A stretch of 64,000 nt of DNA. Origin: Paraburkholderia caballeronis. GTDB taxonomy: Bacteria; Pseudomonadota; Gammaproteobacteria; Burkholderiales; Burkholderiaceae. Of the stretch, positions 1-64,000 are shown piece after piece. Within the stretch, counting starts at the first letter, position 1. Each line of letters starts with the position of its first letter. The notes under the pieces are model-generated. The model searched no databases. It had not been told where the DNA came from and saw nothing but the letters and a program-made list of their open reading frames with translations. The position numbers were made by a program, and so were the translations under genes. The stretch covers positions 124,001 through 188,000 of the forward strand of contig NZ_FNSR01000003.1 in assembly GCF_900104845.1 (NCBI RefSeq). Direction: 5' to 3'.

Positions 1-987
1 TGGCAGCTCGGCCACGAACTGGTGTTCGCGAAGAACCCGCACTACTTCCAGAAAGGACTGCCGCATCTCGACGGAATGAAGTTCGAGATCGGCCAGGACC
101 CGTCGGTCGCGCTGCTGCGGCTCGAACGCGGCGAAGTGGACATCGCCGGCGACGGCGTGCCGCCCGCGCAGTACCTCCAGTTCCGCGCCGATCCGAAGTA
201 CAAGAGCCTGCTGGTCGTCGGCGCGCAGCTCGAAACGAGCTACCTCACGCTGAAAACGACGCTGCCGCCGTTCGACAACCTGAAGGTGCGCCAGGCGGTC
301 AACATGGCGATCAACAAGGATCACATCATCCGGATCATCAACGGCCGCGCGAAACCCGCGAACCAGATCCTGCCGCCGGGCATGCCGGCCTACGACACGA
401 CGTTCAAGGGCTACGCCTACGATCCCGCCGCCGCGAAGAAGCTGCTCGCGGAAGCCGGCCATCCGAACGGCTTCGACACCGAGCTGTACGTGATGAACAC
501 CGACCCGCAGCCGCGCATCGCGCAGGCGATCCAGCAGGATCTCGCGCAGGTCGGCATCCGCGCGCAGATCAAGTCGCTCGAACAGAGCAACATCATCGCG
601 GCCGGCGGCACGAAGGACAAGGCGCCGATGATCTGGTCGGGCGGCATGGGCTGGCTCGCGGACTTCCCCGATCCGTCCGACTTCTACGGCCCGATCCTCA
701 GTTGTTCGAGCGCGACGCCGGGCGGCTGGAACTGGCCGCTCTACTGCAACAAGGCGCTCGACGCCGAAGCGACCGCAGCGGACAGCCTCGTGAAGCCCGA
801 ACAGCGCGCCGAACGGCTCGCGAAGTGGACCAGCATCTACCGGCAGGCGATGGCCGACGCGCCGTGGGCGCCGGTGTTCAACGAGGCGCGCATCACCGTG
901 CGCTCGCCGCGAATGGGCGGCGACGACGCGCTGTACGTCGACCCGGTCCACTACCCCGTCAACTACGACTTCATCTGGGTGAAGTAA
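1..987 (+). CDS. Peptide/nickel-type ABC transporter substrate-binding protein, 3' part only
   Basis: The reading frame is open from the first base, so the N-terminus, including any signal peptide, lies upstream of the window. The visible 328 residues match the C-terminal two thirds of SBP_bac_5 (DppA/OppA-type) periplasmic binding proteins. Typical stretches are KNPHYF, VRQAVNMAINKD and the late WLADFPDPSDF segment. The protein would capture a solute in the periplasm and hand it to an inner-membrane permease. The stop codon touches the ATG of the formamidase gene, and the ATPase follows, so the three are one operon. The permease genes are not visible and presumably lie upstream. The ligand may be a peptide-like or amide compound, but this is inferred only from the enzymes around it. 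Confidence 0.9.
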   Translation, partial: WQLGHELVFAKNPHYFQKGLPHLDGMKFEIGQDPSVALLRLERGEVDIAGDGVPPAQYLQFRADPKYKSLLVVGAQLETSYLTLKTTLPPFDNLKVRQAVNMAINKDHIIRIINGRAKPANQILPPGMPAYDTTFKGYAYDPAAAKKLLAEAGHPNGFDTELYVMNTDPQPRIAQAIQQDLAQVGIRAQIKSLEQSNIIAAGGTKDKAPMIWSGGMGWLADFPDPSDFYGPILSCSSATPGGWNWPLYCNKALDAEATAADSLVKPEQRAERLAKWTSIYRQAMADAPWAPVFNEARITVRSPRMGGDDALYVDPVHYPVNYDFIWVK

Positions 988-1935
988 ATGTGCCAGCACT
1001 GCCCGATCAAGACGATTCACGGCCTGCAGCATCACTACGGCTGGGACAACAGCTTCGCGCCGGTGCTGCACGCGGCGCCCGGCGAACGGCTGGAGTTCGA
1101 CTGCCGCGATTCGAGCAACGGCCACTTCACGCGCGACTCCGTGGTGGGCGACGTGGTGTCGATGCCGTTCGACCGGATCAATCCGGTCAGCGGCCCGGTG
1201 TACGTCGACGGCGCGCAGCCCGGCGACGCGTTGCAGGTGACGATCGAACGTTTCGAGCCGGGCGGCTTCGGCTGGACCGCGAACATTCCCGGCTTCGGGC
1301 TGCTCGCGGACCAGTTCACCGAGCCGGCGCTCGCGCTGTGGAACTACGATAGCGCGAGCCTCGCGCCGGCCGCGTTCGGCCAGTTCGCGAAGGTGCCGCT
1401 GAAGCCGTTCGCGGGCACGATCGGCGTCGCGCCGGCCGAGCCGGGGCTGCATTCGGTCGTGCCGCCGCGCCGGGTCGGCGGCAACCTGGACATCCGCGAT
1501 CTGGCGGCCGGCACGACGCTGTGGCTGCCGGTCGAGGTGGACGGCGCGCTGTTCTCGATCGGCGACACGCATGCGGCGCAGGGCGACGGCGAGGTCTGCG
1601 GCACCGCGATCGAGAGCGCGATGAAGGTCGTCGTCAAGCTCGATCTGGTGAAGGGCGCCGCGCTCGCGGCCCCGCGCTTCAGCACGCCGGGGCCGGTCAC
1701 GCGGCACCTGGACGGCGCCGGTTACGAAGTCGCGACCGGCATCGGCCCCGATCTCATGCAGGCCGCGCGCGACGCGGTGAGCCGCACGGTGGACTGGCTG
1801 TGCGCGACGCACCACATGCCCGCCGAACAGGCGTACATGCTGTGCTCGGTTTGCGGCGATCTGCGCATCAGCGAGATCGTCGATCAGCCGAACTGGGTCG
1901 TGTCGTTCTACTTTCCGAAGATCGTGTTCGCATGA
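988..1935 (+). CDS. fmdA: Formamidase/acetamidase family amidohydrolase
   Basis: A 315-residue protein of the FmdA/AmdA family, whose members hydrolyse formamide or acetamide to ammonia and the acid. Family hallmarks are HHYGWDNSFAPVL near the N-terminus, the GDVVSMPF stretch and the central SIGDTHAAQGDGEVCGTA segment. The length is normal for the shorter bacterial formamidases. The ATG follows the previous stop directly, and the end overlaps the ATPase start by four bases (ATGA), so it is translationally coupled inside an ABC transporter operon. It may process either the imported compound or an amide released later in the pathway. The exact amide is unknown, and the symbol is given at family level. 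Confidence 0.88.
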   Translation: MCQHCPIKTIHGLQHHYGWDNSFAPVLHAAPGERLEFDCRDSSNGHFTRDSVVGDVVSMPFDRINPVSGPVYVDGAQPGDALQVTIERFEPGGFGWTANIPGFGLLADQFTEPALALWNYDSASLAPAAFGQFAKVPLKPFAGTIGVAPAEPGLHSVVPPRRVGGNLDIRDLAAGTTLWLPVEVDGALFSIGDTHAAQGDGEVCGTAIESAMKVVVKLDLVKGAALAAPRFSTPGPVTRHLDGAGYEVATGIGPDLMQAARDAVSRTVDWLCATHHMPAEQAYMLCSVCGDLRISEIVDQPNWVVSFYFPKIVFA

Positions 1936-3695
1936 AGCCGTCCACGCTCCCCGCCGCGTCGCCGGTGTTGCAGGTCGAGCGGTTGTCGGTCGAGGTCGGC
2001 AGCGGCGAGCGCGCGCGTCGGCTCGTCGGCGACATCGGCTTTGCGCTGCACGCGGGCAAGACGCTGTGTCTCGCCGGCGAGTCCGGCAGCGGCAAATCGA
2101 TCACGTCGCTCGCGATCATGGGCCTGCTGCCGAACGCCGCGCGCGTCGCGGGCGGCTCGATCCGGTTCGACGGCCGCGAGCTGACGTCGCTCGCGGCCGC
2201 CGACATGGAGACGATCCGCGGCAAGCACATCGCGATGATCTTCCAGGAGCCGATGACGTCGCTGAACCCGCTGATGACGGTCGGCCAGCAACTGGACGAA
2301 ACGCTGCGCCGCCACGCGTCGCTCGACCGCCGCGCCGCGCGCCAGGCGAGCCTCGCGATGCTCGACGCGGTGCATATGACGCAGGCCGCGCGCCGGCTTG
2401 ACCAGTATCCGCACGAACTGTCCGGCGGGATGCGGCAGCGCGTGATGATCGCGATGGCGATGCTGTGCAAGCCGCGCGTGCTGATCGCCGACGAGCCGAC
2501 CACGGCGCTCGACGTGACGGTGCAGGCGCAGATCCTCGAACTGATGCGCGAACTGCAGCGCGAGTTCGGCACGGCGATGCTGCTGATCACGCACGACATG
2601 GGCGTCGTCGCCGAAATGGCGGACGACATCGCGGTGATGCAGAACGGCGCGATCCAGGAGCATGCGGACGCGCGGCGGCTCTTCACGATGCCGCAGCATC
2701 CGTACACGCAGAAGCTGCTGGCCGCCGTGGCCGTGCCGGGCTCGGCGCCGCCGCCCGAATCGCGCGCGGCCGAGCCGGTGATCCTGCGCGTCGAGCATCT
2801 GAACGTGCGTTTTCCGCTGCGCGTCGACGGGCTGCGCACGCCGCAATACGTGCACGCGGTCGAGGACGTCAGCTTCGAGCTGCGCCGCGAGGAAACGCTC
2901 GGCCTCGTCGGCGAGAGCGGCTGCGGCAAGTCGACGACCGGCAAGGCGCTGATCAGCATGGTCGCGTACGAAGGCAGCGTGAACCTGCTCGGCCGCGAAC
3001 TGAACGGCTGCTCGGGCGACGCGTTGCGCGCGGCGCGGCGCGACGTGCAGATGATCTTCCAGGACCCGTATGCGTCGCTCAATCCGCGCAAGACGGTGCT
3101 CGACCTGGTCGGCGAGCCGCTGCTGATCCATCAGCGCACGCCGCTCGCGCAGCGGACCGAACGCGTCGCGGAACTGCTGGGCCAGGTGGGGCTGCCCGCC
3201 GACGCGATGCGCCGTTATCCGCATCAGTTCTCGGGCGGGCAGCGTCAGCGGATCTGCATCGCGCGCGCGTTGAGCCTGAATCCGAAGATCATCGTCGCGG
3301 ACGAATCGGTCGCCGCGCTCGACGTGTCGATTCGCGCGCAGGTGCTCGAACTGTTCGAGCAGTTGCAGCGCGAGCATCGGATCAGCTACGTGTTCGTGTC
3401 GCACGACATGTCGGTGATCGAGCGCGTGTGCCACCGCGTGGCGGTGATGTACTGCGGGCGGATCGTCGAGATCGGGCGGCGCGACCGCGTGCTGAACCAG
3501 CCGCAGCATCCGTACACGCGCCGGCTGCTCGAAGCGGTGCCGGTGCCGGACGTCGATCGCAAACGGGACTTCAAGGCGCTGCTGAAGGACATCGAGCGGC
3601 ATAGCCCGATTCATCCGAAGGGCTTCGTGCCGGAACCGCTGCGGTTCGACGAGGTCGCCGACGATCACTTCGTCGCGGTTCGGGAAATGGCTTGA
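1932..3695 (+). CDS. Dipeptide/oligopeptide-type ABC transporter, double ATPase
   Basis: A 587-residue protein with two fused nucleotide-binding domains, equivalent to DppD plus DppF. The first half has Walker A GESGSGKS, signature LSGGMRQR and Walker B ending ADEP. The second half has GESGCGKS, signature FSGGQRQR and ADES. Each half ends with the QHPYT(Q/R)KLL-like segment typical of oligopeptide transporter ATPases. The ATG at 1932 was chosen because it overlaps the formamidase stop by four bases; the frame is open further upstream only as a shadow of that gene. It would energise import for the binding protein at the start of the window. The cognate permeases are not in view. Confidence 0.93.
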   Translation: MKPSTLPAASPVLQVERLSVEVGSGERARRLVGDIGFALHAGKTLCLAGESGSGKSITSLAIMGLLPNAARVAGGSIRFDGRELTSLAAADMETIRGKHIAMIFQEPMTSLNPLMTVGQQLDETLRRHASLDRRAARQASLAMLDAVHMTQAARRLDQYPHELSGGMRQRVMIAMAMLCKPRVLIADEPTTALDVTVQAQILELMRELQREFGTAMLLITHDMGVVAEMADDIAVMQNGAIQEHADARRLFTMPQHPYTQKLLAAVAVPGSAPPPESRAAEPVILRVEHLNVRFPLRVDGLRTPQYVHAVEDVSFELRREETLGLVGESGCGKSTTGKALISMVAYEGSVNLLGRELNGCSGDALRAARRDVQMIFQDPYASLNPRKTVLDLVGEPLLIHQRTPLAQRTERVAELLGQVGLPADAMRRYPHQFSGGQRQRICIARALSLNPKIIVADESVAALDVSIRAQVLELFEQLQREHRISYVFVSHDMSVIERVCHRVAVMYCGRIVEIGRRDRVLNQPQHPYTRRLLEAVPVPDVDRKRDFKALLKDIERHSPIHPKGFVPEPLRFDEVADDHFVAVREMA

Positions 3696-3853
3696 GGGTG
3701 GTGGTCAGCGGCGGGCGGGCTATTGACGAGCGCAGCGCATGGGACCGCTCACGCGAATTTCAGGCGAAGCTCGCTGGGCTGCCGCGATGGACAGGCTCAA
3801 GGTCGCGTCGGGCTGCCGTTGTGCAGCCCGGGTGTCATGAGCGGCGCTCAACC

Positions 3854-4528
3854 TCAGCGCGCCACCCGATCGAGATAATGCTGGGCCGCGCGCGTCACAT
3901 GCCGCTCGGCCAGCAGCGCCGCCAGCGTCGCATCGCCTGACTGCACCGCGCGCAGGATCGCGGCGTGTTCGTTCCACGTGGTGCGCACCTCGTCGTCGCT
4001 CGCGTTGACGAACAGCATCCGCGTGCGGTCGCGCAGCGAGCGCATCAGATCGGACAACACCGAATTCGCACCCGCCGCATACAGCAGGTCGTGAAAACGC
4101 GCGTTCAGTTCGAGCAGCCCCGCCGTTTCGCCGTCCTCGACCTTCGTGTTGCCTTCCTGCAGCACCTGTTCGATCTGCGCGACGAGTTCCGGCGAGCAAT
4201 GCTCGGCCGCGAGCCGCGCGTTCAACCCTTCCAGCGTCGCCCGGATCTGCACCATCTCGCGCGCGACCGACGGGTCCAGCGACGCAACCACCGCGCCGTG
4301 GCGCGGCCGCACTTCGACCAGCCCTTCCGCCGCCAGCGCGCGCAGCGCCTCGCGCACCGGCACGCGCGACACGTCGAGTTCCTCCGCGATGCGGCCTTCG
4401 ATCAGGCGGTCGCCGGGCGCATAGGCGCCCGACGTGATGGACTGGCGCAACCGGGCGATCACCAGTTCCGACAACTGCTTGTGCATGATCGGCTCGCGCG
4501 CGCCTGTTCCGGTGGCTCCCAGCTCCAT
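3854..4528 (-). CDS. GntR family transcriptional regulator, FCD (FadR-like) subgroup
   Basis: A 224-residue regulator. The N-terminal winged helix (about residues 18-85) contains GDRLIEGRIAEELDVSRVPV and EALRALAAEGLVEVRPRHGA. The remainder is an all-helical FCD ligand-binding domain with the expected metal/ligand residues (the LNARFHDLL and WNEHAAIL helices). The start at 4528 is supported by GGAG seven bases upstream. A copy of the GTATAC-type dyad lies 68 bp upstream at 4596-4608, as expected for autoregulation. The same dyad precedes six other transcription units up to 16.7 kb, so this is the best candidate for the regulator of the whole catabolic island. Its inducer is unknown. Confidence 0.93.
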   Translation of the reverse strand: MELGATGTGAREPIMHKQLSELVIARLRQSITSGAYAPGDRLIEGRIAEELDVSRVPVREALRALAAEGLVEVRPRHGAVVASLDPSVAREMVQIRATLEGLNARLAAEHCSPELVAQIEQVLQEGNTKVEDGETAGLLELNARFHDLLYAAGANSVLSDLMRSLRDRTRMLFVNASDDEVRTTWNEHAAILRAVQSGDATLAALLAERHVTRAAQHYLDRVAR

Positions 4529-4595
4529 ATTCGATCTCCAGTCTGACAGTGGCCCTACTCCCCGGGCACAATTCTAGCTCACGCCCCTGGATTTC

Positions 4596-4608
4596 GTAGA
4601 CTGTACAC
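4596..4608. promoter_or_regulatory. Island operator copy 1 (GTAGACtGTACAC)
   Basis: Two six-base half-sites around one central base, matching the GTATAC-N-GTATAC pattern at 10 of the 12 half-site positions. It lies 68 bp upstream of the GntR gene and is probably an autoregulatory site. Confidence 0.6.
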
Positions 4609-4680
4609 ACGATACCGCACCGCGATCTGCGTCGGATCACGGAAGTTCGGGTCGACCGGAGCCAAAACCGAAGCGCGCGA

Positions 4681-5652
4681 TCAGCGCGCGACCGACGCCA
4701 TGAACCGCAGGATCTCGCCGCCGAGATACGCTTCGCCGGAATTGAAGTGCGCGACGATCGACGTATGGTTGTGGCCGCGCATCTGGATGAAGCGCGGCGG
4801 CACGCCGCGATGACGCAGCACGTCGACGAAGAACTGCGCGCCGTAACGGTCGAGAAAGCGGTTTTCGAATTCGGCGACCGCGATCAGCAGCGGCACGTCC
4901 GAGCGTGCCGCGTGGGTCAGCGGCGAGCGCGCCGCGTACAGCGCGCCGTCGTCGCCGAAATACGCGCGTACCGGCCCCGCGTTGGGATTGCGCGGATCGA
5001 CGTCGGCGAACAGCCGCGCGCTGATGAGCACGAGCCCGGCGATGTCGCTCTGCGCGACGCGCGCGGCCAGCGCCGGATCGAACAGGCACGCGGCCGCGTG
5101 CGCGCCGCCCGCCGAATGGCCGATCAGAAAGATCCGCGACGGGTCGATGCGCCAGGCCTGCGCGTGGCTCCGCACGTAGGCAATCGCATCCGCAACGTCC
5201 TCCGCGCCGCCCGGATACGGCGCTTCGTCGGCCAGCCGGTATTCGACGTTCAGCGCGACGACGCCCTGATTCGCGAACCAGTGGCACACGTTGTCGTAGA
5301 TTTCGCCGTTGACGCTCTTGCTGCCCCGCACGAACGCGCCGCCGTGCACGAACAGCACCGCATCGCGCAGACCGTCCGCACGGGCTCCGGCATTGGCCGC
5401 ATCGGCGACACCATCGGCCGGCTCGAACAGGTCGAGCGTCTGACGCGGACTCGCGCCGTAAGCGAGATCGCGCCGCACGCCCGCTTCGTTGCGCGGCGCG
5501 GCCGCGACGAGCGGCGTATAACAGTCGATCACGATCTTGCGATGGCCGACGATGTCGTCGTTCCAGCGCGGCCCGAGTTCGAGCAGCAACCGCCGCTGCG
5601 CTTCCGGCAACGAGCCGAACGGCTCGCGGGTGACCTTCGCGGCATTCACCAT
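4681..5652 (-). CDS. Alpha/beta hydrolase (esterase/arylformamidase-like)
   Basis: A 323-residue serine hydrolase of the alpha/beta fold. HGGAF at residues 103-107 forms the oxyanion hole, GHSAGG at 179-184 carries nucleophile Ser180, and GHNHTS supplies the likely catalytic His296. The arrangement resembles hormone-sensitive-lipase-type esterases and kynurenine formamidases, which cleave esters or N-formyl amides. The start at 5652 overlaps the end of the ferredoxin gene by seven bases; longer frames upstream are shadows. It is the last gene of a four-gene minus-strand operon with two ferredoxins and a small protein. Together with formamidase and amidase it suggests hydrolytic steps on amide or formyl intermediates. 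No signal peptide is seen, so it should be cytoplasmic. Confidence 0.85.
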   Translation of the reverse strand: MVNAAKVTREPFGSLPEAQRRLLLELGPRWNDDIVGHRKIVIDCYTPLVAAAPRNEAGVRRDLAYGASPRQTLDLFEPADGVADAANAGARADGLRDAVLFVHGGAFVRGSKSVNGEIYDNVCHWFANQGVVALNVEYRLADEAPYPGGAEDVADAIAYVRSHAQAWRIDPSRIFLIGHSAGGAHAAACLFDPALAARVAQSDIAGLVLISARLFADVDPRNPNAGPVRAYFGDDGALYAARSPLTHAARSDVPLLIAVAEFENRFLDRYGAQFFVDVLRHRGVPPRFIQMRGHNHTSIVAHFNSGEAYLGGEILRFMASVAR

Positions 5653-5924
5653 GACACGCTCACATTCCCGTTGACGAAGGTCTGGCAGGCCATCCGGTAG
5701 CCGGCCGCGAGTTCGTCGGCGCTCAGGTGACGCCGCTCCTTCTGCTTGATGTCGTCGGTATTCTCGCGGCCCTGCTCCACCTTGCACTTGCAGGTGCCGC
5801 AAAGGCCGCCGCCGCATTTGAACGGAATGCCGCCCTGCTCGCGCAGCGACACGCGCAACAGGTTGCTGTTCGGCTGCGCATCGACGGTCTTGCCGCCGTT
5901 GCTCAAAAAAGTAATCTGGATCAT
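5646..5924 (-). CDS. 2Fe-2S ferredoxin (plant/adrenodoxin-like fold)
   Basis: A 92-residue ferredoxin with the cluster motif CGGGLCGTC followed by a fourth cysteine in YRMACQ. This is the classical C-x4-C-x2-C...C arrangement of [2Fe-2S] ferredoxins. It would carry electrons from a reductase to an oxygenase in the cytoplasm. It sits between the unrecognised small protein (26 bp upstream) and the hydrolase (7 bp overlap). The likely electron donor is the flavin reductase at 10457-11497, and the likely acceptor is the diiron enzyme at 13574-14305; both links are inferred from shared operator sites. Confidence 0.9.
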   Translation of the reverse strand: MIQITFLSNGGKTVDAQPNSNLLRVSLREQGGIPFKCGGGLCGTCKCKVEQGRENTDDIKQKERRHLSADELAAGYRMACQTFVNGNVSVSW

Positions 5925-5950
5925 CGATCAGTCTGTGAGTCGAAAGCCGT

Positions 5951-6262
5951 TTACTGCGCATGCGCCGCTGGGCGACGCACGACACGCGCGTCCGTGTGGC
6001 CGTGGCCGGCCAGGTCCTGGATCGAACGCAACGCGTCGGGCACGCTGGAGAAATGCTCGAAGAACTTCGTCGGCACGAGGTTCACGGTCGTCGGCGAGTC
6101 GTCGTCGACGATCTTCACTTTCGCGTCGCCGCGAATCGCCGCGACGACGAACACTGCGACGTGACGCTCCCCGTAGAAATAATCGTGGACCTCGACCGGC
6201 TCGATGCCGTCCGTCGCCTCGCTGCGGTACTGCCCAGGCTTGCTGGTGAGAATGATGTACAT
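5951..6262 (-). CDS. Small protein of unknown function between two ferredoxin genes
   Basis: A 103-residue soluble protein that I do not recognise. It has no signal peptide, membrane segment or cysteine cluster. It begins MYIILTSKPGQYRSEA and has a central alternating beta-like stretch (HVAVFVVAAIRGDAKVKIVD), then a possible amphipathic helix (about residues 65-87) and a polar tail. It is translated from an ATG with GGA upstream and lies within 30 bp of a ferredoxin gene on each side, so it belongs to that operon. A role as an accessory or effector subunit of the oxygenase system is possible from position alone. Confidence 0.75.
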   Translation of the reverse strand: MYIILTSKPGQYRSEATDGIEPVEVHDYFYGERHVAVFVVAAIRGDAKVKIVDDDSPTTVNLVPTKFFEHFSSVPDALRSIQDLAGHGHTDARVVRRPAAHAQ

Positions 6263-6290
6263 GGTTTTTTCCGGGTCGTGCGGAACGGAT

Positions 6291-6599
6291 TCAGGACGCA
6301 GCCGGCGGATCGTCCTGCGCGAGTTCGATGTCGTGCTGGATCCACAACTGGCACGCGAGCCGGTAGCCGGCGTCGAGCCGCTCGCCTAGCTGCTTCTTTT
6401 CCTTCCAGTTCGGCGGCGGCAGATGCTCGCCGCCTGCAATCACGACACACGCGCATCGCGAACACTTGCCCATCCCGCACTCGTAGCGCAGGTGCGGAAA
6501 CGGAAACTGCCTGATGCCCGCGCGCACGACCAGGTTGGTGTTTTCCTTGACCGCCTCCCGATACACCTCGCCGTTCTTGCGGAACACGACGACTGGCAT
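6291..6599 (-). CDS. 2Fe-2S ferredoxin, second copy
   Basis: A 102-residue ferredoxin with cluster motif CGMGKCSRC and the fourth cysteine in YRLACQL. The start at 6599 (MPVVVFRKNG) has a strong GGAGGA six to ten bases upstream; the frame extends further upstream without such a site. It is the first gene of the minus-strand operon ferredoxin, small protein, ferredoxin, hydrolase, and follows an operator-like GTATAC element at 6682. Two different ferredoxins in one operon may serve two redox partners, or one may be structural; this cannot be settled from sequence. Confidence 0.9.
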   Translation of the reverse strand: MPVVVFRKNGEVYREAVKENTNLVVRAGIRQFPFPHLRYECGMGKCSRCACVVIAGGEHLPPPNWKEKKQLGERLDAGYRLACQLWIQHDIELAQDDPPAAS

Positions 6600-6674
6600 G
6601 AACTCTTCCTCCGTGCTGACTTTGAGCCCGCGATCCAAAGCGGCGCGGTATGGGCGAACAGTGTAACTCATTCG

Positions 6675-6695
6675 GAACATTGTATACCATTACAA
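6675..6695. promoter_or_regulatory. Island operator copy 2 (GTATAC core, weaker dyad)
   Basis: GTATAC at 6682-6687 lies inside an inverted repeat TTGTA-N6-TACAA (6680-6695), 76 bp upstream of the ferredoxin start. It is less symmetric than the other copies, but its position fits control of the minus-strand ferredoxin operon. Confidence 0.5.
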
Positions 6696-6776
6696 AAAAT
6701 AAACGGCGAAGACTACCTCGGATACACCGTGCTGAAAGGGTTCCACTGGGCAAGCTTTTCTATCGAAAGGCAAATA

Positions 6777-6791
6777 AGTATACCGTATACT
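6777..6791. promoter_or_regulatory. Island operator copy 3, perfect dyad AGTATACcGTATACT
   Basis: A 15-bp perfect inverted repeat around a single central C. It lies about 60 bp upstream of the ornithine cyclodeaminase-family gene and about 90 bp from copy 2, so the divergent promoters are each served by a copy. This is the clearest copy and gives the consensus GTATAC-N-GTATAC. Confidence 0.7.
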
Positions 6792-6849
6792 CTATAGAGT
6801 CTATGGGCACAGATTCCCATCCCGCCTCGAAAACCCAAAGGAGAACCCG

Positions 6850-7776
6850 ATGATTCATCTGACCGACCAGCAGATCGACGCGCTGATCGATTTCGGCCCC
6901 GCGATTCCCGTCCTCGAAGACGCATTCCGCCAGTTGGGCCGCGGCAACGCGGCGGTCCAGCGCCGCGTCCGCACGGAAGCGGGCGCGACGAAACTCTCGA
7001 CGCTCGGCGCGGTGCTGCCGGGCGCGGACGTCGCGGGCGCGAAGGTCTACACGACGCTGCGCGGCCAGTTCAGCTTCGCGATCATCCTGTTCCGTGCATC
7101 GGACGGCCAGCTACTCGCGACGCTCGACGCCAACGCGATCACCCGTCTGCGCACGGCGGCCACGACGACGATCGCGGTGCGCGCGCTCGCGAAACCCGGC
7201 GCGCGCACCGCGGCCATCTTCGGCACCGGCGTCCAGGGCCGCGCGCATGCGCACGCGCTCGCGCAGTTCACGGATCTGAAAGCGTTTCGCATCGTCGGCA
7301 TCGAGGGGGCGGCCGCGCTCGCGGACGAACTGAATGCGGCCTACGGCGCGCGCGGCGTGGAGGCCCGCGAGTTCGACGCGGCCGGCGCGATCGACGGCGC
7401 GGACGTCATCGTGACCGCGACGCGCGCCACCGGCCCGCTGTTCGACGGCAGCCGCGTGACGCCCGGCGCGCTGATCGCCGCGATCGGATCGAGCCTGCCG
7501 CATACGCGCGAACTTGACGACACGACCGTCGCGCGGGCAGCGCGGATCGTCGTCGAACTGACCGATCAGGCGAGAGAGGAAGCAGGCGACCTGCTGCTCG
7601 CGGCGCCGGGAATCGTCGACTGGAACGACGTCGTCGAACTCGGCGCGGTGCTCGAAGGGAAAGCGCCGGGACGCCGGCGCGACGACGATATCGTGCTCTA
7701 CGAGGCGCTCGGCATCGGCTTGCAGGACGTGGCGGTCGCCGCGCTCGCGTATCGCGCGTTCGTCGCGCGGCAATAA
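6850..7776 (+). CDS. Ornithine cyclodeaminase/mu-crystallin family protein
   Basis: A 308-residue NAD(P)-binding protein. The Rossmann motif GTGVQGRAHA starts near residue 125, Lys65 (in GAKVY) corresponds to the conserved substrate lysine, and RLRTAATT is the usual stretch before the nucleotide domain. Members act as ornithine cyclodeaminases, ketimine or pyrroline-2-carboxylate reductases, or alanine dehydrogenases, so the precise reaction is open. AAAGGAG stands six bases upstream of the ATG. It is transcribed alone and divergently from the ferredoxin operon, under the perfect operator copy. In this pathway it may reduce a cyclic imine or release ammonia from an amino-acid-like product. 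Confidence 0.88.
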   Translation: MIHLTDQQIDALIDFGPAIPVLEDAFRQLGRGNAAVQRRVRTEAGATKLSTLGAVLPGADVAGAKVYTTLRGQFSFAIILFRASDGQLLATLDANAITRLRTAATTTIAVRALAKPGARTAAIFGTGVQGRAHAHALAQFTDLKAFRIVGIEGAAALADELNAAYGARGVEAREFDAAGAIDGADVIVTATRATGPLFDGSRVTPGALIAAIGSSLPHTRELDDTTVARAARIVVELTDQAREEAGDLLLAAPGIVDWNDVVELGAVLEGKAPGRRRDDDIVLYEALGIGLQDVAVAALAYRAFVARQ

Positions 7777-7788
7777 CGCAACGGCGAA

Positions 7789-7819
7789 ACCCGGCGCGGC
7801 TTCACCGCCTGCGCCGGGT
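7789..7819. terminator. Hairpin between convergent genes
   Basis: A perfect nine-base stem (ACCCGGCGC / GCGCCGGGT) with a 13-base loop, starting 12 bases after the cyclodeaminase-family stop. There is no clear T-run, so it is a weak or attenuating terminator candidate. Confidence 0.4.
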
Positions 7820-7908
7820 CGTCCGGATCAACCTGCAACCGAGACTCGCGCCACGCGCAACGCGCAACGCGGCACGCGCCGCCTGACTTCGATCGCAGCC
7901 AACCACCG

Positions 7909-8652
7909 TCATCCCGCTCGCGGACGCCGCACGCCGATCCGCGCCGCGAGCGGCACCAGCGCGGCCACCAGCACGCACAACGCGATGCGCGTCGCGCCGT
8001 CGGTCATCCGGCCGTCGCCGAGCATGTCCAGCATCCGGCGCAGACCGTCGCCGACGTGCGGATCGGCCAGCAGCATCTCGCCGGCGATCCAGCCGAGCAG
8101 CGCCGCGCCGACCTGCACCACGAACGGAAACCGCTGCAACACCGCCAGCATGATCGTGCTGCCGAGCGCGATCACCGGCGCGCCGACGGCCAGACCCGCG
8201 AGCACGATGCCCATGCGCGTACTTGCCGGCAGCGTTTCCGCGACGGCCGCCGTCGCGAGACCGTTGTCGAGGCTCATTGCGAAGTCCGCGAACAGGATCA
8301 GCATGACCGCGCGCCACAGCGCGGTCGCGCCGGCCTGCGCGGAATCGTCGTCCGCGCCGTTCTCGCCGCGCAGCATCTGGACGCCGATCCACACCAGCAG
8401 CAGCGCCGCCGCGACGTGCATGTACGGGATCGCGAGCAGAAAGCCGATCGCACCGACCATCGCGACCCGCAGCACGACGCCGAGCGCCGTGCCGATCCAG
8501 ATGCCCAGCCGGCGCTGCGAGTCGGGAAGCGAGCGGCAGGCCATCGCGATCGCAATCGCGTTGTCGCCGCCCAGCAGCACGTTGATGAAGACGATCTGCA
8601 GCACGGCCAGCGTCTGTTGCGCCGTTTCCGGCGCGAGAAAACCCAACGTCAT
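7909..8652 (-). CDS. TerC/YjbE-like integral membrane protein
   Basis: A 247-residue protein made of about seven hydrophobic helices. Two family signatures are clear: LLGGDNAIAIA near residue 27 and FADFAMSLDN in the second half, the paired acidic motifs in membrane helices of TerC/YjbE proteins. Relatives are linked to metal ion (often manganese) export or handling. It starts 12 bp after the permease gene, so the two are cotranscribed. Its presence in a catabolic island is unusual. It may support metal supply or removal for the diiron enzyme, or assist the permease; both are guesses. Confidence 0.82.
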   Translation of the reverse strand: MTLGFLAPETAQQTLAVLQIVFINVLLGGDNAIAIAMACRSLPDSQRRLGIWIGTALGVVLRVAMVGAIGFLLAIPYMHVAAALLLVWIGVQMLRGENGADDDSAQAGATALWRAVMLILFADFAMSLDNGLATAAVAETLPASTRMGIVLAGLAVGAPVIALGSTIMLAVLQRFPFVVQVGAALLGWIAGEMLLADPHVGDGLRRMLDMLGDGRMTDGATRIALCVLVAALVPLAARIGVRRPRAG

Positions 8653-8664
8653 CGACGGCGCGCC

Positions 8665-10263
8665 TCAACTGATCGACACGGCGACGAGCGTCGCCACGAC
8701 GAGACCGCAGACGACGGGCAAAAACAGCGCCCGCACCGCATCGAGCACCGGCACGCGCGCAAAACCGGCCACCGCGATCAGCGAAGACCACGCGACCAGC
8801 GTGCCGCCGCCGGTCCACACCGCGCCCATCTGGCCGATCGCGGCCAGCGTCGCGGCCGGCATGTGGACCATCGGCGCGAGCGCGCCCGACAGCGAGCCGG
8901 TCAACGGCAAGCCGGCGAAACCCGAGCCGTCGATGCCGGTGATCATCCCCATCAGCAGGACGCCGAACGACACGAACAGCGGGCTCTGCGGAATCGACTG
9001 GCTGCATGCCTGCACGAGTTCGAACAGGAACGACGGCACGTGCGCGCCCGCCGCCACGCCGAGGATCGGCCCCGCCGTGCTCGCATCGCCGACGAAGAAG
9101 AACCCGGCGATCGGCAGCACCGCGCCCATCGCCTTGAACGCGAACACGAAGCCGCCGATGATGTGCTCGGCGGTCCGGTCGAGAAAACCCTTGCGGCCGT
9201 GCGAAAGCGTCGCGAGCATCATCAGCACCGCGGCCATCCCGCCGATCAGCGCGGCCGCGTCGCCGCCGCGAATCGCGCCCGAGCCGATCATCCCCGGGCT
9301 CATCATCACGACGACCACCGCGAGGAACGCAAGCGGCGTCGCGACCGCGAACACCTTCGACCACATCTCGTGGCGGTCCACCGCCACGGCGATCGCGTCG
9401 AGCGGCAGCGCGGCCGCGCCGTCCGGCGAGAACGACAGCGACGGGCCGGGTTCCGCCGACAGCGCCGGCTGCATGGGCGGCAGCGGATCGCCGACGCCGC
9501 TCGTGCCGCGCGCGAGTTCGGCCTTCGCGAAGCTGCCCTGATGCTCTTCCTGTCCCGCTTCGGCGACCCGTTCCCCCAGTGCCTCCCATGCGACGAGATT
9601 CGCGGCCGACGGCGCCGCCACCTTGCCGCGGACGACGAAGAACCACGTGAGCGCGAGCGACACCGCGCCGACCACCAGCGACAACGTGAAGGCCATGTTC
9701 GCGACGGACAGCATGTCGGTCCCTGCCGCCTTGGCGCTGATGCCCGGCGCGACCTTGATCACGTAGTCCGACGACAGCGCCATTCCCTGCCCCGCGATCG
9801 CGATCGCCGCCGCCGCGCCGAGCGGCGGCAGGCCCGCATAAACGGCGGCCGGAATCAGGATCGCGCCGACCAGCGGCACGGCCGGCGTCGGCCAGAAGAA
9901 CAGCGAGATCAGATACGTGATCAGCGCGAGGATGAAATACGCGACGTGTCCGTTCAGCATGATCCGCTTGAACGGCTGCACCATCCGCACGTCGGCGCCC
10001 AGCTCGCGCAGCCCGTTGAGCAGCGCGGTCATCAGCGCGATCACGAGGAAGATGTTGAAGAGTTCGTGCGCGGCGGTCAGGCTTCCCATGAAGATGGCCT
10101 GAAAGCCGGTCAGCAGCTTCCCGGAAAAGGCGAAGGCCACCGCGAAAGTCGCGAGGATCGCGGGTACGACGACGTTGGCGCGAAAGATCATCGTCACGAT
10201 GATCGCGACTACGCCGGCCAGGTAGCAGAAATGCGCTGGCGTCAAGGCAGCAACGGAATGCAT
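8665..10263 (-). CDS. Large multi-pass permease, substrate unknown
   Basis: A 532-residue inner-membrane protein with a dozen or so hydrophobic helices split by a hydrophilic, low-complexity loop at roughly residues 215-290. The general look (repeated GxxxxP-rich helices, a WPTPAVPLVGAILIPAA loop, a second half with GIDGSGFAGLPLTGSL) resembles ion-coupled organic-acid transporters of the GntP/DcuC/CitM type, but I cannot place it in a named family. It is the first gene of a two-gene unit with the TerC-like protein, and an operator copy lies 48 bp upstream. The context makes it a likely importer of the island's substrate or an exporter of an intermediate. Confidence 0.75.
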   Translation of the reverse strand: MHSVAALTPAHFCYLAGVVAIIVTMIFRANVVVPAILATFAVAFAFSGKLLTGFQAIFMGSLTAAHELFNIFLVIALMTALLNGLRELGADVRMVQPFKRIMLNGHVAYFILALITYLISLFFWPTPAVPLVGAILIPAAVYAGLPPLGAAAAIAIAGQGMALSSDYVIKVAPGISAKAAGTDMLSVANMAFTLSLVVGAVSLALTWFFVVRGKVAAPSAANLVAWEALGERVAEAGQEEHQGSFAKAELARGTSGVGDPLPPMQPALSAEPGPSLSFSPDGAAALPLDAIAVAVDRHEMWSKVFAVATPLAFLAVVVVMMSPGMIGSGAIRGGDAAALIGGMAAVLMMLATLSHGRKGFLDRTAEHIIGGFVFAFKAMGAVLPIAGFFFVGDASTAGPILGVAAGAHVPSFLFELVQACSQSIPQSPLFVSFGVLLMGMITGIDGSGFAGLPLTGSLSGALAPMVHMPAATLAAIGQMGAVWTGGGTLVAWSSLIAVAGFARVPVLDAVRALFLPVVCGLVVATLVAVSIS

Positions 10264-10310
10264 GGGAATCCTCTACTCAGGTGAGGGTCGGGGGACGGGA
10301 AAGGCTGCTT

Positions 10311-10323
10311 GTATACTATATTC
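10311..10323. promoter_or_regulatory. Island operator copy 4 (GTATACtATATTC)
   Basis: The left half-site is perfect and the right half-site matches 4 of 6. It lies 48 bp upstream of the permease ATG on the minus strand. No other gene start is nearby, so it should control the permease-TerC unit. Confidence 0.6.
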
Positions 10324-10339
10324 ACTTGCGTGCGATCAA

Positions 10340-10359
10340 AAAAAACCGCGCGGTTTTTT
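10340..10359. terminator. Bidirectional intrinsic terminator
   Basis: A GC core CCGCGCGG flanked by A6 and T6 forms a symmetric stem with a T-run on either strand. It lies about 100 bp after the reductase stop on the minus strand and should end the operon that starts at the diiron enzyme gene. Confidence 0.65.
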
Positions 10360-10456
10360 CGGGGTGATTCAGGGTGAAACAGGCCGGGATTTCTCCCGTA
10401 GGTCGAAGCGCCGGCCGCCCGCCCGAAACGGGCCGGCAACCGGCGGGGACTTCGGT

Positions 10457-11497
10457 TCAGCGACCGGCTTCGAGCGGCGTTGCGCGCTGGAACGTGAAGC
10501 CGTCCGCATACAGGTAACGCACGCTCGCGCCATGCCGCGCGAACACGCGTTTCGCGTCCGCGATCATGTCCGGCGAGCCGCACAGGTACAGCGCGTGTTC
10601 GGACAGGTCGTCGTGATCGGCCGCCACCGCGTGCTGGACGTAACCGCGCGCGCCGTCCCATTCGTCGCCGGCCCGCGACAGCACCGGCGTATAGCTGAAG
10701 TCGGCGTACTGCGCGGACCACGCAACGAATTCGTCGTGCAGATACAGGTCGGCGCACGTGCGCCCGCCCCAGTACAGCGCGACCGGCGGGCAGTCGCCCG
10801 AAGGCAGCAGCGCGGCGAGCATGCTTCTGAGCGGCGCGATGCCGGTGCCGGTCGCGGCCATCACGATCGGGCGGTAATCCTCTTCGTGATAACCGAAGCC
10901 GCCGAGCGGCAACTCGACGTCGAGCGCATCGCCGGGCCGCAGCGCGTCGAGCAGCGCGCCGGTGAAATAACCGCCGTCGATGCGCCGGATGTGCAACTCG
11001 ACGCTCGTCTCGCCGGGCAGCGACGCCATCGAGAAACTGCGCGCGCCGGCGTCGCCGAGCAGCACATTCAGATACTGGCCGGGCCGGAAGGCGAACGGCG
11101 TTTCGCGGTCGAGCGACAGCACGAGCCGCTGCACGTCGTTGCACAACGGCCCGGACGCGACGACGGTCGCGCGCCGGCGTTCAGGCGCCACCGGCGCGGG
11201 CAGCGGTCGGTCGGTGCTGATCCGCAGGTCGGCCAGCGCCTTCGCCTGGCACATCAGCGCGTAACCGGCCGCCGCTTCGTCGGGCGACAGCGCGAGCGGC
11301 GGCTCGTCGTACTGCACGCGGCCGTCGAGCAGCTTTACCCGGCAGGTGCCGCAGCCGCCGAACGCGCATTCGGACGGCAGCCGCACGCCCGCGCGCAACG
11401 CGGCGTCGAGCACGGTCTCGCCGGACGACGCGTCGAAGCTGCAATCCGCCTCGATCCATGTGACACGGTGGTTCACGATGACGCCCTCTTCGTTCAC
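10457..11497 (-). CDS. 2Fe-2S/FAD/NAD(P) oxidoreductase (oxygenase reductase component)
   Basis: A 346-residue three-domain reductase. An N-terminal plant-type ferredoxin domain (about 8-95) has cysteines 44, 49, 52 and 83. An FAD domain follows with RSFSMAS, then an NAD(P) domain with GTGIAPLRSML and CGSPDMI. This order is that of BenC/phenol-hydroxylase-type reductases, which pass NADH electrons to an oxygenase. The GTG start at 11497 overlaps the GlcG-like stop (GTGA); a GTG at 11476 is an alternative. It is the last gene of the operon diiron enzyme, aldehyde dehydrogenase, GlcG-like, reductase, so its electrons most likely feed the diiron enzyme directly or through the two ferredoxins at 5.6-6.6 kb. 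Confidence 0.92.
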   Translation of the reverse strand: MNEEGVIVNHRVTWIEADCSFDASSGETVLDAALRAGVRLPSECAFGGCGTCRVKLLDGRVQYDEPPLALSPDEAAAGYALMCQAKALADLRISTDRPLPAPVAPERRRATVVASGPLCNDVQRLVLSLDRETPFAFRPGQYLNVLLGDAGARSFSMASLPGETSVELHIRRIDGGYFTGALLDALRPGDALDVELPLGGFGYHEEDYRPIVMAATGTGIAPLRSMLAALLPSGDCPPVALYWGGRTCADLYLHDEFVAWSAQYADFSYTPVLSRAGDEWDGARGYVQHAVAADHDDLSEHALYLCGSPDMIADAKRVFARHGASVRYLYADGFTFQRATPLEAGR

Positions 11498-11973
11498 AGC
11501 TTGATGTCGGGCTGCACCAGCACTTCGCGGCCGGTGTCGCGCAGCAGGTCGCGCAGCGCGGCCAGGCCCGCGAGCGCGGCCTGCGTGTCCTGCTCGCCGT
11601 TGCCGCCGCTCAGCCCGATGCCGCCGACGACGTGTCCGTCCACGACGACCGGAAAGCCGCCGACGAACGCCGCAAAGCGCCCCTCGAAGCTCAACTGGAT
11701 GCCGAACGCCTCGTTGCCGGGCAGCGCGGGGCCGTTCGGCGGCGTGGTGAACAGATGCGTCGAGCGCTTGTGGCCGGCCGCGGTGAACGCCTTGTTCCAT
11801 GCGATCTGCGGGCCGGTGATGCGGCCGCCGTCCATGCGTTCGAGCGCGAGCGGGAAACCGCCGTCGTCCACGACGCAGACGGACTCCAGCACGCCGATTT
11901 CAGTCGAGCGCGCGATGGCGGCCGCGATCATCGCGCGGGCTTCGGCGAGTTCGAGTTTGAAGAATGCTTTCAT
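11494..11973 (-). CDS. GlcG/HbpS family (DUF336) protein
   Basis: A 159-residue protein of the GlcG/HbpS family, small alpha/beta proteins found beside many catabolic operons, some of which bind heme or small ligands. Typical stretches are SVCVVDDGGFPLALERMDG and GGFPVVVDGHVVGGIGLSG. No signal peptide is seen, so it should be cytoplasmic. It lies 37 bp after the aldehyde dehydrogenase and overlaps the reductase start by four bases. Its biochemical role in such operons is not established; a chaperone, sensor or accessory role is possible. Confidence 0.88.
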   Translation of the reverse strand: MKAFFKLELAEARAMIAAAIARSTEIGVLESVCVVDDGGFPLALERMDGGRITGPQIAWNKAFTAAGHKRSTHLFTTPPNGPALPGNEAFGIQLSFEGRFAAFVGGFPVVVDGHVVGGIGLSGGNGEQDTQAALAGLAALRDLLRDTGREVLVQPDIKL

Positions 11974-12010
11974 GAGGGAATCGAAAAATCGGTGATCGGA
12001 TGAAAGAAGG

Positions 12011-13465
12011 TCAGGTGCCGCGATAGACCGTCTTGCTTTGCAGATAAAACGCGAGGCCGTCGCGGCCCGATTCGCGGAAGGTCGCGGTGCTCGACTGCTT
12101 GAGGCCGCCGAACGGCGCGTTGATCAGGTTGCCGGTGGTCGTGCGGTTGATCTTCACGGTGCCGGCCTCGATGTCTTCCGCGAAGCGGTGCATCAGGCGC
12201 GGGTCGCGCGTGACGAGCGCCGCCGACAATCCGTATTCCGTATCGTTCGCGACGGCGATCGCGTCGTCGTAGCCGTCGACGTCGATGACCGCGATCACCG
12301 GGCCGAAGATCTCTTCGCGCGCGATCCGCGCGGTGCGCGGCACGTCCGCGAACACGGCCGGCTCGACGAAGTAGCCGTGCGCATAGTCGCCGTCAGTCAG
12401 CCGGTTGCCGCCGGTCACGAGCGTCGCCTCGCGGCGGCCCGTGTCGATGTAGTCGAGCACCGTGCGCAACTGGTTCGCCGTCGCGAGCGGCCCGATGTCG
12501 GTGCCGGGCGTCATGCCGCTGCCGATCCGCAGCGCGGCCGTTTTCACGGCGAGCCGCTCGACGAACGCGGCGCGAATCGAGCGTTCCACCAGCACGCGGC
12601 TCGTGCCGGTGCACGCCTGGCCCGACAACGAAAAACCGCCCTTGATCGTCAGGTCGACCGCGCGATCGATGTCGGCGGCGTCCAGCACGATCAGCGGATT
12701 CTTGCCGCCCAGCTCCATCTGCGTGCGGGTCGACAACGAAGCGGCGCGGTGAATCTGCTCGCCGGCCGAGGTCGAACCGGTGAACGAGATCGCTCGTACC
12801 GCCTTCGCGCCGACGATCACCGGCCCGACTTCGCCGGCCTTGCCGGTAACGAAGTTCAGCACGCCCTTCGGCACGCCCGCTGCGACGAACGCCTCGGTCA
12901 GACGCAGCCCGGAAAGCGGCGCATCGGACGACGGCTTGAACACGACCGTGTTCCCGCAGACGAGCGCCGGCGCGATCTTGCGCGCCGGAATCGACACCGG
13001 GAAATTCCACGGCGAGATCACGGTGACGACGCCGAGCGGTTCGAGCTGCGTGTACACCGTCAGGTCCGGATCGTCGTTCGGATAAGTCTCGCCGCCGAAC
13101 GACTGCGCTTCGATCGCGTAATAACGCAGCGTCTGCGCGGCGCGAAGGAACTCGTCTTTCGCGAGCGCCTTCTGCTTGCCCTCTTCGCGCGTCAGTTCTT
13201 CGCCGAACTGTTCGGCGTGCGTTTCGAGGTACGCCGCGGCGTCCAGCAGGATCTTCGCGCGCGCCGACGGCGTGCGCTTCTTCCACGCGGGGAACGCCGC
13301 CGCCGCCGCGCGCACGGCCGCTTCGGCGTCGGCGGCGCCGGACGCCTGGAAGCGTCCGACGACGTCGCGGGTGTCGGCGGGATTCACGTTGTCGAAGGTT
13401 GCGCCGCCGAGGCTCGCGCACCATTCGCCGTCGATGAGGTTCTGGTACGTAGGGACGTGAGTCAT
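12011..13465 (-). CDS. NAD(P)-dependent aldehyde/semialdehyde dehydrogenase
   Basis: A 484-residue member of the aldehyde dehydrogenase superfamily, close in look to succinate/2-oxoglutarate semialdehyde dehydrogenases. Motifs include SPWNFP, FTGSTSAG, the general-base region MELGGKNP, the catalytic cysteine in GQACTGTSR and EEIFGPV. The start at 13465 has AGGACGG seven bases upstream; a slightly longer frame lacks this. It is the second gene of the operon headed by the diiron enzyme and would oxidise an aldehyde arising from oxidative cleavage or deamination to an acid. The substrate chain cannot be deduced. Confidence 0.92.
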   Translation of the reverse strand: MTHVPTYQNLIDGEWCASLGGATFDNVNPADTRDVVGRFQASGAADAEAAVRAAAAAFPAWKKRTPSARAKILLDAAAYLETHAEQFGEELTREEGKQKALAKDEFLRAAQTLRYYAIEAQSFGGETYPNDDPDLTVYTQLEPLGVVTVISPWNFPVSIPARKIAPALVCGNTVVFKPSSDAPLSGLRLTEAFVAAGVPKGVLNFVTGKAGEVGPVIVGAKAVRAISFTGSTSAGEQIHRAASLSTRTQMELGGKNPLIVLDAADIDRAVDLTIKGGFSLSGQACTGTSRVLVERSIRAAFVERLAVKTAALRIGSGMTPGTDIGPLATANQLRTVLDYIDTGRREATLVTGGNRLTDGDYAHGYFVEPAVFADVPRTARIAREEIFGPVIAVIDVDGYDDAIAVANDTEYGLSAALVTRDPRLMHRFAEDIEAGTVKINRTTTGNLINAPFGGLKQSSTATFRESGRDGLAFYLQSKTVYRGT

Positions 13466-13573
13466 GAAAAGACCGTCCTGCAAAAGGGGAAAAACAGGCC
13501 CGCCGGCGAGCCGGCGCGCGTCGATGCGCGCCGTTCGCCCGCGGGCTCGATCAGGCTGCGCGGGCGCGCGGAC

Positions 13574-14305
13574 TCAGGCCGCGAGGCCCAGCTCCGGCAG
13601 CGGGATCTCCTTTTCGACGTAGTCGTAATAGAGCGCGGTCGTGTACAGCAGACGCATCTGCGCGCCCACTTCGCAGATCTTCAGGCAACGCTGCTGAAGC
13701 TCCGGCGTGTTCGCGTGCTCCAGCACGATCTGGTAGCCGCGTTCGCCGTGAATCTCGTCGGACACGATGTGCAGGTCGAAGAACTCCACCTCCTCGTCCG
13801 TGAACTTGTACAGCTCGCGCAGCGTCGGCGTCTGCTTGCGGTAGATCGACGGCACCTGCGATTCGAGGCCGACCACGAGCGCGGCCACCGCGACCACCGG
13901 GTCCTCGCGCATCGCGACCGAATAACACCAGCCTTGCAGGCCGCGCGTGGTCGGGGACATGTTGTCCGGATCGATCACGCGTTCGCGCGTCGTGCCGCAC
14001 GCTTCGGCAAAACGGATCAGCAGGTCCGTGTGGCGGTCGCCGCCGATCTCCTCCTCGTACATGTTCGCGAGCAGGAAGTCCTTCGCCTCGGTCATGTGGT
14101 CCGGCGTGCGCGCGTACAGATAACCGAGGTAGTCCGCGAACGGGCCGACGTAGTGATAGTGGTTCTCGGCCCAGCGCGCGAGATGCGCGCGGCTCAGCTT
14201 GCCGGTCGCCCATGCGACGCTGAACGGCGCCTTGTTCGCGCTCTTGCCCTTGATTGCTTCTTCGAGCGCCGCGCGGAACGCGTCGCGGCTCATCAGTTCT
14301 GCCAT
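13574..14305 (-). CDS. Heme-oxygenase-fold diiron oxidase/oxygenase (HDO superfamily)
   Basis: A 243-residue all-helical protein of the TenA/PqqC/CADD-like group. Counting from the ATG at 14305 (AAGGAG six bases upstream), Glu85, His92, Glu148, His179, Asp183 and His186 reproduce the order and spacing of the six metal ligands that I recall for Chlamydia CADD (E81, H88, E142, H174, D178, H181). That marks it as a dinuclear-metal oxidase/oxygenase rather than a cofactor-free TenA or PqqC. Known relatives carry out N-oxygenation, C-C cleavage or decarboxylation. It is the first gene of an operon with aldehyde dehydrogenase, GlcG-like protein and reductase, directly downstream of an operator copy. 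It is probably the key oxidative enzyme of the island; the substrate is unknown. Confidence 0.87.
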   Translation of the reverse strand: MAELMSRDAFRAALEEAIKGKSANKAPFSVAWATGKLSRAHLARWAENHYHYVGPFADYLGYLYARTPDHMTEAKDFLLANMYEEEIGGDRHTDLLIRFAEACGTTRERVIDPDNMSPTTRGLQGWCYSVAMREDPVVAVAALVVGLESQVPSIYRKQTPTLRELYKFTDEEVEFFDLHIVSDEIHGERGYQIVLEHANTPELQQRCLKICEVGAQMRLLYTTALYYDYVEKEIPLPELGLAA

Positions 14306-14361
14306 TTCCAGCTCCTTCGGTGGGGGTGAAACCCGCATCGACTGGTTCGATGCGAGATTCG

Positions 14362-14374
14362 GTACACTGTATAC
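14362..14374. promoter_or_regulatory. Island operator copy 5 (GTACACtGTATAC)
   Basis: Matches the consensus dyad in 11 of the 12 half-site positions. It lies 57 bp upstream of the diiron enzyme start on the minus strand and 41 bp from the end of the porin gene. Confidence 0.7.
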
Positions 14375-14414
14375 ATTAATTCTGACGATGCCAACCCGGA
14401 AAAATCCGTGTGGG

Positions 14415-15509
14415 TCAGAAGCTCTGGCGCAGCCCGATGCCGAGGGCGCCCTGCTTCTGGCCGCTCGACGCGGAGATGAACTGCGTGACCTGCGCGAACG
14501 GCGCGTCGCGCAGCGCGCGCTGGAACGTCCCGAACGCGTAGACCTGGGTGCGCTTGGACAGCGAGTAGGTCAGCATCGCGTTGTATTGCAGATAACGCGG
14601 ATCGGCGTTCGTCGCGTCGACCTGGCCGTCGGTGTAGGTGACGCCGAGCCCGGCCGACAGCGCCGGCGTGAAGAAGTACACGCCGTTGACCTCGTAGTTC
14701 ATGAAGTGGACGTCCTGCCCTTCGAAGCCGTCCTTGTACTGCGCGCTGGTGATGTCCGCGCTGAGCTTCGCCGGGCCGAACGTGTACGACGCGCCGCCGC
14801 CGACGGTCAGGAACGAGTGGGCGGCCAGCGCATAGCTGCCGACCGCCGAATTCGTCGCCTTCCAGAACGTGCCCTGGGTGCGGTCGCCCGGCTGGCGCGC
14901 GTAGGTCATCCCGAAACCGACGTACAGCGGACCGTCCGCATAGCTGCCGCCGAGGCTCCACATGCTGTCGCGGCCGAAGCTGCCCGGCTGGCCGCCGAAG
15001 CTGTACAGCGCGCTGCCGGTGAAGCCGCCGTAGCTGTTGGCGTAACGGACCGAGTTGTCGACCCGCACGCCGCGGTTGGTCAGGTCCATGTCGCCCGGAT
15101 GCTCCATGTACACGGACCAGTCGGCGGCGGTCAGTTGCGCGATGTAATCGACCATCGACTCGTACTGGCGCCCGAGCGTGATCTTGCCGTAGCGGTCGTT
15201 TTCCAGCCCCACGTACGCCTGCCGGCCGAACATCAGGCCGCCCTGGCCGAGCGAGCCGTCGGTGACGTCGAAGCCGTTTTCGAGGCGGAAGATCGCCCGC
15301 GAACCGCCGCCGAGGTCTTCCGAGCCCAGCAGGCCGAACCGGCTGCCGCGCGTCGTGCCGCTGGCCATCGCCCACGTGCGGCCGCCGCCCTGATTGCTCG
15401 TGTACTGGATCGACGCGTCGATCAATCCGTACAACGTCACGCTGCTCTGCGCATGCGCGGTGATCGAAACACAGGCCAGCCCTGCTGCACTCCAAAGCGT
15501 CTTTTTCAT
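14415..15509 (-). CDS. Trimeric general porin (Gram-negative, Burkholderia type)
   Basis: A 364-residue outer-membrane porin. The signal peptide MKKTLWSAAGLACVSITAHA precedes QSSVTLYGLID, the usual mature start of betaproteobacterial porins. The body has the alternating aromatic beta-strand pattern (for example FGLLGSEDLGGG and LGRQYE), and the end LGIGLRQSF has the terminal Phe used by the outer-membrane assembly machinery. The start at 15509 was chosen because AAGGA lies upstream and it gives a clean signal peptide. It is preceded by its own operator copy at 15601, so it probably admits the island's substrate through the outer membrane. Confidence 0.95.
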   Translation of the reverse strand: MKKTLWSAAGLACVSITAHAQSSVTLYGLIDASIQYTSNQGGGRTWAMASGTTRGSRFGLLGSEDLGGGSRAIFRLENGFDVTDGSLGQGGLMFGRQAYVGLENDRYGKITLGRQYESMVDYIAQLTAADWSVYMEHPGDMDLTNRGVRVDNSVRYANSYGGFTGSALYSFGGQPGSFGRDSMWSLGGSYADGPLYVGFGMTYARQPGDRTQGTFWKATNSAVGSYALAAHSFLTVGGGASYTFGPAKLSADITSAQYKDGFEGQDVHFMNYEVNGVYFFTPALSAGLGVTYTDGQVDATNADPRYLQYNAMLTYSLSKRTQVYAFGTFQRALRDAPFAQVTQFISASSGQKQGALGIGLRQSF

Positions 15510-15600
15510 CGAAGGGTCCTTTTTTCTCATGGGGAATCGGTCAATCGGATGCGATGGAACCGGTCGGCGGCGGCTGCGTGAATGCGCCGCCTGAAATTAA

Positions 15601-15613
15601 GTATGCTGTATAC
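15601..15613. promoter_or_regulatory. Island operator copy 6 (GTATGCtGTATAC)
   Basis: Matches the consensus dyad in 11 of the 12 half-site positions. It sits about 92 bp upstream of the porin start and 38 bp from the end of the amidase frame, so it should act on the porin promoter. Confidence 0.7.
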
Positions 15614-15650
15614 AAAAATACTGAACAGCTTTTTTCAGCGTCGTGCGGGT

Positions 15651-16658
15651 TCATCCTGGGTGGGGCTCGGTGCGCGGCGCGGCGCGCGGGAAATGACGGC
15701 AAAATCCGGCGCGCACGGCCTCCTGCGCGGCGTCGAGCGCCGGACGCGCGTTCCACGTCACGCGCGCGCCGGCTTTTTCGAGCGAGCGTCCCAGCTCGAC
15801 GATGCAGCGCTCGACTTCGCCGTCGACTTCGGCAACCGGATGGTTCGCCAGGACGCCGAACCGGATGTGGCGCAGGCTCGTCGCGTCGCAATGCGGCAGT
15901 TCCAGACGCAGCGCGGCGGCGGCGTCGCCGGGCGGGGCAACGATCGCGCCGAGGACGCATTCGAGATCGCGCGCCGAACGCGCGAGCGGGCCGGCGACGT
16001 TGATGTCCGGCACGGCGACACCGCCGGGCAGGCCGTGTCCCCGCAGCGACACGATGCCGTGCGTGCTCTTGTGCGAAAAGATCCCGCAATAGTGGGCGGG
16101 ATTGCGGATCGACGAACCGATGTCCGAGCCGACGTCGAAGAACGACATCCCGGAGCAGACCGCCGCCGCGCTGCCGCCGGACGAGCCGCCCGGCGTGCGG
16201 GCGAGGTCGCGCGGATTGCGCGTGGTGCCGTAGATGTCGTTGTAGCTCTGCCAGTCGCGCAGCCAGATCGGCACGTTGGTCTTGCCGAGCAGCACCGCGC
16301 CGGCATCGAGCAGACGCTGGACGACGTCCGCGTGGCGCGGCGGATAGTTGTCGCGACAGGCGGGGTCTCCAACGGTCGTCGGCCAGCCTTCGACGTCGAA
16401 CGACTCCTTGATCGTGAACGGAATCCCGTGCAGCGGGCCGCGCACCCGGCCGGCGCGCCGCTCGGCGTCGCGCTCGCGGGCCACGGCTCGCGCCCGTTCG
16501 AAGTCGGACACGACGACGGCGTTGACGGCGGCGTTGTCTTCATTAAACGCGGCTTCGCATTCGGCGACGAGCGTGCCGGAGTCGACGTCGCCTCGACGCA
16601 ATGCGTCGGCGGCTTGCCAGAGCGGGGTATGGCGATGGACTGCGGGGTCGGAAAACAT
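15651..16658 (-). CDS. Amidase signature family protein, C-terminally short
   Basis: A 335-residue protein of the amidase signature (GatA/AmiE-type) family. The Ser-cisSer-Lys catalytic set is visible: Lys in PFTIKESFD, Ser in the TPGGSSGGSAAAV segment and Ser in SDIGSSIRNPAHYCG. Family members normally run to about 450-500 residues. Here the frame stops soon after GVLANHPVAEVDG, and the last 20 residues (rich in Arg, Pro, His) do not look like the family. The next 50 bp lead straight into the porin operator, so the missing C-terminal part is not nearby. It may be a recent deletion and inactive, or a shortened but active enzyme. An operator copy lies 20 bp upstream of its ATG. Confidence 0.78.
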   Translation of the reverse strand: MFSDPAVHRHTPLWQAADALRRGDVDSGTLVAECEAAFNEDNAAVNAVVVSDFERARAVARERDAERRAGRVRGPLHGIPFTIKESFDVEGWPTTVGDPACRDNYPPRHADVVQRLLDAGAVLLGKTNVPIWLRDWQSYNDIYGTTRNPRDLARTPGGSSGGSAAAVCSGMSFFDVGSDIGSSIRNPAHYCGIFSHKSTHGIVSLRGHGLPGGVAVPDINVAGPLARSARDLECVLGAIVAPPGDAAAALRLELPHCDATSLRHIRFGVLANHPVAEVDGEVERCIVELGRSLEKAGARVTWNARPALDAAQEAVRAGFCRHFPRAAPRTEPHPG

Positions 16659-16677
16659 CGGATGACGGCTCAGTTAA

Positions 16678-16690
16678 GTATTCTGTATAC
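16678..16690. promoter_or_regulatory. Island operator copy 7 (GTATTCtGTATAC)
   Basis: Matches the consensus dyad in 11 of the 12 half-site positions and lies 20 bp upstream of the amidase ATG on the minus strand. It is the last copy seen; none was found beyond this point. Confidence 0.68.
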
Positions 16691-16853
16691 CGTCGTTGGA
16701 CAAATTTCCGCTGTCAAGCTGGGGAGAAATCGGAGTCCCGTAGGGGGAACTCGTTGCCCCGCCCCTCGCGAACGGGAATCGCCTGCGAAGGGTAACCGTT
16801 CATGGGATCGTGGACATAGGCCAGACACGAGCTTCGGCCGGCGGCGTCAACCG

Positions 16854-17021
16854 CTTCATCTGATGCGGGCGGTGAGGTGGCTGAGCGCCGGGTCTTCGGT
16901 CCTGCAGGTCTCGGATGGTTTGGGCTACGAAAGTGCCGGCAGTTTCGTGACGATGTTCCGCAAGGCGCCCGGCACGTCACCGGGGCGCTACATGGCGAAA
17001 CGGCGTGGGCAACGCGCGTGA
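16854..17021 (+). pseudogene. Remnant of an AraC family regulator (C-terminal helix-turn-helix)
   Basis: The plus-strand frame ending at 17021 reads like the second half of an AraC DNA-binding domain: MRAVRWLSAGSSVLQVSDGL, then GYESAGSFVTMFRKAPGTSP and GRYMAKRR. There is no start codon or upstream effector domain in frame; the preceding bases belong to the amidase promoter. It is a decayed fragment, perhaps of a regulator that once sat beside the amidase. Confidence 0.7.
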
Positions 17022-17353
17022 TCGCACCCTTGCGCTGTCGTGAGACTGCGCCGGACCGAGCTTGTCGAAAACGCGGGGGCGAACAGGCCTTCGATTGCCG
17101 CCGCGAATCCGCTCGTCGGACCTGATCTGAAGCTCTTCGTGCGCACGTCCGCAATAAGCCGTGAAATCGATAACGACCGTTCGTTCACGCTCACCGCACG
17201 CGATATTCAAAAACTGTTCACTGTCGCGATGGAATAATCGCGGCCGTCATGCGTTCGCCCGTACGCATCGGCCCCGAGGCAAAAAACGACGTACCGCAGT
17301 GATCGACCGTATCGCAACTAGACGCATGCAAACCCTATCGGTGAGGCTTCAGC
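17022..17353. other. Gene-free stretch before the chemoreceptor
   Basis: No frame with coding character was seen on either strand. The stretch should hold the promoter of the chemoreceptor gene, but I could not pick out convincing -35/-10 boxes. Confidence 0.5.
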
Positions 17354-19069
17354 ATGACAATGAAGATTGGAGGGCGGCTTGCCGCCACATTTGGCGCGGT
17401 GCTCGTTTTGTTGCTGGCGATCTGCGTGACGATCAGCATCCAGATGTCGCGCATGAATCAGGACACCCAGGTCATCGTCAACGACCGGCTCGCGAAGCAG
17501 ACGGAGGTGAATCAGATCAAGGAAGGCGCGTATCTCACCGCGTTGCTGATATACCGCACGCTCGACGAACCCAGCCCGGAAGTCCAGCAAGCCAACTTCA
17601 ACAAACTCCAGGACAGCGTCAAGCAGAACTCGACCCGTCTCAACGATATCGAAAACCGGCTCAGTTCGGCCGGCGAGCGAACCGCATTCGATAGCCTGAT
17701 GCGGGTACGCGAAGCCTATCAAACGGCGCTTCGCCCCGTTTATACTCAACTGGCCGCGCACGATACCAGCGAGGCACGGGCAACCATGCTGCGCGTGGTG
17801 CCGTATCAACTCGCACTCCTCAAGGCGATAGACGACTTCCAGACTATTCAGCAAAGCGCCATGAATGCCGCCGTGCAGGAGAGTGCCGGGGCTTACAGCA
17901 CGGCGCGCGCCGTATTGTGGGGCCTGGCGATCCTGGCGCTGGCCATCGCGACGGTCCTGTGCGTCGTCGTCACCCGTTCGATCGTTCGTCCGTTGCAGGC
18001 GGTCGTCGACGGAGCGGGCGCGCTGGCCGAAGGCGATCTGACCGTGAAGATAGCCGTGACCCGCCGCGATGAAGTCGGCGCCGTGGCCGAGTCGCTGAAC
18101 CGCGCCATCGGGCAACTGGCGACCATCGTGCGCGAGGTCAAGCACGCGAGCGCGTCGATTTCGACTGCGACGCAACAGGTCGCGGCGGGCAACACGGATC
18201 TGTCGCAGCGCACCGAAGAACAGGCCGCGTCGCTGCAGGAAACGGCATCGAGCATGGAGCAGTTGACGGCGACCGTAGGTCAGAACGCGGACAACGCGCA
18301 GCAGGCAAACGCGCTGGCGATGAACGCGTCGGACGTGGCGCAGCGCGGCGGCGCGGCGGTCACGCGGGTCTCCGAGACGATGCACGGCATTTCCGACAGC
18401 TCGGCGAAAGTGGCCGAAATCACGAACGTCATCGAAGGCATCGCGTTCCAGACCAATATCCTCGCGCTGAACGCCGCGGTCGAAGCGGCGCGGGCGGGCG
18501 AACAGGGCCGCGGCTTCGCGGTCGTGGCCAGCGAAGTGCGCATGCTCGCCCAGCGCAGCGCGACGGCGGCACGAGAGATCAAGGAACTGATCGGCGAATC
18601 CGTCGAACGGGTCAAGAGCGGCACGACGCTTGCCGAAGGGGCGGGCAGCACGATCGACGAAGTCATGCAGGCCGTGCGCCGCGTCACGGACATCATGGGT
18701 GAAATCTCGTCGGCGTCGCACGAACAGCGCACCGGCATCGAGCAGGTCAATCAGGCGGTCGGCCAGATGGACCAGGTGACCCAGCAGAACGCGGCGCTGG
18801 TCGAAGAGGCGTCGGCCGCGGCGCAGTCGATGGCGGAACAGGCCAGGGCGCTGCAGGACGCGGTGGCGATCTTCAAGGTGGACGATGCGGGGTCGCGCAG
18901 TGCGTCGTCGCCTGTCGCTGTGGATCGGACCACTGTTGGCGGCCCGATAAAGCAGCCTGCAAAACCGCATCCCGCTATCCTCAGCCGCGCGGCACCCAGC
19001 TCGGCGGCGCGGGCCACGGTCGCCTCTTCGGAAAGCGTCGGCGCTGCATCTGAATGGGCGACGTTTTAA
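17354..19069 (+). CDS. Methyl-accepting chemotaxis protein
   Basis: A 571-residue Tsr/Tar-type chemoreceptor. The first membrane segment lies at about 8-28, followed by a four-helix-bundle periplasmic ligand domain to about 185 and a second membrane segment at about 187-208. A HAMP domain follows ([20 protein letters not shown]), then the cytoplasmic signalling hairpin with the highly conserved core around [20 protein letters not shown]. The protein ends in EWATF, which fits the xWxxF tether pentapeptide that recruits CheR/CheB. It would sense a periplasmic solute and control CheA. A strong terminator follows. It neighbours the catabolic island but lacks its operator, so a link to that substrate is only possible. 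Confidence 0.95.
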
Positions 19070-19093
19070 TCAGGTAGCAGACCTGTCGAAACC

Positions 19094-19117
19094 CGCCGTG
19101 CGCACGGCGCCCTTTTT
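19094..19117 (+). terminator. Intrinsic terminator after the chemoreceptor gene
   Basis: A perfect seven-base stem CGCCGTG / CACGGCG with a two-base loop, followed by CCCTTTTT, 25 bases after the stop codon. Confidence 0.75.
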
Positions 19118-19191
19118 GGCCGGTAAGTAACGAGTAAGTCGAACGCCCATAGAGTCGCTTCCATTCTGTCTACCGACTAGTGGAAGCGGCC

Positions 19192-20001
19192 GTGAAAAAA
19201 AAGCCTCTGTTCGTTCGCCCGATATTCATGACCGTCGTCGCATCGACGGTGTTGTCGTCCGGAGTAGCGTGGGCCGGCGAAGCGGCCGATGCGGAAAACC
19301 CGGGCCTCACGATCCTGAGCAATGCAACCAATGTGACCCACTGGGGCCTGGGCGCCGGCGTGGGCGTGAAGGAGTCGCCATACCAAGGTTATGGCACGAA
19401 GGTCCAGCCGTTTCCGCTGGTGTACTTCGACAACAAATGGGTGCGTCTGCTCGGCACCACGGTCGACGTGAAGATCGGTAGCTGGGACGGCGTAAGCATC
19501 GCGCTGCGCGGGAAATATTCGCTCGGCGACGGCTACAGCGGGTCCGATGCGCCTATCCTGAACGGCATGCAGGATCGGAACGGCGCGTTCTGGTATGGGC
19601 CGGCATTGGCATGGCGCACCGCGTTCGGGACGCTTTCCGCCGATTACCTGGTGAGCGGAAACAAGGGGCAGCAGGCCAGCATCGACTACAGCAAGTCGTT
19701 CGACTTCGGGAACTTTTCGCTCACGCCGCACGTCGGTGCTGACTGGTTCAGCAGCAAATACGTCGACTACTACTACGGCGTGCCTTCCTATGACGCGCGG
19801 CCCGGACGTCAGGCATATAGCGGCACGGCGAGCTGGAATACGTCGCTGGGTACGCGCATCGGCTACCGGTTGACGCAACATCAGCGCGTTCAACTGGACG
19901 TCGGCGTCACGCGTCTGGGTGGCGGCATCACGGATAGTCCGCTCGTCGGCAAGCGGTTCACGCCGGAAGTCAGGATCGGCTACAACTACCAGTTCAAATA
20001 A
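19192..20001 (+). CDS. MipA/OmpV family outer-membrane protein
   Basis: A 269-residue outer-membrane beta-barrel of the MipA/OmpV family. A signal peptide (MKKKPLFVRP through GVAWA) is followed by GLGAGVGVKESPYQGYGTKV and FPLVYFDNKWVRLLG, both typical of the family, and a final strand RIGYNYQFK. The GTG at 19192 was preferred over the GTG at 19180 because GGAAG lies five bases upstream and the signal peptide is then normal. MipA was described as a scaffold for murein enzymes; other members are envelope-stress or drug-inducible. It lies ten bases before a response regulator gene and is probably co-transcribed with the two-component genes. Confidence 0.88.
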   Translation: MKKKPLFVRPIFMTVVASTVLSSGVAWAGEAADAENPGLTILSNATNVTHWGLGAGVGVKESPYQGYGTKVQPFPLVYFDNKWVRLLGTTVDVKIGSWDGVSIALRGKYSLGDGYSGSDAPILNGMQDRNGAFWYGPALAWRTAFGTLSADYLVSGNKGQQASIDYSKSFDFGNFSLTPHVGADWFSSKYVDYYYGVPSYDARPGRQAYSGTASWNTSLGTRIGYRLTQHQRVQLDVGVTRLGGGITDSPLVGKRFTPEVRIGYNYQFK

Positions 20002-20011
20002 GGACGGCGCC

Positions 20012-20710
20012 ATGTCGCGCGTTGCAATCGTAGAGGATCACGAACGCCTGGCCGACATGGTGCGCCGCGCGCTTGCGGGCGTGGGAATCGAAGCCGATCT
20101 GTTTCGCAGCGTGTCCGAGGCGACCTATGGCGTGAGCCAGGCCGACTATGCCGTCCTGATCGTCGATCGCGGCTTGCCGGACGGCGACGGGCTGGCCTTC
20201 CTGCGTACGCTGCGCGCGGCCGGGCAGACGACGCCGTGCCTGATGCTGACGGCCCGCGATGCGCTGCACGATCGCGTGGACGGCCTCGAAAGCGGCGCGG
20301 ACGACTACGTGACGAAGCCGTTCGCGATGAGCGAACTCGTGGCGCGGGTGCGCACGCTGATGCGCCGGCCGATGGCGTTGACGGCGCTGGTTGCATCGTT
20401 CGCAGGTCTGACGATCGATCCCGGCACGCGCGAGATGCGCTGCGGCGCGCGGTCGGTGCTGCTTGCGCCGGCGGAACTGCAGATCATGCTGTGCCTCTTC
20501 GAAGCGTCCGGCCGCACGGTCCGGCATGGCGCGCTGGAACACGCGGCATGGGGTTTCGGCGAAGCGGTCACGCCGAATGCGCTGGAAGTCACCCTGCACC
20601 GGTTGCGCAAGAAGCTGGCTGCGATCGACGCGAACGCACGGCTGGTGAATCATCGCGGCGCGGGTTTCGCCGTGGAAATGTCGGCGTCAGGCGGCGAGCC
20701 TTCGCAGTAG
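20012..20710 (+). CDS. OmpR family response regulator
   Basis: A 232-residue regulator. The receiver domain (about 1-115) has the acidic pair in VEDH, phospho-acceptor Asp52 in LIVDRGLPDGDG, Thr80 in MLTA and Lys102 in TKPF. The winged-helix DNA-binding domain ends with NALEVTLHRLRKKL and the HRGAGFAVE hairpin. The ATG at 20012 follows the MipA gene by ten bases. With the kinase at 21604 it should form a normal phosphorelay. The signal is unknown; the MipA gene upstream is a likely target or partner. Confidence 0.93.
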   Translation: MSRVAIVEDHERLADMVRRALAGVGIEADLFRSVSEATYGVSQADYAVLIVDRGLPDGDGLAFLRTLRAAGQTTPCLMLTARDALHDRVDGLESGADDYVTKPFAMSELVARVRTLMRRPMALTALVASFAGLTIDPGTREMRCGARSVLLAPAELQIMLCLFEASGRTVRHGALEHAAWGFGEAVTPNALEVTLHRLRKKLAAIDANARLVNHRGAGFAVEMSASGGEPSQ

Positions 20711-20775
20711 CCTGGAAGCCGTCACGATTCGCCCACGCCCCCCGACCCGCGACGGCAACAGAGGAATCCGGACGT

Positions 20776-21540
20776 ATGAAGCAGATGATCCTCGTGGTCG
20801 ACAGCGACGCCGCCTGCCGCGATACGCTGCGCACCGCCCTGCAGGCGGGCGGTTTCGACGTCGCCGTGCTGTACGAGCCGAACCGGGTGCCGAAGCGCCT
20901 CGAAGAAGAACGCCCGGCGCTCGTCATCATGTCGAGCAGCGGAGCGTTCGGCAGCGGGCTCGACGTGCTCAAGACACTGCGGCACCGTGGAGACTGGCTG
21001 CCGGTCGTGATGCTTGGCGAAGGGGACGACGTGATAGAACGCATCGTGGCGCTGGAATGCGGGGCGGACGATTTCGTCTCCAAACCGTTCAACGCGACGG
21101 AAGTGCTGCTGAGAACGAAGCGCGTGCTGAGTCGCATCCGGCCGGTGCAATATCGTGATCCTTCATCCAGACCGCCGTTCCGCTTCGACGGGTTCGAACT
21201 GGATTATGCTTCGCGTACCCTGACGTTCGACGGCAAGGCCGTGCCGCTATCGGAGAACGAATACGCGATGCTCAATCTGTTCACCAGCGCACCGGGTCAG
21301 GTGCTGTCACGGGCGGAAATCGCCCGGCGCATGTGGCCCGACGCTCCGCGCCGGACCGCGGTGGTGAGTCTCTATGTGCATCGGCTGCGCGAGCTGATCG
21401 ATACGCGGACGTCCGCGCCTGAGCTGATCCGGACGATACGCGCACGGGGTTACGTTTTCCGTCCGGACGCCGGCGACAGGAACACGCATCCGGCCCGACA
21501 GGTCAATCGATCCACGTTGCTTGCGGAAAGCGCGAGGTGA
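20776..21540 (+). CDS. OmpR family response regulator with atypical receiver
   Basis: A 254-residue regulator with receiver plus winged-helix domain (MLNLFTSAPGQVLSRAEIAR; RTIRARGYVF). The acidic pair Asp9/Asp11 and Lys103 (SKPF) are kept, but the position of the phospho-accepting Asp is Ser53 (VIMSSSGAFG), and the usual Thr/Ser of the next strand is Gly81. It therefore probably cannot be phosphorylated in the ordinary way. It lies 65 bp after the normal response regulator and 63 bp before the kinase, so it may act constitutively, by dimerising with the first regulator, or through another signal. Confidence 0.92.
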   Translation: MKQMILVVDSDAACRDTLRTALQAGGFDVAVLYEPNRVPKRLEEERPALVIMSSSGAFGSGLDVLKTLRHRGDWLPVVMLGEGDDVIERIVALECGADDFVSKPFNATEVLLRTKRVLSRIRPVQYRDPSSRPPFRFDGFELDYASRTLTFDGKAVPLSENEYAMLNLFTSAPGQVLSRAEIARRMWPDAPRRTAVVSLYVHRLRELIDTRTSAPELIRTIRARGYVFRPDAGDRNTHPARQVNRSTLLAESAR

Positions 21541-21603
21541 ATCGTTTTTTGACGGCTCGCGATCCGATCATGGCATTTCATATCTCGCAGGGGATGGGGC
21601 GTG

Positions 21604-22959
21604 ATGCTCAAGCACTGGACTCAAGGTCTGTCGGCCCGTTTATGGACGACGACGGTCGTCGCACTTGCGATCAGCCTGACCGTACTGTTTGCGCTGGTCG
21701 TCTACGTGCTCGGCCATTATCCGGAGCAGACGCTCGGCCGGCGCGAGCAGACCCAGAACATCGATAGCGTGGTGAGCGGCATCGTCTTCGACGACGCGGG
21801 TCTGCCCGTATCGGTCAAGCTGTCGGAGCGCGACGCGTGGCTGTTCAACGTGGCGCCCACCGAACTCAAGTATCGCGTGCTGGACGAACAGGGGCGCGTG
21901 CTGCTGGATTCGACCGGAGCGAAGAAAAACGGCCCGTGGCTGGCGGATGGTCTTGCCGCGTCCGTCGGCAGGATCGCTCACGTGGATATCGACGGACAGC
22001 AGTTTTCCGTCGCGACGCGGCGCATCTCGCGGGGACAGTCGGTGTTTTATGCACAGACCGCGACGAGTTCGCGTTTCGTCGAAGCCCTCGTCAGCCTGAA
22101 GATCAAGCCGATCCCGGCCATTGTCCGGATCATCTTCCTGCTGGCGGCCATTATCTTCGCGGTGGTGCTGCAGTTCTCGATTCGCCGGATACTCAAGCCG
22201 TTGCGGGACGCGTCCGACGCGGCCGCGCTTATTACGCCACGCCATCTGAAAACGCGGCTTTCTACCGTCGGCGTCCCGCGCGAAATCAAGCCGTTGATCA
22301 ACGCTTTCAACGAGGCGCTCGGACGGCTGGAGAACGGTTTTACGGTTCAGCAGCAATTCCTCGCGGCGGCCGCGCACGAGCTTCAGACGCCGCTAACATT
22401 GATCCGCGGCCAGATCGAATTGCAGCCGGAAATCGGGCAAAAAGACCTACTGTTCCGCGAAATCGACCTGATGTCGCGGCAGGTGCGGCAACTGCTGCAT
22501 CTGGCCGAAGTCAGCGAGGCACAGAACTTCAACTTCGGGGAAGTCAGCGGTGTCGACGTTGCGCAGGACGTCGTCGTCTATCTGGCGCGCAAGGCCGACG
22601 CCAAGCAGGTGAAGCTGCATGTCCACGAACGCGGCGCGCCGTCGTCGATCTGGGCGGACAAAAGCGCGTTGTTCATTCTGCTCAAGAACATCGTGGAAAA
22701 CGCGATCAACGTATCGCCTGCCGATGGCGTGGTGTCGCTTGCGATCGACGCGGCATCCATCGAGATTTGCGACGAGGGGCCGGGCATTCACAACGACCAT
22801 CTGCCATTTCTGTTCAAGCGATTCTGGCGCGCGCCCGGTGCGCGGCACGACGGTGCCGGGCTGGGACTGGCGATATGCAAGGAAATTGCGTTGACGCACG
22901 ATTGGCAGTTGACGGTGAACAGTCAGGCCATCGGAACGCGCTTTACCGTGTGGCTGTAG
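21604..22959 (+). CDS. Sensor histidine kinase
   Basis: A roughly 450-residue HisKA/HATPase kinase. The first membrane segment is at about 18-38, the periplasmic sensor part runs from about 40 to 170, the second membrane segment is at about 173-193, then HAMP. The H-box AAHELQTPLTL has phospho-His at about 259. The N-box is NIVENAIN, followed by DEGPGI and GAGLGLAICKEIA. A GTG directly upstream at 21601 is an alternative start. It is the last gene of the MipA, regulator, regulator, kinase cluster and should phosphorylate the regulator at 20012. The periplasmic domain is not one I can assign to a ligand. Confidence 0.93.
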   Translation: MLKHWTQGLSARLWTTTVVALAISLTVLFALVVYVLGHYPEQTLGRREQTQNIDSVVSGIVFDDAGLPVSVKLSERDAWLFNVAPTELKYRVLDEQGRVLLDSTGAKKNGPWLADGLAASVGRIAHVDIDGQQFSVATRRISRGQSVFYAQTATSSRFVEALVSLKIKPIPAIVRIIFLLAAIIFAVVLQFSIRRILKPLRDASDAAALITPRHLKTRLSTVGVPREIKPLINAFNEALGRLENGFTVQQQFLAAAAHELQTPLTLIRGQIELQPEIGQKDLLFREIDLMSRQVRQLLHLAEVSEAQNFNFGEVSGVDVAQDVVVYLARKADAKQVKLHVHERGAPSSIWADKSALFILLKNIVENAINVSPADGVVSLAIDAASIEICDEGPGIHNDHLPFLFKRFWRAPGARHDGAGLGLAICKEIALTHDWQLTVNSQAIGTRFTVWL

Positions 22960-23036
22960 GACCGTTGGCGAATCTGCCGATCAGGGATGCCGATGGTGCC
23001 GGAGCATTATAGTTTTTTTAGTGCCGTAAACGCCGA

Positions 23037-23070
23037 ACCCCGACCCTCCGTTGGATGGAGAGGCCGGGGT
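23037..23070 (-). terminator. Hairpin downstream of the rRNA operon
   Basis: An imperfect stem of about 13 base pairs (ACCCCG... / ...CGGGGT) starts about 20 bases after the 5S gene on the minus strand. There is no T-run following it, so it is a plausible rRNA terminator or processing stem only. Confidence 0.4.
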
Positions 23071-23088
23071 ATCGGGGACAGCATGAGG

Positions 23089-23205
23089 AGCCTGACGATT
23101 ACCTACTTTCACACGGGCAATCCGCACTATCATCGGCGTGGAGTCGTTTCACGGTCCTGTTCGGGATGGGAAGGGGTGGGACCGACTCGCTATGGTCATC
23201 AGGCA
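23089..23205 (-). rRNA. rrf: 5S ribosomal RNA
   Basis: The minus strand reads TGCCTGATGACCATAGCGAG at the 5' end, with the conserved CCCATCCCGAAC loop and a closing CGTCAGGCT that pairs with the start. About 117 bases, the last gene of the rRNA operon. Ends are estimated to within a few bases. Confidence 0.95.
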
Positions 23206-23376
23206 TGACGGGTTGCTGCGTCGCGGTTTGGGGTCGCGCCACAGCCAATCTGGAAGAAGCGTAAAGAGTGGGGGTTGTGATGTTCTGCACAACACGTTCT
23301 CAACTTGCGGCGCATCCCGCTGGGGGATGGGTCCGGCCGGGTGCTGAGGCACCGGCCATGACCGACACACCTGTTA

Positions 23377-26257
<2,881 letters not shown>

Positions 26258-26436
26258 CTATAACGGGTGGGCCTCTTTCGAAGCCGCTCCGCTACAGGTT
26301 GAGTTTTAGCGTTGTGCCGTATTCCAATCCGTCTTGCGACGGCCTTGAGATACATCGATACAATCACAACCCTGATTCTCTACTCACACCCATCTCTAAG
26401 TGCTTTCGATGAATCTCTTTACTACTTCTTCCTGAT

Positions 26437-26448
26437 TGTTAAAGAACG
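26437..26448 (-). promoter_or_regulatory. boxA antitermination element in the tRNA-23S spacer
   Basis: The minus strand reads CGTTCTTTAACA, matching the boxA consensus that recruits Nus factors during rRNA transcription. It lies between tRNA-Ala and 23S, where a second boxA is normal. Confidence 0.7.
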
Positions 26449-26535
26449 ACAGCCGATAATCAGCTGACTGGCTCAGTCGCCAATGCGCAATGCCCTGAAC
26501 AGGACACTGTGCACTGATGACTGATGGACAGACCT

Positions 26536-26611
26536 TGGTGGAGGCAGACGGGATCGAACCGACGACCCCCTGCTTGCAAAGCAGGTGCTCTCCCAGCTGA
26601 GCTATGCCCCC
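26536..26611 (-). tRNA. tRNA-Ala (anticodon TGC)
   Basis: A 76-base gene on the minus strand: acceptor GGGGGCA pairs with TGCCTCC, the D arm is GCTCAGCTGGGAGAGC, the anticodon loop is TTTGCAA, the T arm has GGTTCGATCC and CCA is encoded. It lies in the 16S-23S spacer. Confidence 0.97.
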
Positions 26612-26664
26612 CGTGTCTTGCGTACACACGCGGGAGACTGTGGCTCGCACCCTCCGGACCAGGA

Positions 26665-26741
26665 TGGTGGGTCTGGCTGGATTCGAACCAGCGACCCCCG
26701 CCTTATCAAGACGGTGCTCTAACCGACTGAGCTACAGACCC
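26665..26741 (-). tRNA. tRNA-Ile (anticodon GAT)
   Basis: A 77-base gene on the minus strand with acceptor GGGTCTG / CAGACCC, D arm GCTCAGTCGGTTAGAGC, anticodon loop TTGATAA, T arm GGTTCGAATCC and encoded CCA. It is first in the spacer, before tRNA-Ala. Confidence 0.97.
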
Positions 26742-26810
26742 CCGGGTCTGTCCTTCTCTCTACAGCCGACAAGTGTGAGCGCTCTGACACGTGAACCGCG
26801 CATAGCTCTG

Positions 26811-28342
<1,532 letters not shown>

Positions 28343-28556
28343 AAACCTGTTACTGTCTTTCGGTTCCAGTGATCTCTCACCGGAGCCGGTCGCTCACTCA
28401 AAGTGCTGACAGATTCCACCCCCGTTTCTCAACGGACGTGAAACCCACCTTTACTTTCGTGCGAGCGCCTTGCTGCTGATACTTTTGCTGCACCCCCTCC
28501 CGAAGGAGAAGATGTCGCGCAGTCCGCATCGAGCGCCCACACTTATCGGCTGTAAA

Positions 28557-28569
28557 TTTTTAAAGAACA
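28557..28569 (-). promoter_or_regulatory. boxA antitermination element in the rRNA leader
   Basis: The minus strand reads TGTTCTTTAAAAA, between the rRNA promoter and 16S. It matches the leader boxA expected for Nus-dependent antitermination. Confidence 0.7.
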
Positions 28570-28619
28570 TTCGCGACTTGCGTCTCTTTCGTCGCGCCCT
28601 CAATCAGAGGAGGAGGCGA

Positions 28620-28671
28620 ATTATGAAGATGCCCCCGGGACCCGTCAAGGGCATTTTGAAAAATTTTTTAC
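28620..28671 (-). promoter_or_regulatory. rRNA operon promoter with UP element
   Basis: On the minus strand TTGACG (28643-28648) and CATAAT (28620-28625) are separated by exactly 17 bases. An A/T-rich stretch immediately upstream (28650-28671) looks like an UP element. The bases after the -10 box are GC-rich (TCGCCTCC), the discriminator type expected for stringent control by ppGpp. Confidence 0.75.
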
Positions 28672-28865
28672 AGCGGTACACGACGACGCTGCGACCGTGC
28701 TCCTTACATACGTGAACGCCACGGTCCTCGGGTTATAGCTGCCGTCATCGATATACGGGACTACCGTTGTCCCCCGTGTATTGCCGCACAGCGATACCAC
28801 GCGTTGCCTCAAACGCGATCCTGTCCGTCTCGGTAGCGACCGTGTTGGGAGCATCGGCTTCGCAG

Positions 28866-29551
28866 TCAGTAGAGGCTCGCACGGCCAGCAGTGAACTGGG
28901 CGCTCACTGTGGGGGGAACACCGGACGCCGTCGTGGTTTGCGTGACCCGGTACTGCATAAACGCGCGACCCGGTTCTGCGGCCACATCGTTATTGATCGC
29001 AGCAACCAGCCTCGCAAGCCGAGGTCGCCCGCCTTTGGATCGGATCGGCAATCCATTGGGCGTATTGCTGACCATTCCCCATCGCCTGGCCGTGCTCGAT
29101 TACCGAAGCCAGCTTGGGCCAGCGCAAAGTCGGCGGTGGAGAGGTGCGTGACTATGGCGCCAGGCAGGCTCCCCAGCGAATGTTCTTGTCATCGCTTGCC
29201 GCTGCCAGCATCTGGGCTGTCGTGCCCAGCGTCGAAGCAAGCACAATGCCGCCGCTTTTGGTTGCCACCAGCGTCAGGAAGCCCGAAGCCAGCTCCCCTG
29301 GAATCGACAACGTGTACGCGCCGTCATCCTGCGTCGCGGCTCAAATCAGCGACGCTCGCCTTTCGCCCATCGGCATATAAGCAGATCTCGGCTGCCGGGA
29401 TCGGGCCATCCTTCATCAGACCATTGAGTGTGACCGATTCATTCGCTGCGGAACTGCTATTACTGCTTCCACCAACCGCCGCAAGCGACGACATGGCCGC
29501 ACCGCGGGCGCTCACGAACTCGTGGCATTTCGCGCATACCTCGATTTTCAA
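28866..29551 (-). pseudogene. Frameshifted lipoprotein-like or secreted protein gene
   Basis: Read on the minus strand, three overlapping frames join into one protein-like sequence. The first has a lipoprotein-like start (SLAAVGGSSNSSSAANE) and SVTLNGLMKDGPIPAAEICL. After a frameshift near 29335 it continues DDGAYTLSIPGELASGFLTL and VATKSGGIVLASTLGTTAQM. A stop near 29155 is followed by VTHLSTADFALAQ, and a further shift gives ARLVAAINNDVAAEPG. The normal lipobox Cys seems to be Val (LAAV). The gene is dead. The 298-codon plus-strand frame across the same region has no protein character and was dropped. Confidence 0.65.
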
Positions 29552-29675
29552 ATCGATCGCTTTTTATACGGGTGTTTGTTGTCGTCACCACGATCACCGG
29601 CCCTCGCAAACTTGGCAATCCCGCCTCAAACGAAAGGCTAATGAAATATTGAGACTGCGCTAGAGCAACAATTTA

Positions 29676-29694
29676 GAGAATGGTTCTCATTTGC
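29676..29694. promoter_or_regulatory. Fur-box-like site
   Basis: GAGAATGGTTCTCATTTGC matches the 19-base Fur consensus GATAATGATAATCATTATC at 13 positions and contains the dyad GAGAA-TGG-TTCTC. It lies 150 bp upstream of the OprB porin gene, which heads the iron-linked block. Confidence 0.5.
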
Positions 29695-29843
29695 ATTGAC
29701 GTTGATACTCCCGGTCAGTACGATTGTTTCCGTTGTGAGCGATTTAATCGTTCACGGTGTTTCTTGCGAAAGGCAATTGAGCAGCAGGCGGCTCGGCATG
29801 AGCTTCGCGACGTCAATCAAAAATGTAATTAATAAGGAATACG

Positions 29844-31388
29844 ATGAATTCGTTCGGGCAGAAGAAGGGCAATCGTCATGCCGCTTCCGGCCTTTCCAGG
29901 GGATCGTCTTTTTCATCGCGCGGCAAGCCCACAACGCGGCGTGCGCGCCCTTCCGTACGTGCCGTTTTGTTGCTTGCGATGTTCGGCCTGGGCAGTGCGG
30001 AATATGGCAACGCGCTTGCTTCGCCGCCGGTCGTCAACGCAGATGCTTATAGCGCGACGCGGGAGGCCGATCTGAACATCCAGGCCGAGCCCGGCGGCTT
30101 CTGGACGGGTTTCTGGACCCGCGAAAGCATGCTTGGGGACATGGGCGGCCTGCGCCCGTGGCTTGGCCGCTATGGCGTGACGCTCGACATCACCGAGACG
30201 AGCGAATATCTCGCGAACCTGCGCGGCGGCCTCGGGCACGGCGGCGCATACGATGGGCTCGCAACGATCACGCTTGGCGTCGACACGAGCAAGGCGCTCG
30301 GCATTCCCGGCGGCCAGTTCAACATCAGTGCGTTGCAGATCCGCGGCACCAATCTGAGCACGTCGAATCTCGGCACGCTCAACACCGCGAGCGGGATCGA
30401 GGCGCAGGCAACCACACGCCTCTGGGAACTGTGGTATCAGCAGTCGCTGTTCGACAAGCGTTTCGACGTGAAGATCGGGCAGCAGAGTATCGATCAGGAA
30501 TTCATTTCGAGTAGCTATGCGGCTACGTTCATCAACACGATGTTCGGATGGCCGGCGCTGCCGTCGTACGACATGCCGAACGGCGGCCCAGCCTATCCGC
30601 TGTCCGCGTTGGGCGTGCGGGTGCGCGCACGGCTCACGCCGTCGCTGACCGCGCTCGCCGGCGTGTTCGATGGCGATCCGCTCGGCAACAATCCCAACAA
30701 TCTGAGCGGCACCAACTTCAATCTGCACAATGGCGCGCTGTACATCGGCGAGTTGCAGTACGCGGTCAACCAGCCGGCCGAAGGCGAACTCGTGCGCGCG
30801 GGCGGCGGCGGGCTGCCCGGTACGTACAAGATCGGCGTCTGGTACAACAACGGCCGCTTCGACGACCAGCGCTTCGACAACACCGGCCTGTCGCTCGCGA
30901 ATCCCGTGACGAGCGGCGTGCCGCAGAGCCATCGCGGCAACTACAGCGTCTATGCGGTCGCGGACCAGATGGTATGGCGTCCGGACCCCGACGAGCCGCG
31001 CAGCATCGGCGTGTTCGCGCGGGTGATGGGCGCGCCGGGGGACCGCAACCTGGTCAGCTTCGCAGCGAACGTCGGCATCGTGATGAACGCGCCGTTCAAG
31101 GGGCGCGACGACGACTCAGTCGGGCTTGCCGCGACCTACGTGAAGGTCGGCAACTACGCGCACAACCTGGACCTCGACAATCTCGCGTTCAGCGGCGGTC
31201 CCTACGGCGTGCGCACCAGCGAGACGACGCTGGAGGCGACCTACCAGTACCAGATCGCGCCGTGGTGGATCCTGCAGGCCGACGCGCAATACACGTTCAA
31301 CGCGGGCGCGGGCCAGAATCCGGTCGATCCGGCGGTGCCGCTGCGCAACACGTTCGTCGTCGGCCTGCGAACCAACATCACGTTCTGA
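29844..31388 (+). CDS. OprB family carbohydrate-type porin
   Basis: A 514-residue outer-membrane protein of the OprB family. A long basic N-terminus leads to a hydrophobic signal (AVLLLAMFGLGSAEYGNALA). The mature part has the family pattern LRPWLGRYGVTLDITETSEY, GQFNISALQI and RFDVKIGQQSIDQEF, and ends VVGLRTNITF with terminal Phe. The ATG at 29844 is preceded by AAGGAA. OprB porins usually pass sugars; members next to Dyp peroxidase and iron transporters are placed there by context and may pass iron chelates. A Fur-box-like site lies upstream. Transcription probably continues into the next genes (106 bp gap). Confidence 0.9.
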   Translation: MNSFGQKKGNRHAASGLSRGSSFSSRGKPTTRRARPSVRAVLLLAMFGLGSAEYGNALASPPVVNADAYSATREADLNIQAEPGGFWTGFWTRESMLGDMGGLRPWLGRYGVTLDITETSEYLANLRGGLGHGGAYDGLATITLGVDTSKALGIPGGQFNISALQIRGTNLSTSNLGTLNTASGIEAQATTRLWELWYQQSLFDKRFDVKIGQQSIDQEFISSSYAATFINTMFGWPALPSYDMPNGGPAYPLSALGVRVRARLTPSLTALAGVFDGDPLGNNPNNLSGTNFNLHNGALYIGELQYAVNQPAEGELVRAGGGGLPGTYKIGVWYNNGRFDDQRFDNTGLSLANPVTSGVPQSHRGNYSVYAVADQMVWRPDPDEPRSIGVFARVMGAPGDRNLVSFAANVGIVMNAPFKGRDDDSVGLAATYVKVGNYAHNLDLDNLAFSGGPYGVRTSETTLEATYQYQIAPWWILQADAQYTFNAGAGQNPVDPAVPLRNTFVVGLRTNITF

Positions 31389-31494
31389 TTGCGTCGACAC
31401 GATCGCCGCCCACCTCATTGACGTTCCCGCGCCAGCCGTGATTTCCGCATCCATCATGCGTCCCGGCTCAGGCGCGAGGCAGGGAGATTCACCG

Positions 31495-32658
31495 ATGAAA
31501 CACTTCAAGCGCATGTTCCCGCAACACTCCGCCGACGCTTGCCGCGCGGCTCTCGCGGTGGCCGCCGCGCTCGCGCTGTCGCCCGCCGTGCACGCGGAGT
31601 CCCAGGGTCTGCTCGAAACCGTGCAGCACCACACGACGCTGATCAACACCGTGCCGGACAACGGCGACCAGAACCCGTATGCGATCATCGTTGCGCCGAC
31701 GTCGTCCGGCGCGATACAGCAGGGCGACGTGCTCGTCGACAACTTCAACAACGCGGCGAACCTGCAGGGCACCGGCACGACGATCGTCGACTATCACCCG
31801 GACACGAAGAAGATGACGCTGTTCGCGTCGATCCCGCGCGATCTGAAGGAGTGTCCCGGCGGGGTCGGGCTGTCCACCGCGATGGTGATGCTGAAGTCCG
31901 GCTGGGTGATCGTCGGCAGCACGCCGAGCAACGACGGCACCACGAACACGAAGGGCGCGGGCTGCCTGATCGTGCTCGACAATCAAGGCAAGATTGCAAA
32001 GACCCTCAGCAGCCCGAACATCAACGACCCGTGGGGCAACATGGCGGTCGTCGACAACGGCGACACCGCGACGCTGTTCGTCAGCAACGCGGGCTTCGGC
32101 GTCGGAGGAACCGAACTCGGCCCGGATGGCGAGCCGCCGGTGTTCAAGCAGGCGACCGTGCTGCGGCTCGACCTCGACGTGCCGAACGGGCAGCCACCGG
32201 TCGTCAAGCACGAAACGGTGGTGGCGAGCGGCTTCGGCGCGCGCGCGGACCGGGGCGTGTTCCTGATCGGGCCGACCGGCCTCGCGCTGTCCCCGGACAA
32301 CCAGCAGTTGTACGTGTCCGACGCGGTCGGCAACCGCATCAACGTGATCGACGATCCGCTCAAGCGCGACACCAGCGCGGGCGTCGGCCGCCAGCTGACG
32401 GCCGACGGCCTGCTGCACCGTCCGCTCGCGATGATCCTTACGCCGGGCGGCCACCTGCTCGTGACGAACGCGCTGAACGGCCAGGTGGTCGAGATCGACC
32501 CGGCGGCGGCCAGGCAGCTGTACGCGCGCTGGATCGATACCGACCGCGCGCAGAGCCCGCCGGGCAACGGCGACCTGTTCGGCATTGCGCTGACGCCGGC
32601 CGGCGACGGCTTCTACTACGTGGAAGACGACGTCAACACTCTCGTTCTCGCGAGGTAG
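31495..32658 (+). CDS. Secreted beta-propeller-like protein
   Basis: A 387-residue exported protein. The signal peptide spans about residues 1-35 (a run of Ala/Leu ending VHAES). The mature part shows repeated strand motifs of NHL/SMP-30-type propellers, such as LALSPDNQQLYVSDAVGNRI, LAMILTPGGHLLVTNALNGQ and LFGIALTPAGDGFYYV. The exact function is unknown to me. The start at 31495 gives the signal peptide and has GGGAG upstream. It lies two bases before the Dyp peroxidase gene, so the two are coupled; it may act with the peroxidase in the periplasm. Confidence 0.82.
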   Translation: MKHFKRMFPQHSADACRAALAVAAALALSPAVHAESQGLLETVQHHTTLINTVPDNGDQNPYAIIVAPTSSGAIQQGDVLVDNFNNAANLQGTGTTIVDYHPDTKKMTLFASIPRDLKECPGGVGLSTAMVMLKSGWVIVGSTPSNDGTTNTKGAGCLIVLDNQGKIAKTLSSPNINDPWGNMAVVDNGDTATLFVSNAGFGVGGTELGPDGEPPVFKQATVLRLDLDVPNGQPPVVKHETVVASGFGARADRGVFLIGPTGLALSPDNQQLYVSDAVGNRINVIDDPLKRDTSAGVGRQLTADGLLHRPLAMILTPGGHLLVTNALNGQVVEIDPAAARQLYARWIDTDRAQSPPGNGDLFGIALTPAGDGFYYVEDDVNTLVLAR

Positions 32659-32660
32659 CC

Positions 32661-33962
32661 ATGTCCTCCGGATCCCGCACTCCTCCGGCGCGCCCGACAC
32701 GGCGAGGTTTCCTGAAGGCGAGCGGCGCGGCCGTCGCCGCGGGGGCCGCCCTCGGCGCCGCGGGCGTCGCTGCGGCCGCGTCCGACGGCAGGCAGCGTAT
32801 CGCCGCCGACCCGCTGCACGCAGTCGAGCCGTTCTTCGATGCGCATCAGGGCGGCATCGTCACGCCGCAGCAGTCGCATACCTATGTCGCCGCGCTCGAC
32901 CTGACGACGACCTCGCGCGACGATGTGATCGCGCTGCTGCGCGCGTGGACCGACGCGGCCGCGCGGCTCGCGCAGGACGGCACCGCCGCGTCGCTGCAGG
33001 ACGCGAAAGACGACGCGCCGCCGCCGGATGCCGGCGACGTGCTGGGCGTCGGCCCCGCCGGCCTGACCGTCACCTTCGGTTTCGGGCCGGGGCTTTTCAC
33101 GTCGGGCGGCAAGGACCGGTACGGTCTTGCACACCGGCGTCCGGCGGCGCTCGTCGATCTGCCGCGCTTCAACGGCGACCAACTCGTGCCGGAAAAGACC
33201 GGCGGCGACCTGTTCATCCAGGCCTGCGCGAACGACGCGCAAGTGGCGTTTCACGCGGTCCGGCAACTCGCGCGCCTGGCGTACGGCAAGGCGCAGATGC
33301 ACTGGGGGCAGGCGGGTTTCGTATCCGCGCCGCCGGGCGCGACGCCGCGCAACCTGATGGGCTTCAAGGACGGCACCAACAATCCGCCGATCCGCGATCC
33401 GAAGCTGATGGACCAGTTCGTCTGGGCGGACGCGGCGGACGCGCCGTGGATGGCCGGCGGCACGTACACGGTGGTGCGCCGCATCCGCATCACGGTCGAG
33501 CACTGGGACCAGATGGAACTGGGTTTCCAGGAGCAGGTGTTCGGTCGCCGCAAGCTCAGCGGCGCGCCGATCGGCAAGGACGGCGAGTTCGACCCGGTGG
33601 ATCTCGACGCACAGGACAAGGACGGCAATCCGCTGATCGCGGAGAACTCGCACGTGCGGTTGTCGAACCGCGCGTCGAACGACGGCGCGCAGATCCTGCG
33701 CCGCTCGTATTCGTACAACGACGGCACGAACTTCTACATTGAGCGCTGGCCGCCGTGGCGGCAGGAAACGGAGTACGACGCGGGTCTGATCTTCATCGCG
33801 CACCAGCGCGACCCGCGCACCGGCTTCATCCCGATCAACGAGAAGCTTGCGAAGTTCGACATGATGAACCAGTTCACCACGCATGTCGGCAGCGCGATCT
33901 TCGCGTGCCCGCCGGGCGCGCGGCGCGGGTCGTACATCGGCGCGGGACTCTTCGAGACCTGA
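32661..33962 (+). CDS. efeB: Tat-exported Dyp-type heme peroxidase (EfeB-like)
   Basis: A 433-residue dye-decolourising peroxidase. A twin-arginine signal (RPTRRGFLKA, Arg14-Arg15) indicates export of the folded, heme-loaded protein. The distal GxxDG motif is GFKDG with Asp237, and the proximal heme ligand is His331 in ENSHVRLSN. Length and layout match EfeB/YcdB, which works with iron uptake by oxidising ferrous iron or acting on heme. Here the neighbours are not EfeU/EfeO but an FbpABC ferric importer directly downstream (39 bp), plus OprB and a propeller protein upstream, which suggests oxidation of Fe(II) followed by ferric uptake. The symbol is at family level. Confidence 0.93.
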   Translation: MSSGSRTPPARPTRRGFLKASGAAVAAGAALGAAGVAAAASDGRQRIAADPLHAVEPFFDAHQGGIVTPQQSHTYVAALDLTTTSRDDVIALLRAWTDAAARLAQDGTAASLQDAKDDAPPPDAGDVLGVGPAGLTVTFGFGPGLFTSGGKDRYGLAHRRPAALVDLPRFNGDQLVPEKTGGDLFIQACANDAQVAFHAVRQLARLAYGKAQMHWGQAGFVSAPPGATPRNLMGFKDGTNNPPIRDPKLMDQFVWADAADAPWMAGGTYTVVRRIRITVEHWDQMELGFQEQVFGRRKLSGAPIGKDGEFDPVDLDAQDKDGNPLIAENSHVRLSNRASNDGAQILRRSYSYNDGTNFYIERWPPWRQETEYDAGLIFIAHQRDPRTGFIPINEKLAKFDMMNQFTTHVGSAIFACPPGARRGSYIGAGLFET

Positions 33963-34001
33963 GCCCGCACCGATTCTCTCAACCAACGGAAAACCAGAAC
34001 A

Positions 34002-35021
34002 ATGAAGCTCTCATCGCTCGACGCACCGCTGCGCGCCGCCGCCCTCGCGCTGGCCGCCGGCGTTTCGCTGCCGCTCGCGGCACATGCCGCGTCGATCACG
34101 CTGTACAACGCGCAGCACGAACAGGTCGTCAACCAGCTCGTCAGCGACTTCACCGCGCAGACCGGAATCTCGGTGAAGGTTCGCAGCGACGAAGGCCCGG
34201 CGCTCGCGGCACAGCTCGTCGCCGAAGGCGCATCGACGCCCGCCGACGTATATTTCACCGAGAACTCGCCCGAATTGATGCTGCTCCAGGAGAAGGGGCT
34301 GCTCGGATCGGTGCAGCCGGCCACGCTGTCCGCGGTGCCGGCGCAATACAGTTCGCCGTCCGGCCAATGGGTCGGCGTGACCGCGCGCGAAAACGTGCTC
34401 GCGTACAACACGGCGCAGCTACAGCCGGCGCAGCTGCCGCCGTCGCTGCTCGACCTCGCAAAACCGGCGTGGAAAGGCAAGATCGGCATTGCGCCGAGCG
34501 ATGCGGACTTCCTGCCGCTCGTGAGCGCGGTGCTCGCGGCGAAAGGCGAGGCGCAGACGCTCGCCTGGCTGAAGGGGCTCAAGACGAATGCCCAGATCTT
34601 CGACGACGAAGAAGGCGTCGTTGCCGCGGTGAATCGCGGCGCGGTCGCCACCGGGATCGTCAACAACTACTACTGGGCGCGTCTGCATGCGGAAATCGGC
34701 GACAAGGCGACCCATAGCGCGATCGGGCATTTTGCGAACCACGACCTCGGCGCGCTCGTGAACGTGTCCGGCGCCGCCGTGCTGAAGGCCGCGCACAACC
34801 CGGACGGCGCACAGCGGTTCCTCGCCTACCTCGTCAGCGACCGCGCGCAGGAGCTGATGGCGAAGGATCACGTCAGCTTCGAATATCCGCTGCGCCCCGG
34901 CATCGCCGCCGATCCGGTCGACAAGCCGTTCGACCAGTTGCAGCCGCCCGCGCTGACGATCGAGCAACTGGGCGACGACAGCCAGGCCGGCAAACTGCTG
35001 CGCGAGGCGGGGCTGCTGTAA
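34002..35021 (+). CDS. fbpA: Ferric iron ABC transporter substrate-binding protein (FbpA type)
   Basis: A 339-residue periplasmic binding protein with a cleavable signal peptide (about 1-30, ending AHAAS). The mature start ITLYNAQHEQ and the tandem tyrosines Tyr223-Tyr224 in VNNYYWARL are the iron-ligand signature of FbpA/FutA-type transferrin-like proteins. The stop overlaps the permease ATG (TAATG). It should bind Fe(III) in the periplasm, perhaps produced by the Dyp peroxidase encoded upstream. Confidence 0.93.
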   Translation: MKLSSLDAPLRAAALALAAGVSLPLAAHAASITLYNAQHEQVVNQLVSDFTAQTGISVKVRSDEGPALAAQLVAEGASTPADVYFTENSPELMLLQEKGLLGSVQPATLSAVPAQYSSPSGQWVGVTARENVLAYNTAQLQPAQLPPSLLDLAKPAWKGKIGIAPSDADFLPLVSAVLAAKGEAQTLAWLKGLKTNAQIFDDEEGVVAAVNRGAVATGIVNNYYWARLHAEIGDKATHSAIGHFANHDLGALVNVSGAAVLKAAHNPDGAQRFLAYLVSDRAQELMAKDHVSFEYPLRPGIAADPVDKPFDQLQPPALTIEQLGDDSQAGKLLREAGLL

Positions 35022-36673
35022 TGAGCGCGAACGCGGGCCGGCAGGGTGCGAGCGCCGTGGCCGCCGGGCCGGCCGGCGCAAACACGCGGCGCGTGCGCGC
35101 GGTCCGGCCGCGCCGCGCGCCGCGCGCGCTGCTCGCGGCAGCCGCGCTCGGCCCGGCGCTCGTGCTGCTGCCGGTCGCGCTGACGTTCTGGCGCGCGCTC
35201 AGCTTCGGCGCCGCCGACGCGGTGGAACTGCTGTGGCGTCCGCTCGTCGGCGAGCTGCTCGTCAACACGCTGGCGATCACCGTGGCCGGCACGATCTCAA
35301 GCGCGATCGTCGGCACGGCGCTCGCGTGGTTCGTCGAGCGCACCGATCTGCCCGGTCGCCGGGGGTGGGCGCTGCTCGCGGCCGCGCCGCTCGCGATGCC
35401 CGCCTTCGTGACGAGCTATGCGTGGGTGTCGTTGAGCCTCGACCTGCAGGACTTCGCGGGCGCGCTGCTCGTGATTACCACCGCGTATTTCCCGCTCGTC
35501 TATCTGCCGGTTGCCGCCGCGCTGCGCGGACTCGACCCGTCGCTCGAAGAATGCGCGCGCGTGCTGGGTTGCAGCCGCTGGACGACTTTCACGCGGGTCG
35601 TGCTGCCGCAGTTGCGGCCCGCGCTCTTCGGTTCGATGCTGCTCGTCGCGCTCGGCGTGATGTCGGAGTTCGGCGCGTTCGCGCTGCTGCGCTTTCGCAC
35701 GTTCACGACCGAGATCTACGCCGAGTACCGGACCAGCTTCGACGGCGGCGGCGCGTCGCTGCTCGCGAGCGTGCTGATCGTGCTGTGTCTCGCGTGCGTC
35801 GTCGTCGAGTTCCGGGTGCGAGGCTCGGCGCGCTATGCGCGCATCGACCGGGGCGTGCGCCGCGCGCCGCTACGGCACGCGCTCGGGCGCTGGCGCTGGC
35901 CGGCGGCGGCCGGCTTCGCCGCGCTGAATGTCGTGACGCTCGGCGTGCCGCTCGCGATGATCGGCTACTGGCTCACGCAGCCGGGCGCGGCGGCGGTCAC
36001 GGTCGCCGACGTGTCGCCCGCACTGCTGCTGTCGACCACCTTTGCGTCGCTGTGGCTCGGGCTGCTCGCCGCCTGCGTCACGACGCTGCTCGCGCTGCCG
36101 CTCGCGTATCTGCTGACCCACTATCCCGGCAGGCTCGCCACGTTCGCCGAGCGCACCGCCTTTCTCTCGCAGGGCGTGCCGGGACTCGTGATCGGACTGG
36201 CGATCGTGTCGCTTGCGGTGCGTGCGCTGCAGCCGCTGTATCAGGGCACGACGCTGCTGATCGCTGCGTACGCCATCCTGTTTCTGCCGCTTGCGCTCGT
36301 CAGCGTGCGCGCCGCGCTGCTGCAGTCCCAGCAACGACTCGAAGACACGGCGCGCTCGCTCGGCCTGAGCCGGCTCGCTACGTTGCGGCGCGTGGTGATG
36401 CCGCTCGCGAGCCCCGGCCTCGGTGCGGCAGCGGCGATGGTGTTCATCTCGGTCGTCACCGAGCTGAATGCGACGCTGCTGCTCGTGCCGATCGGCACCC
36501 GCACGCTGGCGATGCAGGTCTGGGCCGATACCACGACGCTCGCGTTCGCCGCGGCGGCGCCGTACGCGGCGTTGCTGACGGGCCTGTCGCTGGCCGGCTC
36601 GGGTCTCCTGTTCGCGTTCGCGGGGCGCTCCGCGCTCGCGCGCGGCGTGTCGCGCGGCCCGGGACCGGGCTGA
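35021..36673 (+). CDS. fbpB: Ferric iron ABC transporter permease (FbpB type, fused halves)
   Basis: A 550-residue permease with about 12 membrane helices in two homologous halves. Each half has the EAA-type loop that touches the ATPase: EECARVLGCSRWTTFTRVVL in the first and EDTARSLGLSRLATLRRVVM in the second. This fused layout is standard for FbpB/SfuB. The N-terminal 30 residues are Arg/Ala-rich and probably cytoplasmic. It overlaps fbpA by one base and precedes the ATPase by 60 bp. Confidence 0.94.
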   Translation: MSANAGRQGASAVAAGPAGANTRRVRAVRPRRAPRALLAAAALGPALVLLPVALTFWRALSFGAADAVELLWRPLVGELLVNTLAITVAGTISSAIVGTALAWFVERTDLPGRRGWALLAAAPLAMPAFVTSYAWVSLSLDLQDFAGALLVITTAYFPLVYLPVAAALRGLDPSLEECARVLGCSRWTTFTRVVLPQLRPALFGSMLLVALGVMSEFGAFALLRFRTFTTEIYAEYRTSFDGGGASLLASVLIVLCLACVVVEFRVRGSARYARIDRGVRRAPLRHALGRWRWPAAAGFAALNVVTLGVPLAMIGYWLTQPGAAAVTVADVSPALLLSTTFASLWLGLLAACVTTLLALPLAYLLTHYPGRLATFAERTAFLSQGVPGLVIGLAIVSLAVRALQPLYQGTTLLIAAYAILFLPLALVSVRAALLQSQQRLEDTARSLGLSRLATLRRVVMPLASPGLGAAAAMVFISVVTELNATLLLVPIGTRTLAMQVWADTTTLAFAAAAPYAALLTGLSLAGSGLLFAFAGRSALARGVSRGPGPG

Positions 36674-36733
36674 CCTGCGGCTGGACGCAGCCGCGCGCCG
36701 CGTTCGGCTCACTGCCTATCGACTGTGGATTTC

Positions 36734-37810
36734 ATGAGCGCATTTCAGATCACCGGCCTGCACAAGTCGTTCGACGGCCACGCAGTGCTGGAGGACATCG
36801 ATCTCGCGGTGAAAGCCGGCACGCTGCTCGCGCTGCTCGGCCCGTCGGGCAGCGGCAAGACGACGTTGCTGCGCGTGCTGTGCGGCTTCGAGCGAGCCGA
36901 CGCGGGCACCATCGAGATCGGCGGACGGCTCGTGGCGGGCGACGGGCTGCACCTGCCGCCGGAACGGCGCCGTATCGGCTACGTGCCGCAGGAAGGGGCG
37001 CTGTTCCCGCACCTGTCCGTCGCCGACAACATCGTGTTCGGCCTGCCGCGCGCGCGGCGCCATGCGCGCCATCGCGTCGCCGAACTGCTCGAACTCGTCG
37101 GGCTGCCCGCGTCGTATGCGGAGCGTGCGCCGCAGCAGTTGTCGGGCGGCCAGCAGCAACGCGTCGCCCTCGCGCGCGCGCTGGCTCCCGAGCCGGGGGT
37201 CGTGATGCTGGACGAGCCGTTCTCGTCGCTCGACGCCGCGTTGCGGGCCGACACGCGTCAGGCGGTGACAGGCGCGCTCGCCGCGTCGGGCGCGACCGCG
37301 ATCCTCGTCACGCACGATCAGGAGGAGGCGCTGTCGCTCGGCGACGAGGTCGCCGTGTTATGGCAGGGCCGGCTGTTGCAGACAGCCGCGCCGCAGTCGC
37401 TTTACCGGCGGCCCGCAACGCGTGAACTCGCGTCGTTCGTCGGCGACGCCATGCTGCTGCCGGGAACGATGGCCGGCAACCACGTCCGCTGCGCGCTCGG
37501 CTCGTTGCCCCTCGTCGGCTCGTCCGCTTCGTCGGGCGAGCCGACCGGCGACGTCGACGTGATGGTGCGGCCCGAACAGATCCGGATTCTGCCGCGCGGC
37601 GAGAACCGCCTGGCCGCCCCGGACGATGCGATTGAAGCGCGCGTGCGTCGCGTGACCTTTCTCGGCAGGGATGCGGCCGTGACACTGCAACTGGCCGGTT
37701 TCCCCGAGACCTTGATACGCGCGCGCGTTTCGGGGCTGGAGATGCCCAGCGAGGGCGCGAGCGTGGCAATCGCGGTGGCGGGGCCGGTCTGCGTGTACCC
37801 GGCTGAATAG
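36734..37810 (+). CDS. fbpC: Ferric iron ABC transporter ATPase (FbpC type)
   Basis: A 358-residue ATPase: Walker A GPSGSGKT, Q-loop in YVPQEG, signature LSGGQQQR, Walker B VVMLDEP and H-loop VTHDQ, then a C-terminal TOBE-like regulatory domain (VDVMVRPEQIRILP). The ATG at 36734 was chosen over an in-frame GTG nine bases upstream because it gives the usual MSAFQITGLHKSF start. It completes the iron importer. Confidence 0.94.
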   Translation: MSAFQITGLHKSFDGHAVLEDIDLAVKAGTLLALLGPSGSGKTTLLRVLCGFERADAGTIEIGGRLVAGDGLHLPPERRRIGYVPQEGALFPHLSVADNIVFGLPRARRHARHRVAELLELVGLPASYAERAPQQLSGGQQQRVALARALAPEPGVVMLDEPFSSLDAALRADTRQAVTGALAASGATAILVTHDQEEALSLGDEVAVLWQGRLLQTAAPQSLYRRPATRELASFVGDAMLLPGTMAGNHVRCALGSLPLVGSSASSGEPTGDVDVMVRPEQIRILPRGENRLAAPDDAIEARVRRVTFLGRDAAVTLQLAGFPETLIRARVSGLEMPSEGASVAIAVAGPVCVYPAE

Positions 37811-38372
37811 CCGGCATGCGTCGGCTCCCGCCTGCGGGCGAGCAGGACGGCAACCCGCCGGCATGGCAAGCCGCATGCCGCGATGAACGGTTCGCTGGCG
37901 GAGTGCGGAACAAAATCAAGGCTAGGGGTCCGATATATCGGATGTGCGCGGGATTCGCCCGTGCCCGGCTGCGCACGTCGGTGCCGCTTGCCGTCGCTCA
38001 TCAATGGTGCGGTGTCTCCCTCTTTCAGGCTGGAACGATTCGCGCGCGCTGGCACTTGACGCTACGCAAGAGATGACTGCGAGGCCATGCGTCCGACTGG
38101 TTGGCTATCGTGAACCGGGAGCGAATACAGGGCTGGCCGCGATGCGCCTGAGCGCTGCCGCCGCGTTCGCAAGGACGAGTTTTACACCGCGCGGACCGAA
38201 ATCTTTCAAGCCTGAAATTGTGGGGCGGGCGGGCTTAAGAAATCCTTACGGCGAGTTCGGGTGGAACATATCCGGTCATGGCGGCATGGCCCGACGGCAT
38301 TTCCCCGACCCGCATAAGCAAACCTTAAGCTTCCGGCGCGCAAGATGCCGACGTACGTCTGCGCGCCACGAA
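37811..38372. other. Intergenic region with a 14-bp perfect palindrome
   Basis: No coding frame of its own is supported. At 37929-37942 it holds TCCGATATATCGGA, a perfect inverted repeat typical in size of a repressor site. The promoter of the Fur-family regulator should lie in the right half. Confidence 0.45.
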
Positions 38373-38816
38373 ATGAGAACACTCTATGCCGAGCTGTCGC
38401 GAGCGGGGATACGCGCGACAGCCAGTCGAATCGCCGTGCTGAAATTATTCCGCGACCATCCCGTCGAGCATTTTTCTGCGGATCAGATATATCGCAGGCT
38501 GACGCACGACGAGGAGCCGCTTAGCCTGGCCAGCGTCTATCGCATCCTGTCGCAACTGCTTGGGGCAGGTCTGATCACGTGTGCTTCGCTGGGTGATTCC
38601 AGGGTCGTCTATGAACTGAATCGCGGCGAGCCTCACTATCACCTCGTCTGCAACCACTGCGGCGCAATTCACAACGTTACCGATACGACGCTGAATCTCG
38701 CGTATCAGTCCATTGCTGCACAACATCAGTTCGTGTATGCCAGCGCATCCGTGGTGGTCTTTGGGGCGTGTCCGGACTGTCAGGCGGCACGCAATCAGAA
38801 GGCGCGAAGTGGTTAG
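38373..38816 (+). CDS. Fur family metal-responsive regulator
   Basis: A 147-residue Fur/Zur/PerR-type regulator. The winged helix includes RATASRIAVLKLF and LASVYRILSQLLGAGLI. The metal part has HYHLVCNHCG, carrying the His-rich site and the first Cys pair, and FGACPDCQ with the second, so a structural zinc site is complete. The ATG at 38373 gives the normal length; the frame is open upstream but lacks character there. Placed after the iron importer block and before a decayed TonB receptor, it is a reasonable candidate for local iron or peroxide control. Which metal it senses cannot be read here. Confidence 0.9.
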   Translation: MRTLYAELSRAGIRATASRIAVLKLFRDHPVEHFSADQIYRRLTHDEEPLSLASVYRILSQLLGAGLITCASLGDSRVVYELNRGEPHYHLVCNHCGAIHNVTDTTLNLAYQSIAAQHQFVYASASVVVFGACPDCQAARNQKARSG

Positions 38817-38977
38817 TACGGCGAGGCGGCGGCAGCGCGGTACGGTGCTCGGACCCGGTCCGCGTGATTTCAACCTGCCATAGCGGCTATCCGACGTAAG
38901 CTCCGGACCGGTGCAAAGCCATCGGCAGAGGCGCGGTGCAGGCGTCGAGGGCCGCGCGCCCACTCGTGTGAACCTGC

Positions 38978-39570
38978 CTACGTTTCACTCCAGACGCGCA
39001 GCAGGTGATGGCGGTCGGCGAGTTCGCGATTGAGCAGGTTGAGCTGAACGTCGTACCGACTGGAATGGCAGGCCGCCATCACGTCGACGCGGACATAACC
39101 CGGCACTCTCACGATGTTGTCGTTAGCGGGGTAGCGAGACGACATATAGATCGGCCCGCCGCCGATTTCCCAATGCCCGACCGGCTTGTACGTCACCCAC
39201 AGCGTTGCCATGTGACGGGGAGTGTTCGGCAGGGTATTGCCCTGCGTTCCAGCAAACGCGTTGACGACCTCGCTGATCAGCGGCACGATCGCTATCGTCC
39301 CGGTCGGTAGCCCCGGGCCGGTGACGCGATAGCCCTGATTGGTGCAGGTCTCGTGACCGACATCGACGCCAGCGACGATCTTGTGCTTCATCCAGCCGCT
39401 ACCGGACGTGCCTTCGATATCGGTCGAGTTATAGACAGAATGATCGTTGATGACGCGACAGCGGCTGACGAGGCCCACGTCAAGGGACGACAGTGGCAGG
39501 CCAGCAGCATCGATCTCGGCCTGAACGATCGCGGCGTGGATTTGCTGGAGGAAAGCGGGGACGTCGCGCT
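38978..39570 (-). pseudogene. Decayed TonB-dependent siderophore receptor, C-terminal part
   Basis: The minus-strand frame (stop at 38978) has receptor-like strands: MKHKIVAGVDVGHETCTNQG, NTPRHMATLWVTYKPVGHWE and YDVQLNLLNRELADRHHLL. These fit the last strands of a TonB barrel, but the N-terminal plug, most of the barrel and an internal stretch after GYRVTG are missing. The upstream part to about 39570 is degenerate. Typical receptors have about 700 residues; here about 170 remain. It borders the iron block, consistent with loss of an uptake system. Confidence 0.65.
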
Positions 39571-39795
39571 ACGCGTCGGCCGGCGCAATGATACGAGCCT
39601 GGCAGCCCACCTTTCTGGCGGCCGAAGCCCTTACAGCCGTCACGCATTGACGCAACGGGCGTTACGGAAGGATGCAACGCCCGTCACGGCAGTCGCCCAA
39701 TCGCTCGACTATAGGTCCTGAAGCGCGTTCAGACGCGTCACCGGCCATTCGCCGCGCGGCGGGTGTAGGGAGCAGCCTGAATCATCGATAAAAAA

Positions 39796-40881
39796 TCAAT
39801 AAGGCGTCCCGCCAGGCTGAATCACGAAAGGCGACGGCTCGCTCGCCAAACCGTTGACCGTCGTCCCGCCGTTATGGATCGCCGGGAACAGCGACTGCAT
39901 GTTCTGCGGAAACGGCAGCGCGGGCCGGGTCAGGTTATCCAGATGCGCCAGTTCCTCTGCCGTCAACGTGATGTCGGCCGACTTCAGGTTGTCGTCGAGC
40001 TGGCTCATGCGCCGTGCGCCGATGATCGTCGAACTCACGCCCGATTGCATCCGCACCCATGCCAGCGCAACGCGGGCCACCGTCGACTCGTGCGCCTGCG
40101 CGATCTTTTCGAGTTCGTCGACGAGCGCATAAGTGCGTTCGTTCAGAAGGTGCCCCATGAATGCCGCGCGATCGCCCTGCAAAGCGCTGGCCGTCGCCCG
40201 CGTGTACTTGCCCGACAGCAGACCGCTCTTGAGCGGCGACCACGGCGTAATCCCCAGCCCGAGTTCCCTGGCCATCGGCACCAGCTCGGCTTCGACGGTG
40301 CGCTCCAGCAGCGAATATTCGATCTGCAGGCCGACGAACTGCGACCAGCCGCGGAACCGGGCCGTGATGTTCGCTTCCACGACCTTCCATGCCGGCGTAT
40401 CCGACACGCCGATGTAGCGCACCTTGCCCGCCCGGATCAGGTCCTCCAGCGCCGCCATCGTCTCTTCGATCGGCGTATGGACGTCCCAGTTGTGCAGCCA
40501 GTACAGGTCGATGTAATCGGTCTGCAAACGGCGCAGCGAATGCTCGCACTGGTCGATCAGCGCCTTGCGCCCGGAGCCGCCGCCATTGGGATCGCCCAGG
40601 TAGAGGTTGCCGCTGAACTTGGTCGCGATCACGAGGCGGTCGCGACGTGCGGGATGGCGGCCGATGTGGTCGCCGATGATCTTCTCCGAATGGCTCGCCG
40701 TGTAGAAGTTCGCTGTGTCGAGGAAATTGCCGCCGGCGTCGATGTAGCGATCCATGATTTGCTGGGACTCTTCGACGGACGAGCCCCATCCGAAGTCTTC
40801 GCCAAAGGTCATCGTACCGAGGCAAAGCGGGCTGACGCGCAGGCCCGAGCGGCCCAGCGTCACGTAATGATCGAGCGCCAT
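39796..40881 (-). CDS. Aldo/keto reductase
   Basis: A 361-residue NADPH-dependent aldo/keto reductase. The catalytic tetrad is visible as Asp55 and Tyr60 (DTANFY), Lys88 (ATKFSG) and His130 (WLHNWD). The cofactor stretch SSTIIGARRMSQLDDNL lies near the C-terminus. It reduces aldehydes or ketones, but the natural substrate is unknown. It is transcribed away from a MarR regulator across a 73-bp gap that contains a strong inverted repeat, so it is very probably repressed by that MarR. Confidence 0.93.
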   Translation of the reverse strand: MALDHYVTLGRSGLRVSPLCLGTMTFGEDFGWGSSVEESQQIMDRYIDAGGNFLDTANFYTASHSEKIIGDHIGRHPARRDRLVIATKFSGNLYLGDPNGGGSGRKALIDQCEHSLRRLQTDYIDLYWLHNWDVHTPIEETMAALEDLIRAGKVRYIGVSDTPAWKVVEANITARFRGWSQFVGLQIEYSLLERTVEAELVPMARELGLGITPWSPLKSGLLSGKYTRATASALQGDRAAFMGHLLNERTYALVDELEKIAQAHESTVARVALAWVRMQSGVSSTIIGARRMSQLDDNLKSADITLTAEELAHLDNLTRPALPFPQNMQSLFPAIHNGGTTVNGLASEPSPFVIQPGGTPY

Positions 40882-40907
40882 AAATCCTCCGTGATAAAAT
40901 GTTCCAC

Positions 40908-40933
40908 GTTGAAATAGTTCAACGATTGAACTA
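40908..40933. promoter_or_regulatory. MarR operator between divergent genes
   Basis: TAGTTCAA-CGA-TTGAACTA (40915-40933) is a perfect dyad with eight-base arms. A second dyad GTTGAA-N4-TTCAAC (40908-40923) overlaps it. The position between the aldo/keto reductase and MarR starts fits a shared operator. Confidence 0.7.
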
Positions 40934-40954
40934 ATTTAAAGGTAAACGATTCGG

Positions 40955-41377
40955 ATGGCAAGCATATCCGTGGGCAACGCCGATTTTGCAAAGATGTGGT
41001 CCCTTCACTACCGCCTTATTTCGTCGGTGATCGCCGGCGTCGCGCCGACCATTGCGGACCTGGGGCTGGAGGTCAAGGAACTGTTCATGCTGGCCGAGGT
41101 CGACGACCATCCGCATCCGGCCGCACTGGCCGGCGCATGCCTGATGCCGAAGCCGACTGTGACCCTGTACGTCAAACGGCTCGAAGCAGCCGGTTACCTG
41201 AAGCGCGAGATCGACAATGCGGATCTGCGCCGCCATCGGCTTACGTTGACGGCCGACGGCCGCAAGGTGATGACGCGCGGCATGTCGATGCTGTCGGAGG
41301 CGTTCGGAGCACGCCTCGACCGCCTGAACGCCACGGAACAGCGAGCATTGCGCACGTTGCTCGAAAAGCTGGTGTGA
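40955..41377 (+). CDS. MarR family transcriptional regulator
   Basis: A 140-residue MarR-type regulator: recognition region ALAGACLMPKPTVTLYVKRL and wing AAGYLKREIDNADLRRHRLT. It has no obvious redox cysteine pair. Divergent from the aldo/keto reductase with overlapping dyads in between, it probably represses both genes and is released by an aldehyde or phenolic ligand. The ligand is a family-level guess. Confidence 0.9.
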   Translation: MASISVGNADFAKMWSLHYRLISSVIAGVAPTIADLGLEVKELFMLAEVDDHPHPAALAGACLMPKPTVTLYVKRLEAAGYLKREIDNADLRRHRLTLTADGRKVMTRGMSMLSEAFGARLDRLNATEQRALRTLLEKLV

Positions 41378-41379
41378 AG

Positions 41380-41572
41380 CCTTCGTGATTCGCAGCGCCG
41401 AAACCTGTGTCATCGGCGTGACGCCGAGCGTCTTGCGAAACAGCCGAACCGGTGGCGATGCGCTGACATTCGCGGCAACCGCCAGCCCGGAAAGAGAGAA
41501 GTCGCGCGTGAGATCGCCGTCGATCCATGCGGTCGCGACCCGGACCCGCCGACCGACGTCGTGAAATGGATA
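41380..41572 (-). pseudogene. Remnant of an AraC family regulator
   Basis: The minus strand encodes WIDGDLTRDFSLSGLAVAAN, then VSASPPVRLFRKTLGVTPMT and LRITKA, the first helix-turn-helix of an AraC domain and its linker. The effector domain and the rest of the DNA-binding domain are absent, and the fragment runs into the MarR gene on the other strand. Not functional. Confidence 0.65.
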
Positions 41573-41642
41573 TTCCGAGCCCGCAAAGTCATTCTCGTTT
41601 TCAGCGGATGACGTCGGTACAGCGCGTCATCCGCCCGCCGCA

Positions 41643-42358
<716 letters not shown>

Positions 42359-42359
<1 letters not shown>

Positions 42360-43135
42360 CAGTGGACCCCCGCGCCCAGATATGCCTCGATCACCTTCGG
42401 GTCCTTCTGCACGTCCTGCGGCAGCCCCTCGGCGATCACCTTGCCATAGTCGAGCACTGTCATCCGGTTGCACAGGCCCATCACCAGTTTCACGTCGTGC
42501 TCGATCAGCAGGATCGTCCTGCCGTCCGCCCGGATCTTGTCCAGCAGGCGCGTCAGCTCGACCTTCTCGGTCGCGTTCATGCCCGCCGCCGGCTCGTCCA
42601 GCGCAAGCAGCTTCGGATCGGTCGCGAGCGCGCGCGCGATCTCCAGACGCCGCTGGTGGCCGTACGACAGGTTGCGCGACGTGTAGTCCGCGTACTGCGC
42701 GATGCCCACGTAGTCGAGCAGTTCGAGCGCGCGCGCCTTGATCTCGCGTTCTTCCCGGCGCTCCGACGGCGTCTGCAGCACCGCGCCGATCAGCCCGTGC
42801 TTCGTGCGCACGTGGCGGCCGACCATCACGTTTTCGAGCGCGGTCATCCCGCCGAACAGGCGGATGTTCTGGAAGGTGCGCGCGATGCCCGCCTTCGCGA
42901 CCTCGTGCACCGCGGTCGGCGTGTACGGCTCGCCGTCCAGCTTGAACTCGCCCGAGTCCGGCGTGTAGAGGCCGGTGATCACGTTGAAGAACGTGGTCTT
43001 GCCCGCGCCGTTCGGGCCGATCAGCCCGTAGATCGTGCCCTGCGCGATCTGCAGGCCGACGTCGGACAGCGCCTGCAGGCCGCCGAAGCGTTTGTTCACG
43101 CCCTTCACGGACAGGCGGATGGGTTGGTTGCTCAT
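42359..43135 (-). CDS. livG: Branched-chain amino acid ABC transporter ATPase LivG
   Basis: A 258-residue ATPase with GPNGAGKTTFFN (Walker A), the LivG insertion ARTFQNIRLFGGMTALENVM, signature LSYGHQRRLEIARAL and Walker B LLALDEPAAGMN. GGGAG precedes its start. Lies 15 bp after livM and pairs with LivF on the two permeases. Confidence 0.95.
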
Positions 43136-43150
43136 GTTGTGTGTTCTCCC

Positions 43151-44320
43151 TTACGCGCGCACCGGCTTCTTGCCCGCGCGCTTCGCCACCTTCGCGATAC
43201 GATCCTCGTGCTTCGGCGCGGGCCACAGGCCTTCCGAGCGGTACAGCATGATCACGACCATCGCGAGGCCGTACAGCAGCTGGCGGATCACTTCGGTGTC
43301 GACGATTTCATGGCCGAAGATCGCGTGCTGCAGCGGACCCATCGTCGAGCGCAGGAACTCCGGGAAGATCGCGAGCAGCACCGCGCCGAGGATCACGCCC
43401 GGAATGTGGCCCATGCCGCCGAGCACGACGCACGCGAGCACCACCACCGACTCCCAGAACGTGAACGATTCGGGCGACACGAACCCCTGGAACGCGCCGA
43501 ACATCGAACCCGACAGGCCGCCGAACGACGCGCCCATCGCGAACGCGAGCAGCTTCACGTTGCGGGTGTTGATGCCCATTGCCTTCGCGGCGATCTCGTC
43601 CTCGCGGATCGCGGCCCACGCGCGGCCGATGCGCGAGTGCTGCAGACGGCTGCACACCCAGATCACCAGCAGCGAGCAGACCACGAACGCGTAGTAATAC
43701 AGGTACACCGACGTGAACGTGAAGCCGAACAGCGTGTGCGACTGCGAGAGATCGACGCCGGCCACGCGCAGCGGCGCGACGCCGGTGATGCCCTGCGGCC
43801 CGTTGGTGATGTTCACCGGCCGGTCGAGGTTGTTCATGAAGATCCGCACGATCTCCCCGAAGCCGAGGGTCACGATCGCGAGGTAGTCGCCGCGCAGACG
43901 CAGCGTGGGCGCGCCGAGCAGGATGCCGGCGAGCGCCGCGAGCGCCATCGCGACCGGGATCACGATCCAGTACGGCGTATGCAGGCCGCCGGGGAACAGG
44001 TTCGCGATCCATGCGAACTGCGTGGTGAGGTGCGGCGACGTGAGCAGCGCGGCGGTATAGGCGCCGACCGCGTAGAACGCGATGTAGCCCAGGTCCAGCA
44101 GGCCGGCGAAGCCGACCACCACGTTCAGGCCGAGCGCGAGCATCACGTACAGCATCGCGAAGTCGAGCACGCGCACCCAGTAGTTGCCACCGGCCGCGCC
44201 GACGACGAGCGGCGCGGCGATCACGAAGATCGCGGTGAGAAGGCCCACCGCGACGGTCTTCGTGGTGTTCTTGTCGGAGATGAGCGTCGTGGACGGCTCG
44301 ACAGGTTGAATCGAAGTCAT
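43151..44320 (-). CDS. livM: Branched-chain amino acid ABC transporter permease LivM
   Basis: A 389-residue inner-membrane permease with about ten helices. Family markers are LNVVVGFAGLLDLGYIAFYA and the cytoplasmic loop GRAWAAIREDEIAAKAMGIN that contacts the ATPases. The C-terminal tail is Lys/Arg-rich. The start has GGAG upstream and lies 18 bp after livH. Confidence 0.95.
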   Translation of the reverse strand: MTSIQPVEPSTTLISDKNTTKTVAVGLLTAIFVIAAPLVVGAAGGNYWVRVLDFAMLYVMLALGLNVVVGFAGLLDLGYIAFYAVGAYTAALLTSPHLTTQFAWIANLFPGGLHTPYWIVIPVAMALAALAGILLGAPTLRLRGDYLAIVTLGFGEIVRIFMNNLDRPVNITNGPQGITGVAPLRVAGVDLSQSHTLFGFTFTSVYLYYYAFVVCSLLVIWVCSRLQHSRIGRAWAAIREDEIAAKAMGINTRNVKLLAFAMGASFGGLSGSMFGAFQGFVSPESFTFWESVVVLACVVLGGMGHIPGVILGAVLLAIFPEFLRSTMGPLQHAIFGHEIVDTEVIRQLLYGLAMVVIMLYRSEGLWPAPKHEDRIAKVAKRAGKKPVRA

Positions 44321-44338
44321 TTTATGTGGCTCCCCGGA

Positions 44339-45289
44339 TCAGGCGCGATCCGCGACACGTTCGCCCAGCAGCCCCGACGGACGGAACACGAGCACGATGA
44401 TCAGCACGACGAACGCGAACACGTCCTGATAGTTGCTGCCGAATACCCCGCCGGTCAGGTTGCCGATGTAGCCCGCGCCGAGCTGCTCGATCAGGCCGAG
44501 CACCACGCCGCCGACCATCGCGCCGCCGAGGTTGCCGATGCCGCCGAGCACCGCGGCGGTGAACGCCTTCATGCCGGGGATGAAACCCATGTAGAAGTGC
44601 GCGTTGCCGTATTCGGAGGCGATCATCACGCCGGCGAGCGCCGCGAGCGCGGAGCCGATCATGAAGGTCGCGGAGATCACGAAGTTCGGGTTCACGCCCA
44701 TCAGGCTCGCGACGTTCGGGTTCTCGGCGATCGCGCGCATCGCGCGGCCGAGCTTGGTCTTGTGCACGAGCAGCAGCAGGCCCGCCATCACGAGGAACGC
44801 GACGGCGATGATGACGATCTCGGTGGGCGAGATCACCGCGCCGGGATTGTTCTCGCCGGCCTGGATCACGTTGAGCGGGTTGGTCGAGATGAGCTGCGGG
44901 AACGGCAGCGGGTTGCGCGACCAGATCATCATCGCGAGCGTCTGCAGCAGGATCGACACCCCGATCGCGGTGATCAGCGGCGCGAGGCGCGGCGCACGGC
45001 GCAGCGGCCGGTATGCGATCTTCTCGATCGTGTAGCCGACCACCGCGCAGACCGCTGCGGCGATCACCAGCGCGATGATCAGCGTCGGGATGTTGCCCAG
45101 CCCGGGAAAGTGGTTCTGCAGCACCGTGATCGCCGACAGCGCGACCATCGCGCCGACCATCAGCACGTCGCCGTGCGCGAAGTTGATGATGCCCAGAATC
45201 CCGTACACCATGGTATAGCCCAGTGCAATGATGGCGTAGATGCTGCCAAGCACCAGCCCATTCAGGATCTGCTGGATGAAGATATCCAT
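44339..45289 (-). CDS. livH: Branched-chain amino acid ABC transporter permease LivH
   Basis: A 316-residue permease beginning MDIFIQQILNGLVLGSIYAI, the standard LivH start, with LGRAMRAIAENPNVASLMGV as the ATPase-contact loop. The longer upstream frame is not part of the protein. It is the first gene of the operon. The usual LivJ/LivK binding protein gene is not on either side, so it must lie elsewhere or be shared. Confidence 0.94.
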   Translation of the reverse strand: MDIFIQQILNGLVLGSIYAIIALGYTMVYGILGIINFAHGDVLMVGAMVALSAITVLQNHFPGLGNIPTLIIALVIAAAVCAVVGYTIEKIAYRPLRRAPRLAPLITAIGVSILLQTLAMMIWSRNPLPFPQLISTNPLNVIQAGENNPGAVISPTEIVIIAVAFLVMAGLLLLVHKTKLGRAMRAIAENPNVASLMGVNPNFVISATFMIGSALAALAGVMIASEYGNAHFYMGFIPGMKAFTAAVLGGIGNLGGAMVGGVVLGLIEQLGAGYIGNLTGGVFGSNYQDVFAFVVLIIVLVFRPSGLLGERVADRA

Positions 45290-45947
45290 TGTTTCTGTCT
45301 CGTCTTTGGAATATGAACGGCGTGGAGGCGGATCGCGGCCGCGACGCGCGGCGACGATCTGCCGGCGCGGCAATGCGCCGGGCGGCTAGCCAGCGCGGAG
45401 AAAGCCCCATCGAGGTCGGCCAGCAGGTCGGCGACGTTTCCCGGTATCGCAACCGTGCCGCAGCATGGCGTCGCCGAGAGAATACGCAGGCCCGCGAGAA
45501 GACGATTGAACGTTCTTGCGCAATCGCAGAAGATTCGCGACGCGCGAGTCGCGAGCGGGCAGTCGCGACAGCGTCACGGCGCTTCTTTGACCTCATCGCC
45601 ACCACCGCCCCGGATGTCACGCTGAGCGCTCTCCTGAAGTGCCGGGAAAGATGATCGAGATCGGCGCATCCGCCGCGGAACGCCCTCTCCGTCTCCGGGC
45701 CGCCCGCAACGTTTCGAGCGCCCGCGTCAGCCGGATCTGATTACGCCATGCGTGCGGCGCGCGAACGGGTATGCGCACTTCCTACGACATGTACGACGGC
45801 AGTGGCCGTCATACCGTGGCATTCCATGCAAGCGCCGCGGCACCTGGCTCCCTCACCGGACCGCGGCCCCCATCTGCGCATTCCGCTCAAAAATATGATC
45901 GATTTGCGCAAGATAACGACGCGATGTAGACTCCAATCTGTTCACTT
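45290..45947. other. Intergenic region between livH and the threonate operon
   Basis: About 650 bases between divergent operons, with no frame of coding character. It should contain the liv promoter on the left. TGATCGATTTG at 45896-45906 resembles the operator repeats immediately to the right. Confidence 0.5.
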
Positions 45948-45977
45948 CGATCAAATTAGTGATCGATCCGATCAAAT
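45948..45977. promoter_or_regulatory. Direct repeats CGATCAAAT, candidate DeoR operator
   Basis: CGATCAAAT occurs at 45948-45956 and again at 45969-45977, exactly 21 bp (two helical turns) apart, with TGATCGATC between them. The pair ends 36 bp before the permease ATG. It is a good candidate for the DeoR regulator encoded at the end of this operon. Confidence 0.5.
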
Positions 45978-46013
45978 CGACCGCTTCCCACAAGAACACA
46001 CTGGAGACAATCC

Positions 46014-47024
46014 ATGGCCCAGATTCCGATCAAGCGTTCAATAGAACGCGTCCCCGGCGGCATGATGATCGTGCCGCTGCTCGCCGGCTCGCTCATCGCC
46101 ACCTTCCTGCCGGACGCGCCGAAGTTCTTCGGCTCGTTCACGAACGCGCTCTTCACCGGCGCGCTGCCGATCCTCGCGGTGTTCTACGTGTGCATGGGCG
46201 CCGGCATCGACGTGAAAGCGACGCCGTACATCCTGAAGAAAGGCGGCGTGCTGCTCGTCACGAAAGTCGGCGCGGCGGTGATCGTCGGCATCGTGCTGGG
46301 CCACTTCCTCGGCGAGCGGCCGGTGTCGTCGGGGCTCTTCATGGGCGTCTCGACGCTCGCCGTCGTCGCCGCGATGAACGACACGAACGGCGGCCTCTAC
46401 ATGGCGCTGATGGGCCAGTACGGCCGCAAGGAGGACGTCGGCGCGTATACGCTGATGTCGCTCGAATCCGGCCCGTTCCTCACGATGGTCACGCTCGGCG
46501 TCGCCGGGCTGTCGGCGTTCCCGTGGCAGACGCTCGTCGGCAGTATCCTGCCGCTGGTGGCCGGCATGCTGCTCGGCAACCTGGACCGCGACATGCGCGA
46601 CTTCCTGGCCCGGGCGGTGCCCGTGATGATTCCGTTCTTCGCGCTCGCGCTCGGCGCGGGCCTCGATCTGCACAAGGTCTGGCAGGCGGGTCTGCTCGGC
46701 ATCGGCCTCGGCATCGCCGTGGTCGTCGTGACCGGCATCCCGCTCTATTTCGCGGACCGTCTGACCGGCGGCACCGGCGTGGCCGGCGTCGCGGCGGCGA
46801 ACACCGCCGGCAACGCGGCGGCGGTTCCCGCGCTGATCGCGGCCGCGAATCCGGTCTACACGGACGCGGCGCGCAGCGCGACGCTGCTGGTCGCCGCCTG
46901 CGTGGTCGTGACCGCGATCCTGTCGCCGATCCTCACGTCGACGGTCGCGAAACGCTATCAGCAGCGTCATCCGGACCGCGCGCCGCGCAAGGCGGAGGAC
47001 ACGCCGCGCCGGGGCGTCGCCTGA
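46014..47024 (+). CDS. KdgT family sugar-acid permease
   Basis: A 336-residue membrane protein of the 2-keto-3-deoxygluconate permease (KdgT) family, with about ten helices and typical stretches [39 protein letters not shown] and [18 protein letters not shown] lies upstream of the ATG. It overlaps the kinase ATG by one base and is followed by PdxA2, so its natural substrate here is more likely a four-carbon sugar acid such as D-threonate than KDG itself. Confidence 0.92.
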
Positions 47025-48295
47025 TGAAGAAGATCCTGATCATCGCGGACGACCTGTCGGGCGCGGCGGACTGCGCGATCGGCTTCACCGGCGCGAGCCA
47101 TCGCGTGGTGGTCATGCTGGAAGCGGAGCGCGACCAGATGGACCCGCATGCGGACACCACCGCGGTCGATACGGACACGCGCCGCCTGTCGCCCGCGCAG
47201 GCCGCGGCGCGCACCGCCGCCGCCTTCCGCGCGCTCGGCGGCCCCGGGCAGCGCCTGTACAAGAAGATCGATTCGACGCTGCGCGGCAACTGGGCCGCCG
47301 AGGTCGCCGCGCTTCAGCCGGTCGCGGGGCTCGCGATCGTCGCGCCCGCGTTCCCGGCCACCGGCCGCGCGCTGCGCGGCGCGCGCGTGCTGGTCCACGG
47401 CACGCCGCTCGAACAGACGCCGACGTGGCAGCTCGAAAACGCCGGCCGCGACGCGAACGTCGCGACGCTGCTGAACGAAGCGGGCCTCGCGACCGACGTG
47501 CTGGACGGCGAGTCGCTGCGCGACGATCCGGCCGCGCTCGCCGCGCGCATCGCCGCGAGCGCGGCGGCCGGCACCCAGGCGCTGATCGTCGACACCGGCA
47601 GCGAGCAGGCGCTGCGCACGCTCGCGCGCGTGACGCTGGCGAGCGACGTGCCGCTGTTCTGGGTCGGCTCCGGCGGCCTTGCACGCGAGATTTCCGCGCT
47701 GACCCGCCGCCCGGCCGTGGAAGCAGCCCCGGATGAATCGCCCGCCGCCGATCCGCACGCGGACCTGCCGGTGCTCGCGCTCGTCGGCAGCCTGTCGCCG
47801 GTCAGCGAGCGCCAATGCGCGATGCTGCGCGAGCGGACCGGCATCGAACAGTTGATCGTGCCGCCCGACGTGCTGCGCGCCGGCCCCGCACACGCCGACT
47901 GGGCGGCGCTGCGCGCGCAGATCGGCGCGACGCTCGCCGCGCGTGCCGACCTGCTCGTGCGGATCGGCCGCGACGACGCATTCGATCCGGCCGAAGGCGC
48001 GCAGCTATCGACGTCGCTCGCCGCGCTGGTCGAACCGCATTTCGCGCGCATCGGCGGCCTGATCGCGACCGGCGGCGAAACCGCGCGCGCGATGCTGAGC
48101 GCCGCGCGCATCCCGAGCCTGCATCTGCAGGCGGAGGTCGAGGCCGGCGTCGCCGTCGGCCGGCCGCTGGACCCGAACCGCGCGCACCGCCCCGGCATCG
48201 TCACGAAAGCGGGCGCATTCGGCACCGACCACGCGCTGTACGCCGCATGGCTGCGGCTGCGCAACCAGACCGAACCCGACGTCGTCCCGCATTGA
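47024..48295 (+). CDS. dtnK: Four-carbon acid sugar kinase (DUF1537), D-threonate kinase type
   Basis: A 423-residue kinase of the DUF1537 family. The N-terminal domain starts ILIIADDLSGAADCAIGF, the substrate part includes YKKIDSTLRGNWAAE, and the C-terminal nucleotide-binding part has GLIATGGETARAML and IVTKAGAFG. Family members paired with PdxA2 phosphorylate D-threonate (or D-erythronate) at O4. The ATG overlaps the permease stop (TGATG), so the two are coupled. D-threonate is favoured over erythronate or 4-hydroxythreonate from gene order only. Confidence 0.88.
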   Translation: MKKILIIADDLSGAADCAIGFTGASHRVVVMLEAERDQMDPHADTTAVDTDTRRLSPAQAAARTAAAFRALGGPGQRLYKKIDSTLRGNWAAEVAALQPVAGLAIVAPAFPATGRALRGARVLVHGTPLEQTPTWQLENAGRDANVATLLNEAGLATDVLDGESLRDDPAALAARIAASAAAGTQALIVDTGSEQALRTLARVTLASDVPLFWVGSGGLAREISALTRRPAVEAAPDESPAADPHADLPVLALVGSLSPVSERQCAMLRERTGIEQLIVPPDVLRAGPAHADWAALRAQIGATLAARADLLVRIGRDDAFDPAEGAQLSTSLAALVEPHFARIGGLIATGGETARAMLSAARIPSLHLQAEVEAGVAVGRPLDPNRAHRPGIVTKAGAFGTDHALYAAWLRLRNQTEPDVVPH

Positions 48296-48355
48296 GCGGC
48301 GGCGCATCGCACTCCCCCGAACGCAACAAGACACGCAACGAAGCGAGTTACCACC

Positions 48356-49357
48356 ATGAACAGCTACCTTCCTGTCATCGGCATCACGATGGGCGACGCC
48401 GCCGGCGTCGGCGCCGAAGTGATCGTCAAGAGCCTCGCGCACGCGTCCGTGTATCAGCAGTGCCGTCCGCTCGTGATCGGCGACGCGCGCCGGCTCGAAC
48501 GCGCCAACGAGATCGTGCGCGGCAAGCTGCGCGTGCGCCGCATCGCCGACGCGGCCGACGCGCGCTACGAGCCGGGCACGATCGACTGCATCGACCTCAA
48601 CCTGATCCCGGACGACCTGCCGTTCGGCCAGTTGTCGGCGCTCGCCGGCGACGCCGCGTACCAGTACATCGCGCGCGCGGTCGAACTCGCGCAGGCCGGC
48701 AGCATCGACGCGATCTGCACCGCGCCGCTGAACAAGGAGGCGCTGCACGCGGGCGGCCACAAGTTCCCCGGCCACACCGAGATGCTCGCGCACCTGACCG
48801 GCGTCGACGAAGTCTCGATGATGCTGGTCGCGCCGCAACTGCGCGTGATCCACGTGACGACGCACATCGGCATCATCGACGCGATCCGCAAGATCGAGCC
48901 GGGCCTCGTGCAGCGGACCATCGAGCGCGGTTACGCGACGCTCGTGAAGGCGGGGATCGCGAACCCGCGCATCGGCGTCTGCGGGATCAACCCGCACGCG
49001 GGCGAGAACGGCCTGTTCGGCTACGGCGAGGAAGAAGAGAAGATTATTCCGGCCATCAAGGTGCTGCAGGCGCGCGGCCTCGACGTGACCGGCCCGCTGC
49101 CCGCGGACACGCTGTTCTTCCGCGCGGGCCGCGGCGACTTCGACCTCGTCGTCGCGATGTACCACGACCAGGGCCACGGTCCGGTGAAGGTGCTCGGGCT
49201 GGAAGCCGGCGTGAACATCACGGTCGGGCTCGACGTGATCCGCACGTCGGTCGATCACGGCACCGCGTTCGACATCGCCGGCACCGGCGTGGTCGACGAA
49301 CGCAGCCTGCTCGAAGCGCTGCGCCAGGCGACCGAACTCGCTACCCGGCGCGCGTGA
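48356..49357 (+). CDS. pdxA2: PdxA2-type 4-phosphothreonate dehydrogenase
   Basis: A 333-residue PdxA-family metal-dependent dehydrogenase. Motifs are ITMGDAAGVGAEVIVK, GHTEMLAHL, VTTHIG and AMYHDQGHGPVK, which supply the metal-binding histidines and the phosphate-binding lysine. In DtnK-linked operons PdxA2 oxidises 4-phospho-D-threonate, which decarboxylates to dihydroxyacetone phosphate, so kinase plus PdxA2 complete the route to glycolysis. It is distinct from the vitamin B6 enzyme PdxA by context, not by a residue I can point to. Confidence 0.9.
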   Translation: MNSYLPVIGITMGDAAGVGAEVIVKSLAHASVYQQCRPLVIGDARRLERANEIVRGKLRVRRIADAADARYEPGTIDCIDLNLIPDDLPFGQLSALAGDAAYQYIARAVELAQAGSIDAICTAPLNKEALHAGGHKFPGHTEMLAHLTGVDEVSMMLVAPQLRVIHVTTHIGIIDAIRKIEPGLVQRTIERGYATLVKAGIANPRIGVCGINPHAGENGLFGYGEEEEKIIPAIKVLQARGLDVTGPLPADTLFFRAGRGDFDLVVAMYHDQGHGPVKVLGLEAGVNITVGLDVIRTSVDHGTAFDIAGTGVVDERSLLEALRQATELATRRA

Positions 49358-49431
49358 CCCGGCCGGCGGGCGCACTCGGGTAACATCGTGCCTTTGCCGG
49401 CGCCCGCCGGCCGAACCATGCAAGCCGAACC

Positions 49432-50259
49432 ATGAAAGCGTCCGACCGCCACCGCGCCATTCTCGACCTCGTGCTGATGCGCGATGCGAACGTCGAGCAG
49501 CTCAGCTCGGCGCTCGGCGTATCGGAGGCGACGATCCGGCGCGACCTCGCGCAACTCGCGAAGGAACGCCGGCTCGTGCGCACCTACGGCGGCGCGACCG
49601 CGCGGGTCGGCACGCACGAGCCGGAAGCGTCGCTCGAAGAACGCAAGGCGACGCAGCGCGAGCAGAAGGAAGCGATCGCGCACGCGGCGGCCGCGCACGT
49701 CGCCGACGGCGACACCGTGTTTCTCGACGGCGGCACCACCTGCGCGGCGCTCGCCCGGCATCTGGCCGCGCGGCAGCAGGAACTGCACGTCGTGACGAAC
49801 AACCTGCTCGCGGTGATGACGCTCGCGAACGCGCCCGGCGTGCAGCTCACGCTGATCGGCGGCGACGTGCGCAGCTCCAGCATGAGCACGCTCGGGCCGC
49901 TCGCGGAACTGACGCTGAGCCGGCTGAGCGTCGATCGCGCGTTTCTCGGCGCGGACGGCGTGGTCGCGGGTTTCGGGCTGTGCGAGGCGAGCGCGCAGCA
50001 GGCGTGGCTGAAGGAATGCATCGTGTCGCGCGCGGCCGACGTCGTGGTGCTCGCGGACACCGAGAAGCTCGGCCGCGCGCGCCAGCAATACTGGACGCCG
50101 CTGCAACGGCCGTGGCGGCTCATCACGTCGTCGCTCGCGGGCGAAACGCTGTTGCAGCCGTTCCGCGAAGCGGCCGACATCGCGCTCGAAGTCGCGCCGT
50201 GCGGGCCGTCCGATGCCAACGCGGGCGCGGCGGACGATCTGCCGTCGTTCGCGGGCTGA
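49432..50259 (+). CDS. DeoR family transcriptional regulator
   Basis: A 275-residue DeoR-type regulator. The helix-turn-helix contains EQLSSALGVSEATIRRDLAQ and the wing RRLVRTYGGA. The C-terminal sugar-phosphate-binding domain has DGDTVFLDGGTTCAALARHL and VVTNNLLAV. It follows pdxA2 by 74 bp and is probably the local repressor, with a phosphorylated intermediate as inducer. CGATCAAAT repeats before the permease are its likely operator. Confidence 0.92.
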   Translation: MKASDRHRAILDLVLMRDANVEQLSSALGVSEATIRRDLAQLAKERRLVRTYGGATARVGTHEPEASLEERKATQREQKEAIAHAAAAHVADGDTVFLDGGTTCAALARHLAARQQELHVVTNNLLAVMTLANAPGVQLTLIGGDVRSSSMSTLGPLAELTLSRLSVDRAFLGADGVVAGFGLCEASAQQAWLKECIVSRAADVVVLADTEKLGRARQQYWTPLQRPWRLITSSLAGETLLQPFREAADIALEVAPCGPSDANAGAADDLPSFAG

Positions 50260-50415
50260 CGCGTCGCTGGTTCATCGTGCGACGCAACTGAAACAGATGC
50301 GCAACGGCGGCCATTCCTTCAGCCATCCCGCACCCGGACTCGCCTGCTGCACCGCATCCAGCCCATTCGGCACGCCGGCTGACGCGCGGCCAGGCCATTC
50401 ACCCGAACCAGACCG

Positions 50416-53400
50416 TCACGCGACATCCGCGCCGGACACCGCCTGCACCAGTTGCCCGCGCAGCCGTCCGTATTCGTCGCTGCCCGGCCCATGGCTGACC
50501 GCGGCCGTGACGAGCGAACGATGCACGCCACGGTCGCCGGCCGCGAGCGGAAACGTCGCTTCGAGTTCGCGCAGCAAGTGGTCGAACGCGAAGTCGCGCA
50601 ACGCCGAGTCCCCCGCGAGATCGGCCACCGACACCGGCGCCGGCTTCCGGTACGCGTAGCGGTCGCCGAACAGCAGGTGAAGCCGCTCCTCCCACAGCAG
50701 CAGGCGCGCGAGATTCGCGAGCGTGCCGGGCTGCTGCTGCGCGCCGCCGGCCGGCGCACCGGCCGCGTGGCGCTCGCGCAGCCACGGGACAAGCTGCTGC
50801 GCGGGCATCGGCCGCGCGATCGCGTAACCCTGCACCGCATCGACGCCGAGCACCGTGACCGCGTCGAGCAGCGCGTCGTCCTCGACACCCTCGACGACGA
50901 CCCGCTTGCCGAGCGAATGCCCGAGCCGCGTCAACTGATAGATGAGCCGCAGCACGTCGGACGCATCCTGTCCCGCGAGCGATACGACCTTCCGGTCGAT
51001 CTTCACGTGGTCGAACGGCAGTTCGCGCAGCCGGCGCAGGCTGCTGTGCCCGGACCCGAGATCGTCCTCCGCCAGTTCCACGCCGAGCGCCTTGAACTTC
51101 GCCAGTTCGCCGGCGACGTCCACGCCGCCCGGCGCCTCCTCCGTTTCGAGGATCTCCAGCGTCAGCCGGCGCGCCGGGCAGCCGTATTCCTGCAACGCGT
51201 GCTGCGTCGCCTCGAAATAACGGGCGTCGCCGAGCGCATGCAGCGGCAGGTTCAGCGCGACGCCGACATCGACGCCGTCGTCGCGCAGCCAGCGGTTCAT
51301 CTGCGGCAGCGCCTGCGCGAGCCCGCGCGTGTACAGCACGAAAAAATCCTCGGTGGACAGCGCCGGAAAAAACACGCCCGGCAGCAGCAGCCGCTCGCCG
51401 TCCCGCAGCCGCGCGAGCGCCTCGACCTTCTGCACGGTGCCGGTCGCGAGATCGAGGGCGGGCTGGTAGTGCATCTCCAGCGCGTCGGAGCGCAGCAGCT
51501 CCGCCCAGCGCTGCCGGGTCGCGAACGGCACGGTCCGCAGCCGGCCTTCGAGGCTCTCGATCCGCGACAGCGCGAACACCAGCTTGCTCTGCACCTGCTC
51601 GATGAACGCGCGCTGCTCGACCGACGCATAACCGCCCGGAAACGCGCTGTACAGCGTCAGGATCGCGGTCGGCGCGCCGCCCGGCTGCCCGAGCGGGATC
51701 GCCGCCATCGAGCGGAAGTTGCCCCACAGCGCGGTGCTTTCCCACTGGCGCATCTGCGGATCGGTCGCGAAGTTCATGCAGTATTCGACGTTGCCGCTGC
51801 GCCATGCGCGCCCGGTCGGCCCGTGCCCCTGGCTGCGGTCGTCGCCGACCACCGGCGCGTCGTCCGACCGCTCCAGATGCGCGAGCGCGTCGGTCAGCGC
51901 CTTCTTGCCGGAGATCGACTCGAAACGGATCACGCCGCGGCCGTTCGGCCGGCCAAACGCGCAGCCGGCGATTTCGTCGTGCGCGGCGAGCGTGCCGGTG
52001 ATCCGGTTGATGAGGTCGGTGTAGTTCTTCGCGGTCCACACCAGCTCGGTCAGCGCCATCAGCACGTTGTGGCGCGCGGTCTGCATCTGCTGGTACGCCT
52101 GCGCCTGCCACGCCAGTTCCTGGATCAGCCGGCGCGTCATCACCGAAAACGCCTTCGCGTGCACCGACTCGTTCAGATAGCGGCGCACCGCCGCGTGCAG
52201 CATGCTCTGGCTGTACACCAGGTCCTCGCGCCCGACGCCGACGATCGAATGGATGCGGCCGACCCGCAGCGCGGCCGCGTGATGCCGCTCGGCGGTCAGG
52301 TCCGGCGACGTGAGCACCAGCAGATGCTGGACCACCTGGGTCCGCAGATGCTGCCGCTCCGGCTCGGACAAGGTGGCGATCACCGACTCCGAGCCGGCCA
52401 GCTGGATCAGCCGCTCGAAGAACACGTCGACGACGCTGCCGAGGTACGGCTGCAATGCGACCGTCATCGCGGACAGCGCGGCGGTCCACGCGGGGCCGTA
52501 CAGTTCCGGCTCGTCCTTCGGCGAGCCGATCGCGTCGAGCCGCAGTTCGGCCTTGCGGCTGCGCTTCACTTCGAGCATCCGCAGGTCCGCGCGCTTCACG
52601 AGCATGTCGAGGTCGTCGCCGTCGTCCGGGAACACCGCCCAGCCGATCGACGCGCCGACCTGCACCGGCCCCTCCGCCAGCTCGATCGGCTGCTCCAGCG
52701 CGAGCCGGATCTTTTCCGCGACGACGCTCACGTTGCTCGCGACGCCGACGTTGTCGAGCAGCACGCAGAACTCGTCGCCGCCGTAGCGCGCGACCACGTC
52801 CGTCATCCGGACCGTCGACCTGAGCCGCGCGCCGATGCTGACCAGCACCTCGTCGCCGGCGTCGTGGCCGAGCACGTCGTTGATGAACTTGAAGCGGTCG
52901 AGGTCGATGAACACGAGCGCATGCACGGGCCGCTCGCGCGCGGGCAGCGCGAGCACCTTCTGCTGCAGCACGCGGAAATGCTCGGCGAGGAACGTGCGGT
53001 TGTGCACGCCGGTCAGCTTCTCGACCTTCAGATCGTGCTCCATCCGCTTGATCGCCTGCACGATGCGGCCGATTTCCGTATCGGCCAGTTCGGTGCCGTG
53101 CAGCGCCGCGTGCGTCGCCGACTGCGCGAACTGCCCGGCCGGCACGACGCGATGGCCGTCGGACGCGACCGATTCGAGCAGCCCGGTCGTCTGTTCGAGC
53201 GTCGTCACGTCGCCGAGCAGCGCGAGCAGATTCAGGCCGGACTGGTTGATCGCGCGCTTCAGCATGCCGATCTCGTCGACGCGGTCGAGATTGATGTCGC
53301 GGCCCGCCTGGCCGCTCGCGACGGTCTGCGCCTGCGCGAGCAGGCGCGCGAGCGGCCGCGCGATGCGCGTTTCCAGCACCAGCGAGCCGAGCACCGCGCC

Positions 53401-54009
53401 GAGGCCGATGCCGGTCGCGACGACCGCGAGCGGCAGGCCGCCGACGCCCGCCGCGACCGCGCCGCACAGCGGCACCGCGGCCGCGCCGGCCGACGCGATC
53501 CGCACGCTGCCGCGCACCGACAACCGCTTGAACAGCGACGTCCAGCCGAACAACCCGGTGCGGACGATCACGCCGCGGTCGAACGCGAGGTCGCGCACCG
53601 TGCCCTCGCGGATGCGCTGGTAGAACCGGTCCGCCGCCGCGATCTCCTCCGGCGCGGGCTTGGTGCGGACCGACATGTAGCCGACCAGCTTGCCGCCGCG
53701 CGTGATCGGCGTCGCGATCACGCGCACCCAGTAGTGGTCGCCGTCCTTGCGGCGGTTCTTGATGATGCCGCTCCACAGATGCCCGCCGCGCAGCGTGCCC
53801 CACATGTCCGCGAAGATTTCGGCCGGCATGTCCGGATGGCGCACCACGTTGTGCATCTGCCCGACCAGTTCGTCGTGCGAGTAGCCGCTGATCTCCGCGA
53901 ACACCTTGTTGATGTACACGATGCGACTGTCGGTGTCCGTGATGGACATCGTCGTCAGATCGTCGGGAATCGGGAATTCGCGCTGGGTGACGGGCAGATC
54001 CGTTCTCAT
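50416..54009 (-). CDS. Multi-sensor c-di-GMP enzyme: Aer-type PAS, HAMP, GGDEF, globin, GAF, EAL
   Basis: A 1197-residue protein. Residues 10-115 form a PAS domain very like that of the aerotaxis receptor Aer, including Arg57, His58 and Asp60 in VRHPDMP and the HLWSGIIKNRRKDGDHYWVR stretch, so FAD binding is likely. Hydrophobic helices at 168-213 and a HAMP-like part to about 268 follow. GGDEF sits at 410-414 with an inhibitory RxxD site at 401-404. Residues 510-660 resemble a sensor globin with a likely proximal His587 (VGRIH). A GAF-like part runs to about 820. The EAL domain keeps Glu863, Asn920, Glu952, Asp982/983, Lys1003, Glu1040 and Gln1060. Both catalytic halves look intact. The start at 54009 mirrors Aer; the longer frame upstream is not supported. 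No partner gene is adjacent. Confidence 0.9.
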   Translation of the reverse strand: MRTDLPVTQREFPIPDDLTTMSITDTDSRIVYINKVFAEISGYSHDELVGQMHNVVRHPDMPAEIFADMWGTLRGGHLWSGIIKNRRKDGDHYWVRVIATPITRGGKLVGYMSVRTKPAPEEIAAADRFYQRIREGTVRDLAFDRGVIVRTGLFGWTSLFKRLSVRGSVRIASAGAAAVPLCGAVAAGVGGLPLAVVATGIGLGAVLGSLVLETRIARPLARLLAQAQTVASGQAGRDINLDRVDEIGMLKRAINQSGLNLLALLGDVTTLEQTTGLLESVASDGHRVVPAGQFAQSATHAALHGTELADTEIGRIVQAIKRMEHDLKVEKLTGVHNRTFLAEHFRVLQQKVLALPARERPVHALVFIDLDRFKFINDVLGHDAGDEVLVSIGARLRSTVRMTDVVARYGGDEFCVLLDNVGVASNVSVVAEKIRLALEQPIELAEGPVQVGASIGWAVFPDDGDDLDMLVKRADLRMLEVKRSRKAELRLDAIGSPKDEPELYGPAWTAALSAMTVALQPYLGSVVDVFFERLIQLAGSESVIATLSEPERQHLRTQVVQHLLVLTSPDLTAERHHAAALRVGRIHSIVGVGREDLVYSQSMLHAAVRRYLNESVHAKAFSVMTRRLIQELAWQAQAYQQMQTARHNVLMALTELVWTAKNYTDLINRITGTLAAHDEIAGCAFGRPNGRGVIRFESISGKKALTDALAHLERSDDAPVVGDDRSQGHGPTGRAWRSGNVEYCMNFATDPQMRQWESTALWGNFRSMAAIPLGQPGGAPTAILTLYSAFPGGYASVEQRAFIEQVQSKLVFALSRIESLEGRLRTVPFATRQRWAELLRSDALEMHYQPALDLATGTVQKVEALARLRDGERLLLPGVFFPALSTEDFFVLYTRGLAQALPQMNRWLRDDGVDVGVALNLPLHALGDARYFEATQHALQEYGCPARRLTLEILETEEAPGGVDVAGELAKFKALGVELAEDDLGSGHSSLRRLRELPFDHVKIDRKVVSLAGQDASDVLRLIYQLTRLGHSLGKRVVVEGVEDDALLDAVTVLGVDAVQGYAIARPMPAQQLVPWLRERHAAGAPAGGAQQQPGTLANLARLLLWEERLHLLFGDRYAYRKPAPVSVADLAGDSALRDFAFDHLLRELEATFPLAAGDRGVHRSLVTAAVSHGPGSDEYGRLRGQLVQAVSGADVA

Positions 54010-54655
54010 AGTTCGGCTTGACTGGCGCAATGCGGCTTCTTCGGGAGACGGCCGCCCGGGTCGGCAAAACCGGCGTCCCGCAAAATAAATCGGAAAGTCG
54101 AATTCCAGCGAAAACACAGGCAGCATACACCGCCTTTTATTTAAAGCGCTATCACCGACGGTGGACTCTAAATGATTTCGGCCGCAACGGTTTATCGGGC
54201 CGCCGGCTTTTCGATTCGTGCTGCGCCGGATTTATTTTTGAAAAACCGTTTGCGCATCCGCTCCGCCGTGCGCCAGTCGTCGATTTTCTTCGCGTGCAGG
54301 CTTATTGTCAGCGAACGGTTTTCGCCGAAACCGTTTTCATTTCTCCCGCCCCCCGCCGGCTTTCTTTTTTTGCCGGCCCTTCCCGCGCAAACGTTCTCGT
54401 TGCACGATCGGGTGGGACTGGCCCCCGGAAGAGGCGGAAAATTTGCGCCGGGACGGCGCGCGGACGAACGGAGAACCGCGCCGCCTGTCCGGCCGCGCCC
54501 GTAACGGGCGCGCCGGAGACGGCGCGGGGTGGCGAAAACGTTGGCGAGCATGGCAACACGACGGAAGATCGTCGCGCTTGTCGAGCATGAATGTAACTTA
54601 ACACATCACACCGTAACGTGCCAGTTCATGTAAGTCCTACGGGGTGGCGTCGAAC
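54010..54655. other. Intergenic region between the c-di-GMP enzyme and the XRE gene
   Basis: About 640 bases with several short overlapping frames but no convincing protein. It should hold divergent promoters for both neighbours. No RNA gene or strong dyad was recognised. Confidence 0.45.
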
Positions 54656-55027
54656 ATGACGACTGTGCGTTTGGGGTCACATATGGACGATCGACAGAAA
54701 GCCGCCCTCGTACGGGCGGTGGGCCGGGCCATCGCAATGCGCCGCGTTGCGGCGAGGCTGTCACAGGAAAAAGTGGCGGAGAAACTCGGCATCAGCCGGG
54801 AGGCGGTGTCGCGACTGGAGACGGGCGTCGCGATGCCGTCGGTTGTGCGGCTCGCGGAACTCGCGGAGATATTGAACTGCGGAATCGAGGAATTACTGAC
54901 TGAAGCATCGAATCGCGAACAGGACCAGGCACGAAACATCGTCGTGCTGCTCGGCGGCTTGCCGACCGAGAAACGCGAACTGCTGATGAGCGTAATGAAG
55001 CAGCTCGCGCACGGAATGGCGCATTGA
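54656..55027 (+). CDS. Small XRE family DNA-binding protein
   Basis: About 123 residues. A lambda-repressor-like helix-turn-helix covers about residues 20-80 (SQEKVAEKLGISREAVSRLE and LAELAEILNCGIEELL), with a short helical tail. The ATG at 54656 has GGGG upstream; starts at 54644 (GTG) or 54683 (ATG) are also possible. No partner toxin or phage gene is near. Its target is unknown. Confidence 0.85.
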   Translation: MTTVRLGSHMDDRQKAALVRAVGRAIAMRRVAARLSQEKVAEKLGISREAVSRLETGVAMPSVVRLAELAEILNCGIEELLTEASNREQDQARNIVVLLGGLPTEKRELLMSVMKQLAHGMAH

Positions 55028-55161
55028 AATCCGGTATGCGCCGGCCGTAAATACGCCGGGTAAAAAAAGGAAAAACTGAGGTTAACAGAAAACCAATACA
55101 CCGAACGGCTCCGGAATAACGGGACGCCTGCCGATAATCATCGACGAGGCCGCCGGCGATT

Positions 55162-55560
55162 CTATGCCGGCGCGAGCCTGACCAGTTCCACCGCGCCGAA
55201 CCACGTCGACGCGAAATAACCGCTGCGGGTCGAAAAACCGGCGTCCGGACGCCCGGGGCGCACGTCGAACACGATGACCACGCTCGTCTTGAGGCCGGTC
55301 ACGTCGCAGGTCACCGGGTGATGGACCAGCCGTTCGAGATCGGCCCGGGACGCGATCTCCACGTAGTCGCTCTCGCGACGCCACCGTCCGTCCACGTTCG
55401 TGTACAGCACGTAGTGGCCGTGGCGCTTTTCGATCTTCAGGAACGGATAGGGACGGCCGTCGTCTTGCCCGGCCCATGCGCCGACCAGGCTGTCGGGCGT
55501 CGGCTGCGAGCACGCGGCCAGTTGCGCGGCGAGCGCAAGTACGCAGAGCAGCCGTTTCAT
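55162..55560 (-). CDS. Putative lipoprotein of unknown function
   Basis: A 132-residue protein with a lipoprotein signal: MKRLLCVLALAAQLAACSQP, lipobox LAAC with Cys17. The mature part (SLVGAWAGQDDGRPYPFLKI) looks like a small beta-rich domain seen in lipocalin-like or copper-resistance-type lipoproteins, but I cannot name a family. The start at 55560 was chosen for the signal; the longer frame upstream has no such character. It is transcribed alone, convergent with the XRE gene. Confidence 0.78.
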   Translation of the reverse strand: MKRLLCVLALAAQLAACSQPTPDSLVGAWAGQDDGRPYPFLKIEKRHGHYVLYTNVDGRWRRESDYVEIASRADLERLVHHPVTCDVTGLKTSVVIVFDVRPGRPDAGFSTRSGYFASTWFGAVELVRLAPA

Positions 55561-55841
55561 CGCTGCCCGCGGCCGCCGCATCGCGCGGAAGTGTCGGGGA
55601 AAATGATCCCGGGTGCCTTGACGGGAACACCCGGGACTCCAACGGGGAAGTACAGCAACATTAGTCTTGTGTACGTCATCCATGCGCCAGCGGACTGCTG
55701 CCAGCACACCCGAACATGCCCGTGGTTCAACCGGACATATTCTCGATAACGGCGGTCCCGGAAATTTCTTGAGGCCCGGTTACCCCGTAATCGGCGCGGC
55801 GAAATGTGCCGGTCACGATGGCGCGCGAAGCGCCCGCCGCG

Positions 55842-56249
55842 TCACGCCGGCTCTTGCGCGAACACGTCCTTCGCGGCGAACAGCCCGTTCAGCGCCGCGG
55901 GAAATCCCGCATAAACCGCCATCTGGATGATCGTCTCGACGATCTCGCGACGGTCGAGCCCGACGTTCAGCCCCGCGGCGATATGCACCTTCAGTTGCGG
56001 CCCGGCGTTGCCGAGCGCCGTCAGCGCGGCGATCGTCGCGATCTCCCGCGCGCGCACGTCGAGCCCCGGCCGCGCGTAGATGTCGCCGAACGGAAATTCG
56101 AGCAGATAACGCGCGAAATCCGGCGCGATGTCCGCGAGCGCGTCGACCACCCGCTCGCCCGCGTGGCCGTCAATCTCCGACAGGATCCGCCTGCCCCGTT
56201 CGAGCCGGCTTTCCGCTGCGCCGCCGTGTTGAGCCTGTGTGTGTGTCAT
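55842..56249 (-). CDS. Carboxymuconolactone decarboxylase family protein
   Basis: A 135-residue CMD-type protein: ERVVDALADIAPDFARYLLE, FGDIYARPGLDVRAREIATI and LKVHIAAGLNVGLDRREIVE. It lacks the CxxC of AhpD, so it is more like the decarboxylase or an uncharacterised member. AGGA lies seven bases before the ATG at 56249. It overlaps the MerR frame by 80 bp and is probably co-transcribed with and controlled by it. Confidence 0.88.
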   Translation of the reverse strand: MTHTQAQHGGAAESRLERGRRILSEIDGHAGERVVDALADIAPDFARYLLEFPFGDIYARPGLDVRAREIATIAALTALGNAGPQLKVHIAAGLNVGLDRREIVETIIQMAVYAGFPAALNGLFAAKDVFAQEPA

Positions 56250-56610
56250 TCCCGATTCCTCGTGAAGCGTTCGCATAACTTTCGATCTTGGCGTCGAGGG
56301 CGAGCAGGCACTCGTGCAGTTCGGCGATCCGCGCGCGCACGGTCTCGCGATGCGCGGCCAGCAGCATGCCGCGTTCCGGCCCGGTGTCCGGGCCGGCCGC
56401 GCGCAGTTGCGCGTAACGCAGCATCTGCTGGATCGGCATGCCGGTCTGCTTCAGGCGGCCGAGAAAATCGAGCCACGGAAAAATCGCGCTGTCGTACACG
56501 CGCTGCCCGGCCTCGTCCCTCGCCGCGAACGGAATCAGGCCGATCCTTTCGTAATAGCGCAGCGTATGAACGGTCAGACCCGTGCGTTCCGCCACGTCGC
56601 CGATCTTCAT
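56170..56610 (-). CDS. MerR family transcriptional regulator
   Basis: A 146-residue MerR-type regulator starting MKIGDVAERTGLTVHTLRYY, with the wing IGLIPFAARDEAGQRVYD and a dimerisation helix (IAELHECLLALDAKIESYAN). It has no metal-binding Cys, so it belongs to the group that responds to organic or unknown signals. The last 25 residues, after IESYAN, overlap the next gene and look like an accidental extension past a lost stop codon, or natural overlap. Confidence 0.87.
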   Translation of the reverse strand: MKIGDVAERTGLTVHTLRYYERIGLIPFAARDEAGQRVYDSAIFPWLDFLGRLKQTGMPIQQMLRYAQLRAAGPDTGPERGMLLAAHRETVRARIAELHECLLALDAKIESYANASRGIGNDTHTGSTRRRSGKPARTGQADPVGD

Positions 56611-56824
56611 GAGCGCCTCCTCGCAACGACAGTCGGAATCGTGGGACTTCGAGCGCGCTCGAAGTCAAGGGGTTTTTACAGCACGGGGGAAATAGCGGGA
56701 CGTCGCTTGCTGGCGTTCACGCGTTCACGCGCGGCGGCATGAAACCCTTCATGCGCCGCCACGCCCATCGCGGCGCGCAAGCGGGTACGCGGGTACGCCA
56801 CCCCGTTTGCGCGCCGCGGCGCGG

Positions 56825-57787
56825 TCAAACCGCGCCGACCTTCCGCTGCCGCCACAGGCACAGCAGATCGCACGCGATATGCGCGGCCGCGATCGCGGTG
56901 ATTTCGCTCTGGTCGTACGCGGGCGCGACCTCGACGACGTCCGCGCCGATCAGGTTCACCCCCGCGAGGCCGCGCACGATCGCGAGCGCCTGCGCGGACG
57001 ACAGCCCGCCCGCGACCGGCGTGCCGGTGCCCGGCGCGAATGCCGGGTCGAGGCAGTCGATGTCGAACGTCAGATACGTGGGCCGGTCGCCGACGATCTG
57101 CTCGATCCGCTCGCGCGCCGCGCGCGGACCATGCTCGTGCACCCACGCGGCGTCGAGCACGTTGATGCCGAGAAAGTCGTCGTTCCACGTGCGGATGCCG
57201 ACCTGCACCGACGTCGCCGGATCGATCAGCCCGTCCTTCACCGCCTTGTAGAACATCGTGCCGTGATTCAGGCTGTCCGGCGCATCGTCGGCCCACGTGT
57301 CGCAATGCGCGTCGAAGTGGATCAGCGACAACGGCTTGCCGTACTTCTGTGCGTGCGCGATCAGCAGCGGATACGTGATGTAGTGGTCGCCGCCGAACGT
57401 CAGCATTTTCGCGTCCGATTGCAGGATCGTGCGCGCGTGCTCGATGATCGCTGGCTTGATCGTCAGCGGATTGTGCGCGTCGAACCAGCAGTCCCCATAA
57501 TCGGTGACCGCGAGCGCGTCGAACGGATTGAAGCCCCACGGATACGGATAGAGTTCCGCGAGTTGCACGCTCGCCGCGCGCACGGCCGCCGGCCCGAGCC
57601 GCGCGCCGGAGCGGAACGTCGTCGCGAGATCGAGCGGCACGCCGGACACGACGACGTCGACGCCTTCGAGTTCACGCGTATAGCGCCGTCGCATGAACGA
57701 CAGCACGCCGGAATAGGTGTTTTCGATCGAGGATCCGTACAGGGAGGGACGACGGATCGCGCCGTCGCCATAGAGGTTGGCAGTCAT
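56825..57787 (-). CDS. speB: Agmatinase/ureohydrolase family enzyme
   Basis: A 320-residue arginase-family enzyme. Dinuclear manganese motifs are clear: GGDHYITYP, DAHCDTWADD and TFDIDCLDPAFAPGTGTP. It should cleave agmatine to putrescine and urea, or a related guanidino compound such as guanidinobutyrate. The start at 57787 has AGG seven bases upstream; 57802 is an alternative. It lies beside putrescine breakdown genes, which supports the agmatinase role. Confidence 0.88.
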   Translation of the reverse strand: MTANLYGDGAIRRPSLYGSSIENTYSGVLSFMRRRYTRELEGVDVVVSGVPLDLATTFRSGARLGPAAVRAASVQLAELYPYPWGFNPFDALAVTDYGDCWFDAHNPLTIKPAIIEHARTILQSDAKMLTFGGDHYITYPLLIAHAQKYGKPLSLIHFDAHCDTWADDAPDSLNHGTMFYKAVKDGLIDPATSVQVGIRTWNDDFLGINVLDAAWVHEHGPRAARERIEQIVGDRPTYLTFDIDCLDPAFAPGTGTPVAGGLSSAQALAIVRGLAGVNLIGADVVEVAPAYDQSEITAIAAAHIACDLLCLWRQRKVGAV

Positions 57788-57900
57788 CGAATGACCTGTC
57801 ATAAAAACCGCGCCACGAACGTGACGCGACAGCCGGATTCATTGGGAACGCGACGGCGCGCCATGTGACGCGCGCGCCGCCGCGCTGGCTTGCGAATCCT

Positions 57901-59391
57901 TTAGCGCAGCCGCACGAGCGTGGACTTCAGCTCGGTGTACTTCTCCAGCGCGTGCAACGACTTGTCACGGCCGTTGCCCGATTGTTTGTAGCCGCCGAAC
58001 GGGAAGTTCATGTCGCCGCCTTCGTCGTAGCAGTTCACCCACACGGTGCCCGCGCGCAGGCGGCGCGAGATTTCATGCGCGCTCGTCAGGTTCGACGTCC
58101 ACACGGCAGCGGCAAGACCGTATTCGCTGTCGTTCGCAATCCGCACCGCGTCGTCGACCGAATCGAACACGATCACCGACAGCACCGGCCCGAAGATTTC
58201 CTCGCGTGCGATCCGCGCGTCGCGCGCGGTCTCGAACACGGTCGGCTCGATGTAATAACCGCCGCTCGCCTCGTTGAGGCGGCTGCCGCCGAGCAGCAGT
58301 TTCGCTTCCTTGCGGCCCGCATCGATGTAGCCGAGCACGCGGTCCAGTTGCACCTTGTCCACGATCGCGCCCATCGACACGTCCGGGTCCAGCGGATTGC
58401 CCGGCTTGTACGAACGCGCGGCGTCGGTGAGCTTTTCCAGGAAGGCGTCCTTGATGTCGCGATGCACGAGCAGACGCGAACCCGCCGTGCACATCTCGCC
58501 CATGTTGTAGAAGATCGCGCTGGCCGCGGCCTTTGCGGCACGATCGAGGTCCGGGCAATCCGGCAACACGATGTTCGGCGACTTGCCGCCGAGTTCGAGC
58601 CAGACGCGTTTCAGGTTGGACTGTCCCGCGTATTGCATGATCTGCTTGCCGACCGCGGTCGAACCGGTGAACGCGAGGCAATCGACGTCGCTGTGCAGCG
58701 CGAGCAGCTTGCCCGGTTCGCCGCCGCCGGGCAGCACGTTGAACACGCCGGACGGAATGCCCGCTTCGTGCGCGAGCTGCGCGATGCGGATCGCGCTCAA
58801 CGGCGACTTCTCCGAAGGCTTCAGCACGACGCTGTTGCCCGCCGCGAGCGCGGGCGCGAATTTCCACGACGCCATCAGGATCGGGAAATTCCACGGCACG
58901 ACCGCCGCGACCACGCCGATCGGCTCGCGCGTGACGAGGCCGACCAGATGATGATCGGCCGGCACCACCTCGCCGCCGACCTTGTCGATCGCTTCGGCAA
59001 ACCATTCGACGCAATAGGCCGCGCCCGGCACGTCGACGGTCGTCGTGTCGCCGATCGGCTTGCCTGCATCGAGCGTTTCGAGCAGCGCGATCTCATCCAG
59101 ATGCGCGCGCAACAGTACGGCCCAGCGCAGCAGGATCGCCTTGCGTTTGCGCGGATTCAGCCCGGCCCACGCCTGTTCGTCGAACGCGCGCCGCGCGACC
59201 GCGACGGCATGATCGACGTCTTCGGCGCCACAGTCCGCCACTTTCGCGATCGTGCGGCCGTCGATCGGGCTCACGCAGTCGAACGTGCGCCCCGAATGCG
59301 CGTCGCGATACGCGCCGTCGATGAACGCGCGCCCTTCGATGACGAGCGACGCGGCTTTGCCCTGCCAGTACGACAACGTTTTCTGTTCCAT
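57901..59391 (-). CDS. puuC: Gamma-glutamyl-gamma-aminobutyraldehyde dehydrogenase (PuuC-like)
   Basis: A 496-residue aldehyde dehydrogenase. Motifs are VVPWNFP, AFTGSTAVGKQIM, the general base in WLELGGKSPN, the catalytic Cys in NMGEMCTAGSR and EEIFGPV. The C-terminal NFPFGGYKQSGNGRDKSLHA is typical of the PuuC/KauB group, which oxidise aminoaldehydes from polyamine breakdown. It sits 80 bp from the PuuR-like regulator and near PuuA and PuuD, so the puuC assignment is supported by context. Confidence 0.88.
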   Translation of the reverse strand: MEQKTLSYWQGKAASLVIEGRAFIDGAYRDAHSGRTFDCVSPIDGRTIAKVADCGAEDVDHAVAVARRAFDEQAWAGLNPRKRKAILLRWAVLLRAHLDEIALLETLDAGKPIGDTTTVDVPGAAYCVEWFAEAIDKVGGEVVPADHHLVGLVTREPIGVVAAVVPWNFPILMASWKFAPALAAGNSVVLKPSEKSPLSAIRIAQLAHEAGIPSGVFNVLPGGGEPGKLLALHSDVDCLAFTGSTAVGKQIMQYAGQSNLKRVWLELGGKSPNIVLPDCPDLDRAAKAAASAIFYNMGEMCTAGSRLLVHRDIKDAFLEKLTDAARSYKPGNPLDPDVSMGAIVDKVQLDRVLGYIDAGRKEAKLLLGGSRLNEASGGYYIEPTVFETARDARIAREEIFGPVLSVIVFDSVDDAVRIANDSEYGLAAAVWTSNLTSAHEISRRLRAGTVWVNCYDEGGDMNFPFGGYKQSGNGRDKSLHALEKYTELKSTLVRLR

Positions 59392-59470
59392 CAGGATGCC
59401 TCAATGTGTGTTGCGTCTGGAACGCGGAGCCGTAAACGCGGCCACGCGTTCGGACCGGGTTGGCGCGTCG

Positions 59471-60040
59471 TCAGAAGGTCGGCGGCGAATTCGCCGATAC
59501 GACCTCGCAGACGAGGTCCGCGCTGGGATTGCGAAACCGGTGCGGGAAGCGGCTTTCGAAATAGTAGCTGTCGCCGGGGTCGAGCAGCCACGTGGTGCCG
59601 TCGACGGTCAGTTCGAGCTGGCCCGCGACGACGAAGCCGCCTTCATGCCCCGCATGCGACAGCATCTCGGGACCGGTGTCCGCGAGCGGCTGATAGACCT
59701 CGCGCATGATGCACATGTTGCGGTCTTTCATGTTCCGGTTCGCCCCGGCGAGATAGAACTCGATCGCCGCGTTGCCGAGGTTCGGCATCTCGCCGCGCCG
59801 CGACACCATCGCGTTGTTCTCGCCGAGGTCGAACGTGAAGAATTCCGCGAGGCTCATCGGAATACATTCGAGCAGCTTCTTCAGCGAGCCGACCGACGGA
59901 CTCACGCGGCCCTGCTCGATGAGCGAGATCGTGCCGTTGGTCACGCCGGCGCGCTTGGCCAGCTCGCGCTGCGAAAGCCCGTTTTTCTTGCGGACGTAGC
60001 GCAGCCGGTTGGCGACTTCAGTGGACATCTCGGCGGACAT
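59471..60040 (-). CDS. puuR: PuuR-like XRE/cupin transcriptional regulator
   Basis: A 189-residue regulator with an N-terminal helix-turn-helix (GLSQRELAKRAGVTNGTISL) and a C-terminal cupin domain (GGFVVAGQLELTVDG, YYFESRFPHRFRN). This pair is that of PuuR, the putrescine-responsive repressor. The start at 60040 is one of two close ATGs (the other at 60028). It probably controls puuC on its own strand and the puuDA operon across the long gap. Confidence 0.87.
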   Translation of the reverse strand: MSAEMSTEVANRLRYVRKKNGLSQRELAKRAGVTNGTISLIEQGRVSPSVGSLKKLLECIPMSLAEFFTFDLGENNAMVSRRGEMPNLGNAAIEFYLAGANRNMKDRNMCIMREVYQPLADTGPEMLSHAGHEGGFVVAGQLELTVDGTTWLLDPGDSYYFESRFPHRFRNPSADLVCEVVSANSPPTF

Positions 60041-60931
60041 CGTGGCAAACCCGAATGCGGTGACTAAGGCTGACTCAGGACAAGAGCGGCACGCAGGAAA
60101 GCGCGCCCGTTGTGTTGAATATTCTAACCACTTCCATTTTCGGTGTCGAAAAAAAACGGCGTAAGCGATTCGAAATGATGCTTCATTCAGGGGACTTTTC
60201 CTGTTCTTCCGCTGCGGCGTTGCTGCCAGGGAACGTACCGAGGACACAAACTTAAAAAAATAATTGACGGCCTTTTTGACTCGTATATGCTGGTCCACAG
60301 GTCGATGCAGGTACAACCTGTGCGCTGCGGTGCAGCGTGCCGGCCGCAACGAAGCATCGATCGACCACAAATTCAACGTCAACCAGTCGAGTGTAATCGT
60401 GAGAGTCCGTGGCCCTCTGGTCAGATGGGATCGCAGTCATGCGGGACGTATCCGCAATGACCGCATCGCCGTCACCGACGGCGATAGCGGCAGGCTTGCT
60501 CCTCGCCTGTACTTGTTGTCCGTCTTCACCATCCTGTCGCGCCGGTCCGTCCGGCGTCATAACGCTGTGTCCGCACGCGCGTTCATCGCGGTTCATACCG
60601 ACGAAGTCGCGTCGCTGCTGCCGTAGCGCCTTTCCTTCCTGTGCGGTGCTTCACCGGTGCTGCCTCGCGCAACTGCGCAGGCCGCGTGGCGACGTGCGTC
60701 TGATCGCATCTGCGTCTGACCGTATCGCCATGCACGCCGGCACGAAGCCGACCGCTCACATGATCGCCGCGCGCCGCGCGATCCCCGCTTAAGTCATCAG
60801 CGACGATCCGCGCAGCGCATCCAGATTGCGGCCTTGCGTCCAGCAGGGTTGCAAGGTCATGTCACGCCCGTGGACTTTGCATCGATGCGGTTGTCGATGC
60901 GGACCCGCGGGACAAGAAGGGAAGATCAACC
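60041..60931. other. Long intergenic region with a promoter-like site
   Basis: About 890 bases without a supported gene. TTGACG (60264-60269) and TATGCT (60286-60291), 16 bases apart, look like a plus-strand promoter. A seven-base dyad CACAGGT / ACCTGTG at 60296-60322 follows at the start of the predicted transcript. If used, it gives a leader of over 600 bases before puuD. Confidence 0.4.
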
Positions 60932-61702
60932 ATGCAAACCACCCCGCTGGTCGGCGTCACGGCCGACCGCACCGTGATCGGCGCGCATGCGTCGCACGTT
61001 GCCGGCGAGAAGTACCTCGCCGCCGTCACCGACGGCGCCCACGCGCTCGCCTTCGTGCTGCCCGCGCTCGGCGAGCGCCAGCCCGTCGCGAACGTGCTCG
61101 CCGCCGTCGACGGCCTGCTCTTCACCGGCAGCTATTCGAACGTCGAACCGCACCGCTACGGCAGCGCACCGGGCGAGCCCGGCACCCTGCACGACCCTCA
61201 CCGCGACGCCACCACCCTCCCGCTGCTGCGCGCCGCCATCGACGCCGGCATCCCCGTGCTCGCCATCTGCCGCGGCTTCCAGGAAATGAACGTCGCCTTC
61301 GGCGGCACGCTCCACCAGCAGGTCCACGCCGTCGACGGCCTCGCCGATCACCGCGAGAACAAGGCCGATCCGCTCGACCTCCAGTACGCGCCTTCGCATC
61401 CGGTCTCGCTCGTGTCCGGCGGCCTGCTGCAACGGCTGGCGGGCGGCGCAGCCGACGCCCGCGTCAACTCGCTGCACGGCCAGGGCATCGACCGCCTCGG
61501 TGCCGGCCTCGTCGCCGAAGCCGTTGCGCCCGATGGCCTGATCGAAGCGGTCAGCGTCGCCGGCTCGCCCGCGTTCGCGCTCGGCGTGCAGTGGCACCCC
61601 GAATGGCAGCACGCACGCGACGCCCTCTCCACCGCGATCTTCCGCGCCTTCGGCGACGCCTGCCGCGCGCGCCTCGCGCAGCGCCTGCATGCGCATGCCT
61701 GA
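60932..61702 (+). CDS. puuD: Gamma-glutamyl-gamma-aminobutyrate hydrolase (PuuD-like)
   Basis: A 256-residue class I glutamine amidotransferase-like hydrolase. The nucleophile elbow is VLAICRGFQEMNVAFGGTL, and the catalytic His is in GVQWHPEW, followed by Glu. PuuD-type enzymes release GABA and glutamate from gamma-Glu-GABA. The ATG at 60932 has AAGGGAAG upstream. It precedes PuuA by 28 bp. Confidence 0.92.
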   Translation: MQTTPLVGVTADRTVIGAHASHVAGEKYLAAVTDGAHALAFVLPALGERQPVANVLAAVDGLLFTGSYSNVEPHRYGSAPGEPGTLHDPHRDATTLPLLRAAIDAGIPVLAICRGFQEMNVAFGGTLHQQVHAVDGLADHRENKADPLDLQYAPSHPVSLVSGGLLQRLAGGAADARVNSLHGQGIDRLGAGLVAEAVAPDGLIEAVSVAGSPAFALGVQWHPEWQHARDALSTAIFRAFGDACRARLAQRLHAHA

Positions 61703-61730
61703 CGCGCCCCCCGAACTCCCGAGAACCGAC

Positions 61731-63065
61731 ATGCACGACATCGACGAATTCCTCCGCAAGCATCACATCACCGAGATCGAGGCCATCATCCCCGACATGG
61801 CCGGCATCGCCCGCGGCAAGATCATCCCGCGCAGCAAGTTCGAGTCCGGCGAATCCATGCGCCTGCCCCAGGCCGTCATGATCCAGACCGTCACCGGCGA
61901 CTATCCCGACGACGGCAGCCTCACCGGCGTCACCGACCCCGACATGGTCTGCGTGCCCGACTCCTCCACCATCCGCATCATCCCGTGGGCGGTCGATCCC
62001 ACCGCCCAGGTCATCCACGACTGCGTGCACTTCGACGGCACCCCGGTCGAGATCTCCCCGCGCCGCGTGCTGCGCCGCGTGCTCGAACTCTACGAGGCCC
62101 GCGGCTGGAAACCGGTGGTCGCCCCGGAACTGGAGTTCTACCTGGTCGACATGAACAAGGACCCGGACCTGCCGCTCGCGCCGCCCATCGGCCGCACCGG
62201 CCGCCCGGAGACCGGCCGCCAGGCCTATTCCATCGAGGCGGTCAACGAGTTCGACCCGCTGTTCGAGGACATCTACGAGTACTGCGACATCCAGGGGCTC
62301 GAAGTCGACACGCTGATCCACGAGGTCGGCGCCGCCCAGATGGAGATCAACTTCCTGCACGGCGATCCGCTCAACCTCGCCGACCGCGTGTTCCTCTTCA
62401 AGCGCACGGTGCGCGAGGCGGCGCTGCGCCACCACATGTACGCGACCTTCATGGCCAAGCCGATGGAGAACGAGCCCGGCTCCGCGATGCACGTGCACCA
62501 GAGCCTGGTGAGCGCCGAAACCGGCCAGAACCTGTTCACCGGCGCGGACGGCCAGGCGACCGACCTCTTTCACGGCTACATCGCCGGGCTGCAGAAGTAC
62601 ACCCCGGCGCTGATGCCCATCTTCGCGCCGTACATCAACTCGTACCGCCGCCTGTCGCGCTTCATGGCCGCGCCGATCAACGTCGCGTGGGGCTACGACA
62701 ACCGCACGGTGGGTTTCCGCGTGCCGCACTCGTCGCCGGCCGCGCGCCGCGTCGAGAACCGCATCCCGGGCGTCGACTGCAATCCGTATCTGGCGATGGC
62801 CGCCACGCTCGCGGCCGGTTATCTCGGCATGACGCAGCACCTGAAGCCCTCCGAGCCGCTGTCGAGCGACGGCTACGCGCTGCCGTACCAGCTGCCGCGC
62901 AACCTGGAGGAGGGGCTCACGCTGATGGGCTCGTGCGAGCCGCTCAAGGACATCCTCGGCGAGAAGTTCGTGCGCGCGTACCTGGCGCTCAAGGAAACCG
63001 AATACGAGGCGTTTTTCCGGGTCATCAGCTCGTGGGAACGCCGTCACCTGCTGCTGCACGTCTGA
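61731..63065 (+). CDS. puuA: Gamma-glutamylpolyamine synthetase (PuuA-like, glutamine synthetase family)
   Basis: A 444-residue glutamine synthetase-family ligase. Markers are VIHDCVHFDGTPVEISPRRV, the metal/ATP segments VVAPELEFYLVDMNKDPDL and EVGAAQMEINFLHGDP, and SAMHVHQSLV. It lacks the adenylylation-site region of GlnA and is shorter, as in PuuA/SpuI. It would ligate glutamate to putrescine or another polyamine. The ATG at 61731 was chosen over one 42 bases upstream because GAGAA precedes it and it avoids the puuD overlap. Confidence 0.9.
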   Translation: MHDIDEFLRKHHITEIEAIIPDMAGIARGKIIPRSKFESGESMRLPQAVMIQTVTGDYPDDGSLTGVTDPDMVCVPDSSTIRIIPWAVDPTAQVIHDCVHFDGTPVEISPRRVLRRVLELYEARGWKPVVAPELEFYLVDMNKDPDLPLAPPIGRTGRPETGRQAYSIEAVNEFDPLFEDIYEYCDIQGLEVDTLIHEVGAAQMEINFLHGDPLNLADRVFLFKRTVREAALRHHMYATFMAKPMENEPGSAMHVHQSLVSAETGQNLFTGADGQATDLFHGYIAGLQKYTPALMPIFAPYINSYRRLSRFMAAPINVAWGYDNRTVGFRVPHSSPAARRVENRIPGVDCNPYLAMAATLAAGYLGMTQHLKPSEPLSSDGYALPYQLPRNLEEGLTLMGSCEPLKDILGEKFVRAYLALKETEYEAFFRVISSWERRHLLLHV

Positions 63066-63079
63066 ACCGGAGACCGGAC

Positions 63080-64000
63080 ATGAACGACCGTACCCAAACG
63101 ACGCCGCGCACCACCGCCGGCTACCGCGCGCTCGACGCCGCGCATCACATCCACCCGTTCTCGGACATGGGCGCGCTCAACCGCGACGGCAGCCGCGTGA
63201 TCGTGAAGGCCGACGGGGTCTATCTGTGGGACTCGGAGGGCCAGCGCATCATCGACGGCATGGCCGGGCTGTGGTGCGTGAACGTCGGCTACGGCCGGCG
63301 CGAACTGGCCGGGGCGGCCTATGCGCAGATGCTGGAACTGCCGTACTACAACACGTTCTTCAAGACCACCCATCCGCCGGTGATCGAACTCTCGGCGCTG
63401 CTCGCGCAGGTCACGCCGGCGGGGTTCAACCGCTTCTTCTACTGCAACAGCGGTTCGGAGGGCAACGACACGGTGCTGCGCATCGTGCACCAGTACTGGC
63501 TCACCCAGGGCAAGGCCTCGAAGAAGTACGTGATCTCGCGGAAGAACGCGTATCACGGCTCGACGATCGCGGGCGCCACGCTCGGCGGGATGGGCTACAT
63601 GCACGAGCAGATGCCGTCGAAGGTCGAGCACGTCGTGCATATCGACCAGCCGTATTACTTCGGCGAGGCGGACGAGGGCGTGACGCCGGAGGCGTTCGGG
63701 CTGGAGCGGGCGCGGCAGCTCGAAGCGAAGATCCTCGAACTGGGCGCGGAGAACGTCGCGGCGTTCATCGGCGAGCCGTTCCAGGGCGCGGGCGGGGTGA
63801 TCTTCCCGCCGTCGACGTACTGGCCGGAGATCCAGCGGATCTGTCGCAAATACGACGTGCTGCTGGTGGCCGACGAGGTGATCGGCGGGTTCGGGCGCAC
63901 CGGCGAGTGGTTCGCGCACCAGCATTTCGGTTTCGAGCCGGACCTGATGACGCTCGCGAAGGGGCTCACGAGCGGTTACGTGCCGATGGGGGCGGTGGCG
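63080..64000 (+). CDS. spuC: Class III aminotransferase, putrescine/polyamine type, 3' end missing
   Basis: The frame starts at ATG 63080, 14 bases after the puuA stop, and stays open to the end of the window (307 codons). It reads as a PLP-dependent class III aminotransferase: FYCNSGSEGNDT, KNAYHGSTIAGATLGGM, LLVADEVIGGFGRTG and the PLP lysine in LAKGLTSG. It resembles SpuC, the putrescine/cadaverine-pyruvate aminotransferase. The C-terminal third is outside the window. Its product aldehyde would go to the PuuC-like dehydrogenase. Confidence 0.9.
   Translation, partial: MNDRTQTTPRTTAGYRALDAAHHIHPFSDMGALNRDGSRVIVKADGVYLWDSEGQRIIDGMAGLWCVNVGYGRRELAGAAYAQMLELPYYNTFFKTTHPPVIELSALLAQVTPAGFNRFFYCNSGSEGNDTVLRIVHQYWLTQGKASKKYVISRKNAYHGSTIAGATLGGMGYMHEQMPSKVEHVVHIDQPYYFGEADEGVTPEAFGLERARQLEAKILELGAENVAAFIGEPFQGAGGVIFPPSTYWPEIQRICRKYDVLLVADEVIGGFGRTGEWFAHQHFGFEPDLMTLAKGLTSGYVPMGAVA

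Follow-up and report, generated by a model that had tools for sequence, protein, structure and literature searches.

Characterised HDOs, the diiron-type proteins of the heme-oxygenase fold, number about a dozen and are presented as biosynthetic in the accessible text of a 2026 review (PMC13108848). Can an HDO also serve a degradative route? The question is raised by a locus in the window (the whole 64,000-nucleotide stretch of Paraburkholderia caballeronis DNA that was analysed), for which the original prediction had proposed a catabolic system built on an HDO with its own electron chain. The observation itself is confirmed: the locus holds a diiron-type HDO cluster with its own reductase and ferredoxins (Table 1). 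From its gene content and from a comparison of 79 related loci, 66 of them full, we favour, with a probability of roughly 0.6, an NAD(P)H-driven multicomponent diiron HDO oxygenase serving a short inducible catabolic route that ends in an aldehyde dehydrogenase (ALDH).

Table 1. Genes and operator sites of the HDO cluster, with positions in the window and, where available, occurrence among the full loci.
Feature	Position	Strand	Basis or remark
GntR-FCD regulator	3854..4528	-	PF00392 + PF07729; 63/66 full loci
Operator-like site, 2 mismatches	4596..4608	.	upstream of GntR gene
Alpha/beta hydrolase, accessory	4681..5637	-	PF20434/PF07859; 19/66 full loci
Ferredoxin 1 (2Fe-2S)	5646..5924	-	PF00111
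p103, 103 aa, undescribed family	5951..6262	-	co-occurrence with HDO; Pandoraea fusion
Ferredoxin 2 (2Fe-2S)	6291..6599	-	PF00111
Second, weaker operator-like site	6675..6687	.	before ferredoxin 2
Operator, exact palindrome	6778..6790	.	between ferredoxin 2 and OCD genes
Ornithine cyclodeaminase/mu-crystallin family (OCD), accessory	6850..7776	+	PF02423; 36/66 full loci
TerC family, YjbE subfamily, accessory	7909..8652	-	PF03741, TIGR03717 over cut-off; 8/66 full loci
Membrane permease, 532 aa	8665..10263	-	55/66 full loci; invariant columns
Weaker operator-like site	10311..10323	.	upstream of permease
Reductase, 2Fe-2S + FAD + NAD domains	10457..11497	-	64/66 full loci; start approximate
HbpS/GlcG-like protein	11494..11973	-	PF03928; 66/66 full loci
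ALDH	12011..13483	-	64/66 full loci
HDO, heme-oxygenase-fold diiron-type protein, 243 aa	13574..14305	-	fold + six ligands
Operator	14362..14374	.	upstream of HDO; relatives have such a site there too
Porin	14415..15530	-	PF13609; 9/66 full loci
Operator	15601..15613	.	upstream of porin
Amidase, truncated	15651..16658	-	PF01425; 3' third missing
Operator	16678..16690	.	upstream of amidase

The HDO gives a confident AlphaFold2 model (pLDDT 92.8), and its closest solved relative, by sequence and by fold, is CADD. All six predicted metal ligands (E85, H92, E148, H179, D183, H186) are kept; they are invariant across 18 alignment rows and also align to CADD. UndA, BesC, HrmI and PolF, which have this fold in common with the HDO and are biosynthetic, are all among the fold-search matches. 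PqqC and TenA, metal-independent according to the part of the HDO review available (PMC13108848), match the sequence more weakly than CADD does, and the PqqC equivalog model TIGR02111 scores 51 bits, below its cut-off of 240. Since the dimetal CADD is closest by both measures and the ligands are retained, a clustering with cofactor-free TenA/PqqC proteins is not borne out by this similarity ranking, which is not a tree, and the assignment as a diiron-type protein of the heme-oxygenase fold is supported. HDO identity is 86-97% across the best 79 loci, among them ones from Azospirillum and from an alphaproteobacterial MAG. Six plasmid records carry the gene (four from Cupriavidus, two from Caballeronia), and one annotated plasmid region carrying it names no substrate. 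Carriers of the cluster also include Paraburkholderia xenovorans LB400 (L059) and strains of Cupriavidus necator (L019, L020, L032).

As proposed originally, the HDO gene heads an operon with ALDH and reductase genes: the order HDO, ALDH, HbpS-like protein, reductase is found on one strand in 74 of the 75 loci holding all four, with varying contiguity. The reductase is of the BenC/toluene-4-monooxygenase reductase (T4moF) class, and the NCBIfam model nearest to the ALDH is 2,5-dioxovalerate (alpha-ketoglutaric semialdehyde) dehydrogenase, at a score below cut-off. Two loci from MAGs (L071 and L086) have neither ALDH nor reductase near the HDO. Their genomes gave no ALDH at E 1e-100, an empty search that counts for little; the bins may be incomplete, and their reductase matches are only 33-39% identical.

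The remaining electron-transfer genes form a second block. Ferredoxin 2, p103 and ferredoxin 1 follow each other contiguously and on one strand in each of the 75 loci, among the 79, that have all three, and the 12 Pandoraea loci carry an in-frame fusion of p103 with ferredoxin 1. In Azospirillum (L085) all seven genes lie in a single same-strand run. The start of ferredoxin 2 was placed at 6599 by conservation in the alignment, the open reading frame itself opening at 6680. In a more divergent variant (L152, HDO 74% identical) ferredoxin 1, recognised by eye in a frame translation, is followed by a reductase in which no Fer2 domain was detected; this arrangement is the one expected if ferredoxin 1 accepts electrons from the reductase.

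Of 299 genomes of the family, 61 have an HDO (at E up to 1e-40), and exactly these 61 also have p103 (at E up to 1e-3). In a 398-genome sample of the phylum, close HDOs and p103 likewise coincide in four genomes, and the two distant HDOs of that sample (46% and 32%) come without p103. This identical distribution, the fixed gene block and the fusion uphold the idea of dedicated electron-transfer genes. The AlphaFold2 model of p103 reaches a pLDDT of 88.6. No match was found in Pfam, NCBIfam, PADLOC or PHROGs; a single-sequence search of the PDB was empty, a profile search of it brought up one row at chance level (E 1.8), and Foldseek and VIA-align 2 returned nothing convincing, from which novelty of the fold does not follow. 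Likewise, a fold match to MmoB/TmoD, the effector proteins of multicomponent monooxygenases, was not found, an absence that says little. A protein database search returned 18 relatives, the named ones from Burkholderia/Paraburkholderia; as translated searches find p103 far more widely, that search alone would mislead.

Do these blocks belong to one regulon? An operator common to HDO and ferredoxins had been claimed, and sites were indeed found before both. The palindromic operator (GTATACnGTATAC) precedes HDO, the ferredoxin block, the porin and the amidase, with weaker versions before the permease and the regulator; several relatives have similar operator-like sites before the GntR gene. An operator precedes HDO in 76/78 loci, versus 0/78 when shuffled. 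Upstream of ferredoxin 2 (up to two mismatches, within 260 bp) it is present in only 23 of 75 loci, versus 2 of 75 shuffled, and in many loci the ferredoxin 2 block sits downstream of HDO. Allowing one mismatch, the pattern matches the whole genome at 10+10 strand positions versus 7+7 for the reversed control, and the cluster itself accounts for eight of these 20 rows. No other site stands out genome-wide, and because matches outside the cluster are no more numerous than in the control, nothing else in the genome marks the pathway. The operator is presumably read by the GntR-FCD regulator, whose identity is only 42-51% in Achromobacter and Azospirillum.

The accessory genes are more variable. 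The amidase occurs in 34 of the 66 full loci, and of six relatives checked, five measure 498-502 aa; in P. caballeronis a deletion of ~1.9 kb has truncated it and removed the MFS transporter gene that follows. Since amidase, OCD, hydrolase and porin are not universal, either the substrate route varies or these genes are incidental. Annotation does not name the substrate: ALDH, OCD, amidase and hydrolase match no NCBIfam model above its curated cut-off, and their Pfam models are broad. The permease had no match in Pfam, NCBIfam or the PDB by single sequence, nor in the PDB by profile. In two loci only (L085 and L151), a gamma-glutamyltranspeptidase gene adjoins the cluster, which suggests gamma-glutamyl amides as a substrate lead. 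As a possible importer we considered, and set aside, the operon at 22-3695 (SBP family 5, FmdA/AmdA, ABC ATPase). In its own genome it extends upstream into two permease-like genes and genes that, by eye, we take to be AmiC/AmiR-like; beside the cluster of three relatives (L153, L154, L155), FmdA and SBP have no match and the ABC ATPase a single one, of 31%, in L155.

We infer a degradative role from the GntR-FCD regulator, the porin, the amidase with its MFS transporter and the ALDH, and likewise a reaction, an electron order, a role for p103, a pathway direction and a kind of substrate. Hydride from NAD(P)H would reach the FAD of the reductase, and the diiron HDO would then receive single electrons from the 2Fe-2S domain of the reductase by way of both ferredoxins, with p103 possibly docking on ferredoxin 1 and/or HDO and positioning or gating their delivery. 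The HDO would activate O2 and, by oxygenation or cleavage, turn a small substrate that probably contains nitrogen into an aldehyde, which the ALDH would convert to the acid; alternatively, the product may be an alcohol, which in the L152 variant a GMC oxidoreductase would oxidise. Amidase and MFS transporter, alpha/beta hydrolase, OCD-family enzyme, permease and porin may import or unmask the substrate, while the GntR-FCD protein would keep the genes repressed as long as substrate and product are absent.

MMO/T4MO and BenC-type Rieske systems have a layout of oxygenase, FAD/2Fe-2S reductase, ferredoxin and small partner protein. Their reductases match the one found here; the oxygenase, however, is here an HDO and not a ferritin-like hydroxylase. 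MboA, the mangotoxin HDO, has a dedicated NAD(P)H-flavin-2Fe2S reductase, MboB, according to the available portion of its description (PMC13185094). Of the view that most described HDOs are biosynthetic and rely on non-specific donors, the first half agrees with the text at hand of the review (PMC13108848), and the second has a published exception in MboA/MboB. A gene-linked NAD(P)H/flavin/2Fe-2S reductase is common to both systems, the kinds being matched by description and not by sequence. Yet MboAB is biosynthetic with one reductase partner, whereas our cluster also has two ferredoxins, p103, HbpS, ALDH and a catabolic-looking regulon. In agreement with the original prediction, which could match the cluster to no described pathway, we found no characterised HDO-ferredoxin-p103 cluster in the open-licence literature; subscription papers and bioRxiv lie mostly outside it, so that one may be missed.

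It is conceivable, though rather unlikely, that the cluster is instead biosynthetic or protective, the HDO making or detoxifying a small bioactive compound and the permeases exporting the product. Natural-product, biofuel and cofactor synthesis are the HDO roles given in the review as accessible (PMC13108848), and there are two possible exporters. One is a TauE/SafE-family permease, present in 42 of the 79 loci and scanned in two members; the other is the product of a DHA2/EmrB-type MFS gene adjoining the cluster in four loci (L033, L037, L044, L059; one scanned), which would fit import as well. However, the scanned cluster genes include no assembly-line, ligase or PLP gene, porin, amidase with MFS and GntR-FCD have an uptake-like look, and the high HDO identity extending to Azospirillum and the alphaproteobacterial MAG also speaks against this reading.

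XylT-type ferredoxins rescue dioxygenases, and the ferredoxins and p103 could similarly be a unit for repair or activation of the HDO, by which its diiron site is re-reduced or assembled, rather than the catalytic donor. Diiron clusters are labile according to what is accessible of the review (PMC13108848), two small ferredoxins are present although the reductase has a 2Fe-2S domain of its own, and the HbpS-like protein, retained in every full locus, could handle iron or oxidants. We nevertheless find such a unit improbable: in the L152 variant the reductase that follows ferredoxin 1 shows no Fer2 domain, so that a ferredoxin seems needed for flux, and MboB is reported, in the portion available, as necessary for multiple MboA turnovers (PMC13185094).

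Very doubtful is a desulfonation, in which the HDO would split a small sulfonate into aldehyde and sulfite, the ALDH oxidise the aldehyde and the TauE/SafE permease export the sulfite. That permease, and an ORF common to 15 Achromobacter loci near the cluster, a SorA-type sulfite dehydrogenase in the one scanned, would suit it; but PF01925 is broad and its matches weak (57 and 74 bits), the TauE cluster includes no Paraburkholderia or Pandoraea locus, with TerC in that place in the window, and SorA may be unrelated neighbourhood. Finally, that the HDO is a self-sacrificing p-aminobenzoate synthase like CADD and NePabS can practically be dismissed, despite CADD being its closest solved relative, as TIGR04305 scores 96 bits under a family cut-off of 200, Ser29 and Gln158 replace the Tyr27 and Lys152 that CADD sacrifices (PMC11965152, text available in part), and the gene lies in a multi-gene redox cluster.

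The NAD(P)H-driven oxygenase thus remains our preferred reading. More tentatively, it might represent a new class of multicomponent oxygenase and the first HDO with a catabolic role: a diiron hydroxylase with a reductase, two ferredoxins and an effector-like p103 of unrecognised fold, which degrades a common small compound in many Burkholderiales and some other Pseudomonadota, a counterpart of methane and toluene monooxygenases on an unrelated scaffold. Such a system would make p103 the founder of a family of small proteins linked to HDO, and this widespread, highly conserved HDO with its complete electron chain would be one whose genes point to its likely physiological electron donors. If the reading is true, the HDO fold would support multi-turnover, multicomponent oxygenation for growth.

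The heme-oxygenase-fold diiron-type protein (HDO; PF14518 match, 123 bits) encoded on contig C3 of this three-contig, 7.1-Mb genome belongs to a real, conserved multicomponent system, whose genes are listed in the table. A relative of this HDO is encoded in 493 of 519 matched stretches from one-per-species genome contigs, and Paraburkholderia holds the closest ones. All locus counts given here rest on 79 loci (L009–L087) derived from the best 80 of these stretches, and are therefore biased toward close relatives; two of them, L036 and L037, come from the same genome (P. tropica). Over these loci, identity to the window is higher for the HDO (86–97%) than for the ferredoxins (65–92%), the aldehyde dehydrogenase (ALDH, 66–85%) and the reductase (51–74%). 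Some genomes carry two or three HDO copies (those of L057 and L036/L037, plus G998 and G1024).

Features of the cluster and its surroundings, with the number of full-length loci (66 of the 79) holding each gene, presence being set by bit-score thresholds chosen in this analysis; rows from amidase to GntR follow minus-strand gene order, with the plus-strand gene in its place
Feature	Position (window unless a locus is named)	Strand	Full-length loci (of 66)
Amidase		-	34
Porin		-	9
HDO	13574-14305	-	
ALDH		-	64
HbpS/GlcG-like protein (HbpS)		-	66
Reductase		-	64
Permease, 532 aa	8665-10263	-	55
TerC		-	8
Ornithine cyclodeaminase/mu-crystallin family (OCD)		+	36
Ferredoxin 2		-	65
103-aa protein (p103)	5951-6262	-	65
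Ferredoxin 1		-	65
Alpha/beta hydrolase		-	19
GntR-FCD regulator (GntR)		-	63
TauE-like permease			37
MFS transporter			37
SBP family 5-FmdA/AmdA operon	22-3695	+	
tRNA-Ala and tRNA-Ile	26536-26741		
Gamma-glutamyltranspeptidase	L085:7294-8754		
Gamma-glutamyltranspeptidase	L151:2139-4687		
ORF shared by Achromobacter loci	L083:7763-8998		

Gene order is strongly maintained among the relatives. Ferredoxin 2, p103 and ferredoxin 1 are contiguous and on a single strand in all 75 loci having the three, and HDO, ALDH, HbpS and reductase follow one another on one strand in 74 of the 75 loci having all four, although other genes may interrupt this second series, for example in Achromobacter, where the run reads HDO-ferredoxin 2-p103-ferredoxin 1. 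The ferredoxin block lies downstream of the HDO on the same strand in 46 of 75 loci, upstream on the opposite strand in 27, and upstream on the same strand in two. In Azospirillum canadense (L085) seven genes stand on a single strand in the order HDO, ferredoxin 2, p103, ferredoxin 1, ALDH, HbpS and reductase. Moreover, p103 and ferredoxin 1 are fused into one reading frame of 196–197 aa in all 12 Pandoraea loci (L043, L045–L050, L052, L053, L055, L056 and L058).

The same association appears at the level of whole genomes. The HDO was found in 61 of 299 family genomes (E 1e-40), and a p103 profile (E 1e-3, at most 16 first-look candidates scored per genome) matches exactly these 61; a single genome in this family sample has an HDO form at 74% identity. 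Among 398 genomes sampled across the phylum, six have an HDO match at 1e-20, four at 86–100% identity and the others at 46% and 32%; p103 is present in the former four, and its profile has no match in the latter two. A second sample, 385 genomes of the class of G287, returned two HDO matches already known and none new. We attach no probability to this co-occurrence, since sampling is uneven across genera and genomes sharing ancestry are not independent observations. The sole full-length locus lacking p103 (L009) has it elsewhere in the genome. However, two loci on MAG contigs (L071 and L086) have neither ALDH nor reductase nearby, which counts against a dedicated partnership; their genomes give no ALDH match at E 1e-100, and reductase-family matches at 33–39% identity.

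A shared palindromic operator also links the cluster genes. Matches to GTATACNNNATAC with up to two mismatches number 29 in the window, some palindromes being counted once per strand; 7.7 would be expected, and all 100 shuffles gave fewer than 29. Operator-like sites precede GntR, ferredoxin 2/OCD, permease, HDO, porin and amidase. In the 78 loci with enough sequence, the 200 bp upstream of the HDO contain, at best, a GTATACNGTATAC match with no mismatch in two loci, one in 72, two in two and five in two, whereas in one base-shuffled copy of each the best match has at least three in all 78. The signal is weaker upstream of ferredoxin 2 (up to two mismatches in 23 of 75 loci, against two of 75 shuffled), as expected where the ferredoxin block follows the HDO. 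The GntR protein would be the one binding this operator.

The amidase region has suffered a loss in this strain. The amidase is 335 aa long here, against 498–502 aa in five of six relatives checked, the sixth being an ORF of 558 aa in L010. Alignment to L010 matches up to window position 15727 and resumes from about 15521, two points that are about 2.1 kb apart in L010, so that about 1.9 kb is missing from the window; L014 and L016 concur. The deleted stretch comprised the amidase gene's 3' third together with the MFS transporter gene, which lies between amidase and porin in relatives and accompanies the amidase in every full-length locus having it. The closest MFS elsewhere in the genome is 50% identical. 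The amidase-dependent route has therefore probably been impaired in this strain, while the HDO core looks intact. The 532-aa permease, which has no match in Pfam or NCBIfam and shows many invariant columns across eight aligned sequences, represents an unassigned transporter family.

A looser variant, L152 (G962), has an HDO at 74% identity and retains the ferredoxin 2-p103-ferredoxin 1 block; no Fer2 domain was detected in its reductase. Its additional neighbours are a GMC oxidoreductase, an MFS, an alpha/beta hydrolase and an ALDH whose nearest models, aminobutyraldehyde and betaine-aldehyde dehydrogenase, score under their cut-offs. The added GMC oxidoreductase and the gene set of this variant suggest an alcohol as the oxygenase product. 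In L150 (G139), whose genome has no p103 profile match, a 46% HDO relative adjoins a Rieske-domain protein. Gamma-glutamyltranspeptidase genes adjoin the cluster in A. canadense and in L151, which comes from a genome of a different class than that of the window and where DUF1028 and dipeptide-type ABC transporter genes also adjoin.

Beside the cluster, in the window and in L156, a further operon encodes an SBP family 5 protein, an FmdA/AmdA amidase and an ABC ATPase, with permease-like genes upstream within it; it is preceded by genes that resemble AmiC/AmiR when judged by eye. In the three relatives checked, no FmdA was found adjoining the cluster. An ORF close to the cluster is common to 15 Achromobacter loci (L083 and 14 more), and the single member scanned is a SorA-type sulfite dehydrogenase. 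Elsewhere in the window, tRNA-Ala and tRNA-Ile genes adjoin each other and probably occupy the spacer within an rRNA operon.

According to a 2026 review, about a dozen HDOs have been characterised, mainly tied to fatty- and amino-acid substrates (PMC13108848); a term search of this review gives no match for ‘ferredoxin’ and a single one for ‘catabol’, which refers to heme catabolism. Searches of an open-licence library yielded no report of such a cluster; this is the scope to which any claim of novelty is restricted, and within it the multicomponent HDO system is undescribed. The best reading of this system is a catabolic role (probability about 0.6). The class of the ALDH, together with the OCD, amidase and hydrolase genes nearby and the gamma-glutamyltranspeptidase genes of two loci, would suggest as a candidate substrate a small derivative of an amine, an amino acid or an amide.
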